Source of the DNA: Seiridium cupressi
Lineage: Eukaryota; Ascomycota; Sordariomycetes; Amphisphaeriales; Sporocadaceae
Direction of reading: 5' to 3'
DNA length: 64,000 nt
NCBI GenBank assembly: GCA_036674765.1
Contig: JARVKI010000104.1
Span: 62,001-126,000 of the forward strand
Part shown: positions 1-64,000 of the stretch, in pieces
Layout: each line of letters begins with the position of its first letter
Numbering within the stretch: the stretch's first letter is position 1
Notes under the pieces: generated by a model
What the model was told of the DNA's origin: nothing
Databases searched by the model: none
What the model saw: only the letters and a program-made list of their open reading frames with translations
Program-made: the position numbers and the translations under genes

Positions 1-3000
1 GGATGTCGAGGCTGATCGACATTTTCATGCTAATTGCAGCTAGTCTGGTAAACTGTGTCTCTGTAAGGTTGCTGCTTTTGAAGTTTGCGTCGTGCAGTCA
101 TCTACTCAGGTTAGTCGCGTGACTATCACCCTCCCGGCTCGATCGACACAACAGCGTTCCATACACTACTGTTGTTCTAAGCATGAACCAATGAGGAAAG
201 GTTATGGAGATCACTGATTAATTCAAGTCCATGAATGCATATCTCGTATCGCTCTTCCGGCGGTATCTGCCCTCTAGATCCGAGTACTTACTCATGCCCT
301 AACGGCACGGTTCCCTAGCACAATGCCACGGTTTTCTCGTCAAGCCTCCCACACGTTCCGGTATGCCATCCTATCACCGTTTATTGCAATGGGAAACGGC
401 CTTGTTGAAAGTTGTATATCCCTGCACCCATTCGAGACGGGATCGATCTGTTTCAAAGGGGAAGCGCCGTACGTCTTGGCATCATGTATGAAGCCGGAGG
501 CAGACAAACACCAGGGGGACCGGTACTCATCTGGCTATCGAATTCTAAAACCTTGTATAAACTATACGTATAATTAGGGTTTGATGAAAGTTTGCTTCGT
601 CCGGCTGGTGAATTTCGGTAAGAAAGCTCCCCTGATCAGCGAAGAGGATTTCGTTGCCACGGACTTCCTCCTTCTCGGTCAATTATCACATAGGTCTGTC
701 GCAGAGATGTTTGTCATGTCTAACATTCAACCAGCGAATTATTTGATCGTTGTTAGCGAGTCGGTGTATCCAAAACATGGTGCAAATGGTCCGCTACATG
801 CGGTTAAGATTCAAGGGTCAATCCTGACCTTGTCTTACTCCCAAGGCCAGATATCTAGAACCCTCGTCCTTGACTGTTCCCTCGACGCGAGACATGTCCT
901 ACTAAACACAACGATTCGTCAGAGACTGAATATTCATCCCACCTTTGTGTCCCTCGCACGCGTTAAGAATGATACCCCTCGAGGAGATCCAGCCGTGGCG
1001 GATCCATTGGGCAACCCGCCCTGTTAGCCCTGACATCGCGCCTTATCAAGAGAAGCAAGGCGCCGAATCTTCGCAGACGGCGGCAGCGCTGGCCCACCAG
1101 TGGATGTCTCCCTCTCCACCGACGCCAGAACCAAATCCATCCCCGAAGCGAACAAACTGTGCCCTCATCTCAAGCCGATCACAAACGCAACACTGCGGGG
1201 AAGATGAAAGTGGGAGACCTGGCGTCAATAATTAGTAGACGGCGGATGTGGTCCCACCTACAATTGTTTTGCGAGCAAGGACTTCAGGCACCCGACAAGG
1301 ATTCTCGGAAGCTCGACAATCATGGGCGTATGATTGAAGCATGTTTGTACTTGATGATACAGCAGTAGACTCCACACCCTCTCGCGATCAGATCCTCTCT
1401 CAAGGCGTGAAACATTGGAATTGCAAGGAGTATACATTGTTTTATCAAGATCTCCACCGAATTCAAGTGGACAGAACCTAATTAGGTGTCAACAAGAGAC
1501 AACGATATGCTGTTAGAGTGATTGTATCGCATTATGTTGAGAGCGATAGCGCTTGGGACCTGAATCAATACGTAGCTAGCAATCGTATCTCTAAGCTCTC
1601 CCTCGGAAGGTCTGCTGATGTCGCCCAAGAATTATGAAAAGAAGCATGAGAAGCACCCTTGTTATCACCACCGGATCTGTAAATGAGGAGTAATTACTCA
1701 CCAAAAAATACGCTATCTGCCCCGTTCCTACTGTCGCCGCTCCTGAAGACTAACAGTTCATTGGGCATCTGATTTCGAAGATGATACCATCTCTATCCTT
1801 CGTTGAAGTGGACCTGCATGTTCTCGCTATAGCCCCGCGAGTCAACAAATTCGCTAGCCATTGTATCTTTGGCGAAATCAACAGAAGAGGCATCACAGAC
1901 GGCTAGCGGCCAATCAATGCAGGGCCCTCGAAGCGGTTGCCAGACACTGTGATTGCGTTAGGCTAAGGGAATCTCGACATGACTTCATTCTGTTTGAGGC
2001 ATACTTGATAACTCGCCATGGCCTTTCTAATATTGTTGGCGCTTTGGCCCCCAGGTGTCCCTCAACAGTGTTTCGAATAGCATTCTTGGTTTATTCTTTA
2101 ACGTATCAGACCAACACTAAGCGGATAATACTCGTCGAGAACTTACCTATATGTACCCTTGGAGAAGGTTGAAATTATTGATATTCCTGGTCGGAGCGGA
2201 GAGGGAAATTGCTGTCGCGCTTTCGTACCTGTTGTTGCATAGTCAGCATGTCAACGTTTTGATATACCCTATCGCCCTTACTCTGTAGTCAAGGACATGG
2301 ATCTGCGCAGTACGAAACTCGGTTTGCAGGACGGTGAGAATGTGGGGGATATGCGAGCTACGGACAACCTAGTCGTTGTTAAAATCATCGTAACTCATTC
2401 GCTCTGGAATCGTAATGACCTGGAACCCATGGTGCTCCCATGAGTTTATCTTCTGGCGAGCTCTCTAATATCGGTCGCAGAGTGAGCAGCTTGACGTAAT
2501 GCTTGACGTTTTCAATTGGTGTAAGGTAATTTGCCCTTATGATCAAAACGAACAGTGTATGATTTACAGGTGTCGTATATGGGATCTCGAGCGAAGAAGT
2601 AAAGGCTGGCCACGGTTTCGGGTGCTTGAGAGACGTCTCTTGGATGGGGTCCATTGCATAACTATACGCTCATGGATACAGTGGAGAAATGGAACCAAAT
2701 TGGATCTGGGCCTGATGACGTTATATGGGGTTGCATGCATTAAGAGACGTCCCGTTCGCCACCCACCCGACGCGTGGCAGGTGGATGAATGAAATGGCCA
2801 GGACGAAAGAAATTTCGGTGCGAAATTCGGTGCACTCCCTGATGCGGATTTCCAGGCTCTCGCCAGGGGTGTGGCAGCCCGAAACTGGTGTACGCGCTTC
2901 CGTGCAACCATTGGTTACAATGTAGTTAATGCCCAGGGGGTGCGCGGTGGAGCCCCTGTATACACCCAACAGTTATTGAACTGGAACTGTAAGTGGTTTG

Positions 3001-3494
3001 ATAGCCTCGCCCAAAGACTTTCAGCTCTGCAAAGCTGGCCATACACAATGAGGTACTCTTCCAGTTTGCATTGTGACAGCTAAAATTTCGAATGGAACAA
3101 CTTACAGTTAAATACTGTCTCAGATTCTCCGTAGTCATAGAAAGAATACGACGACGGCTCTCTCTGTCTGGTCTCGAGCGTCAACACCTGGCAGAGCTGG
3201 TAAGCAACCGGTACTGTTCCCTCAGCTGCTGAATTCTCGGGTGCGCAAACTGCAATGAAGCCGCGATGGTGATTGATAAATTGCTGGGCTTGCAACACAC
3301 TACCAGTGCACTCGCAGCTTTAATGCCGCCTCTGAGAACCCCGGTTCACACACCAACCCAGAGCCTGTTCCAGCCCGTACTCTGCACTAGCACAAATTAT
3401 TTCTAAAGCCGCGTCACTGAATGTATTATGCTATGCCTCTATCGAATTGTATTTCTCTATCTATTACTAATAATCTATGGTTGTTGCCGATATT
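1..3494. other. Gene-poor stretch, no supportable gene
   Basis: About 3.5 kb downstream of the glucan synthase. Open frames are short and overlap on both strands; the longest (581-1027, plus, 148 codons) has no motif, hydrophobic pattern or splice context that I recognise. No inverted-repeat element, tRNA or rRNA was seen. It may contain worn-out transposon or gene remnants, but nothing can be named. Confidence 0.6.
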
Positions 3495-6400
3495 CTATGG
3501 CTTGAACAATTGTTCCTTGCGGAAAAACACAAAGAACCCGACACAGATGGCCAATTGCATCGCTAACGGAACCCACAACCAAACATTACAAACGCCTCCC
3601 CAGAGATCCATCGGCAGGTTAGGGAACACCGGCCCTGGCCCGATCTTGTTCGGTGCTGAAGCACGTGCTGCAATCGTGAAGACAGAGCCCAGAACCTGTG
3701 CCGCGGCGACGGCGCCAGCCATATGCAAGCGCGCCAAAGTCTGCAAAAGCATCATCCCGAATCCCACACTTTGCACCGTGTCCAAAACGCCGAGCCAGAG
3801 CCATAGACAACGTCCCAACAGAGCTCCCGCCAGGTCGCTAGTGCCTGGAACCCAAGGGAGATAGAGTCCCATGCCAGAGGTGCCCCACAGCATTTGACAC
3901 CAACGTGGCGCACCGAGGCCAATTGCAAACAAGGGTAATGCCCAGGAGTGCTCGCGGGACAGGCCGGAGAAGAAAGCCAGGATCACAGCCCAAACAACGA
4001 CGAAGAAAAATAACATGAGAAGGGCGATGGTCCAGCCAGGCGCAACGTTGGAAGACCATAGATAGGCCCAACTGCGGCCGTAAGGGGCCGAAAGCCAGTA
4101 ATTCTGGATGATGACCACCACGAAGAACCATACTACCACTTTCCGGCGCAGCAAGGATGGATAGAAGGCGGGGACGTCACCAGGCTTCGCACGATAGTAT
4201 GCAGGCAGGCCAATGTACAAGAGTAAACTGATTGCCCACATGAGTACGGCGATGGGGACGCCGATAGCTGTCACGATCCGTGTCGAACCAAGTAGGCTGC
4301 TACTCATGACACCGTTGCTGACTCGGGTCGATGCAGAGGAGCCCCAGTACCAGAGTGCCGCCATGTACAATTGTTGAGTGCCTTGGATGGCACAAGCTCT
4401 GAAGACCCAAGTCCGGACAGGAGTGCCACCTTCGTTGCCAAAGTTCTGCGTGAAGAATAGAAAGCCGCTAGCCGACCCAAAGGCGTAAAGCCCAGAGGCG
4501 ACACTCTGAATCCATTGCGACCCGGCAGGTGTAGCAGCATAAGGCGTCATGCCAAGTAGGAAAAATGCTGACCCGTAGAAGATGAACGGAAGCGAAAGGG
4601 AGTAGATGGATTGAGTGGTCCTGAAAAGCACCCACCAAGCAACTGAAGCGCCCAGGAAGATGGAACACAGGACGTAGAGCCTCGCAGCACTTTCGCCATG
4701 CTGGCCTGTCAGCAGTGAGATCTGATACGAGTTCGCCGAGATGATTTGGCCGAATGCCAGCAAGAAGGTGTAGATGGGCCAGTCTCTTATCTTGGCTTGC
4801 ATCAGCCATTTGATGCCTCTGGGGTAGATATGATCGGGGCCGAGCCCGAAACCCTCATCTACAACAGAGACACCGGTGGCCTCGGCCTCCTGCTTCCGAA
4901 GCTTGGCATCATAGAAGCGAGAAAACCACCTCTTCTCGCTTTCCTTGAGATAACTCTCGACACAAAGTCTATCGGCAGAAAGACTCCCACTGTGCCCATC
5001 CAACTGACGCTCGAACTCGTCATAGTAGCGACCCAAGTGATCGGAGAAGAGTGGGTCGACATTCTGCAACCTGAAGTCCTTACTGCCACCGACCACACTG
5101 TTGACCGTCAATACAGACTGGTTGTTCTGATCGAGCCTATACTCCAGCCAGGGCATTGGATGGTTGGCCCCGGAGCTGGAGTTCGACGAACCAGAAGAAT
5201 CGGGAGGCTCCTCTGGCACGAGTGGCCAGGGTGTCTCCGGTGTCTCTGGCTCCCCGGTATCTTGTGCCAAAGCTTTCAAAGTCACCACCCTGGTCATACC
5301 CTGCATGCTTTGGAGACTAGGAGATCGTGGTGTTGAACCGTCGAAGTCATTGGCTGCAAGTGGCATCGGTGGCATCGGTGGCACAGCTCCACCGCGCACC
5401 AAACTAGATGCCCGACTTCCGACCACGCTGGATGCGACTGTCGAGGCTGTTGTTGATGCGACTAGACTAAAGTTCCTCCGGTACATCGACCCTGAGGAGG
5501 CAGAGTGACTTGTAGCAGGTCGTGACAGCGGTAGGATCAGGGAAGTTGCTCCGGCGGCGGCTTTTTCGTGCATCTCGATGGATGTGTCCTGGAGCATTTC
5601 AAGATTCTTGACCCACTGAGCCACGGGAAACCGCTGCAGGGAGGAATGAGCTCTCATCAATGCTCGCGTCTCTGGGGATGAGCCTAGAGCAGTCTTGACT
5701 GCAGACTCGAATTGGCGAAGCAAGTGTCTTGTCTCCGTAGATTCGATGTTATACCACCATCCTGGCATCTGGCCAAGGCCTCCAACTCTTGAGCCAACAC
5801 CCAGTGCACCCCTGCGACCGAACTCGACTGCAACGAGCCCGAACGGCTCATCACGGGATGGAATGAGTGCGAACTCGGCGCCGCTGAAGATATAGGATGG
5901 GAGGGATGTGAATTCTGGCTTGGAGTAGACGCGACCCGGGTAGCGCTGCATGATCTTTTGCAGCTTGAGTGCAGCAAACTTGCCATAGAGATCAATCACT
6001 GGGCCGACGCAGATGAGTTGGACATTGGAGTGCTTTTTCAGAACGGCAGCAAAGATGTCGGCAATTAGATCGATCCCTTTCTGCTGACACCATCTACCAA
6101 CAAAGACGAATAATTGTGCCTAATCTGGGTCAGTACTTATGCACTCGAGAGGGGTCGACCAGCGCCATCACATACCTCTGGATTGACTTCCAGGCCAGCC
6201 CACTCCTGGGCTTGAACACGAAACCGTCCTCTCTCAGACTCTGCTTCGGTATCAATGGCAACTGCTTTCGGGTCAGGATGGTTCTCAGTCAATTCAGCTG
6301 TGTCGGAAGGGTCGGGATTTGGCAGCGATCCGATGTTGGAGAGACCCCAAAATATTGGATATCGCTTCAAGGCCCTGACTCCGTACTTCTTCGAGACCCC

Positions 6401-9400
6401 GACTGCACCGAAGCCCTTCTGGTGGATGCGCAGATAGTTAACGCCAGCGTGGAGAAGATTGAAGACCTCGCCGAATTGAATGTAGGTCTTGATGACCTCT
6501 TTGGGTAGATTGAAGACTTCTGCGATCTCCCGCATCTCGCTCGCGTTGCGGATGGGCCAGCGCCCCTGGAAGTCAGCATTATGGAGCGATAGAGAGACAG
6601 GAATCGTCTGTGGTAGCAGATAGAGGGGTGCAGCTGCGCCATGATAGTCGTTGATGTGGTAAAGATCAATCGGGAACCTTTTGATCGTTTCAGCGATGCA
6701 GGCATTCCACGCCGAATAGTAGATGGCACTCTCCAGATCATCCATGCGCGAAGGATATGGCTGCTCTTTCGATTGATGCCTGAAGATGGGCGCGTCCAGA
6801 AGCACGAATGTGATGTTCTTGTAGTAGTGGTATTGGACATCGATAATGTACTGGTTGCCGCAGATGGTGATGGCCAAGGGGTCTGCGATGGTGTCGGTTG
6901 GATAGTCGACGCCGCCAACACAAGGTACGACCCAAACGAGATCCTGGTGTCCTAGCGCCTTACTCATGAGCGCAGCCATCACACCAAGGCCGCCAATCTT
7001 GATCTTGATGTCCCAGTCCTCGATCTCATACTCCATCGTAGCGATCAGCACGGTGCGACGATGTTCGGAGTCGACGGGGGCTGGAGGTTGCTTGCGCTGA
7101 GTCACGGCAGCGAACCGCGATGGGAGAAGACCCATCAGGCCGATCTTTGACACGATACCAATTCGGTTGAACTTGACCTGGTAATAGGATTGCTTGAAGA
7201 CCCAGATCGCTAGACATCCCGTGAGAGGCGGGATCAGTGCCAACAATATCGACAGGGCTAACTGGTAAGAGCCGGAGCCAATTGGGAGAAATTTGAAGGT
7301 GTAATCCCCATCGTTGACAACAATGCGCCAGGCAAGATGGGGCATTCCCGGCCCACTCGTTATGTTTATGATGTTTTCCGACAGCGTATCTGGATGTAAC
7401 CAATCCAGAACTCCGTCGCCATCAATGTCACCATATTCCATAGTCTTATCGGCGACTCCGTCTGGGTTCATTCCCCAAACATTGATGGTGGTCTTTGTCG
7501 GCCACTCTGCGGCGAGATCAAAATGCCAAGTCCCGTTTGATCCAGGAGACATCGACGATTCCAGTCCGTTGTCATAGCCATATGAGTTCCATTCTCCAAG
7601 CACAAATGCATGGGGCCACCGTCGCATACTCTGTGTCGTATCAAGATCAGCATGCTGAACGTGATCACTGCTCGCTGCCATGCGACCCCAGTATTGGACG
7701 ATGACGTGTTCACCACTCCAGCCCTGAGCACTAGTGCCAGACCAGACTTGATCGTCCAAAGTGATGTTGGCTCCGGTATACTCTATCCACGAGCTCCATT
7801 CCGATCCCCACGTCCGCGAGTACCGCAGCAGCTCGGCTCCAGGTGCGATAGGTGAGATATACAGATCCCCAGTCGAACCGTCCCGCTGAAGGAGGTTTCG
7901 AGTGTAGTTGGCGCTGTCTGGAAACACGATGGGATTGTCGGTTCCGCCAATACGAAACATGAAGCGATCGACCGCATTCGTATATGTCCCATTGTGAGAT
8001 GAGGCATTATTGATGGTGACGGTATGGATACCGTGTGATACGCCCACGAGATTGGCTGTGAAACTCCAAGTTGTAGGAGGTTGACCGCTGAGAACCAAGT
8101 CCTCTGCCAACGTGTTGTTGCAGGTGACTGAAGAGCTGTCAAGGCTAGCGGTGGTTCCGTCTTGCGTTGTAGAGTTGACTGTTAGCCGGTGTGTGACGGA
8201 GCTGCAATCCATTGGAGCCGAGAAGCGAATTTCTATTGGGACAGTCTGCTGCTGGCCAACGTCGACAAGGGATACAATGCGAGCGTCGTGAGAGGGTATT
8301 GTTCCTGTGATCGATGGAGAAGGGCCCATGAAAGCGTCGACAGGTACAAACGCCTTGTAGCCCCACGCCGGCATGGTCAGATTGGACAAGCAACCGGAAA
8401 GTCCCTGGGCTCCTTGGCGACTATACGCGACTGCGGAGTGACTAAGAGTAAGCTCATCATATGGGTAAAACAAGTTTTTGACAGTAGTGTTGGAGAGAAA
8501 CGGCGCCACTAGAGCGGTCCCTGCGTTGCTGCAGTCAAAATCGAAATTTCGGGTTCTGTTTTCGTTGCTGAAAACGAGCCACACTCCCTGGTCTCCTTGG
8601 GAGCCATGGAGATGCTGCACTCCATCGATCCCCGAACGATAGACACTCCAAATACCAGTCGGTGATGGAGTACCAAGGCTTCCCTCTAGATAAACGTCGG
8701 TGGTCTGGTTTGATAGGGCTTCAAGGTTAAAGCCATCGTTGAGCACAGGGTATTGCTGTCTCAACTCGTACATCCGTTTGATGATGTTGCGTGCTGGATG
8801 CGACGGGTCTTTGTGATCCAAGCTAGCACTGATGTCGTTGCAACCATTGCGTGCCGAGTCGAGTGGAAAGTTCACATAGCCACTATCGTCAAGCTTGTAA
8901 CAGCCATGAAGCTGCCAGCCGCGGTTTGAGCTCATTGGCTGGCGTCCGTAAACGTAATTGGACGTCGTGCTGTCAAGAAGGTAGAAGCTCTGCTCTTCGC
9001 CCCAATACAGGGCTGGTGCTCCGGGCAGTTCTAGGACTGTGATAAATTGACCGAGCATTTGGCGCTGGAGTCCACTTTCGATAGCTGGCCAGCGAAACAC
9101 GTCTTGGCTTGTTGTACCGAACAGATGGCGGGGGTCGAACTCCCCGGTGTTGACATTGATCATGTCGTATTGCAACGTCATGTTCTGCCAGACCTTGATG
9201 AAATCCACACCGTGATGGCCAATGTCGCCATCCAATCTGTATCAAACTAATCAGCATTTCATCGATATATTCAAAGGAGATCAACATACCCGAGGAACCT
9301 CGTCAGTGCCCCGTGGACTGCATAGTTGAACCCTGGCCCATCAAGACCATTCATCCCGACATCGCGAACATACGCACTATCTACAGACGCGTTGGATTTG

Positions 9401-10570
9401 GTGATAGCCTCGGTAAGATTTGTCAAGTACTGATCGGCTTGTCGCCCTCGACCGACGTATATCGCAGCTTGAGGTTCTGTTCCGACGACTTCGCCGATTA
9501 TCAAGAAGTTCTCTTTTCCGTATTCCCTTGCACACTCTCGTTGATAAGTGGTGAACTCTGACATGGCGTCAACACTGGTTTGGAGCCCCTTATCCATCCT
9601 GAAGCCATCGATATCCAACATGGCAATTTGTATGCAAGAGAAATGCTTGATCTTCGAAAGCACGCCGCTTCTCCATTCTCGAAGTCTGTCCTGCACTGAC
9701 GCGTACTTGGAAAGCTGAGTCTCGTACACTGCATGACGAATTAGCTAATAAACTCATGGTCAGTCATACATGCCTACCAGGATAGTGCCCTGTGCTCCCC
9801 AGATCACCATAGAACGAAAATTCGCTGTCTCGACATCGCGTTTCGTTGGCCAACATATAAGTCATGGGATACCCGTCATCGTCCCAGAACCGAGGATAGA
9901 CGCATGATTCATTGACCGCATATCCGGGTTCGAAGTCAAAATACCTTCGTTCGGACTTCCAGACATAGTCATATTCATCCCAACTGAAGGGGGTTGTCTC
10001 ATTCTGGTGCCCTTGGAAGCCGAGGAGATCGCCCATGGTTGACATGGTGTTGTCGAGCAAAATATACATATCGCGGTCGTGGATGGCGTCTATGAGGGCT
10101 CTCCAGTCATCGATGGTACCATGATGGCCATCCAGCAGGGTAAAGTCCAGAGGACTGTATCCATCCGCCATCCATGGCTGGTTGATGAAGGGGCTTCCCA
10201 TGATGTAAATGGCCTTGATGCCCATTCCGTGGATATAATCCAGGTCGTTCATAAGGCCCAGGACATCTCCCCCGAAACGGAACTGGTTGCTCATCCAGTC
10301 ATGCTCGAACGCTGTGCCGTTCGCCTCATCATTGGAAGGATCACCATTGGCGTACCGGTCAAGAGACACAGTGTAGAAGGGGAACCGCCAGTTATCCGGG
10401 GAGCTGGTATAGCTGTGGCCTTCCCATTCACCCCAGTAATCAAGTGGATTCGTAGCAGTGCCGTTCTGATTGAGGTTGTAATCCGAGTGAGATGCATCGT
10501 AGCGTAGCGCCGAGGTGACACCAGCCAAGGTGCATAAGAGAAGCCAACATCTACCGCCATAGGTCATCAT
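3495..10570 (-). CDS. ags: Cell wall alpha-1,3-glucan synthase
   Basis: Polymerises the alpha-1,3-glucan of the fungal cell wall at the plasma membrane. Four exons: 10570-9778, 9728-9290, 9236-6176 and 6119-3495; 6918 coding bases, 2305 aa, a little under the roughly 2400 aa usual for the family. Domains in order: signal peptide (about 1-20, hydrophobic run LLLCTLAGVTSA); extracellular GH13 amylase-like domain (to about 560) with the nucleophile region DGFRMDKG in exon 2; an all-beta stretch; one membrane span near 1065-1085; a cytosolic GT5 starch/glycogen-synthase-like domain from about 1150 (KIGGLGVM nucleotide-sugar loop; EPFGLVAVE, the E-x7-E motif); a Ser/Pro-rich linker; then a polytopic C-terminus from about 1870, thought to export the glucan. 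Two adjacent ATGs begin the frame. It stands alone: the amylase genes that flank agsB in some Aspergillus species are absent. Which paralogue it is cannot be told from sequence alone. Confidence 0.97.
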
Positions 10571-13500
10571 GATTAGCGCTACCCTGAATCGTAGGCAACA
10601 GGGTCAGAAGCAACGACACAGGCCCCTATAGATAGAAAATCTTGAGACGGCGTGTCACGCCGTGCTTCGGCCGCTCGATATTGCCGGCCATATCAGTCAG
10701 CTTTCGGAATGGTTGTCCACTGCCACAAAATATGGAATCCGATATCAAGACCGGAAGTTGCATACTGTACAAGGATCTGGACCTTATTCTCGTCACCGAA
10801 GATCGCTATTTCGGGCGATGCAGACATATCGCTGCATGTTCGATGAGGATATCATGCGTAGCAAGCCACATGCAGTAATGCGTATGCAGGTTATGAGGTC
10901 CGTTTCGATCAGTTCCGGAATGGCTCGCCATGAGACGGACGAGGCCTGACTGCTTTCGGAGTGAAGCGACTACTGAGATATTATAATACAGTTTGATTAA
11001 GCCCCGATGGTGGCAACTTACCGAGCCGGACCGAGAGGGACTACTAGAGAAGATCGATCTTCGGCTCAAGATCCGCTGGCTTCACTGGGAGACTTGAATG
11101 GCGTGGGGGTCCCTTGATTCAATCATCAATCAAGTAGTGCTTAAGCTCTTATCTTGAGAACTTGGCGAGGTTCCGTATGTTGCTTCACTTTGGGTGAGCT
11201 CCACCAGCATCCGAGCTGTATGCCATTTGCAGTCCGCCGGGGGGGCTGAGAGTGGCGGTCGGCCAGCCACCACCCAGCTGCTAGCACCTTGTTCTGGCAA
11301 GATATGCCAAAACTGGGTTATTGTTTACTTGGCCTATGTCCGCTTGTGGCTATCCGTGGCAGTCCTCGACGTATAGAAACATTCCACTATATCTTGGCAG
11401 CCCAGCATGGTTGGATGACGGGTAACCGTCCATGCTAGGTCTATCCGCAAGATTTGTCTGACAGCGCTACCTGAACTCTCCAGCTCGGTATGACTTGGAG
11501 TCTGTATAAACACGGACAAATGTCAATCGATACTAATTGGTAGAGGCTGTCATGGGCTGTGATGTGTTGAGATTGTTGCAGGGTCTCGCGACTCAAGCGC
11601 ACCGCTGGACAAGCCGTTTGGCAAGTTCCCAGTTGATTTCTTTAACGTGTCCTGCTAATGCGACACCAGCTTCATGTACAAATTCAGTCGCTCTGGAGCC
11701 GAGCGTGCCCAGCAATCAAACAGCTGTGAGTATGCCGTTTTATCTGATGTTCAAGTATCTGGTTTAACACGTGCGTGCACAGTGGTATCTCGAAGCAATC
11801 GGATACGGCGGGGAGCGCCAATGTAGATGCACCGGACTTTGGAAGATCAGGAACAAGCAATGTATAGCTAAAGGAGCATGATGAACGCGGCTGTTGAACG
11901 TTGTTTGACTACTGCGACCATGTCCAAATTGGAACCGAGTCCGCGTCAGGTTTTCGGCAAACCTTTCATCAGTGCGATAGTGTCCGTTCGTATGGGCGGG
12001 TACCTAGACAATGCCGATGCGTGCCTACAGTAGCGCTCTAGTGCTAGCAGCTTAGTGCTCAGTGCTAACGTTTAACTAGGTATTATGAGCGGCTGGGCGG
12101 AGTAGCGGCGCCTCACCATTGCGAAGCACGCATTGGCCGGAGCCAACCACTGATACTCAGGCTGGGGTGGGATGCAGATAATGCTTAAATATACATATTA
12201 AGGTGTTTGCGCCATTTTGTATGGGAGTGCGAGGTCCAAGAAGCGCAAGCGGCAGCTACGAGGGTCTGGTCGTACAAAGAAGAAAACGGAGAGGAAAGAG
12301 CGAGAGCAAGAGACTTCGCCGCGACATCATGACGTGTGTCCAAGGTCGCTGCAGCGACGCCACTGCCGCGCACGCTCCGGCGCATCAAGCATGCCAACTG
12401 CCTTGAGGGTTGGAGCATGCGGGCTGAGATGTACTTGTGCATCTCGCTCGCATGTATCGGGAGGACATGGAATTGCGAACTTGTAGATGAGACACGTGTC
12501 CGTGATCGTAGGTATATTAGTGCGTGAGCCTCATCCTTCACTAGTCTAAAACGTAGTCGCTTGACAGCTTGAGTCGCTGTGTTCGGTCGTATAGGTAGCT
12601 TAAGGTAGTTTGCACTCCGGGGCAATGGTGACTTTGAAACGCTAGGCACATAACACAGCGCACCTACATTGACCTGGCAGGAAGCCAACCGCGTATCATA
12701 AGAGATTGCAGAGTGGACCAGTCAGTCCAAATTCTTATGAAACATTACTTGAGATCAAAGTCGCTTTGTTGGCCGTGTTGCTAGTCTAGTGGATAGCCAG
12801 TGGTTACCCCCCGCGCAATGCGAGGATGCATTGAGAACATGGGCCCACAGTCAACGCCCAAGAACGCCATACTTGAAAAGGGAATCGGGAATCTTGGGGC
12901 ACAAACCTAGTAGTCTAGGACCCCTGGAACTTTTGACCAATCGAGTGGTGGCACTACACGGTGCCTCGTCGCTACCGTGTCGCTAAATTGAACGGTAAAT
13001 TGAGCTCGTTCTTTATTGTACATTGTAAGTCCGGGATACAAAAAGGCACGGCCTGATCTCTCAGCGGCTATGAGCGACTATGAGACGTTCGATGAGTCTG
13101 CGCCCCTCTTTTCGTTCAATGCGTTCCTTCTTAGGTCTCCAAGTTCTTCTGGCTCTCGCCTGATACAAACGTTTAGCGAATGGACGACCCGGCTGTCCGC
13201 GATCATCGCAGAAGCGACTCGAGATTTACGCGTATGAGTCATACCTAGACCTGATGAAGGCTTGCATCAACGACATCCTGACTATGAGCCTCGATAACAC
13301 GCTGTTCTGAGGTCAGCGCCAATTCGTGTGCTGTTGTCAGCTCATTGTGATGGATTTTTACCTGGCGTATGGCAGAAACCCGCGTCTTGAGTGGATTCAG
13401 GCACGATATACTTTGGCTTCGCCACAGCACCTTGGTTGAGAAAACATGGCGGCAAACGTACGCCAAGCACACCACTTCAAAGACACTAAAGCATGGGAGA

Positions 13501-14045
13501 TATAGGGATGAAAAGTCTCTTCATTCGGCATTCCTGAGCTACGTGAAGCTCATAGGCCGGTTGAGTGGCGGATCGGCGGTGCCCCCTGTTCTCGCGATTC
13601 ATTGAGAGCGTTGATATTGGCCTGTCAAGGAGGAAACTGGATCCCTCTGCATTTACGCGCTCCAGCCAAGGTTACAATCTAAGAAATAGAATCTCGTCCC
13701 TTTCATAAGACATGATCTTTATACCGAAGCTCGTCCCTATACCGAAAAGAAAAATTGCTGCACAGAAAGTCTTGGAGTGCTGAGACTTCATAGGAACCAT
13801 GAAGCCATTCACGGGACAGTTGTTACCAATGTCGCGCGTCAGATGGTGACCCGGGCATATATTCAATACTTTGCAAACCATGTATAATGGACTATGCACA
13901 CATTAGCTTCAAGGTCACTCAGTTCGAAAGGACGAGACCTGGAAGATTCGGTCATCTTCAGCAATATTCATTAAGAATGACTGGATATGGAGCAACAGAG
14001 AATTTCGAGTAGCATGGCCATATCTTCAGATATTTCTCAAATGGC
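10571..14045. other. Long intergenic gap
   Basis: About 3.5 kb between the glucan synthase start and the FAD monooxygenase stop. It includes the glucan synthase promoter, with a TATA-like TCTATAG run about 60 bp upstream of the ATG on the minus strand. Around 12190-12690 several frames on both strands are free of stops, including a 167-codon minus-strand frame without an early ATG. The protein has no recognisable domain and I do not call it a gene. Confidence 0.55.
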
Positions 14046-16135
14046 TTAACAACTTAAAAGCACTTGCGAGAAGTATTCTCTTATCCATGCACCATCAATG
14101 GATCCCCCAGAGCCCACCAGCCCGTCTGGGCGAAGTATCAACACTTCTCCCCTTTCTGCCTTTATTCCTAGCTTGGTATGTGCCACATACGCGTTGTCGA
14201 AGTATGCTTTGCCGAATGGTTCCATGCCCAACGACTCATACGGGGAGCCTTCTGTTGGCATCGTGATAGTTACCCATTTGATCGCTTCGTGAACCACGAG
14301 CTTTTGATTGCCTTGCAGGAATTCCTTGAGCTTCAATAGCGATTCTCTGGTAGAGTCTACGTTGCCAGTAAATACGACCACCCAGAAATGCCCAAAATTG
14401 CGCGTGATGCGCTGGAGACGCGTTTGCTCGTTTGTTCCAGGGTTAACCAATGGTACGTCAGGAGGCCGCGCGCCGGACACCATATTCATGTAAGCCGTTG
14501 ACGATTGATTGAGGACATTGGAAGCATAAGAAATCCCCAGACCAGTATTGAATGATGCCGCCTCCTCAAAAATCTCGCCAAGTACCAGATGCGGATCGGC
14601 ATTGACATCTCCCTTGTACCAGGACGGCCATTTGTAAGACATGAGGGTTGAAATATCTCTGTCGTAGTTAATGAGTCTTCGTACCGCTGAGATGCGTTCG
14701 GTGGAATAGGTCTGGAGAACATCAGGTTGGGTGAGCCCTCGTACTTGTAAGGCAAGCTTCCAAGCTAGATTGACTGCGTCATGGATGCCCGTGTTGAGAC
14801 CTTGAGCTGCGCCGCTGCTGTGCGTGTGGGCAGCATCACCACAGAGGAAGATCCGGTCCTTGACGAAGAATTCTCTAGCAACGCGCTGTCCGATGTTGTA
14901 CCTATGACCTGTTATCTGAATACCCTCATTGTGTCGCCCTGTTCTGGTGGAGCTCATCTTACAGTGTCCACCAATGAATTTCTTTAAACTTGACATTGAA
15001 TGGCCTCATAGACTCGATTGCCTCTTTCTCCGCGACCTCTTGTGTCACGCCCTCGGGGTACTTAGCGGCAATGGCGTCGCTGTAGGCGTAGCCTATACGT
15101 GTAGCTCCATGGTCAAGCGGCGCCCAAAGAACATTTCCATGCGTCTTGCTCTCGATAGCACTGATTGATATGTCAGTATACCGCAACAAAATTATGGTGA
15201 TGGTTACACCTACCCGTAAGCGCGGTTGAGCGGCATATCCGTTTCAACGATGCCGTCGATACGAATCCACCTCTCTTGAGTGGTGTCGCCTTCGAAAGGC
15301 ACATTGGCATGCCTGCGGACAAAACTGCGCCCACCATCGGCACCAATCAGGAATTTGCTATGGTATAGTGAGCCTAGCAATCCGTCGCTGATCATCGTAG
15401 GTCATTACCTCTTCAGCTGAAACGTAGTCTGCGTTTTCTTATTTAGGAATGTGGATGTTACTGCGTGTGGATGGGAGCTAGCCGGGACAGTTTCATCAAC
15501 CACGAACTCGATGCACTCGACCGACTGATAAAGTTGCGCCCCAGCCGACATGAGTTTGTCGCGCAAGATGCGTTGTGTGTGCATCTGACGCAGAACCATC
15601 ACGAAGTCATAGGTTGTGTCTTTGATGTTCTCCATGAATGTCCAGACCCTACCGGGAATCCTGTTAGGCAAAGTTTAGCTTTGTTCAGTGAAGCGCAATT
15701 GATCTCAACTGGGCGTGCCTACACTCTCTCTCCATCCTTGTAGGTAACGCTGCGTCGGCAAGCGAAGGCGAGCTGCAGCACTATAACACCTGGAGTCAGT
15801 GGTTGCTTCTTCGAACATACTTGGCGAGTTATAGGGGGTCAGAAACGATGTTCCAAGAGGAGAAACTCTTAACGACGAGCCGCTAACTCCCGAAACAGGC
15901 TATACGGGGCATAAAATAACTTTGGGAGTTACTTACTATCCTCGATCACATCTAGTTGGTCCAGTTGTTCGGTGGTCCTAGGAAACATGGAAATCGCGCG
16001 GCCGTACGTGTCCTGCGTCTCTTCGTCGTGCTGCTCGAGTACACAGGCGGACACTCCGAAGCGCTGCAATTGGTACCCAAGGAGAAGGCCCACGGGACCT
16101 CCGCCTACGATCACGACATCGAATTCTTCAGTCAT
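14046..16135 (-). CDS. FAD-dependent aromatic monooxygenase (PheA/TfdB family)
   Basis: Predicted NAD(P)H- and FAD-dependent hydroxylase of phenolic compounds. Six exons: 16135-15937, 15780-15723, 15660-15409, 15357-15214, 15160-14963 and 14901-14046; 1707 bases, 568 aa, normal for fungal phenol-2-monooxygenase-like proteins. The N-terminal dinucleotide fold has VIVGGGPVG (residues about 9-17). The DG motif is FLIGADGGRS in exon 4, and the FAD-ribityl GD motif is FLCGDAAH near residue 305 in exon 6. The C-terminal third fits the thioredoxin-like dimerisation domain and ends with a GSGGSIDGAW-type stretch. The ATG at 16135 was chosen over an upstream in-frame TTG because it places MTEEFDVVIVGGG at the expected distance. 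The nearest neighbour, 2 kb away and divergent, is an O-methyltransferase, so tailoring of an aromatic metabolite is possible, but no backbone synthase is in the window. Substrate unknown. Confidence 0.95.
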
Positions 16136-18165
16136 CGTCAAACCTGATAACGCTGTCAATCAGAAAATCATTTTAAATCTAGCCTGTCCGTAAACTTGTT
16201 CCTAACAGGCAACATACTTTTTCGAGTAACAGCTACGAAGCAGCGTTAGCGACGACGCCTCCCGGTCTTGGCCCCTAGTGGAAGCGGCCGACGGACATAC
16301 CTGAAAGAGCCCCGAAATGATGTTTCCAGTGCCGTCTAAATACAATCTAACAGTCGCGAATCGAAGTTCTTATGAGTTATGATGAAAATCAGATGAGGTT
16401 AGAAAGTATTTAAAATTCAACTTTTGCGATCCGTTCCTAAAAGATGTTGAAAACGGTTCTACTGATAACATCGGGCTGCTTAAGCTGATCGGTCGGCTAT
16501 CCCGACTAAAGCCCACACCTTATCTCTCAATCAATATCCAGCCAATTAGAAGTTCCCTTGCCAAATCATGAACCTGACAGCTGCTTCACCTACTGCTTGT
16601 CATGAATCACGTTTTATTCAGGTCAAGGCTGAATGTGTGGGTGATTATTTCAACTAAAAAAGCAGAGGAAGAAGAAGAAAGCTTTGGGAGCTTCCAGCTG
16701 TTTTATGTGGGAACAGGCCGCGTCGCCCCACCAAACCCCTTCATCACCGACCACACCGACCACCCGCTTCACGGGGCAGCCCATGACACTGCTTCACCTA
16801 CCGCAACACAAGCGGAACAAATACCCTTGGTTGCCGCATATTGATAATTTGTTTTTACAAGCTCAAAACCCGGGGTTGAATCTTGGCTATAAGGGGAAAA
16901 GCAAACACAGACAGGTATGATTGTCTATACAAATATAAATCCTCAATACACTTTTGAGATGTGATCATGTCAGAGCTCCTAGGCCTCTACATATCAGTGA
17001 TGGTATGATAACTAAAACCATTGGCATTTCACGGAAAGTGATTGCACTACCTTCTAGAATCAGGCTGTCACGTAAATGGCGGTCTTGCTCTGATTCCTTA
17101 ACTTTATATCGTTTGCCTAATTTCGCATTTGTAAGCCGCACCAACTCTGGTGATACAGATGTAGCATTATACCTCTCTCGTTGAGGACGAGGGTTTATTG
17201 GTTGAAACCCACTTGTTCTTTCTGAGAAGTAGTGTTGTAGGATGGGTGGGAAGCTGATATCAGTCGGTGTGATTTTCATGCAGATATTTGACTGAATAGG
17301 GTCCTATTAAATGTTGTACTGCTTCAAAAAGGAAAACACAAATACGTGGTAAGACAGGGGGGATAAAAAGCTCACCCGATACTAGGCGGCACATAATCGC
17401 GCAGTGGCGTGTTACACATACACATTCGCATTCAGAGTCCTCCTCCCGGACTGTCAAGAGTATGTACACATTGAAATGCCCCTCACACTTACATACATCG
17501 GGCACCGGTGAACAGTTTCTGATGATGAATAGCGTGTGTTTGAGCTCATCAGCTTTAGCTCCATGGTTAGAATCCGTTCAGACTGTGGACCAACCAAACG
17601 GTAGTGGAAGCATTGAGGGAACGTGTTAAACCGATGGGCATATGTAATGAGAATTTCCAACACAGAAACATATTACATTCGCCCTTTTTATATGGATAGC
17701 CTCATTATCTTGCAGCATGGGTACGGGGTTGAATTCTGCCATACACACAAAGTGACAAGCTTCCAGTACTACACTACATTGAGGCGCATGTTGGCGGAGT
17801 CTTTGGTGGAGTGATTGTCAGCATCGATTTACACAACAGATGAAGTGTCACTAAAGATTGATCTAACATCACAGCCGCTCTTCGATTCACTGCGAGCCAT
17901 GGGAGGCATTTCAACTAATTAAACCCAATGCCATGCCTCTTCCTCACATGTCTTTCCACTCTTTCCTTTTATCTCCAGAGGTACATCAACAAGCCCAACA
18001 CGAAAACAAGGAATTGGCTGGCAGCTGACCTTTGAACCCGATTCTCACTCACTAAGACTACTTTGACTTGTGACAAGAGTCATTTCAACCCTCCAGTTCC
18101 CAAGACGTGACCCTATACCTGCTTCACCTTACTTCATAGCCCAGGTGTCTTCTCCCGCAGCAAAA
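16136..18165. other. Divergent intergenic region
   Basis: Two kilobases between the start codons of the divergent FAD monooxygenase and O-methyltransferase. It holds both promoters. A purine run of GAAGAAGAAGAAAG type lies near 16668-16682. The O-methyltransferase ATG sits in an A-rich context (CAAAAATGGC). No credible ORF or repeat is evident. Confidence 0.5.
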
Positions 18166-19643
18166 ATGGCGCCTACCGCTACACATTACGAGGAGCTCGC
18201 AGACAAAATCGAAGCCATCCTACAAAACCCCGAGGCTGCTACTGAAGTCAAGGATGAAAAGCTTCGCCGTCGCATAGCTGAGGATGGACGCAAGCTAGGG
18301 ATTTTCTTCGAAGAACCCGGAGATACCTTGCGAAGATTTGGCTATATGGTAAGGCTGCCACTTTGCACCATATATGTCTTCGTTTGTCACGATATGGCTA
18401 ATCCTTCGTAGCATTTTCAACTTCCCCTGGCTCAGATTGGGGTCGAATCCGGGATATTCTCCACTCTAGCAGCCGAACCCCAAAGAATGTTCACGAATAC
18501 GGATCTTGCACAGAAGACGGGAGTAGACCCTAAATTACTCAGTGTGTATACCTAGAAATTTACCCCACAATAACTTGTTACTCACATCTGTCCACAGAAA
18601 GATTGGTGCGCTACTACCAGTCTCTAAACGTAATCTCCCAAGTTGAAGAAGATGGTTACATGTCAAATAATGTGACTCGAACACTGGGCAATGGCGCTTA
18701 CGGCACGACCGTTAGATTCTTGTGAGTGTACCCGGTGCGAGGTGTTGAACTCTATTAAAATTCTATAGCCAAAAGGTTATTGCACCTGGATCCATGGAAC
18801 TTCCCGGATTTCTTCAAAGGCATGGCTACAGAGACCCTTCCGGTCTCACGCCTTCTGCCTGGAATATTAGCCACGATACAGATCTGCCCCCGTTTCCGTG
18901 GACAGGGCAGACACCGTGGGCATTGGATCTCTTTCTTCCATACATGAACATCCAGCGAGAAGGGAGACCGGCGTTCTTCGATGTCTTGGACTTCGAGAAG
19001 CAATTTGCTCAAAACACAACCAACTCCACGCCATTGTTCGTCGATGTCGGTGGATCCATGGGCGCCCAGTGCGTGGAGTTCCGGAAACGTTACCCTGACC
19101 TAGTTGGTCGCGTTGTCCTCCAGGACCTGCCGGCTGCCATAGAGAAAGTCAAGGCAAATCCACTGCCTGGTTCTCAGAATGTTGAGGCTGAAGCTTATGA
19201 CTTCTTTACACCAGAGCCCATCAAAGGTGTGCATTGCCCGTTGAGAAGTCAGCATGGAGATCACCGGCTAATGTTTCATAATTTCTCATGCAGGAGCTCG
19301 AGCCTATTATCTCCGAAACGTGCTGCATGATTGGCCAGATTCTCAGTGTGTCGAGATCCTGATCAATATTAAGGCGGGCATGACTGAAGAATCAGTGATT
19401 CTCATCGACGAAACGGTTCTTTCCGAACAGGATGCTCCATGGAGAGCAACGCAGCATGACATAGAAATGATGACCGTCTTTGGTGCTCAGGAACGTACGA
19501 GGGCTGAATGGGCCTGTCTTGTCCACAAGGCTGGGTTAAACATACGGGAGGTCCTGAGGTACTCGGAAGAGTACGAAGACAGTTTGATTGTCGTACAGTT
19601 GAAACAAGGATATCTGGTAAAGCAGTACCAAGGATGTCTATAA
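18166..19643 (+). CDS. SAM-dependent O-methyltransferase (COMT-like)
   Basis: Predicted to transfer a methyl group from S-adenosylmethionine to a hydroxyl of a small, probably aromatic, molecule. Five exons: 18166-18348, 18412-18541, 18598-18721, 18769-19226 and 19294-19643; 1245 bases, 414 aa, typical of fungal secondary-metabolism O-methyltransferases. The N-terminal half carries the winged-helix dimerisation region (LLKRLVRYYQSL). SAM motif I is FVDVGGSMG (about 236-244), where the last glycine-rich positions differ from the usual GGGxG. The catalytic-base segment is YYLRNVLHDWPD with His near 310, followed by the acidic ILIDETVL strand. The in-frame ATG at 18070 would add 32 unlike residues; the ATG at 18166 has the better context and domain spacing. 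Next gene upstream is the divergent FAD monooxygenase. Substrate not predictable. Confidence 0.95.
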
Positions 19644-21032
19644 AGACTGGGCTTCTACAGGGGTATAGAATTGTGTGTGAGCTGTCTGGGGTCAACATTA
19701 CTAAGGGGAAAACGTGGCGAGGTCTGGTGGTATAAGCGTATAGTAAGGAACGACACATTGGTTTACTGACGTGGGAGTCCACGGTGGAAAAGGTGTCGTG
19801 CTGCTTGAATCACGGTCCTCTACGAATGTTCATCGAGGTAGCACCACTATTATTATTATACCACAGATATCGGCGGCTCTTTAAGAACAGACAGTCGTGC
19901 ACAACCGCGATCAGTTACTCTAGCCTAGTAGCACCAACTTATGAAGAGCGAAGTAATTCTCTCTATCTATGCCATTGCTGCGCCTTGAGGCTTAGCGCTT
20001 ACACAGACGCAGGATGTTTTCATTTCGTGGAAATATGCGCTACTGATGCTTTGTGCATGAAAATGCGGGACCTGACGGTTGCTGCAAGGATGCAGCACGG
20101 TGATGACTAAAATGCCCTGCAGGTCCGAGGGCCGGCCTGAAGCATGATCTGACCGCGGTAGCTATTCGAATATCAAACCATGATTATGTGTCAATCTACT
20201 GGCACTCGGCTGCGGGCTAGAGGTGCACGTATGTCGTTGACTACATACTGCATCAGCCGTGTGACGCTTTAGAGTTTTTGGTCACCTGTCATTCAAGCAA
20301 CGGGTGTCTGACATTCATACGCCGGTACACCTACCGGGTTACCCAGAGTTTGCAACAATGGAACCATTCCCAATAAGGGAAAGGCTCGTGGTAGATGATT
20401 ATTCGCACTACGATAAACTCAAAATTGTAGATCATCCAACGGCAGTGGCGGCATCGGAAGAAAGGAAATCGGCAATGGGATGTTCAAATGACAGCGGCAC
20501 TACGGAGGTCGCGGTCAAAAGTCATGAGCCGCCCCACTTTTGCACTACTTTTTTGGACAACTGGATAACTCAGCTGTCCTGGAAATGCCAGTGTGGTCCT
20601 CGCAGTTCAATATGTAGAATGTGAGCCTTGCAAAGTTTAAAGCCGGAGCCATTCGGGATGCTTTCCCCCAATCTTTCATTCAATTTTGTGTACCAACTTA
20701 TCAGGGTTCACAGTCGTGTCTATTTGCCGCGGGCTAACTACATACATATACCTCAACGTAGTAAGAAATTTGTGGTGCAACTATTAGTTGACGGCATATA
20801 AGGCTACATCAGTGAAATAGTTCAACACCCCTCCCCTTGTGGTGAATCTGGTTTTCCATCAATCGCATCGTCACTACGACTTGTCAGAGTGCAACTCTGC
20901 TGTCCGGGCACATGAGGCTGCAGGTACCTGTCTGGTGTGAGCCCGGGGGGAGAGGGGAGGGGCGCTTTTATCAACACTAGAGTAGACGCCAGACGCTTAA
21001 TTTACTCGGGAATCGCCCCCGTCCTTCAACTA

Positions 21033-21218
21033 CAGTCGAAGCGGGAAAATTGCGCACCTAAAAGCTGTCAATTGCTACCCTTTCATTTGACCATCGTTCC
21101 GTAAAAAATAAGGTTTTAATGTTTAAAAGATTACTATTAAAAAGAAAAAATACAAAAATCTGGTGGTATTGACTCAGCTTTGTGGGGGATATGTGCAATT
21201 TCCCGCTTGGACCTCCTG
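21033..21218. repeat. Degenerate MITE-like inverted-repeat element, copy 1
   Basis: The left end 21033-21057 (CAGTCGAAGCGGGAAAATTG, then CGCAC) and the right end 21193-21218 are imperfect inverted repeats: the reverse complement of the right end reads CAGGAGGTCCAAGCGGGAAA, then TTGCAC. The AT-rich interior of about 135 bp has no ORF. The ends match those of the element at 21705-21946, so I place both in one non-autonomous family. No convincing target-site duplication is visible here. Confidence 0.6.
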
Positions 21219-21704
21219 TCGCCAGCAGGCATCGGACGGACAAGGTTCCAATCACATTGCCTAGACTGATGGTTGCCTTTCCGCTAATTCAGTCAATCCC
21301 CCTTACAAGTTCGTCGCGATCAGATGCAGTGTAGGTAAGATATCTTCATTTTGAGTGCACAGTGATCTACGTGACCCCACAGTCAATAGTCCTTGGCGGC
21401 CAGCCTCATACTGAGATAGTGTAAACCTTCTGTCAAAAACATGGAGCTCGATTGAAGAATATCTTGAGAAAATGAAGCACAATAGAGAACCGGTTAACGA
21501 AGATGGTACCGCCACATCGCGGAAAGTCTCCAATTGAAGTAGGAATCATGAACCCAAAGTTGTAAATATACTAGGTATGTCAATGCCATTGTTGTTTCGT
21601 CGCAACCCAAAATCGTACGCTTCGTGGAAAACAGATGCTGTCCAAAATTGAGTTTGCCGGCCCCGCTGCTAGGGCTTATCATCCCTGGTCTGCCTGGCAG
21701 ACTG

Positions 21705-21946
21705 CAGGACGCCCGCATAAGAAAATGCACGCCCCTCTTCGAGAACGCTAAGTTTGCGAGTATATAGCTCAGTAATATAACGAAAATAAAATCTTTTAAA
21801 AATATCAGAATATAAGGCGTATAATTATAAACCTAGTTACTTAGTTTGAAAATTTCACGATCTTTCCTCGACTTTTAGTATAGATATTCGTTGAATTTTT
21901 GGCGAAATATGTGGGGCAGTGTGCAATTTCTTGTGCGGGCGTCCTG
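21705..21946. mobile_element. MITE-like non-autonomous DNA element, copy 2
   Basis: The 26-bp terminal inverted repeats are 21705-21730 (starts CAGGACGCCCGCATAAGAAA) and 21921-21946 (reverse complement starts CAGGACGCCCGCACAAGAAA), differing at only two positions. The 4-bp sequence ACTG directly flanks both ends (21701-21704 and 21947-21950), consistent with a target-site duplication. The 190-bp interior is very AT-rich and non-coding, as expected for a miniature inverted-repeat element. The superfamily is not assigned, since a 4-bp duplication with a CAGG terminus does not fit one group clearly. Confidence 0.75.
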
Positions 21947-22580
21947 ACTGGTACCTGCAGGACCCCGGACGCCGAAGCGTCCATTGCGCTCTAGTTGCCT
22001 TCCCCTGCATATCGCAGTTGACCATTCATTGAAGTAACGGCATGTCATATGCCGGTAGACAAGGATGGTCATGGTAATTTCATAGCGGTAGTCCATCTTT
22101 ATGCAGGACTTTTGCAAAATTGTATTCAAGCTAAAAAATGGATGAATCGTTAGCACTCAGATCTGTCACAGAAGGTCGTTCCATGTCCGCGACTGGCATC
22201 GTGTTAGTCCATGACTCATCCTCCTGGGGCTCTCGGCAGGAAGCCGACAACCCCCGCAGAATATGAATACGCATGCAGGGCAGCCATAGAATCGCAGGCT
22301 ACGGTTGTCGGTTGAGCCAATACCCGATTCTCCGTTGCTCAATCACAAGCTCGCGAGATGCGTTCCCGAAATGATGGTTTACAAGGCTGCAAGACCCTGA
22401 GCGCAGATCTCTAGAACCCAATAGTAGGGTCCGTGCGCTCAAGGCCAACGCATTCGGTAGTTGTGGACGTACTGACAACATTTAAGCATCAGTGGCGCCG
22501 CTCAGGTTTCCGTGATAGTGACACCCAGAATTTGACGAGTCTCTTGATCAAACCGCGTGTCAGCATAACACCTATACACC

Positions 22581-23845
22581 ATGTCCACCACAGAGAATCG
22601 CGGACCTGCCGTAGCGGGCGTCGCTTGGACGTTCTTTATTCTAGCATTCGCAACTGTCGTCCTGCGGTTCTACGTTCGCCTGGGTGTTATCAGAGCTTTT
22701 GGAACCGATGACTGGTTTATGCTCTTGGCCATGGTGAGTTGAATGACACCGATCGTATCACTGGAGTCACTAAGCTTTACAGATATCCTTTACATTGCAC
22801 ACCAGTTTTTGCCTAGCTGGTGTTGCGCGTGGGACAGGAAGACATGCTAGCGACCTTGCTCCTGCAGACATCTCTGCAGCTCTGAGGGTATATATACCCC
22901 TTGAAGTTAATGAGAGTCTTGAATCCAAGACTAACTATCAAAGGACTGGTGGTTCTGTTATCTGTGGTACTGCACAACCATGATATTTTCCAAAACGAGT
23001 ATCGCATTCTTCCTCTTCCGACTTACGCCTCTCAAACCCCAACGAATGACGATATACGCCGCGCTCGGTATTTCGATCTTCATTAGCACGGGCTTCTTTT
23101 TCATCGCCATGTTCCAATGCTGGCCTGTGTCCTTCTTCTGGACGCGCGTGCCAGGGACTGGATCTTGCATTCCCATCGATATTATTATCAGCGTCACCTA
23201 CGTGTACAGCGCCTTCGCAATCATCACCGACTTCACTTTCACAATTTTACCGATCTGGCTGGTCAAGGACTTGCAGTTGGATAAGAGAACAAAGTTTGCA
23301 TTGATCCCCATTCTCAGCCTCGCTGCACTGTAGGTTGTGATCTTTAGCTGAAACTTTTGTTCATTGAGCTAACATGAGAGCAGTGCTAGCTGTGCGGTTG
23401 CAGTACGTTTGGCATATGTACAGAAATTCCACGATCCAGATTTCTTGTGTAGGTTGCTACTCTTGAAATGACAGGTGAATTGTCACTAACAAGCGATGAT
23501 GCAGGGGCTACAACCGACATTGCTATCTGGTCCCAAATCGAACAAGGTCTCGCCACCACAGCTGGCAGTCTCCCGGCCTTGCAGCCGTTGTTCCGGAAAG
23601 CACTACACAGGCTTGGCTTTACTAGCTCAGGCTCTCGAGCACCTTCAGCGCTTCCAGGTATGGATTCGAAGTCATGGAATTCCAAAAACAAACAATCATC
23701 ACGTGGGACCAAAACTACAATACGAGGTCTCAGCTCCTCCAATTTCACACGTATGGACGACGGCGACTCGACGGTTGAGCTCAACTCATTCGATCACCAT
23801 GAACAACCCGACAGTAGCCACAGCAAGAGCGAGGAGATGATTTAA
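22581..23845 (+). CDS. Fungal rhodopsin-domain integral membrane protein
   Basis: Seven-transmembrane protein of the fungal 'rhodopsin domain' family (PF20684-like, PTH11-related in fold), whose members are plasma-membrane proteins mostly of unknown ligand. Five exons: 22581-22733, 22783-22887, 22944-23329, 23384-23448 and 23505-23845; 1050 bases, 349 aa. Family marks: an N-terminal helix followed by FGTDDWFMLLAM, an aromatic DWWFCYLWY segment, KTSIAFFLFRLTP, the long helix pair ISIFISTGFFFIAMFQCWPV, and DIAIWSQIEQG near the last helix. A polar, Ser-rich tail of about 85 residues should lie in the cytosol. All introns are 48-56 nt. It does not carry the retinal-binding lysine pattern of microbial opsins, so light sensing is not implied. 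Neighbours give no hint of function. Confidence 0.93.
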
Positions 23846-25815
23846 TAACATGATTAATTCCGAGAGAACAAAACAATTGTACAGATTGCCTGTAATATAT
23901 GTATAGGATAGATGCTTGAATAATCGGAGTATGGTATGAAGCGGGGGTCACCGGGCCAAGGATTGTTGGCAGGACTATTGGACGCATAGTTGAGCGCCCT
24001 AACGATGATTAATGAGATACCACACTACCATAGCAATGGACTTATGTTCAGGGAGACTCTCCTGAGAGCTTGAAGTCCTGTAAAGGACAGACGCCCCCAG
24101 TCATCAACGAAGTGAGGACAGCTGTCGCTGATCGGTGACTTCTTCAAACATCACATGCCTTTCGACTAATACTGGATTGGACTGAATTACTAGGCATGAC
24201 GCTAAACCACACTTGAACAAATATAATAAGCAGGGGCTCCCAGCGATGCTTAGTCATGGGTGTGAGTACGGTGAAGCAATGGAGACTACAAGACTTTCGT
24301 ACGCTATGTGGGTGGGGTTTCACCGGTCAAGCTAAAAGATATTGGTGCAACCAAAATATGGAATATATTTCAAAGGACGTGGAGACAGGAGTATTCGACA
24401 CGATATGCAATAGAGGTGCGCTAAATGGAGGCCGCGACCAGTGTTCGTGTCATTTAGCATTAGTGAGCATGGAAAGCTAACAAAGCACGCATCCAGAAGC
24501 TGCGATGGCTGGCTTTGGAGGTGTCAAAGATACAAATTAGACGTATCCCCAATTGAGTGGTATTCAATGACGGTCCATGGTCATAATCACGGCAGTGAAT
24601 GCCTGTGAGACACCTGTCGCGAACGAATAAGAGTATATATCCCCCTCGTTTGCATTTATTGTCGGCTCGATGTATAGGCCCAATGTGCAGAGTTTCCTCA
24701 AAGCTTAGCAAGTTTGCAACTAACGTGAAGGGCCTGGTATGGCTCCGGCGGAAATGGTCCTCTCATCTCTTTATTTTTTCCTGGTCGGCTGCTGACTTGG
24801 TCGTACAGCTGGATTAAAGTTTCAAGCCAATGGACGATCTCCAGCGCACACATGCGTCTTGCAGATTTCTCCAAAACCCGCGCCATGCGGTCAGAAGCCT
24901 CCCAAATCACACTTCAAGTTTTTCGCATGAGCCTGCTTGAACGCAGGCGTGATCATCAATTGCATATCAATAATCATCTTTCACCCGGCAATGACCTTAC
25001 TTGAAGGCATTGCAACACGAGAGTACAGTACCAACGCGGGCTGGATAATTTATTTTCAATGCGGTTCTTGCTCTCTTTGCTAGGGCTTTGATTGGCTAAA
25101 GATTGTGCTGCCTGAATGTCAGACGCGAATGTAGCAGCTGCGCTGACGCAGCGCACAGATAGCGTGAAACCACTAGTAAGGGATGAGACCCGGGCCGAAG
25201 GGATTGATACAGTACCAATGCAGCGCTGAGACAGCGCTGAGACAGCGCCGCGAAGGTGCGGCGCTGGCTCAGCGCCTGCGCCGCGGATATTAAGGGGCGG
25301 CAACCCATATTGGTTGAAGGGCAGAGATCAGTCTGTATCCTAACTATCAAGAACTATCATCATCTTCGTGGCCTTTCACTCTGTTGCATAACCCATCTGA
25401 CACTGAATCACTAATTTCCTTCCTGCATGACTGCATTGGGGTTGTCGGCCTTCCTAGCAGCTACCACTCGCAGCTGTCGGTCCGTTGACCCGCGCATTTC
25501 CATGTGGGAGGCAGGACAGAAGTGGTGTCATGTTCTTTCTGCGATCGACCATCGTTTGGCCGCAAGTCTATGGCTATTAGGTCGGATATAAAGTAAAATG
25601 TGCTTTTTATGCCTGAATTTACGAGCTTAGATCCGCCCGAAGGGCGTGCCATACAACAGGTACCTGAGAACGTGTATAATACTCGATTCCTTCTCCCATT
25701 TCTCAAGCTCTCAATTTGATTATATTCTCGAGTGTCATCTGTCCATCATATCAGAGTATGCTCAATCGGAAGCGATAGTACGGTAATCGATCTCACGGAG
25801 TTTCTGTGATTCGAC
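23846..25815. other. Intergenic region upstream of the dynamin-like gene
   Basis: Two kilobases without a credible gene. The frame 24974-25303 (minus) is explained by a GC-rich repetitive patch, annotated at 25139-25275, not by protein conservation. A near-repeat of ACAGTACCAA(C/T)GC occurs at about 25026 and 25209. Confidence 0.5.
25139..25275. repeat. Cluster of GCGCTG-NNN-CAGCGC palindromes
   Basis: Four interrupted palindromes GCGCTG-N3-CAGCGC occur within 137 bp: 25140-25154 (spacer ACG, with one further pairing base on each side), 25223-25237 and 25234-25248 (spacer AGA, overlapping), and 25261-25275 (spacer GCT). The sequence around them is moderate in GC. They lie about 540-680 bp upstream of the dynamin-like ATG. 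They could be tandem binding sites for a dimeric factor, or a hairpin-rich mobile remnant. Confidence 0.8.
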
Positions 25816-28321
25816 ATGGTACTCACCACATTCCAATCAGAAGCCTTGGATGGCCTCTGTTCCAAGGAACACCTTGATCTGATGGACTCTATCGACAGTC
25901 TCCGCTCTCAAGGAATCAGCCATCTAATTTCTCTCCCTCAGATCATTGTTTGTGGAGACCAATCTTCTGGTAAAAGCTCTGTGCTTGAGGCCATATCTGG
26001 TGTATCCTTCCCCGTCAAGAGTAACCTCAGTACACGGTTCCCAACTGAACTCGTCTTGCGGCGGACTTCTCAGATTGGTGCTACTGTTTCGATTGTGCCC
26101 CATCACTCTAGAATCGACTCAGAGAAAGAAGCTCTTTCCAGTTTCCATGAAGAGTTGGAAACTTTCGAAGGCCTGGCCAACCTGATCGAGACTGCCAAAT
26201 CTGCAATGGGTATCAGCACCCACGGCAAAGCCTTTGCGAAAGATCTTCTGCGCGTTGAAATATCCGGACCGGACCGACCACATCTCACGATCGTGGATTT
26301 GCCTGGCCTCATACACTCGCAGACGAAGAATCAATCGGCATCAGACGTTGGTTTGATACAAGAGGTGGTTGACTCTTATATGAGGGAGCCGCGAAGCATC
26401 ATCCTGGCTGTTGTTTCAGCCAAGAGTGATTTTGCAAACCAGGTGGTACTGAAGCTAGCGCGTTCTGTTGACACTAGTGGTAACCGTACACTCGGAGTTA
26501 TTACCAAGCCGGATACATTGCATCCTGGCTCGGAGAGCGAGTCACTTTATGTGTCTCTCGCACGGAACCAGGAAGTGGAGTTTCGGCTAGGTTGGCACGT
26601 GTTGAGAAACTCGGACTCTGAAGCGGGCCATGGGACACTGGCTACTCGCGATCTCAAGGAGTTGGAGTTTTTCAGCCAAGGAATCTGGAACGAACTTCCT
26701 GAGTCGATTTTGGGGATTGACCATTTGCGCAGCCGGTTGAGCAGAGTGCTCCTCAAACATATCATGACAGAGTTGCCTAGCCTGATCGACGAGATCGAGG
26801 TGAAGCGTAGCGCTTGCGAAGAAAAGGTCAGGAAGCTCGGCCAGCCTCGCACAACACTGCTTGAGCAGCAGCTCCACCTCATCACCATCGGCGAGTCATT
26901 CCAGAGACTCGTTCAGAGTGCGGTCGATGGGAACTGGAATGACCCATTCTTCGAAGACGCAGAGTCTCAAACTGGTTATCGTCGTCGTATCCGGGCAGTT
27001 GTTCAAAACCTCAATGATAACTTCGCCAAGGATCTGTCTACACGCGGTCACCATCGCCAGGTCACGGGTTCTGGACATATGCCTTCTCCGAGGCACTGCG
27101 TTGCCATTACCCGCGATGAATTCATCGATCATGTGCAGTACAAGATGAGCAGGTCTCGGGGCAGACAGCTCCCTGGACTATTTGATCCTATGACCGTGGC
27201 CGATCTGTTTCGCGACCAAGCAAGCCCATGGGAGAACCTAGCCCGCCAACATGTTCGCAGCGCATAGAAAGCGTGCCGGACTTTCCTTGAAGATGTCATC
27301 GACCATGTGGCTGATGTGGCGACAGCGATAGCCACCAGGCAAAAGATCGTGCAGCCTGCAATGGACGCTATACTAGCAGAGCTTGAAGTGAAAACAGGAG
27401 ACGCCCTGCAGCCTCATCAGACCGTCCACTCTATCACTTACAACCACTACTTCACTAGCACACTTCAAAGCATTCGAAAGGGGAGGGAGAAAGATAGGAT
27501 TACTCGAGAACTACAGAAGTTCTTTGGATCCAACGAACTCAATCCTTATTACGGAAGCATAGACATTGACAACCTGGCCAAAGTATTAATCGATGACACC
27601 TCTGAGCCAGACATGCATCGATTTGCCGCCTCACAAGCCCTCGACCACATGTATGCTTACTATGAGGTACGAGCGATTTCATAAGAACCACTTGATGGTT
27701 GAATATGAGCTTTTGCTGACCCAGCCCTGGTTGTAGGTAGCCATGAAGCGGTTTCTTGACGGAATTGCTGTTGAGGTTATTGAGGCCGTCCTTATATCCG
27801 CTCTGCCAGCCATTTTCTCTCCTATCAAGGTATACAAAATGACAACTGATGACATCGCTTCTATCGCCGGGGAACCCGATGAGACCCAGATACAAAGGGA
27901 TCAACTTACGAGGCAGCTCAAGGTGCTTGCCAGCGGCGCTGAAACCTGCAAGCAGTTTGCTAGCACACAATTTAGTGGTAGGTACATGATCCCTGATCAA
28001 GCAACACACGCACCGCGGTTGCTAATTCATCCGCTAGCAGGGAACAGTGAAGCAGCAGACAATGAGCTGGATGATTTTAACCTAAGTGACATTGAAGGAG
28101 GAAGTGCTGTCGAACCTAATTCTTCGCATATCGGCAACGCAGTACATTCCCGGCCGCCATCACCTCCATCGGGAGCGGAAGAGACATTATTAACAGAGGT
28201 GGAGCCATCCATACCTGGTAATAACGAGTCCGATGAACTACCCGATGACTATAGGCCGCGGGTAAAAGGTAAAAGGAACAAAAAGAAAAAATCCACGAGT
28301 GCGTTTACGTGGGATGAATGA
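25816..28321 (+). pseudogene. Dynamin-like GTPase with one in-frame stop
   Basis: Large GTPase of the dynamin superfamily, which remodels membranes or acts in fungal antiviral/Mx-like roles. Two exons, 25816-27666 and 27737-28321; 2436 bases, 811 codons. GTPase motifs are all present: P-loop GDQSSGKSS (47-55), switch I TRFPTELVLRR (about 73-83), DLPG (161-164) and TKPD (230-233). The middle/stalk region follows, then a GTPase-effector-type region (ALDHMYAYYEVAMKRF across the intron) and a charged, Lys-rich tail ending FTWDE. The reading frame is broken once: codon 484 is TAG (27265-27267), inside a stretch (HVRSA-stop-KACRTFLEDV) where relatives are expected to have Trp. The frame continues open for 327 codons afterwards with good family sequence, so this is a recent nonsense change (TGG to TAG), a read-through site, or a base-call error. 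The truncated product would keep the GTPase domain but lose the effector domain. Confidence 0.88.
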
Positions 28322-29945
28322 TGACGTTTGAATGGCAATGGTGGTGCAATTGCGGCGATATCGCCATATCTTCATATTACCTAGCTCCCATTAGTTACGT
28401 ACATCTCAAGCGCGATCGGCGCACATAAAATTGTTGTTTTCACTTCTGCGAATTAATTCAACAAAACCAGTAACGTCTTATCACGGCTCGAACTGGCGTC
28501 TCTACGACCACCTGAAGACCGGAATTAGTGTGACGAAGCAGGCACTCAAGCCAAAGCATGTTTTTATTGACTGTATGGGTAGCAAGGTGGCAATGACTAG
28601 GGTTTCCTGGTCATTTGACGTGAAGATGTTTAATAGGGCATCCGTGAGTAATGCCAAGCCATGGCTATTGATCCCAATGATTAATTGGTAACCCATACCT
28701 TAACTGCAGCCAGGGAATGTCGTATATAACAGGAAATTGAACTGAATAGACTTCAAGTATTAGAAGCGGTTGTGAAAAGGCCTCTTGAGCACACTATTAA
28801 AGCCAGAAACAATCCTCGCGTGTCGCTTAGCATGATGGAACATAACACTCAGGTACATTTGTTAAAGTGGTTCCGCGAAGCTGAAAGTGCCAGAAAACCC
28901 GAATTTGGAAACGCAAATTAATAATCATAAAAAGAAAAGCACCGGAAGACATTTTGTATCTCAGGAAAAAGAAATCCTCCTTTGACCCAGCAACCATTCT
29001 CGTATTCAATTGGACACAAAGTACAAATTGACAAAAACATGACAGTGACGTTGATAGAGAAGTCTAACGACTCGTAAAGTCCATATTTATATCTTAATGA
29101 GTTTATCAACAACGAGCGACCTGCTTATAGGTTTGAATGCTCAAGATGTTAGGTCGATGGCCAAAACTGCGAAATTCTTCGAACCATCTCAACTTCCAAA
29201 GAGCAAGCATTTGTCCAATTACCCCGATAAATCAAATGCGGTTAAATCTTCGATCAGTCGCATGTAGCGGTCTCATGGATGTTGCTGTGGCCACGTATTA
29301 CAGCCAAAGCGGCGTGACCAGGCATGCTCTCCTGTGTGGACGAGATTGTCACTAAACCGAATCGCCAGAAAAAGAGTTTTCGACCCTTGCTCATTTATTG
29401 AGTTTTACGAAATCTAGGAAATATATAGCCTCTAAAAAGATTGTCCGTTTAAATAATCACAAAGCTATGCGAAAGTTGCTGCGTCCGGTTGCGGACTCGG
29501 TAAAGCGATATGAGGCATCACGAGACGGGGGTAATCTGTACTCCACGTCCATGGTTGCTTTTCAACTGTTTTTCTTCGTACACTAATCAACTCGAGTAAT
29601 ATTATATCATCCCATGCCAAACTGCGAGCATGTAGTCGGTAGATGTATCAGCGCACCGTGACTCAATAACACGAATCATTTCTCGCATGATCGTCAAGTC
29701 ACGCCATGATTTAGGAGAAACTTTCTTTTCGTACCACTACATGTAGGTTTGCTTAGGTGCAGAGGGCTGGGGACATTAGTGCTTATTAATAAGCTGATCG
29801 TCCCGGAATTTCCTTATGTCAAAAGTCCAAGAGGACCACCCAACGTCATGTAAGCTACCCTTTCCTTCAAATCCAACTCATCTAGCAGTAGACCTTTTTG
29901 GTTTCTATACCTGATTACATTGAGACCCCGAAGCTTGGAGGCAAA
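28322..29945. other. AT-rich intergenic region
   Basis: About 1.6 kb, AT-rich with many stops in all frames. No gene, repeat array or RNA gene was recognised. It contains the promoter of the scytalone-dehydratase-like gene at its right end. Confidence 0.5.
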
Positions 29946-30473
29946 ATGGCTACAGATTTGACAATAACAGGTTGTCATTTCTGTACTTGATGCACTTTTA
30001 AAAGACCGATTAATGATTCAGACTACGTTGCCATGCGCAACCTTGCCTTTGACTGGGCAGACAGCTACGACACAAAGAATTGGGATCTTTTACGCCAATG
30101 CCTTGCGCCGTCCATACGCCTCGACTTTCGCAACCTCCAGGGAGCTTTGTACGTGGCTTTGACTCCAGATGAATATGTTGAGATACTTGTCAAGATGATC
30201 GGAGACAACAAGTTGAGGACTCAACACTCCATCGGCGCAACAAAAAAAGAATGTTTGGACGACGGATCAGTCAAGGTGGGGCACCAGATTCGAGTTGCAC
30301 ATCAGCGGTACGAGAGTGAGGACCTCGGATCGGCCATAACCAACAAGGGCCATGGGCATGGAGTTACCACGCACTGGTACAAGAAAATTGGAGGTACTTG
30401 GAAGATAGCAGGTGCTTCGTCCAAGCTCTACTGGAGCGAGTACGACTTGTTCGGCACTCTAAACCTTCCATGA
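29946..30473 (+). CDS. Scytalone dehydratase-like protein (NTF2-like fold)
   Basis: Small dehydratase-like protein of the scytalone dehydratase family. Exons 29946-29970 and 30022-30473; 477 bases, 158 aa, close to the family's 165-175. The first exon encodes only MATDLTIT; its donor is the weak GTTGTC, but splicing gives TDYVAMRNLAFDWADSYD, exactly the family N-terminus. Conserved: the Tyr-Asp pair (ADSYDTKNWD, residues 24-25), His77 in LRTQHSIG, His102 in AHQRY, and the HWYKK strand. Against the Magnaporthe enzyme as I remember it, Tyr50 is Phe (F44), Ser129 is Gly and Asn131 is Thr, so the water- and substrate-holding residues are altered and melanin biosynthesis is not a safe assignment. 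No polyketide synthase or trihydroxynaphthalene reductase is nearby. A tailoring dehydratase or cyclase acting on another polyketide is as likely. Confidence 0.9.
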
Positions 30474-31096
30474 TAGAGCGTGGATGCAGCCTACAGTTGC
30501 AAGACTTATTCTTTTCGCATAGACCAGCCAGCCAGTGGCGCTTGTGGACGCGGTAAATGATTGCACACTCGGAGGAGATGCGCGGTTGTCCACGGAGTAA
30601 GTTTCCATAACTGCCAAGATCGAGCTGCTATACTAGGGACTAGATCTAGCAATGCTCAATAGATCTATGACTGCATACTTTTCTCGAATACATAAAACAT
30701 CAGCAGTGCCGGGAGCATTGTCCATGCGCTCTGCACGCTGTATGAATGCCCAGAGTGGCAGAGTTGCCATCACAATGAGATGCGGGGAAGAAGTCCAGCG
30801 TAATAAATAGGGAGCAGGGCTAAAAGAGAAGGGAGATGACACCGGCGGTCGGTTGCGCCAGCCTACAAGTCGCACTGCATAGACGTTGTTACAGTGGGCT
30901 TTACTGTCTATGCGGGATTGTCCCGAATTAAAAGCAACGTGTCTGATAACCACGCAGCTTTTCATCAGCTCAGAGTCTTGAATGAAAAGCGATAAGTGAG
31001 TATTCAGTTTTCGACTTTATGTGGCCAATTTTAGTAGAATATGGACAAGACAGGCTACTTATTCCTAACGCGGTGCATTATTGTGAGAGCGATGGG
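30474..31096. other. Convergent intergenic region
   Basis: About 620 bp between the 3' ends of the scytalone-dehydratase-like gene and the oxidase pseudogene. Nothing coding or repetitive recognised; it should hold the 3' UTRs. Confidence 0.5.
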
Positions 31097-32741
31097 TTAA
31101 AGTCCGCTGATAGCCCAGTCTCGCTTACTGGCCATTGATTGCTTGGCGAGTACTCTTGGCCCTGCCTCGCCCTCCTCTAGACCATTCCTTGCAGGCCTGT
31201 CACTCTGCCGCCACTTCCACATCTGCGCATATACTCCATCTCGGTCTCGACTTTCGATGATCTTCACAACTTCCCTGCCAAGAATTGGGAGGAATTTGAA
31301 GCCATGTCCGCTTCCACCAGAGCAGACCAGCACTCCAGGCTTACCCGGCACAAAGTCGACCACGAAGGAGTTGTCAATGCTATCCGTGTACCAACACAGC
31401 TTAGTAGATGAAATGCCCAGCTCAGCGAGCTCTGGCGTGTTGGCGGACACGAACTCTAGGAGCAATGTCAATACACGTTCGCCATTGGGAAGCCTGGAAT
31501 GTCACTGACCCTTGACCGCTTCAAGCGCTTGTCTCGTAATGTTGCTCTCTTTCTCGGCTGTGACATGAGCCGTCTTGGGCACAGATATCCTTCTCCCTCC
31601 GACAAGCCCAAAGTTGGTGTACCTATCGAGTCAGTGGCTGACATGCACTGGTGTGAATAGAAAACTCACTTTGTTCGCCGATAGCCTATCTTGAAGTCGC
31701 CTTCTTCTGTCATGGGCAATGCATAAATGCCCTTGGCTTTACTCCACGTGATGACTGGAAAGCTTTTAGCTGAAAACCGTTCGCGGAGGTCAGGCCGGTC
31801 CTCTGGGATATGGATCGTGGCCACGGAACCTGCAGTTGTCTCTAGCAGTCCTTCCGTTTCCGGTACAAGGCCAGGCGTCCATCCACCGCCTATAATTAAT
31901 AGTGAGCCATGTATTTCCCCGCGCGTTGGTTCTTGTAGATCCTACCAGAGACAATCACCAGATCTGCTTCGTGCGCTTGCTTATCCACCGTCTCGACTAC
32001 CGGCCGGCCGTTCGCACCAGTGCCAATATTGATCACTTTCCCCTGGATTGGGCCAAGCACAAACTTCACACCAGCCTTCCGGGCAAGATGCTGGGCCCAT
32101 GCACAGCTCTTGTAAGCCACGACGAAGCCAGCGCTCGAGTCGAGGACGGCTTTATGCACTCCAAACCGTTCCAATCTACGGCATGGATCAAGTTTGTGAG
32201 CCCAGCCGCCCTGCTTTGCGCGTTGGACATCTGGTCCTGATGTCAACATTGCTGCTTAGAAGACTCGAATACGATGCACCGACCTGAATCGTCGTCCACC
32301 ATGAATTGTGTATCCCTAATCCCTTCCTTCTTCATGTTCTCCAGCGTGGTGAGCTCGAAATCGCCATACTCATCCGTCACGCTCATTCTCAGATAACCAC
32401 AGTTCCACCACAACTTTTTACTGCCTCGTCGCAGGACTTCAGGCAACTCATCGTTGCTCGTTGTAGCGATCTGTTTATTCCATTCTTCCCAGAGCTTCGC
32501 AGCTTCAAAATGCGAGCCTTTGGTACTCGATCTCGTCGCCATATGAGAAGCGAATGATCTTGTTGAGATCGGCAGAGGCAGAATCAACCCCAGCATAGGG
32601 GTCATAGCCGGATGAGTAGGTGTCTTGCATATCGAAGACGGTTATGTCCCGATACCCACTTTGCGCAAGCCATAGTGCGGTTGAGACGCCGAACACGCCG
32701 GAGCCGACAATGAGGATCTTGGAACTATGTTGGACCGCCAT
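31097..32741 (-). pseudogene. DAO-family FAD oxidase with one-base frameshift
   Basis: Gene for an FAD-dependent amine oxidase of the sarcosine oxidase / fructosyl amino acid oxidase / L-saccharopine oxidase type. Exons: 32741-32284, 32236-31946, 31889-31670, 31622-31510 and 31455-31097; 1441 bases, one more than a multiple of three. The surplus base lies in exon 1: four T residues (AAAA on the plus strand, 32507-32510) where three would continue LAF-EAAKLWEEWN; as written the frame ends at TGA after residue 78. With three T the product would be 479 aa. Family marks: ILIVGSGVFGVSTALWLA (dinucleotide fold, from residue 9), DLNKIIRFSYGDEIEY, the flavin-linking-type KLCWYTDS segment, and GGSGHGFKFLPILG near the end. 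All splice junctions are otherwise sound, so the lesion is recent or a homopolymer error. Substrate class cannot be fixed. Confidence 0.9.
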
Positions 32742-33885
32742 GGTTCTGCATTGGTGCGACACTAAAATGTTCGATTTGCGATGAATGTTTGATCCCTCGC
32801 AGTTCACCGAAGCCGGTGCTACCATGAGCAACCCCTCTTGAGATGGATCGCGTCAGTCGCTCATAATGTACTCAGCGGCCGTGGTCCACTATAACGGCTG
32901 CCCCGCAGCAAATCCTCAGTGAGGGTCCAGCAGGAGCTCCACAGCACATAGCTGCCCACCAACGGGCATCGCCGGCCAGCCCGAGAGTACAATGTAAAAA
33001 TATCGATCTCTAGGGCATGCACATAGGTATCATGAAGATCATCATTCAAGACCTGCACCCATTCGTTTTACCTCCTGATGACTGTGATGGCTCCCACCAC
33101 GGTGTCCATCCGGCGGAGCCTGTCCACGTGTCCTGTAGGCCATTTTAGTCAGACAACGCAGTGGGATGATGGAGCATCGGCCTCGATCTTGCCCCATCAC
33201 CACCATAACCACCCTCAACTCACCGATTCTATGCTCAGATCATCAAAGAATCGGAACCTCCACCATCGCGTCACACGTTGCATGCAATTCTTCGTAGTAG
33301 CGCCGCGCCGTGCTTAAAGTAGCCACTCAACCCCAATATGTGCTACTGTATGTACCTGTATGTCTACATACATATATATAGGTAGAGAAACTGTACTGAA
33401 GTGTTGTTGAGGTCAATTACGACCATTCATATGGCAATAGCTACACCAGTGATAGCGCGTAATGCGATAACCCGTGATCACTGCCCCCAAGGTCCTCTGC
33501 TTACCCATGCAGCCTAAGCAAGAAGGCTAAGTCGCCAGGAACCCTCCGTGCAACCCTCAATTTACCCAGGCTCCAATCACCTTCATTTGCTGACCTCAGC
33601 TAGCCACCGCGACTCATTTAATTGGCCTGTTGGACATTTCAGCCGCCTGCCAGGTCTCACCCCAACTGTTGTGCCTCTACATTTTGGCACACAGCCCAAT
33701 CGAGATCTGACATGGCTGTGGCTCAGGCTTATGGGATGCCGAAATGATGGAAGCATAAATGACCAAAACCTGTGCCACCTCTTTAGCCTTATAAGATGAT
33801 GGGGGGTCGAGCTGGGCGTTTCAAGTCAGTCTTCACCCGGCTATGAACATTTGGGCAGAATCTTTAGCTGGCTACAACAATCAAC
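32742..33885. other. Divergent intergenic region
   Basis: About 1.1 kb between the divergent oxidase pseudogene and the DUF2235 gene. A TATA-like TTATAAG lies at about 33788-33794, some 90 bp upstream of the DUF2235 ATG. A short TATATATAG run lies near 33373. No credible ORF. Confidence 0.5.
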
Positions 33886-35702
33886 ATGGGCTCCCTCGAA
33901 CAAAACAATCCAATCCTAACGATACCAAAGCGGATCATAATCTGCTGCGATGGCACCTGGCAGTCGTCTGTGTCCAACATCAAGAACGTACCCTCGAATG
34001 TCACACGCCTAGCAAGGGCAATTGCGCGCATAGGCACGGATTCCGATGGGAAGGTATGGCAACAAATCGTGCATTACGATGCTGGCATTGGCACAGGTGA
34101 AATCAGCGAAGAAGATAGAATCCGTCAAGGCAGTTTCGGTATTGGCTTCGTGGGTAATGTGATTGAAGCCTACAACTTTATCGTGCTCAACTACGCACCT
34201 GGGGACCAGATCTTCTGCTTTGGTTTCTCAAGAGGGGCGTACACGGCACGTGCAGTGGCGGGTCTCGTCAATGATATCGGTGTGATCTCCCCAAGAGACC
34301 TCCAGGATTTCCCGGATTTATATCTACTCTACCAGAACAACAAGGATAGCCATGGATTCAGAAAGTCCAGACATTACAGAGAGTGGGTAAACGGCGCTCT
34401 TTCCGAAGCCGACTCCCGCGCAGATAGGATCGCACCGCAATCGATGCGATACGGAAAGTCGTCTCATGCCGATGCACCGGAGGCGTCGAGAGTCGTACAA
34501 GCTGTCGTTGTCTTCGATACGGTTGGGAGCCTCGGAATACCTGATGTGTCATGGCTCAAAGGCCACCTTAATTGGCTCGAAAAATGCCTAGGCATTCCCT
34601 CGTTTGGCTTCCACAACGTTGCTCTTAGCCCTTGTAAGTACCTGAGCACTGCCACCCCATTAGGCAGGTTCCGACTCACTGATTCTCAGACATACGGCAT
34701 GCGTTCCACGCACTTTCGTTGGACGAGCATCGCGCACCATTCTCACCTACTCTTTGGCATTACCCTGGCGATGGAGAGCTTTCTACGAAGAAGCCGAGAG
34801 AATCACTAGATGAAGTTCAAAAGGATTGGGAGAAGATCAAGTCAGACCCTCGGTCGACACCGCGGCAGAAATCAGACGCCTGGGCCGAGTTGATTGACTG
34901 TGAGATGTATGATGAGCTCAATGGAACCGACTCTGAACTGCTTCAAGTATGGTTCCCCGGGTTTCACGACAACGCCGGTGGAGGAAGCACTGATCCGTTG
35001 AAGGATCGCAAGGGCGACTTCGAACGTGAGTGCCATCTATCGTAGGTTCTGGTTAGCCTGGTACTAACATGTTCAGAGATTGCACTCATTTCATTCGCCT
35101 GGATGTGTGAACAAATAGCCCCATATCTTCAGCTCGATGAGGACCTCCTGAGCTTAGCCAGGAACTCAGTGCAAGATCGATATGATCTCATCAACTCATC
35201 CTTACATCCACTGACTCCATCCAATATTGGGGACTGGCTGACGATAGAGGCAAGCAGCTTCATCGCTAAAGTAGAAGCTAACCACTCGAATTCAAGAAAG
35301 GTCTCTCGAGAAATCCAATATGGATGGGCAACCGGGCCCGTTATCGATTCGTTCAAAGGGATCATGTTGCTCGCAGGCTCGAAGACAAGGACGCCGGGAC
35401 AGTATGTTAAGGACAAGTCCAATGGCGTCAGGTTAGGCAAGACCAACGAGATGATCCACCCTACAGTACAGTTTCGGATGGAGAAGAGGTCAGATTACAG
35501 ACCTGAAGCGTTGAAAGGATTCACGCGCCGACAAGACGGTCGTGCTGGGTTTGAGTGGGAGAGCGGGAGCGTCACAGTTCCAGAGTATCTCGTCAGATCA
35601 GGAGACGCATTCTCGAGGTATGTCGCGGATCAAGATAGGCCTGAGCAGGAATATCGGGCGACCGAGTTCCTTCATGAGATAGACAGGATTGTTGAGGCAT
35701 GA
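33886..35702 (+). CDS. DUF2235 alpha/beta-hydrolase-like protein
   Basis: Protein of the DUF2235 family, common in fungi and related in fold to the bacterial Tle1 type VI phospholipase effectors. Three exons: 33886-34633, 34690-35025 and 35077-35702; 1710 bases, 569 aa. Family marks: IIICCDGTW (17-25), the nucleophile elbow GFSRGAYTAR (Ser115), VVFDTVGSLGIPD with a likely catalytic Asp, HALSLDEHR after the first intron, and VWFPGFHDNAGGG, where the His should complete the triad. There is no signal peptide or membrane span, so it is probably intracellular. The C-terminal 150 residues are less conserved. It lies between two damaged genes yet shows no lesion, which argues that it is still under selection. 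The natural lipid or other substrate is unknown. Confidence 0.95.
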
Positions 35703-36069
35703 CGAATATGATAGGCACCTCCAGTATCTACATACCGAGCTAGGTGCGATATTTGTCGATTTACTAATATAAACTATATAGTTTGTAGCTGAAAATTAGG
35801 GCAAGGCTTGATAGTGTCTTATTTATGTATAAATCCCATGTTATCGACAAGTATGCGACTGCCGCCTTTTCTATCACGTTCCAAAATGTCAACGGTGCTC
35901 AGGTTGCTCAATTGCGTGGCTGGGAAGCGCTTATGATAACGAGGTTACATCTGTCAGTTCTAGTTATCATCAGCGTACCTAGAGTAATGATTTGACCATT
36001 CAAAAGAGGTGATTTTCACGCAAGCTAGATAGCTAAGTGTGATATTTCAATTATTGAGATCACGGGTCG
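35703..36069. other. Convergent intergenic region
   Basis: Short AT-rich gap between the DUF2235 stop and the stop of the broken MFS gene; both 3' UTRs should lie here. No other feature seen. Confidence 0.5.
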
Positions 36070-37818
36070 CTAATATATGTATTCGAAGTTGGGGTTTTCC
36101 CTGTCAGTAAGGTCTTTGAACGCAGTTTGGTTCAGGCCTTCCAGCTCCCCATTCTGTCGCATCTGCTCCCTGGTCTTCTCCTTGCGTTTATTCTCCCACA
36201 TGAATGCGTATCGGAAGACCAGGAACAAACCAAGCTCAATAAAGTTCGCTACCAACAGCGATCCAATGCCTAAGCCGTATCTTGGCGCTTGGTCTGATTT
36301 GTAGAAGAAGGGACTAGCGATATTGCCGATGCAACCTCCAAACCAGATCATCCCCGCTATGATCATCTTCTTAGATTGGCCCCCGGTGTTTCCGATCACC
36401 ATAGACAAGGTATTTATGAAAGAGGTTTGGTAGGAGCCGGTCAAGTAACTGTGAGGTCAAAAATTAGTTATCGCCCGAATCAAGTACTTCCCAGCACTTA
36501 CAAGCAGATAAGCCTGCCGATGTACGCATCCGGAGGAGCGAGAAGAAAACCTAGACCTCCTGCGATGGTCGGAAGCATGAAGATGACACCAACCAAGGTG
36601 CGAGAGTTCGACACTTGTTATTGAAGGCTTAGGCTTCGATACCTTGCACACCGCACTTATAGGCATTCCCCAAGGAGTACTCATCGTCATATGGATCGGC
36701 CTGGGCTCACTGTGTAATAAGTATATGCCCAAGAAAAGTTCGAGATACCTCCGTTCGGAACGTTGCCCACGAAGCCCAAGAGGCAGAAAAGCCAAGTCTT
36801 GTAGTCGAGATAGGCTTCTCTGACTTGGCCCCAGTTGATATACCTTTGTTCAACACCAGTTTGGTTTTGTCGCATACGTGCAATCATCATCAGACGCTCA
36901 TCATGACTGAAGCCATGGAACGTTGCCGGCGAATTGGGTAGAAGTATGAAGAGAAAGACACCCCAAAGTGCGCAACACGCGCCCACAATCAGAAATTCGT
37001 AGCGCCAGGATTGAAGCGCACCCTTTATATGTCCAATGCCGTAGCCTAAGAGTTTCTTCACATCAGTTGACCATATCACCGCGTAAAGAGAGGCTCGCAC
37101 GAACCAATGAGGCCGCCGCCGGCGACACCTATGCCGTTGAAGGAATACCATATGGCGATACGGATGGGCTGCTCAGATCGGGTATAGTACATGCTTGTGA
37201 GGAGCATGAATGCAGGGTCGGCAATTGCTTCGAAGGCACCAGAAAATACTCTCAAAGCGGCAAGGCTGGCGAAGTTCTGGGCAACGGCCTGCACCATCAG
37301 TAGTGCTCCCCACATGAAAATGTTGGCGGCGAGACACCAGCCCGGTGGGCAACGCTGCATGATCAAGTTTGACGGTATAGCCCAGACAAGCCAGCCGAAG
37401 TAGAAGAGAGACGACAGCCAAGAATATCCTTGAGTGTTAAGGGCCAAGTCAGTCTTGATGCCGAAGATGGCGGCGTAGGAAAGTGTAGTCTTGTCAACAT
37501 ACTATTGCGGCTGTGGTCAGCAAACCAGAAATTGTTAAAGTTAACAGGGGAGAAAGCGTGATAACTCACGTAAAAGAAATAACAGATGCCAAGTAATGGC
37601 AGGATTCTATAGTCAAGCTTTCGCCGGAGCTTGGCCTCCGCTACCTTGTCGATGTGTTCATCTGTGGGGTAATGTACAAGTGCCTCGGCGTATACCTCGC
37701 TATGTGGCTGGCGAATGTCACGGATAACATCTCCATTCTTAGTTTGGCTGATATCCTCAGTATAGGTCTCGTACCAGATATCTGGATCTTGGGCCTTGAT
37801 CTGCCCCGTATCAGACAT
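36070..37818 (-). pseudogene. Dal5-type MFS transporter broken by internal inversion
   Basis: Anion:cation-symporter MFS transporter (allantoate/nicotinate permease type). Exons: 37818-37570, 37501-37105, 37045-36502 and 36448-36070; 1569 bases, a whole number of codons (522 aa). Family marks: LDYRILPLLGICYFFY before the first intron, YVDKTTLSYAAIFGIKTDL after it, LRVFSGAFEAIADPAF, the NVPNGGISNF loop, TLVGVIFMLPTIAGGLGFL, YLTGSYQTSF and NTGGQSKKM. Exon 3 fails: after NGGISNF the minus strand reads nonsense and stops at 36687. The missing membrane helix is instead found on the plus strand at 36610-36732, reading STLVIEGLGFDTLHT and IPQGVLIVIWIGLG, flanked by correct minus-strand transporter sequence. 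Turning those 123 bp round rejoins the gene in frame on both sides. As it stands the product would be truncated after about half the helices. Confidence 0.93.
36610..36732 (+). other. Inverted 123-bp coding segment inside the MFS gene
   Basis: This segment encodes, on the plus strand, a transporter helix that belongs to the minus-strand gene around it. Its length (123 bp, 41 codons) and both edges fit the reading frame of the gene if reversed. Edges are set by a 3-base inverted match (TTC/GAA); a nearby TCGA palindrome at each side allows the break points to shift by up to about 12 bp. No base seems lost or gained. There is no recombinase gene or long inverted repeat next to it. Confidence 0.88.
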
Positions 37819-38562
37819 GCTGCTGTAACGACTTGGCGAAATATTGTCTAAGAAACTTTTGCGAAGGGTACCTTTTTAGGGCGATGGATCTGCTGATGAT
37901 CGGGGATTCAGACGGTCGACGTCTACCCGATAGGATTAGCAATAGGCTACTCTTGGAAGTCCTGGGATTTTGAGAGAAAAGAACTTGATAATCGACCATA
38001 CGTTCGGTGGGTATTTCAATGTTCCCCAGGGTCTCCACCCATCTCGGAGTATCGGTACGCCGTAATGCGGGGGTAATCGCGGGGGCTAGTGCATTGCTAG
38101 CACGTTTAGTGGACCGTCAATGATGTAGTGAGGTATCGCAGACCCTCACGAACGTGGGCAGATGAGATTCATTGTCAACTTTACTGACAATTTTATTAAT
38201 GTAGTACAGTTTTAGGAACGGGAACTGGCACACACCCGAACATTCGTAATTGAGTCTGTCCACAGTGAATACTCAAAAATCCCCAGAAGAAATTAATGTG
38301 ACAACAGAAGTCATTCCCTTCCAGAAAACGACACTGCTCTTCCAGAGCTCAAACAGACAGGGATGACCGACGGAGAGAAGTGCGACGGGGAAAGCGCTAC
38401 AAAGATAACATGCCGGGAAGAAGTGCGCCACTTAGCGGCCCCACCCTGCCCGCGTACTGGTTGAGAGTTTCTGTATATTTACCGATTTATACATATATCG
38501 CATGATATTATCACTGTGACAATGACGACCTAACTTTTTTCTAACTTGATTTTTTGTCGATT
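37819..38562. other. Intergenic region
   Basis: About 740 bp between the MFS start codon and the stop of the Zn2Cys6 gene, both on the minus strand. It contains the MFS promoter. No other feature recognised. Confidence 0.5.
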
Positions 38563-40343
38563 TTATTCAACCAGATTTACCTTGTAGACGTTTGTTCCCC
38601 AAGCTTCATCCTCATAGCCTTCATGTCTGAACCGAGTGCATGTCAAAGTGGCCCACGTGCCTGTATCGCTGACCACCATGTTTGCCTTTACCTGGTGGAA
38701 TCTCGACTTCTCTGCTACATATTCACGAGGTCGAACAGAACTCAATGCCGCCTCGAAGCGCTCTTTAGGCTCTTTGCTGGCTGATTCCCGATCAGCAGCC
38801 CAGTCACCTTCTTCCAATGCCATGACTTTTGATGCAATGCGACCTAGAAGAGGACCACTCCAAATCAGCTCAGCATGAGGTGATCGCAGGATTAAGAATA
38901 TTGCGCGGCGGCGCAAACTCGGATTGCGACATTTCAGCGCTGTGTAGTAGAGTGCAGGGAATGTGCCCATCTCGATGGAGAAAGATGGTCCAATGCCAGA
39001 CATACTTGGCAGTGAAGTATCGTGCTCAAGATAGCCCACAATCTTCCATATATGCTCAACTTGAGAAATGAGTGATGCAAAACCAGGGATGAACGCGTCA
39101 AAAGTGATCTCTCTTCTGTGGGACAGGCATGTGCCAAGGATGATGCTGGCCATAGTGTAGTAAATCTTGAAGATCCGAAGTCCTAGATGGTCATGGATTG
39201 AGCAATCAGCGAACACGGTCTTCATGGAGGACTGGTAGGTCGCTCTCCAAGCTGACATGGTAGTTTGGAGGTTGGCCTGCCACTGTATGAGATCTGGAGG
39301 CATAAGTGATAAGTCCGGTTCCAGTGCATCGGCCCTGTCCCTGAGCTTCAAAACCGACGTCGTTAAAGCTTCAAGAGCTTGTCTTGCACTTCTGATGGAA
39401 TCAAACTGTGGTGGTATAGTAAATCCATGATCGCCCTCGAACATGGTGTCCACCCTGTCCATTTCTGGTAGATTCTGGCCGAGGAGATTTAATTGCATCG
39501 TGAGTCTCGCGAAGGCCTCTTTCACATACTCGTCAGCTAAGCTGGACTTGTGGCCACCCATCTGATGCCTCTGAAGTCGTTGCATGAGAATGATTGCATA
39601 GCGATAATGGCTCTCCATCATTTCTTGCTGGCCATTCATCATTTCCAAGCAAACGAAGAGGAAACAAGTCATGGCTGCAGCTCTGATAGAATGGATGTGT
39701 CCCCTTTTGTAAGTATACTGTTGAGCTCTCGGATAGCTTTGTTGTACTACTGCAACTTAAAAAGGTGTTGATCCTGTGCAACAGCACTCTGAGTGGCGGT
39801 GTTCCCCAAAACCCGAGCGTGAAGCTTTTGGAGATAAATCCGGTATGCGGAGCCCACAGCGACGGCAGCGTGAAATATTACAGGCTCCAGTACGCTAGCC
39901 TGGATCAGGAGGTGGTCCCAGAATTTCGACTTGAATGTCCCAGATATCTTGAGTGAGGGACATTTGCAGAAGAATTCGAAGCCCATCTTCTCCTCCTCCG
40001 TGCTCCATACCATGGCAACAGCAGGTGTGTATTGTGTGAGTACAGCGGATCTCAGGTCACCGTGTCCGGCGGTGTGGGAACGAATGCGCATGGACCCGCC
40101 TCCCCAGACGCCATATCCATCGCATAATCTACCCGAGTGTGTGCATTTGAGACATGTTGGCCGGGTTTCATCACACTTTACTCGTCGAAGTCTGATTCTT
40201 TCGTCAGCTATACCAAAATTATGCGGGAGTTGCCGCCTAAGAGTGGGGAAATGGTCCATGACATGACGAATAAAATAGAGATGCACGTACTTACAAGTCC
40301 GACAGCCGGATTTAACATGCGATCGACGCTTGGATGTTTGCAT
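38563..40343 (-). pseudogene. Zn2Cys6 transcription factor, damaged or re-spliced
   Basis: Fungal binuclear zinc cluster regulator. Exon 1 is 40343-40291, intron 40290-40192, then a frame from 40191. The DNA-binding domain is intact: C-RT-C-KLRRVK-C-DETRPT-C-LK-C-THSGRL-C, with the intron falling just after the second Cys. The rest fits the DUF3468/fungal_trans_2 type, ending with KVNLVE at 38563. The frame is broken near 39750: TTGCAG is followed by TAG (39749-39747) where family members have Gln in a (Q)QYNKAIREL motif, and about 60 bases later one base is missing before AAAMTCFLFVCLE. Alternatively a 68-nt GTAGTA...CAG intron (39750-39683) would skip both lesions and rejoin the frame exactly (537 aa), losing some 23 conserved residues. 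Divergently placed to the aldo-keto reductase, which may be its target. Confidence 0.8.
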
Positions 40344-41320
40344 TTTGTAGCTCAACCCAGCCCGCCAAGCTCAAGTCGAAAATCACAGGCCAGCGCCGAA
40401 CTGGATAGTAGTGCCACAGTAGCCAAAGTCTCCTCTACCAGATCTCGTTTTGCACGCCGAGGATGGGACTTCCACTACGACAAGGCGTCTCAGTGTGGGT
40501 CGAAGGCGGTAAACGAGGCTCCGGTACCAGTGCTACAACAGTCTCAGATCATGAGCACTGCCGAGTTCAAAGGATTGCGGAGTCTCACAGATTCACGTCA
40601 CGCGCGTGAAGGTGAGCGTAGGTAGTCGTTCAGGGCTGACATGCATGAGTCGGAGATGGCGGATATTTTGTGGTGGAGAAGGAATGGAGACTTCGGGAAG
40701 GCTGGTCTCTCATTGGAGAATCAATTAAGGCGGTAGTGATAAGATCAAGCTAAGCAGAATTCACAAGCTGACTAATGTCTCTGCAGATGCTAACAGCTAC
40801 AAGTATATAGGAATAAATTTGAACCGCTGTCGAGTATCCTACCAAATATCCGGTGTAAAAAATGGCATAATCGCATACGCTTTACCGTATTTAGTTTAAG
40901 TGCTCGTTAAGATACCTCCCAGGGGTTCAAAATTATCACCATGCATTGTACTGCGGGGTCAATCGAGAGGGTCCCATACATAGGAATTCACCTCTGAACA
41001 GCGACCAGCAATGATCATAACTGATGAAAATGGATCCATCGGGTTGCTATGCTTCTGATTGGTTGTGATGCGTGGGACCTGTAGTGTCAAGACCCTGAGT
41101 CGTCATGCTCAGACAGCTGATGCGACACGGATATACGGGTGGACAAAAAGAGAATTCTTCGACCTTGTATCTCGTAATTAAAGTAGGATGTTCTTTACTG
41201 AATATATAAAGTCCAGCGCATCGTTCTTTACGACTATTAATGTCCTAAGAAACTCCAACATCTTAAAAACACCTTATTACTAAGTTGAAACTTCTTATAT
41301 CAACATACCTCATCAACACT
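40344..41320. promoter_or_regulatory. Bidirectional region between regulator and reductase
   Basis: Nearly 1 kb between divergent start codons. A TATA box TATATAAA lies at 41203-41210, 111 bp upstream of the reductase ATG. No other gene. Possible binding sites for the divergent regulator cannot be assigned with confidence. Confidence 0.55.
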
Positions 41321-42584
<1,264 letters not shown>

Positions 42585-43700
42585 GTTTCTGGTTAACTTC
42601 CCTCGGTATCTGGATACTTCGTAGTATACCTTGCTAAGCCTTAGAATCATCGGTGGTGATATTACCTAAGAATATATATCACGAATTGGGTCTGTATCCC
42701 GCCAGTTCTAGTGACAAATAAAAAATCAATTTATTTAAGTGTTATAAGAAGGAGAGCCTGTGTGACTAGGTTAAGAAAATCCGAGAAGAAGACCGCCTAG
42801 TGGAAATAATGGGAAGTCTTCGTTGTTTATAATCCTGCCAAGTCCCATGGTAAGGAATTTGACGAGAACTTAATGTTTTCAATGTAATTCGACCAATTTG
42901 CGGCTGTACCGGGAAGCAAAGAGATGTAGCAGTCCAGACGGCTAGATTCAGGCTATAACAAAGAATAGCGTCCCCCAAAATGTTCTGTTTATCGATTAGT
43001 GTTTGATATATCAGGCCTCGCAATGGAGACTTACGCGACTGATCATGCCAAATCATCCGAAATCCGCCATACTCGTGACGTTCGGTAGACCTGACTCATC
43101 AACGTGACTTAAAGACAGAGAAAGCCCAGTCACAATAGTATCCTCGGAATCAAGGACTACGAAACGTCTTGTTGTAAGTGTGTGTATTAATATATTCTAG
43201 CGTACTACGTACGAAATGCCTTACACCTCTACGGTGTCAGGTTGGCTCTTCGGTGCTAAGGACTACTCTTACTCGCGATGCTAGGGTTTACCAGGCGAGT
43301 AAGGCGGTCCTGGCTCTGCAGGGAAGTCCACCCCACCCCGTCTCTCCTCAATTTCATTGCAAATGAAGCCATAGGATGCCACTGCTGGCTGCTGCCCATC
43401 CGTCATTGCTGTACGTCGGGCTGTCGAGCAGCTGCAATTCGCCAACCGTCACCGTCGCTTTCTAATCTTCTCGTAAGGTGCTTGACCAATAACAGAGACA
43501 ACACAGTGGGTATCCAGGATCCGACGTCTGGGCCTATAGCTTATATCTGACTGCGGCGGGATCCGCGAGATTTGTGCCCAACTCTCCACGGTAGCTTTCG
43601 GAGGCATTCCTCGAGGTCGCCCTTGGCGTTGATTTTGTTTGGTCTTGTACTTATTTTTGATCAATGGCGAGGTAGCTTTCGTTTCTTTCCCATAATGCTT
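42585..43700. other. Convergent intergenic region
   Basis: About 1.1 kb between the ends of the reductase and the F-box gene. Frames such as 42766-43056 (minus) and 43278-43550 (plus) show no domain. Nothing else recognised. Confidence 0.5.
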
Positions 43701-44531
43701 TCACAGCGCCTTGTGGAATTCTCTATATGAGTTAAACGCACGGGTGATAGCATGCCATTTCGGGTCATGAGGTGAGCGGCAAGTACCAAGTCCGTGATAG
43801 GTTCTTATCGTAACCGTCCAGCCTCTGTCTGTACACTCAATAGAAGATTCCCAATCAGTCGCACACTTCTGACACCATCCCATGACGCGATTCTCCGTAC
43901 TCTTAATCGTGTCTATAGGCAACTGCACGGCCGCGCGGGTACCCCTGCCCTGGCCAAATTCCGCGTGGGGGCATATGGCAAAGGCGATGAGATTGGTGTT
44001 GAAATAAATTGGTGGGGTGACTGCGTCGGCGCTTTCATGGGAGAATGTATGTGTACAAGCTATGAAAAGCTCGCCGAGGATTAACTTGGCTGTCCATGCT
44101 TCTTTCCGGGATATCCCCTGCCTGGGGTACTGTGTTTCGTACATACATGCCAGAAAAGAGGCAGGAAGGCCATGCTGCGGGCCGAGAATTTCGTAATTTG
44201 TGGTACGATGGGCGGAACACCAGGGAAGGTTGAAACAGCCGAGTCCGAAATGCACATCAGGTGGCCTTCTCGGGCTTGTGACTTTATGGAAGTGTCTGTC
44301 CAGCCCCAATGGCGCAAGCTTCTTGTTGATAACGCAATAGCTTACGCCTGGGATCTCACTTTCCAGACGAAAAAGCAGGGTTTCCGTTGCATCTGGGTCG
44401 AGGCAATGGGCGAGATTCCAAATATCCCAAATGTGGTACATGTGCTTGCACGTCAGGGCGAGACAAACGGCATCAGCGGCCGGTAGAAGCTCGGAGACGA
44501 TGAGGATGAGCTCAGTTGGTAACAGCTCCAA
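43701..44531 (-). CDS. F-box domain protein, start uncertain
   Basis: Substrate-adaptor type protein for SCF ubiquitin ligases. The frame 44531-43701 encodes 276 residues without an intron. The F-box is at the extreme N-terminus (LELLPTELILIVSELLPAADAVCLALTCKHMY begins the domain; key pattern LPTEL, then LALTCK). The remainder is Cys- and Trp-containing (CQKCATDWESS, PHDPKWHAITRAF) as in many fungal F-box proteins of unknown target. There is no ATG at the 5' end: the conserved sequence begins with TTG and remains open upstream (RETRESSLELLP) with no Met before a stop, so either a short first exon lies upstream or the start codon has been lost. The end at 43701 is firm. Confidence 0.8.
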   Translation of the reverse strand: MELLPTELILIVSELLPAADAVCLALTCKHMYHIWDIWNLAHCLDPDATETLLFRLESEIPGVSYCVINKKLAPLGLDRHFHKVTSPRRPPDVHFGLGCFNLPWCSAHRTTNYEILGPQHGLPASFLACMYETQYPRQGISRKEAWTAKLILGELFIACTHTFSHESADAVTPPIYFNTNLIAFAICPHAEFGQGRGTRAAVQLPIDTIKSTENRVMGWCQKCATDWESSIECTDRGWTVTIRTYHGLGTCRSPHDPKWHAITRAFNSYREFHKAL

Positions 44532-45298
44532 GCTTGATTCCCGAGTTTCCCGTAGCTTTTGGACCTCTGGTGTTTTTTTGAGTCCCCTGCAGTTCTTCGA
44601 CCTTTGACGTCAAAATAGCAGTCGAGGAACCAGAGCTGGACGTGTCCCAGAAGGCCCAGCGTAATGACCAAGTTCATACCATTGCGTAACCCGTAATATT
44701 TTTGCTGGTCGGAAGCAGGTAATTGCCAAGACGGTTCACTTTGTTGTTGTACCTGAATGGGATGGCTTGCAGTTGTTAGGATCAAGGGGCCAATCGAGCT
44801 TTGCTGATGTAAAAGTAATGGTGAAATTCGAAAGATTATGCATTGGTCAAGGTTCAAGATTTTGTTATAGGTAAGAGGTCAGTAGATTTCGTTGTATGAA
44901 TGAGGGCCAATAATCTTCTCAGATCGTCATCCTTCTCATTGCCAACTCGGCGCAGTGTTGAGTGAGTGCGCTACGGAGAAAAATGCAAGCGAAGCTAGTG
45001 GGTGAGTGGGGTAGTTTTAACACTGATTAAAAGCGTAGATCACCGTCCTCAATCAAACTACCTGACTACCAGCTACAAGTACCTACATGAGGTAGTCTTT
45101 TGGACCAGACTTTCAATTGCTTCAACATGATCGGTCTGAACCAAACCAACAGAAAGGAAAGAGTGATGACAAGGCGTGGTGTATTTAGAGCTATCTGCTG
45201 CTGCTGGTCTGACCTAGTCTGTATTAACCCCTCGGTCCACGTGACTGTCCCACAAACACCTACAAGGTAATTCCTTCTTAGCGTACTAACCCCATATG

Positions 45299-45330
45299 CC
45301 TCCCCCCTCCCCCCTCCCTCCCTCTTCTTC
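45299..45330. repeat. Polypyrimidine tract, G-quadruplex-capable on minus
   Basis: The plus strand reads CCTCCCCCCTCCCCCCTCCC followed by TCCCTC and CTTCTTCC. The minus strand therefore has at least four runs of three or more G with 1-base loops, a classical quadruplex-capable pattern. It lies in a gene-free stretch. Confidence 0.75.
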
Positions 45331-45462
45331 CGCGGACATAACTGGGGGTAGCGTCGGGACCAGGCAGCCAGGTTATTGGTATGCACCACCACCGTCTGCA
45401 CCTATATGGCCATCCTGTCAAGACGGGCGAAGATTATGAAGAATAGATTGAGCCATTGATTG

Positions 45463-45510
45463 GGTGATTGAGTGATTGAGTGATTGAGTGATTCAGCGAT
45501 TGATTGAGCA
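45463..45510 (+). repeat. Short tandem repeat of GATTGAGT
   Basis: About four tandem copies of the 8-mer GATTGAGT, followed by degenerate copies (GATTCAGC, GATTGATT). Non-coding microsatellite-like array. Confidence 0.85.
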
Positions 45511-46128
45511 CTGGGGAATATATATGGCGAAGGGCTCTGGGTCGAGTGCCTGCATCACGTGGATACTCGTCAGTCCTGATGCAGAGAACGAATGGAATCG
45601 TGGTGGTAATAAGGGACTGGTCACTTACTTTGCTGGAACCGCTTCATGCGCAGTGTCTCCCTCGTCAAGAACTCCATTGTTCGGAGTTCCCAAGCGCGCA
45701 GGGTGTTCACACGGCCGAGTCTGTGAGATCGTCTTTCACCGAACCGCTACTCTTTTCGCCGATCTCTGTGTGTAGAAGACATGCCGAGCAGATGAAGAGC
45801 GACTGCCGCGCGATGGGTGGGCGAAAACAGGCTGACGATCAGCGAAGTAAGCCGGTTGATAGGATGAGAGGATAGATGGGAAGAAGACTTTCGATGCCGC
45901 AAAAGAGGAGGCCGTCGGTGGATGGGAGGAGTTGGGCCGTTGATCGATGGAAGAGGTAGATAGTCAGTAAGTGGGAAGAGGGAGAAGGGGACTCACCTTG
46001 GTTGGGATCGTCTTAGTTCACCACAAGGTGGCAAGCCCCAGCATCGCGTCAAGATGCAATCCCTTCGCTGGGGAAACACCGAAGTGCCCACCCCCGCCCT
46101 GTAGGGGTGTAGAACCTTTCGTGGTCCT

Positions 46129-46917
46129 TCACGCCGAAGCCGCTCGCCTGTGACGAGGGTAGACTCCGGTTTTTGCCTTACGAATCGATTGTGGAAGGTA
46201 CCGAAGTAGTATGTCCACCTCAGATGCCATCGCTACATGTACATCTGTCCGAAGCCTGTGGTTGTTCAGCGCCTCGGCGATTGCGTGGGAATCACTTGAC
46301 ATCTTGAGCAAAAGCTCGCGTGGCTCTGACAGTATGCCAAGGATATCTGAGTGATTTTTCGTGCCATTCTCCTTCCTTTCACGCAGAAGATCGGAAATCA
46401 CCTTTAGCTCCCCCACGACCTGCTGAAGCAGTTCGAGGGTTTGCCTCTGGGCTTCACGGGACTCCTGGAGATCCGGTGACACTGGAGTCTCGGGTTATTT
46501 GAGACCCCAAGACCTCAACATCCCGAGAAAGCGTGATGAGAGGTTCTTAATCCATTCTCCCAGCGAAGTATGGGCAGCAAGAAGGGTGAGGGTGTTTATA
46601 AAAAAACCCCCAAACGAGAGTGATGATTGCAACGACGTCTGTCGACATTGTGAGAAAGTTGAAGCGTGTCTGTCAGTAAGTAATTTGCCTCAGTAGCATT
46701 CGCGGCCTGCCGAGAAAGGAAGAAAAGAGAGAGAGGACTTGGGAGCGTCGGGAGATTTGACCAAGCCATCCTCACAGGCTTCGGAGGCTGCTTCCCATGA
46801 TACTAGACCGAAAAAGAGGGAAGTAATGAAGATGGTGTTGTGGGAAGTCATGTAGAGGAGACGTTCGACTATGTCGTCATAGCGAAGTAGAGAGACATTT
46901 GCAAACCCTGGATGCAT
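46129..46917 (-). pseudogene. Unknown membrane/coiled-coil protein with in-frame TAA
   Basis: Not recognised as a named family. From ATG 46917 the frame gives MHPGFANVSLLRYDD and a hydrophobic segment (NTIFITSLFFGLVSWEAA). A likely intron runs from a GTCAAA donor after EDGL to a CGACAG acceptor (with CTGAC branch-like sequence), after which the same frame continues TSLQSSLSFGGFFINTLTLL, a second hydrophobic segment, and LGMLRSWGLK. Then TAA (46497-46495) interrupts, but the same frame goes straight on for about 120 codons with clearly protein-like, heptad-rich sequence (LELLQQVVGELKVISDLL, EVDILLRYLPQ) to the stop at 46129. The simplest reading is a CAA to TAA change. It could instead be two separate genes or a mis-modelled intron. 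An upstream exon ending at a TTTTACAG acceptor near 46940 is possible. Confidence 0.5.
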
Positions 46918-49311
46918 AGCGGTGACTGCTTGCCGTACTGTAAAATACCATGTTAGATTTATTGTGATGGCAGGACGTATCAACAATGCCGTGGGCACAG
47001 TATTAACTCCCTTGCACTTGACAGGAAAGAGGGCGCGCCGCGGTTTGGGCCGCGGACAGTTTTATGTGCAAAAAGGTCGCTCATGCCTTATAAGTTACCA
47101 AAAGACGACAAGAACCACACATTTATGGATGGTTCTTGCCATGTCATACCTCATCCCTGCTAAAAGGCTTCCGGCGTCACGCGTGCACTACTCTCCCGAG
47201 TTGTCCCTGTCGGTTTGGACGGGGTGCATGTCAAGCAGGGACTTGGCCAGCGAAGTCGTTGCATCGTAGGTTCCAGCTAATTGAGAGACCGACTATTAAG
47301 AGTAAATCTGACGACGTAATTACGGCCATGGTCGAATGTATTATATTCCATTTAGGGAAGCACCTCCAGTCGTATAAAGCTTTCCAACGCTGCGAGGGTG
47401 TGAAGGTTCTCTACCGGGTAGGGAGTCCTGGGAAGAGGGCATAATTTCAGTAATGGTGTCACAAGCACATGGATTGATCGCACGTTTCCATCACAAGTGG
47501 ATTATGATGGTGGCAGGTTCGGAAGATGTCAGAAGCCGTGGTAAGTCTTCACCATCAACCCCCTACACCACATTCCCTTCCATGGTAGGCGCTACATGCC
47601 CCCTTTCTTCGAACCTCTTGGCTGAGTCAGCGCCATATTCGCAAACTGCGCGTTCTTGATTGCAGGGAAGGCCGCGTACGCTCACTTCGAGCCCGGCCGC
47701 AAATTATCCGACGGTAGTTGGAAGTGCTGGGCCGCAGGCGCGCATTCGCCACTTCAAGAAGCAATTACCTATTGGAATTGAAACTTGGGTAGACTAATTA
47801 GACTAATTACACCGTATCGCAATGTTCGCAGAAGTAAAAGGTTTGTGTGTGTAAATATGATGCCTTAGAGCAGATTCCCAATCTAAATTTTGGCGGAAAA
47901 TTTGCGCCTAGGGTGCATTTGGGATGTTACAACGTGATCTCTTGAATGAAAGAGCACCTGTCGAGAAAGCGCCACATATACATGTGCCTAGCTGAGTGGG
48001 AACACACAAACGTCGATGTGACGTTAAGGCTTGAATTGTGGATTAGAAGGATCACTGCTTGCTGAAGTGACCGCCATTGGCCCGGGAATCACCGGTGTTT
48101 GAGAAAGAACATGAATGGAACACCGACTGACTGACTGAATGACTGGTAGCGCCGCTCCTCGTGATATCTATTCGGTCCGCTTGTTATAGATATGCCAGCC
48201 AATTTTGGATAAGAAGCGAAGGTCATTACCAGTTAAGCTTAGGGGCTTGTTACGCCATATTAGCTGAATATTGTTTTCAGCCACGTGGTACGTTTACGTA
48301 GATCGGGAGTTGAGATGCACTGTTAGCCTAGGTAGCCAAGCGTCCAAGTCAATATGGCTTTCATCACGATTTTTTTGCGTTGCAAATTTTGTTATTATTG
48401 TGCAGACCACCCGCAACCCCAGGCATGACATCTCGATAGGCACCAGAAACGCGTCTAGTAGTTGTCACTGGCTGCCGGACACCCAATCATCTTTATTACC
48501 GTTGGAGCCGCGAGCCCTCATCTGCCAGTGTGGTCAAGTGGAGCCCCACGGTCTTCGCATGGAGTTGTCATTAGCCAGCACCAACCATTAGATACAATGT
48601 AAGAATTTGGGCTCCAATTTCGTAGGGGGCAGAACTCCATCCGTCTAACATATTACTATCAATCCCAATACGTGCCATATTAGTCTCCTTACCAGCGGAG
48701 GAGGTTTGTCTCTCGTTATCTAGATCCTAGGAAGCGCCTGCAACTTAAAACGAGTTCTTGACCAGATCAAGAGCGGCTACGTGAGTTTGCATAAGAATAA
48801 GAATATTGATGAAAGGGTGGCTTAAGGCGGGAGAGGAAGTGCTAAGGGGAGTTGGAGAACGACAAGCACAGAGAGCTCCGGAAAGCTTCTGATATATCGG
48901 TCACTATGTTGGCCACAAAATTCCGCCGGTACAGCCAGATACGGGCCTGCCTCGTAGGAGGGCTATACAAGACACGAAATGCGATAAACGTTACACAGTA
49001 TGTGAGGAAGTTCCTCAGGCGGGCCAAGAAGGATGAGCGAACGCATACATCCTTCTTTTGCTCCAGATGGATATCGATTACGAAGACGTTCTGCCATAAT
49101 ACCATTTCCGAATAGTCTTCTACGGTCAATCGAAAATCCACCTGCTAGTATCACAGCCTTGCGTGGTTGGAGTTCTGCCCAACTGTTTGCAAGCTTGGCT
49201 AGAGTATTGCTGGGCATTTCTACAATGAGTATATCTGGAAGTTGACCGCCCTTCTTGCTTCACACTGTCTGAAGGACAACGAGAAACGAGCCGCTCTCTT
49301 CGTTACTGAGC
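46918..49311. other. Gene-poor stretch
   Basis: About 2.4 kb. Two overlapping minus-strand frames (48842-49141 and 48963-49217) have some protein-like character, for example ELQPRKAVILAGGFSID in the second and an aromatic, hydrophobic segment in the first, but no family is recognised and no model closes. They may be worn remains of a gene adjoining the HET relic. Otherwise only a short GACT run near 48124-48140. Confidence 0.45.
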
Positions 49312-50539
49312 TTAACCAATCGCGTCTCGTCTTTCGTCTTTCCAAAGAGTGCTATAGTTGCCCGAGCTCCCCGCACAAACTTGCCGCTCATTTAGCCAGC
49401 TGACTATCGGGTAGACTTCGCGGACTTCGAAGCCTGGGAGAAGATGCCGAAAGACGAAGGACCAACCTGGTTCCCTGCTGTTGTGATGCACCAATGGATT
49501 AAGTCGGATGTATATTGACTTCACGCTATAGCGTCGCCAAATACGATAGTCAACAAGTAGAGTATTAGGCATGGCACGCTCGCAAGTACCGTCAGGATGA
49601 CGCCGGGGGCCAATGGCATAGGCATGTGAAAAGTCGTTGAGGGGCGGACAGCGGAGTACGGCCCAGGCGGCAGTGCCGTGGGTGTATAGAGGAACTTGAA
49701 TATGGAGACCAGTATTCCTTAAAGTGTAGGGCAGAAAAGAAAGCCTGCCGTAAAATGGTGCGATCTTGCGGCCACTCCGTAGAAATTCGGCGGGGGAAAG
49801 GGCCAATAGCCTAGCTCTGTTCTTATGCCAGGTATTCCTCTCGTGATCGTCCCAGGCGAAGATGGAGTGATCTCCCGAGTTGGCCATGACAGGAATCTGT
49901 AGCCGAGTAGAAGCCCGTTCGCCTTCACCATACAATAGAGGCTTGTTCACATCGAAGATACCCATCAGACAGTAAGCAATATCCTCGACCCGTGTCGCCA
50001 TTCGGTGGGCGGCCCAATACATTCGCTCGGCGATACTGGCCTCGCGTATGCAGAACTAACACCAGCTATATTGCTAATGATCTTGGAGAGTTTCTGCTTC
50101 GCTCCGAGAGGCTGCCAGTCACGGGTGAAGAATATGACATGTGAAGGGGCCAGAAGCTCTTGCAGGGTCCAGCCACGCGTGAACTATCGGGTTTTTGGTA
50201 AGTCTTTGCTGCCATCTACGTCTGCTGAGTAGGCGAAGCAACACTCTGCCTCGTGTTACCAGCGAAACATGGAGTTGATCGCCTCGGAGAGTTCAGCACT
50301 GCTAGTCTTATCGATGTAGCACGTGTCGACCCAGATATAGCCCAAAAAGCGATTTAAAGCTTGTACACATGCCTTCTCAATCTTGACAAGACCGGCTTTG
50401 ACAACTGGGCCACTACGGGCGGTGTGTATTCCTGGAAGGAGATTTCATCACTGCCCCATGTATGCGACAGAATCGCATACGGCGGGGGTTGTGACGAGAA
50501 CTCCTCCAGGCGCAGTATCTTGGCATTCAGCAATCGCAT
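49312..50539 (-). pseudogene. Heterokaryon incompatibility (HET) domain pseudogene
   Basis: HET-domain proteins trigger cell death after fusion of incompatible hyphae. The N-terminus is typical: MRLLNAKILRLEEF and YAILSHTWGSDEISFQ from ATG 50539. The conserved KAGLVKIEKAC and YIWVDTCYIDKTSSAELSEAINSMFRW follow in another frame, so about one base is lost between 50399 and 50440. In that frame TAA (50258-50256) replaces a Tyr after FRW, and TAG (50186-50184) replaces the Trp of (R)WFTRGWTLQELLAP. A second one-base loss occurs before MYWAAHRMATRVEDIAYCL (from 50022), after which 236 codons run open to the stop at 49312, including GIFDVNKPLLYGEG and HSIFAW. All four lesions are independent, so the gene is dead. 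The overall layout is still full length, so the decay is not old. Confidence 0.93.
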
Positions 50540-50989
50540 GGCGTAGAGTGAATGGGATTATTGAGGTGGTTGATGGGAAGGAATACACAGCCATAGTAAC
50601 GCGGGGCTCGTCACCGCAAAGCGGAACTCAGCTGAAGAGATTGATGACCACAGTACGGCTGAGACAATTTGGTCAAATACACACTACATGTAGATCCGCT
50701 TCAGACATCTTGATCGACACTAGGGACATGCATACCTGGCAGCTGTCACAGACTGCCACGTATTCGAACATTTTCACTCAGGATGTGGAATAAACCACAC
50801 TAACTTATTGTATAGCCTACGCCGACGCCGTGTTTCTGACTTGTGGAGAAGGAGATACCAGCCTGTTTCAACTGGGATTCGGCCGTCCTTACCCCGGATA
50901 TGTTGTCTTCATATATGTTGGTGCCAAATGCGAAACAGTCTCGCTCCGCCATGAGCCGGTGTCATTGAGGACGTGATTGGCCATCGATC

Positions 50990-51229
50990 ATGAAGCCAAA
51001 CGCGACTTATCTAAAGGGTGATAATCGGGCGTGGGTGCGCTTTCGAGACGAGACGAAGAACAACGTGCTATCGTTAGCGACACCCTTCGCAGGCGACCTT
51101 GGCGAGTGTCTTGTCTATCTCGACGAGGCACATTCTCGTGGTGTAGACTCGAAACTGCCAGCGGAAGCGGATGGCCCACTGACACTTGCGCCAAAGCAGA
51201 CAAAAGACTACACGAATCAAAGTGGATAC
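50990..51229 (+). pseudogene. Fragment of a DUF3638/DUF3645-type giant protein
   Basis: About 75 codons matching the family's conserved core: VYLDEAHSRGVDSKLP and TLAPKQTKD, a pattern I know from roughly 3000-residue fungal proteins that carry DUF3638 and DUF3645 next to a DEAH-like P-loop region. No continuation is found on either side, and the frame drifts into unrelated sequence by about 51230. A relic left by a deletion or by segmental transfer. Confidence 0.6.
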
Positions 51230-51356
51230 TGCGCTGACCTTCAATTACCCTTTTGCTCTTTTCACTATAGAGACCAACCACAGGGATGAGATTGGTTTTT
51301 CTCATTGTATCTACAGCGGCGACACGCCTCCGCCCACTACGTGCATCGCAGCGCCA

Positions 51357-53047
51357 CTACATTCTATGTACATCACTATTCTTAGACCACCTCCTAAACG
51401 ATTTTCCCTTGTAGTAGAAGAGGACTCCAAAAAGGCACCACAAAAGAGTGAGTGATCCGTTCGTCATGATCGGAGGTATGTAGCCGGCAGATTCGACCCA
51501 GACAGTGATGAACTTGCTGAAACCATAACCCCAAACGTTCTTGTTCACAGTAACTGCGACGAAGAGACTGCCCGCAACGGGCTTGTAGCTGTCCACTGCA
51601 TAGGTTGAAACAATACCTGGAATCGCAGTTACCTGGATTCCAGCGCAGGTGTAACCGATGATGACGATTGCCTGCCAGGGCCATCTCTTTTCATACCCGA
51701 TGCTGACAATGATGTTTCCGAGGAACATGATGATGACGTATGGAATCAACGCGATGAGTCGCATCTCTGGTTCACGAATCCCTCGGTTCCTCTTCGTTAG
51801 ATAGTTGGAGACCCAATCTGAAAATGGTCCAGCAGTAGCCAGGCCCATCATTGCCCCCACCAGAACGGCGAAATTGGTAAACCCGATGCTTTGGCTACTC
51901 CAGTTGTACGGGGGCGCAGCAAAAGCTTGAGACTGGGTGAGGTTGATTGTCAAGAAGCATGAGCAGCTCCAGCTGACAACAAATGCTGCGAATTCAACGA
52001 TCGGAAAGGCGTGAAGCTTCCAGGGCACCCAAACGTCGAGAACAACGCTCCTGAGAGATCTCGGACCAGGTGCAACGAGGCCCCACTGGGCTTTGCTGGG
52101 ATAGCCGCGACCGAGCCAAGGATCCTGGTCCGCTGTCTGGGTGGTGCTGATCTTGTTTTCGTCGCCGGTTAACCCTTGCTCTAGTCTCTCACTTTGTTCC
52201 TCGGCCACTCCCTTCTCCGGTACCTGTGGGTTGGAAGTAGTCGAGGCTGTGTATGCATTGAGCTCACTAGGGCGCGTCTGCCACTTAGTCTCCGGGAACA
52301 TGGAAATATTCATAACAACAGACAAAGCGAGGAGGGCAGTGTTCAACCACCAGAAGTTCCTCCAGCCAACATGGGCCGACATGGCACCGGATATGATTGG
52401 GCCCACCATCAGCGAGCCCATGTATACCACCCAATACAACGTATTCCATTTGCCGCGATCGTGGAGGAAGAAAATATCGGCGATAACCGCTGGTTGGATG
52501 GTTTCTGCAGGACCTCCGCCGATACCGCTCAGGCTATCAATCATTAGACAAGGCTTGGTGTGCAATGCCGAGAGTCAACTTACACGCAAGCGCCTATGAA
52601 ACTGCCATATGTCGTGGCCTTCGCGCGCCAAATGGAGGATGCCAGACAGACAAGCTGAGAGGCAATATAAACTGGTCGGCGGCCGAGGGATGTGCTAATA
52701 GGTACCCTGGCTTGGATGAGTATTGTTATTCACGGCAAAGGGAGTCGTGGATAATCGTACCAAAGAAAGTTGCTAAAGCCAAGGACGAGAATCGCGACGC
52801 CAGTAAATTGTACTGCATCGGCCAGCGTGCAGTCGAAAGCTTCAATGTAATCTCCGAACATAGGCGCCAAAGAGAGTGGGCCGAAGCCCTGCATGAACGT
52901 GGTCAGACTAGATGCGACGATGGCGCTGAGTTTCCATTTCAGCGACCAGTTGAGAGGATCATGCGGGTCCGCGGATGGTTGAGGAACCAAAACTCGGCCG
53001 TTGTTGCCACTGCTTTTGACGAAGTGATGTTCTCCTACATCGGTCAT
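51357..53047 (-). CDS. MFS transporter (DHA1-like, 12 TM)
   Basis: Proton-coupled transporter of the fungal multidrug/DHA1-like MFS group. Exons 53047-52761, 52706-52584 and 52533-51357; 1587 bases, 528 aa, normal length. Family marks: HDPLNWSLKWKLS just before the first helix, GFGPLSLAPMF, STSLGRRPVY (loop 2-3 motif A-like), GIGGGPAETIQPAVIADI in helix 5 (a motif C-like glycine pattern), a long charged central loop (about 245-325), and HRM at the end. Both introns interrupt the first third. It is intact, in contrast to the Dal5-type transporter 14 kb to the left. Its place at the left edge of the right-hand gene run suggests export or import of a substrate or product of the neighbouring FMO and dioxygenase; this is inference only. 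Confidence 0.95.
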
Positions 53048-54377
53048 GACCTCGGTGCCAGGAAGAAGCTCAACATGGAGCTCTTGCTCGATCCTATGGA
53101 GCTCCTATACAGTCTGTTGTCAGCCTGGATAGTCCATAGCGGACGTGGAGTGCGCTGTCATTACCGATTCATCGCGGGTCGTCTCCATGATTGCCGATCA
53201 ATTCTTCATCCGGGGAAAGAGTTGGTGTAGAGGTGAAGATTGGGGAAAACCTGGGGTATCTCCATTGACGGCTCCTTTTCTAGTTATATATTTAGCTATC
53301 TTTCAGGGCCTGGCCAACGATGGACCAGATCCCACATCCCCGCGTCCTGGTTCGACTAAAAATAGTACCTCGGTCTTTTTCTGCCCTGCCTATCAAACGA
53401 CTTCAAATTTTCAGCCACAAAGGCGGCAATTGTGCACCGCTCAGTCTCTGTGCCGTGGAGCATTCACCGTTCATGTTTTAAGCGTACCGAACTTTGTAAC
53501 CGAATTACACAGCTACTTGTGGGCAATCGCCTGTCCCATATTTACCGCTTCCAGTAGCCGAGGGCCTCTGTATTTTGAACACATTTATATTGCTTGGGTT
53601 TCTAATGGTGCGTTAACCATGCATGTCCTTTATCCCCTCCTACAAAAGTAGTCAACTGTGCATACATATGTATTCCGATAATGCTTCCCCAGTTTCGGAC
53701 AGCATTGCATTTGATCCAGCATCCTGCCTGCAGATATAAACGCATCGACCACGTGGTCTGTACTTTGGTTGTATATCAACTAAAAGGTCCTGTAAGGTGG
53801 AAAATTCTTGGCACAGGCCTAGTGCCAGTGGGTTCCCGAATAATCGGATTGCAACCCCTGCCAAGTCCCAATATCTCGTTAAGATGGAGGGCTACTAATA
53901 CCGGTAACCTGACCACCACTGTGGGTACTCGTTGGTCCCACAGCAGCCGCTAAGACTGGATGGATTGGCGATTTCCGGGTTTTCGGGCCCCCCTAAAAAG
54001 CTGATGCCCACCCACCCGCTGCCGACTGCAGAATCAGAAAAACTACCAAGGTAATGGGTTAGCGCATCCTCAAGTTCTCACCACAATCCTTGTAAGCTAC
54101 CCCGCATCAACCAAAATGCTGACCGTTAGAGCTGTGTAGACGGCATCTCTGCACGGCATCGACTAGTGTCAATCCTTCCTCATCCGAAGGGGCAGCTCGT
54201 CAGCTCCTTGGCCTGTCACCAGCGCTGAAGCGGTTGAGGGGGAAGACTACCCTTCTGGGTATCTGAATTCTTCATTCGTTTCGGACGCGCTATGGCTAGG
54301 CATAATCGCTGAAGCCCTTTATGAATCAAGATTGGAATGATTCAGTTTTGTCTATCACCGAATACGAACACCACATT
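53048..54377. other. Intergenic region
   Basis: About 1.3 kb upstream of the MFS gene and downstream of the FMO. It should contain the MFS promoter. Frames such as 53145-53651 (plus) show no domain. No repeat recognised. Confidence 0.5.
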
Positions 54378-56210
54378 CTACAAAGGTATGACATCTTGCT
54401 TTCTTGTCATGGTCATCCATGCCCTTACCATGCCTGCATAGTCATGAGGTGTGTATCGGTGAAAGATCTCGCTCAAGATCCCACCAGTTCTATATTTTCG
54501 GTACTTCTCCAAGCCCAGATCGTCTGCGAGGAGGTCCATATACGCCAGACAATCGAAAGCAAGATCGGGGCACCTCTCTCCAGCCCCGCCAGCACAATGC
54601 GGGTGCCGAACTCTCGTATACTCATTATGAAGAACTGTTTCATAATGTACCCTTACATTTTCGAGAGTTTCTGGTTTGAGGTTTGCCAGTTCGTTCGTGA
54701 AAAAAGCAGTGATCCACAGAGCCTGCAGTTGAGCAATCATGGTGGCGTGCAATGCGATGTGTGCTCCAATAAATGCGATATCTCTTTGGCAGAGGAGCCT
54801 GTCGTTGGATGGTACCATGAAGCGATATAAATAAAATCGATGAACTGCGTTAACATGTAAAGTAGGAATCTCGAGCTCCGATTGTTTGCTACCTGGGGGT
54901 AAACTCCTCTTTGGTTGGTAGCAAATTGCTGGTAGCTTGGTAAAGAGCTCCGTGCGTGCCTGATTAAGCAGATTCAAACCGTCAGGAGAAGGTCCCTCTA
55001 ATCCCAGGGCTGAATCGATGGCTGGAGGCAAGAAATTAATTGGGGGTTTTGCGTCCCAGCCAGTGCAGCACACAATAGCATCTGTCGCGAGATTTGCTCT
55101 ATTTGACAGGTATACCGCTTTCTCGGATAGTCGTTCAACATCAGCTATTTGGATCTTAATCTTGCCTGCTCGGACGAGGTCGAACCAAAGGCTGTCGTAA
55201 TTATGTATACTCAACGAGTTACCCATCCAAAACGGACTGACCCAGGGTTTGAACTTCTGTGTCTCCGGGTGATCATCGTACAGAAAGGCCCAGTGTGCGG
55301 AATATTCGATCATTTGCCAGTATCTGGCAACAATCTTCCGTCCCAGCCAGGTTCCATGGAGTGCACAGCGTAGCCAGCCCGTCGGACCAGTCCGTTCGCT
55401 CCAGATACATAGGTCAAACCAGGTGGAAACCCTCGTGGATGCTAGCCGTTGGATGGATATCTTCAGGGGGGAGAAAAAGACAGGCCAGAGCCAACTTGGG
55501 CCACCGCCCGATGGTCGAACGACCATTTGTACACGCGAGCCCTTGTTTGCTAGCAAATAGCAAGTGTCCCACGCAGACTTATTTCCCCCAACAACAACTA
55601 CCGTCTCCGCTTTGCCCAGATCTTGGGCCCGTTCTCTCAGCTCTTTGGCATGGAAAATATCTCCTTCAAACATATCAGCCCCTTTGAACGCCGGCATCAA
55701 CGGCTCAGATGTGAGCCCAGCAGCAATGACCAATCTATTAGCAAGGATATCACAAATTGGAGGCTGAAGCTGCATTCGCTGCGCAGGAGTCACTTTCAGC
55801 AGCCATTCACCATTTCCAAGAAGCTCTGCAGATTCAAGCTTTTGGCCTAGCCGCACCCGTGAGCTCAAGTCGAAATGTTCACAAAACTGAACGAGGTACT
55901 CATGCACGGCTTCACCCGGAATGTGTCTACCAGGCTTAACTCCAAATTTCTCGGGAGTCATAGGGAAATCAGAGAACTCATAAGTGCCAAGGAGGTTACT
56001 GGTCTTGAGTCCAGGATACAATCGCTCTTTGGCCCAGGGGCCACCCACAGATGCGGCTGAATCAATGATCAACATGGAACAGTTCGGATGGACTTCCAAG
56101 AAGGTCTTCGCCATGGCTAGACCATGCCACCCTGAAACAATTAGCCCGTGTGAGCGTACTTAACTATAGCGCTTACCAGCTCCAACGATCACAATTACGA
56201 ATCGTTGCAT
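54378..56210 (-). CDS. Flavin-containing monooxygenase-like protein
   Basis: Predicted class B flavoprotein monooxygenase using FAD and NADPH. Exons 56210-56177 and 56131-54378; 1788 bases, 595 aa. The tiny first exon completes the FAD fold: MQRFVIVIVGAGWHGLAMAK, with GxGxxG split by the intron. The NADPH fold is VVVVGGNKSAWDTCYLL. The FMO/BVMO fingerprint region reads FEGDIFHAKEL (about 166-176): the F-x-G-x3-H part is present but the final aromatic residue (Tyr/Phe in FMOs, Trp in Baeyer-Villiger enzymes) is Leu, so the reaction type is unclear. DAIVCCTGWD is the usual ATG-like motif. The C-terminus is long and ends RKQDVIPL. Without the first exon the protein would start inside the FAD loop, which fixes the model. 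An alpha/beta hydrolase lies two genes away, a common partner of Baeyer-Villiger enzymes. Confidence 0.93.
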
Positions 56211-57736
56211 TCTGTCTATAATGTTGGGTCAAATCCCGGTCATCAAAGGGCAACATACTCCTGTAATGACGAAAGAAAGCCACGTCATCTGTACTCTGCA
56301 CTTTGGTTGGGCTGAAAATGAGACCCTTGAGTCTGCAACCTAAGTCAATGGCAGGATAATTGTGCATTTCGAAATCGCGGGAGGGAGCGTAACGAAAGAT
56401 AATCGCAGATCGCTATGGCAGTCCTCCCGCATCATCACGTTCACAAAGCGGGGTAACGATAACATTCGGCCTCTGGGTTTCCCCGCTGGGCCAGATGTAA
56501 GCTTGCAGTATACGCTATCGGGACGTTTCCCATCATTTCGACTCCGTCCAATTCCTGACACAAAGTGTATCTCAGCTGTCAATAACCTCACACTGCCACG
56601 CTTGTCTACTATCAAATGAGCTATGTATGAGCCAAGTGTTCACCGAATTCTCCGCTTCTTGTTTGACTGATGCCACTATCAAAAGTTCAACCACGAATCG
56701 CTGTTGGGGGTTCGCCAGGCCTGATCAACCACTGTTTGATGTGCATTGGGTATTACATCGAAGTGTTATGAGTGTAATGTGTCAAAAATGATAAATATGC
56801 GGGGCAATATATGGAGAGATCACACTGTGGTGCATCGCCCTCTGGGTGACTGTTGTCTCAACCCCTAAAGTTGTCGTTTCTCACTGGCTCTTATCTAGTC
56901 ACCTATGTAACCTCTGGAATTATAATCATCGGCATGACTTTTGCGTCAGTGTCAGGACAAACATCCTTGCATGAATGTTGTTCTATTTCCCAGCCGTGCT
57001 AGGATTATCAAGACGCAAGACGCTGCATGCAACTTCAAGACCAGTAATCACAACCGCTCATAGATCGTGAGTTACTACTACTACTGCGCATTCTTGAGAA
57101 GAAAATGGTAGCTGGATGTAAAGGGGTATCGTTTCTGGATCACAAAGCCAATTCGATGTGGTTCGCCTTACTGTGGGGGTTCTCAACGCTCCATGGTGTA
57201 ACTTGGGTCCTTCGGACAGGATCAGTGGCAGGACTTTATAATAACTCAAATATCGACACCATTTCGATTAGGCAAGACGTGACATTTTCTATCCATATGT
57301 GCTTGAACTCAACCTAGCTAATGTAATTGAATAAACGATAAGCACCTAACTCGCCACTTTTTACGTCAAGCTCTTTCATCGCTGTTCAAGCATGCATCGA
57401 TTTTCTTGTAACCCGATAAAATATCCATTGCTGTACGCTTGAGAGAAACAACTCAGCCGGTGGGATGGTCGCTGGCAGCAACGTTACACTGGTGCATCAC
57501 TCTTGGCCCGTACGACTTGGGAAACTCGGTCTGCATGTACAGTTAGCCCCACTGAATATCAGCTTAAAATCATCAGGACACTCACGATACTGTGCCATAG
57601 AGCTCTATTATACCACAGTATTACATCCTGCTCTTGATGGGGGTGAGCATATATGTTCTCTGGGCTGAGTGCTGGTCGCATGATCCTGAAACCTCTGTCA
57701 ATATTTAGACCTCCCAAGAACCAATGACAGGATGAC
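56211..57736. other. Intergenic region
   Basis: About 1.5 kb between the FMO start and the dioxygenase stop. Nothing coding recognised: frames at 56340-56615 (minus) and 57058-57249 (minus) lack domains. It contains the FMO promoter. Confidence 0.5.
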
Positions 57737-58855
57737 TCACTTATTCATGAACGCTCGCACTTCCTTCAGGTCGTCCACGATCTTCTCTTCACCCCCAGGC
57801 GAGTACTTAATATATAGCTTGAACGCGCCTTGGCCATGCACTTGCAGCGACTTCTCGCCGGTAACAGGGTTCGTCCACACCATTGGATAGATGCAGACCT
57901 TCTCCTTCTCCCACTTGGGTAGTTCATCCAATGGCTTTTCAAGACCTTCTGTCTCGATCGAGTGCCCGAGACGGGTGCTGTGTGCCGTCGACATCCAGAC
58001 GAAGGCATGTGGGGCATACTCAATCCGACTGTTCGTGACGATTTCGCGGGTCTCCTCGTCCAGCAAAGCTAGTGCCCGCGAGCCGGCCACCATGGCGGTT
58101 GCACCTGGCGCAATCTTCATCTCGGTGCCTGTACCATCGTCCCAGCGCACCGTCACGTCGGGTCCTTTAGGGGTACGGACAGCGAGGAGACAACCCACTC
58201 GAGGAGGCGGGATGTTGTATAAGGACCCGTCAAAGTGCCACTGGTAGAACCGGCTCGCTCCGTTCTCACGCTCCTCTGTGGGGATGTGGGGGGCAAGGTG
58301 GAATTCTTCATGATCGACGCCTTGAACCTCGAAACCTGGAGGGAAATCGTAGTGGTTGTCGGGCAATGGGCCGCGCCCCAAGATGTGTACCTGGGGCTGC
58401 ACCGGAATGGCTGGTCGCTTCGGGATTCCGTAAATGTTGACTCCATTGTGAGAAGTTAAGAAGGGATCCACACCATGAGCAAAGCCACCAAATTTCTCAT
58501 CAGGATCGAAGCTACATAGTGTCAATCAGGGTGTTAGGGAATACGGATTACATAGAAAATACTTGGAAGTAAGCATATACTGCTGCTGCGGTTTGAGCAT
58601 GTCTGGCTGCTGCTTGAAGACAAGCAACTTATGCCGATGCAGCGCATTATGGATGAAGTCAAAATCGGCATCGGTGAAGTTGTTCAAGTCGATGCCGTAT
58701 ACCTCGGCCCCAAAGTCTACTTTGCTGTTGGGCCCATGGTTGATGGGTATAGCTGTCCCGTTAGACGAATCGGCATGAGGGATTCTGAGCTTCGGCTTTT
58801 CAGTGATCAGCCTCAAGCTCTGCTCTTCTTCGGTAACAACTGCTGTGATGACCAT
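57737..58855 (-). CDS. TauD-type 2-oxoglutarate dioxygenase, XanA-like
   Basis: Fe(II)/2-oxoglutarate-dependent dioxygenase of the TauD family, most like fungal xanthine dioxygenase (XanA), which turns xanthine into uric acid. Exons 58855-58563 and 58511-57737; 1068 bases, 355 aa (XanA is about 370). The iron ligands are His190 and Asp192 in RFYQWHFDGSLY and probably His323 in SLQVHGQG; the distal region PMVWTNPVTGEKSLQVH is the family's C-terminal signature. The N-terminal region has VDFGAEVYGIDLNNFTDADF, also family-like. The TauD family includes many other substrates, so xanthine is a hypothesis; the NCS1 permease in the same run fits a nucleobase. The gene faces the alpha/beta hydrolase across a 365-bp shared promoter. 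Confidence 0.9.
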
Positions 58856-59220
58856 GATTCCGTACAACGGTGTTTCAAATGACGGTATCCAGACTAACAA
58901 ATACCAAATATGATTGAAGTGTAACGATGTCGTTGATGCCTGTCAACATTTAGCAGCAACGTATGCTCGATTAATGTACCTAGGCTATTCGTGATGAAAC
59001 ATCCTTCCTTCTCCATGGATGTTACGCCTCGTCTGAGCCGATCATTGCTTCAGTGGCCAATTCAATTCCATTGGTCCCACCATCATTGGAGATAGCGACT
59101 GAGCTGGCTGACGTTGATGCCGATACTCGGCCGAAGTCCTCCACGCCCAGCGAATCGACGATGACCTACCTCGGCCGAGGCCTAGCGGACACTGACACAA
59201 ATTGGCTTCTAAGACCTTGA
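58856..59220. promoter_or_regulatory. Shared promoter of dioxygenase and hydrolase
   Basis: A 365-bp gap between divergent start codons. It contains two CGGCCG cores 44 bp apart: CTCGGCCGA at 59126-59134 and the perfect 12-bp palindrome CCTCGGCCGAGG at 59169-59180. Inverted CGG triplets are the typical half-sites of Zn2Cys6 regulators. One GATA-factor site (AGATAG) lies near 59090. Confidence 0.6.
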
Positions 59221-60198
59221 ATGAGTACCAACGGGCTTGGCCGAGACAAAGTAACGGGGAAAAGATCCAGCAAGCCAGAGGAAATATATTCGCAAGCCCA
59301 ATCAGCCGAAATGAAGTCAAATTTTGTAGCGAAGCCAGATGGCACGAAACTGCACTATCTACAAAGCGGAAACGACAGAGGACCATTACTCATCTGCCTT
59401 CACGGACTTGGAGGATCTACAGAAACGTTCATACCATTGCTGCCTCGGCTTCCGCAATCATATAAAATAATTCTCCTTGATTTCCCAGGCTTTGGAAAGA
59501 GTCCGCCGCCAACCGGGCACCCAAGTGTTGGACAACATGTCGTCGATCTACACCATGTCATCAAATCATTGCAGGAACAGACTAATGACAGCGATGAAAA
59601 GAAGGTAAAGTCATCGGACATTGATGACGAGCTTTCATCTAATGCCTTGGCGTAGGTCGTCATCATCGGACACTCCCTAGGGACTGTCATTGCGCTGCAT
59701 TTCGCCGCTGAAAACCCCTCGATTGTCGCTGGTCTCGTTCTTATCGGCTCGGCTCGCTCAGCATCTCATATTCTCTTCGTACGACAGAGGATGCTAGATA
59801 TGGCAGCTAATACACGCCAAAATGGGATTGAATGGGCAGCGGAGCTAGCGTCCAAGTCCAACTTCCCTCCCTTGGAAAAACGTCAAGTAGACGACGCCAT
59901 CCGTGCTGAAGTCTCGAAAGCTGTTGCCGGTTCAGATCCCGAAGCCTATTCATTGACATGCGAGATGATGGTTGACGAGAGCCACAAAGATCCCGACTAC
60001 TCCAAGATCACTTGTCCGGCGGTACTGGTAGCTGGTGATCTCGACGTCATCAGCCCGGTCGAGAGGTCTACAGGGCTGGCAAATCTCCTCGGTTCCAAAC
60101 CGTGCTGGGTTGAAGTAGTGATGAGTGGACATCAGCCTATATTGGAAGATGCCGAAGGCGTTGCTGGAGCGGTTGAAAGATTATTGGAGAAGGTATAG
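59221..60198 (+). CDS. Alpha/beta-fold hydrolase
   Basis: Predicted serine hydrolase/esterase of the alpha/beta fold. Exons 59221-59604 and 59656-60198; 927 bases, 308 aa. The oxyanion region is LICLHGLGGS (about 58-66), DFPGFGKSPP follows, the nucleophile elbow VVIIGHSLG has Ser135, the acid is in VLVAGDLDVISP, and the base is His in VMSGHQPILED. The intron is only 51 nt with a CTAAT branch-like sequence; it is a multiple of three and contains an in-frame TAG as its own acceptor, so an unspliced message would encode a protein cut just before the nucleophile. No signal peptide, so likely cytosolic. Its stop codon is 7 bp from that of the convergent Zn2Cys6 gene. It may hydrolyse a product of the FMO or dioxygenase. 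Confidence 0.94.
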
Positions 60199-60205
60199 GG
60201 CTAGA

Positions 60206-62621
60206 TTAGAAGGAGCAGAAGTCCTGATTCGCTAAATACAGAAGATTCTCAAAACTAGTCCCATCGAAGGATCCACTGTCGAAAAAGCTGTCCGCTGGCA
60301 TCAGCTGAGATGATGCCTGTAATGAAGAAAGCTGAGGCTGAGGGGGGACCCGCGTTGCGTTGTCCGGGTCCGAGCAAAATGATTTCACGAAATCGGTAAC
60401 GTTGAATGTGCGCATTCGCTTTTGGCCTCTTTGTGTCGATCCATCAAGTTCGCTGCCAGCTTGTCTCTTCCTACCAGATGTGTTGCTAGGCATGTTGGAC
60501 GAAATCTCGCTCAACAGTGCTGTAAGAAGTTTCACGCCACGTGATGCGATCATGCTATTCCGGCGTTTCTTGAGAATTTCCAACACGTCTTCAACTAGTT
60601 GTAGGTGTTCCAGTGCTTCAGGCTCGCCTTGATCGCGGTGCAAGATATCTAGAATCAGGATGACAGATGCAGCGACGGAGAATGCCTGATATATCCAGAG
60701 CACAGGGCCATCCTCCTCTATCACTCGTCGGTACTCCTTGATGATCGTTTTCGACGCCGCAAGGCAAGTCCGCCGTGTAAAGGCGAAGGCAGGATTAGTG
60801 AAGCTTTCGGACAAAAACGAGCGGTGTATCATGATGATTTTATGAGAGGAGGAGATTGCCAGTGACCTTCGAGCCCACGGTATGAACACGGGCCAACTTG
60901 GGTCGAGAGGGATGCTAGAGAGATAGGACGGTCGGCCGGCTGTCGCAAGTGTCCTTAACTGTTTATCCCATTTCATGACCTGTTCGTATTTCGTGAAAGG
61001 TGTGTTGCAAGACATCAATCCATCCTGTAAACGTGGCATGATGGTTGCAATCGTGTGTAGAAAGCGTGAGTACCCAGTCACGGTGGGAACCGAGTCTGGC
61101 AGGGTGATATTCTCGTCATCGTGGCAGTTTCTTGGCAGTTCTGATCTGGAGTAGAGTGGATTGATGAGATAGGTCTCAGAGAAGGGTAAGCTGAACCAAT
61201 CCTGGCTGCACAGTTGGGACCACGCGCGGCGCCCCGTTTCTTTCTCAATCCCACCTCCAGGCACATCCGAAGTGAGGCGATGAAGTCCAAGGCTCTGCGC
61301 TATCCGAACCGCGGCCGCAAGATGGATGGAATGAAGGTTAGAGAACCCAAGCATATGTGCCGTCACGGTCAGGGTCGCGATGGCTTGTACAGATAGAATC
61401 GAGTGGTTGGCAGCATAATCTGCCTTGTTGAGGCATGTCATGACAGCCTGAAACCAGCGCTTTGCCAGTGTTTCTCGTTCCTCATCTGCGAAGCCCCAGT
61501 GTTCGGCTGTGTGGGTCGGCATGCATGTTATGCTCCCCGTGAGGACCGCGAAGAGAACCGCAACCCATTGCAGATTGACGTCGGGGTGCTCGATGGAGCC
61601 GCCACATCGGTCGTAGAAATTCTCCAATTGCTTCTTCAGCGAGGGAGCATAGTATGAGCAGTGGTACCAAAGCAAGCATTTCTCGTGCCACAGAACCAGG
61701 TCCCAGACACGACGTTTGTCAGGAAGCAGGAGCTGTAGCATCGTGATTTGCGACAGCTCCTCCAACCCGGTGCTTTCGGCCGTGGGTGGATCTCGTTGAA
61801 CATGCGCATCCCTGATATTCCCGACTTGCGGCGCATGGACTACGGCCTCGGGCGATGCGACGGTCGCATAGTCCGGATTCTTCCTGCGCCCCCAAGCCAG
61901 GAATTCCAGAATCGAAGCGGCATCTTCAACGACAGTGTCGTGAGGACTATCTTGGTTTCCAGGTAACTGATGCTCCGTAGGTGAATAATCTTGCCTCATT
62001 GCATCAGCGGTAATGGCCGATGTGGGCAATGACGCTGGTGATGGTCCACCGCGATGATGCAGCTCGGCTTCAAGCTCGGCCACCCGGCGGCGAAGTTGTG
62101 CGTTCAGATCATGTTGCTCGGTCCCTGCGGTCGGCGAGGATGCATCGTGAATTCCTATTAATGGTGTAGGTGTCGCTTCCTCCGCATGACCTCCGGAGGT
62201 CCCACACGCGTTCTGCTCGCCCCTAAGAAACAGTAAGAGTTCAAAGTTCAGCGACACAGCCTCGGCCGATCCGTAAGCACAGAAAGTTGGTGCAGTGTCC
62301 CAATTTGCAACTCATTAAACAATAGACAACAACTCCAATCGAACCACAAGGCGTTCTAAGGATCCGGGCTCTGGAATCAATTCAAGTGCTTAAATAGAAA
62401 TAAGTAGCAAGATAAGAAATGTAACGCTTCGTGTTTGTTGACATTGTTTGTGGTGTTCACAATCGAAGCTCAAGTCCATTGGACCTCGCCCGAGGCACGG
62501 GGCACTGGGCATGTAGACAAACTCACCTACGGATGCAATTAGTGCATGGGACTGTTTTGGAGCACTTGACCTTGCGCCGCGTGCACGACGCGCATGCGAG
62601 CCGGTTCCGTGAATTGCGCAT
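60206..62621 (-). CDS. Zn2Cys6 transcription factor (fungal_trans)
   Basis: Nuclear regulator with an N-terminal binuclear zinc cluster and a central fungal-specific transcription factor domain. Exons 62621-62527 and 62222-60206; 2112 bases, 703 aa. The cluster is C-AS-C-TRRKVK-C-SKTVP-C-TN-C-IRRGEQNA-C; a 304-nt intron, the longest in the window, separates the fifth and sixth Cys. A coiled coil follows (LNAQLRRRVAELEAELHH) for dimerisation. The regulatory domain starts near LLLPDKRRVWDLVLWHEKC and includes YCx-rich helices; the C-terminus is Gln/Ser-rich and ends NQDFCSF, acidic-aromatic as in activation regions. The gene lies in the middle of the run, divergent to the permease and convergent to the hydrolase, so it is a good candidate for the local regulator. 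A CTCGGCCGA site lies in its first intron (62261-62269). Confidence 0.94.
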
Positions 62622-63068
62622 TTTGGTTCTCGTTTTCAATCTCCCGAGATCAGCATCGAGAGCAGCCCGAGGCAGTTGAAGAAATCAGAACAATTATGCT
62701 CGGTCTGTCTCTGCACGCAGTATCAAGCACACGTAGCTTATCACCGCAATAATGCGCTAGCTTTATCTCGGCCAGGCCCTCCGCTCCACCCGCCAATTGC
62801 CCAGCGATGATTTGCGCTGTGTCGCTTTGGCTATCACTGAGGTAGCCACCCGTCGGGTCTTGACTGATAAGTCGAGATAGCTATTAGCGGCTATTGTCCG
62901 ACTTCACCAAGATATGCGGGTGCTTGCTGAGCAGGTCGCGCAAGGTTGGATTGGGCTTATATCTCACCATGATCGCCACCCAGCAGGCGGTTCACCGATG
63001 GCTTCGTGTTTTGTGCGCTGCTAACCCTCCTTCGACGACACTCGACGAGCTATCCTTCATACGCCAAC
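62622..63068. promoter_or_regulatory. Shared promoter of regulator and permease with GATA sites
   Basis: A 447-bp gap between divergent start codons. Five HGATAR sites occur within 143 bp: 62738-62743 and 62763-62768 (minus), 62831-62836 (minus), 62865-62870 and 62875-62880 (plus). Such clusters bind AreA-type GATA factors, which turn on nitrogen-source genes when ammonium is absent. A TTATATC sequence near 62958 could act as a TATA-like element for the permease. Confidence 0.65.
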
Positions 63069-64000
63069 ATGGATATGAGCAGCATTCTCCAGCGCAGCAA
63101 GGCAAGGCTGCATGGTGGTCAAGAGAAAGTGCGCCTGCGCCTCACACAACCCAGCAGTTGGAAGCTGCCTAAGCAAGAGAGCAGCATCGCCCCACCAGAT
63201 GTCTGGACCAACGCGGATCAAGACCCTGTTCCGCCCGAGAGGCTCACCTGGACTCAATGGACCTTCGTCACGTACTGGTTCTCCGATTTGGTTACAGTCT
63301 CGGGGTGGGAAGCTGCGAGCTCAATTGTCACGACTGGGCTCTCCGCTACCGATGCTGTCGTTATCACCCTGGTTGCTGGCATTTGCAACGCCATCCCAAC
63401 AGTTCTCAACGGCTGCATTGGTGCTAACTTGCACATTCCGTTTCCTATCGTTGCTCGTGCTAGTTACGGGTACTGGTTGAGCTACTTCTGCGTCATCAGC
63501 CGTGGCATCCTTGCCTTGTTCTGGTTCGGCGTTCAAAGTGCTGGTGGGGGAAGTTGTGTTACAGTGGTTCGTACTCCAAGTGAAGCACGGGTCGTGCATC
63601 AAGACTGATCAGATCATAGATCATCACGGCAATCTGGCCCAGCTATCAGAATGTTCCCAATCATCTACCTGACTTTGTGGGCGTGACAAGCCAGGGCATG
63701 GCCTCATACCTGATCTACTGGGTTATACAATTCCCCCTTCTTTTGATTCCAACCCACAAGCTCCAGTATTTGTTCAACCTCAAAGCTATCGTCGTGCTCC
63801 CCATGGCCTTGGCTATGGTCATATGGTTGTCAGTGAAGGCAGGGGGTAACTCTAGCGGATTCTTCAGCGCCCCAGCCACAGTCCATGGCTCCACGAGGGC
63901 ATGGCTTTGGCTATCAAGCTTGGTAGGTGCCTAGGCCTCTTTCTTGGTGCGACTTGTCCGATCTGACTTGACCCAGACTTCTGTGACAGGCGGATATAGC
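63069..64000 (+). CDS. NCS1-family nucleobase/allantoin permease (partial)
   Basis: Membrane importer of the NCS1 family (Fur-type uracil, allantoin, uridine and related permeases). Exons seen: 63069-63566, 63620-63922 and the first 11 bases of a third from 63990; the rest lies beyond the window. Visible features: N-terminal cytosolic NADQDPVPPERLTWTQW segment typical of the family, then WFSDLVTVSGWEAASSIV for helix 1, SYGYWLSYFCVISRGILALFWFGVQS for helices 3-4 and the loop, IWPSYQNVPNHLPD, and GMASYLIYWVIQFPLLLI. The last of these features match fungal Fur-like proteins as I know them. ATG 63069 is the first that fits, although the frame is open upstream. It shares a GATA-rich promoter with the Zn2Cys6 gene, which suggests nitrogen regulation. 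Confidence 0.92.

Follow-up and report, generated by a model that had tools for sequence, protein, structure and literature searches.

Microinversions in which a segment is exchanged for its own reverse complement, mostly without any further change, have been described between human and chimpanzee, with 59 pure events of 17-33 bp, all with flanking inverted repeats and 11% of them with only 3-nt inverted repeats per flank (PMC8755829). In fungi, ten IR spacer inversion events, with 2-5 bp substitutions, were found in Saccharomyces cerevisiae coding sequence between arms of >9 bp and put down to template switching (PMC8604942). Much larger events are known from Drosophila, with 143 microinversions of 46 bp to 4,006 bp (40 to 4,408 bp in the other species), none of the 143 overlapping an exon of the host gene, while 7 do overlap an exon that belongs to a nested or overlapping gene (PMC1779558). 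In great apes, the longest switched stretch among gold-standard template-switch events is 128 nt, with a median of 12, and 5.5% of the events preserve length (PMC7954356).

Here we describe a locus of Seiridium cupressi at which about 123 bp of the third exon of a transporter gene probably underwent an event of this kind. As in the human and chimpanzee cases, the segment reads as the reverse complement of the one expected at its place. The short inverted repeats of those cases have their inner edges at the boundaries, a position in which this locus offers a candidate pair of 3 bp. It differs in being about 123 bp rather than 17-33 bp, in being coding and fungal, and in an edge homology that does not exceed chance. 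Similarly to the S. cerevisiae events, it is small and sits in fungal coding sequence, whereas no arms of >9 bp pair its edges. Its 123 bp fall within the Drosophila size range, but it lies wholly within an exon. For its size the segment has known counterparts, although few template-switch events are as long. A sequence-only reading of this DNA had called such inversions seldom reported in fungi, which does not hold for much smaller events, given the ten in S. cerevisiae (PMC8604942). For events of this size it may stand: no fungal coding inversion as large was among the matches listed in the open-licence literature, as represented by titles and the starts of abstracts, which falls short of proving absence. 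We regard the event as a known kind of mutation whose size and place are somewhat unusual.

The window, by which we mean the whole 64,000-nt stretch of DNA analysed, corresponds to positions 62001-126000 of contig C104 (JARVKI010000104.1) in a 45.36-Mb draft genome of 228 contigs. The MFS gene occupies 37818-36070 of the window on the minus strand, with four exons and three GT-AG introns; as sequenced, start to stop comprises 522 codon positions in a single phase. The features are as follows, with the basis of each assignment in brackets.

37570-37818, minus strand: exon 1, with the ATG of the MFS gene at 37818-37816 (frame and splice sites)
37502-37569, minus strand: intron 1, 68 nt, GTGAGT...CAATAG
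37105-37501, minus strand: exon 2 (frame)
37046-37104, minus strand: intron 2, 59 nt, GTTCGT...TCTTAG
36502-37045, minus strand: exon 3, which contains the inverted segment (frame; MFS_1 over the X-masked protein)
36449-36501, minus strand: intron 3, 53 nt, GTAAGT...TCACAG
36070-36448, minus strand: exon 4, C-terminus and stop, phase kept (frame)
36610-36732, plus strand: inverted segment, a piece of the MFS gene readable on the plus strand only (paralogue profile)
36607-36609, no strand: left edge TTC, 3-bp inverted homology with 36733-36735
36733-36735, no strand: right edge GAA

With the doubtful stretch masked by X, the protein matches MFS_1 over residues 76-474 (E 7.2e-24), and residues 69-256 weakly resemble D-galactonate transport chains. 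The analysis thus supports MFS_1; the name Dal5-like, in line with the Dal5-type label of the sequence-only reading, is presumably appropriate. With Dal5-like MFS transporters the gene shares the MFS_1 domain and many relatives in the genome, and it differs from them in a frame cut after 334 codons. The family is large, with 62 genome matches, two of which are this gene and several of which count one gene repeatedly.

Beside the transporter, a plus-strand frame at 33868-34806 carries a Tle1-like catalytic domain (E 7.3e-58) and another at 35046-35699 has no family match; the two may well belong to one gene. Upstream, on the minus strand, lie a frame with a fungal Zn(2)-Cys(6) domain at 39750-40370 (Zn_clus, E 7.2e-5) and one without a family match at 38566-39756. 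Elsewhere in the window we observe a Dynamin-family GTPase frame (25810-27264, plus strand; Dynamin_N E 9e-38), a further MFS_1 frame (51360-52574, minus strand; E 4.3e-18) and a flavin-binding monooxygenase-like frame (54381-56159, minus strand; Pyr_redox_3 E 1.5e-8, FMO-like E 3.2e-5). The long minus-strand frames at 3498-10603 look like what we take to be an alpha-1,3-glucan synthase.

Read on the minus strand, the transporter runs from MSDTG to NGGISNF, continues with 15 odd residues and four stops, and resumes at NSRTLVGV in the same phase, down to NPNFEYIY. The two flanks are in phase because any inversion keeps phase. On the plus strand, positions 36611-36730 are stop-free and read TLVIEGLGFDTLHTALIGIPQGVLIVIWIGLGSLCNKYMP. 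By analogy with the MFS fold, from which the helix numbers are taken, the inverted segment is likely to encode the end of TM7, a loop and TM8. Hydropathy, calculated for the N part and the segment only, reveals one stretch, scoring 1.98 over 19 residues. DNA folding around the segment is ordinary (z -0.48).

Comparison with paralogues from the same genome, a source chosen to avoid circularity, places the segment more firmly. The paralogue set comprises 30 loci, some of which are two loci of one gene; 18 matches span the place of the segment and 12 do not. Spanning matches run through masked positions, and spanning alone is thus no proof that a piece is present. Leaving out L004, which is the same place as L009, we built a profile from 17 paralogue pieces, whose genes share 22-39% identity with the query when masked positions are scored as mismatches. 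All 17 are free of stops and align as one family. Among the 2608 stop-free frames of at least 15 residues in the window, this profile matches the plus-strand frame 36587-36820 with E 3.6e-11, while the runner-up reaches E 2. A profile that includes the flanks gives E 3.5e-10 for the plus strand and E 0.35 for the minus frame, the latter through 11 flank positions only. At the protein level, the missing piece of the transporter therefore sits between the flanks, at the expected place and in reverse-complement orientation. The claim of the sequence-only reading that 36610-36732 reads correctly on the plus strand alone is borne out by both the two-strand reading and the paralogue profile. Its further statement that no base was gained or lost is supported at the codon level only, through the spacing of paralogues at 22-39% protein identity. 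Searched against the whole genome, the plus-strand piece finds itself and two paralogue places (E 1.3e-4 and 4.7e-4), both of which sit on the strand of their own gene. As for orthologues, none was found in the viral contigs searched, and prokaryote genome contigs gave 47 pattern matches, 0 of them confirmed.

The positions of the edges are fixed to about one codon. An F, two further residues and then L or I is the pattern in 13 of the 17 paralogue pieces (the other four differ), and of the two edge pairs originally named, TTC/GAA fits this spacing. The other, the palindrome TCGA at 36608-36611 and 36740-36743, would shift the conserved F and its spacing, and we rejected it. An edge homology of at least 3 bp occurs in 4.9% of random 123-bp pairs from the window, and in 35% when three bases of slack in phase are allowed. 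Since the 3-bp homology is near chance, it favours no mechanism over another. No inverted arms of at least 6 nt were found that pair the two edges. Further 4-bp pairs occur near the segment, not at its edges. Inverted arms of 11 nt and 91% identity, at 36628-36638 and 36770-36780, were discarded as lying off the edges; they probably reflect codon similarity, both encoding LGF in the sense of the gene.

In the minus frame as sequenced, the first of the four stops within the segment comes after 334 codons, and the open frame ends there rather than running through the entire MFS fold. The protein would thus lack most of the fold's second half, and we infer that the sequenced isolate carries a null allele. 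Outside the segment, by contrast with its interior, neither a stop nor a frameshift is present in about 480 codons, and the event would therefore be young if the gene has been unconstrained since. The share of single changes that make a stop is about 4.3% and about 4.1% in the flanking parts (318 and 162 codons, the latter including the stop). Assuming no selection afterwards, neutral divergence since the event would be below about 5% from stops only, and below about 1.5% when indels, taken to arise at 10% of the substitution rate, are included.

Could the present arrangement be functional, with a spliced isoform dropping the inverted piece? A search around the segment for GT-AG pairs 40-260 nt apart did return four that restore an open frame to the native stop. 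These share a common donor, GTATCT, and would be 135-198 nt long as against 53-68 nt for the real introns. A CTRAY site is present in all three real introns, 19-21 nt from the intron end, and in none of the four candidates, so that within the 40-260 nt limits no intron able to restore the frame combines GT-AG ends with a CTRAY branch site. Each candidate would, moreover, remove a likely membrane helix. A working spliced product is thus unlikely, and we consider a functional arrangement of this sort highly improbable. We give as little credence to the idea that the plus-strand piece was copied in reverse from another family member and replaced the original. The size of the family (62 matches, with the redundancy noted above) would offer donors, and the segment is closer to two other paralogues than those genes are overall: identity is 52% over 27 residues and 50% over 32 residues, while over longer pieces it falls to 23% and 31%. 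We count this also as a point against the microinversion, though the sub-stretches concerned are conserved. However, a recent copy should show a protein identity far above 52%, the segment has no other DNA match in the genome, and its 17 of 41 residues identical to the piece of L006, the best paralogue, equal that gene's 41% over a longer piece.

The leading rival, unlikely but deserving some weight, is an artefact of assembly, gap filling or a library chimera, the organism itself having the ordinary orientation. The genome is a draft in 228 contigs, and the gene shows no lesion other than the inversion, as expected of an artefact. On the other hand, the window is free of Ns, and no second DNA copy of the segment was found in 45.36 Mb. 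An edge homology of 3 bp would be far below what overlap-based joining needs, and, with no arms of 6 nt or more pairing the edges, ambiguity in the assembly graph is unlikely. The same edges speak against a reversible on/off switch, in which the segment would flip to turn the transporter on or off. Its length and phase are the same in either orientation, which suits a switch but is true of any inversion. Inverted recombination sites are lacking at the edges, where the inverted homology is 3 bp only, with no arms of at least 6 nt, and the assembly holds one orientation and one copy. A 123-bp loop would, in addition, be shorter than the DNA persistence length of about 145 bp quoted in PMC8755829. 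Nothing in these observations favours the switch that the sequence-only reading had offered as one option, and we find it barely credible.

We therefore consider it probable, judging from the sequence, that a single recent microinversion in exon 3, essentially pure and about 123 bp long, disabled one MFS gene of the sequenced isolate. About 123 bp of the exon would have been turned around and the rest of the gene left readable. Faulty replication or break repair, using almost no homology, is the most likely origin, by two template switches, by microhomology-mediated break-induced replication or by the joining of two close breaks; among these three routes we make no choice. The first two are the routes set out in PMC8755829, with the break that starts microhomology-mediated break-induced replication lying inside the segment; its authors consider it unlikely that events of about 20 nt arise from two close breaks. 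At 123 bp this objection would carry less force. Of the earlier interpretation, a small coding inversion, clean at the codon level, is supported, and a one-off product of break repair or template switching fits. Such a product is not separable from the joining of two breaks, because edge homology of this size is close to random expectation (0.049 exact and 0.35 with slack). We count this, together with the 4-bp pairs nearby, also against the microinversion itself.

If real, this would be a clear case of a coding microinversion, recognisable in one genome by itself since both strands still read well. As a lone example in one member of a large set of related MFS genes, it carries little biological weight. 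A broader proposition, which we put forward as doubtful, is that filamentous fungi may make pure inversions the size of an exon, with near-zero homology, at a frequency sufficient to create null alleles of redundant transporter genes, in which case this allele would be a fresh example that is still segregating in the species. Gene finders are likely to miscall a gene of this sort, and scanning broken family members for pieces on the opposite strand could give a fungal rate for mutations of this kind.
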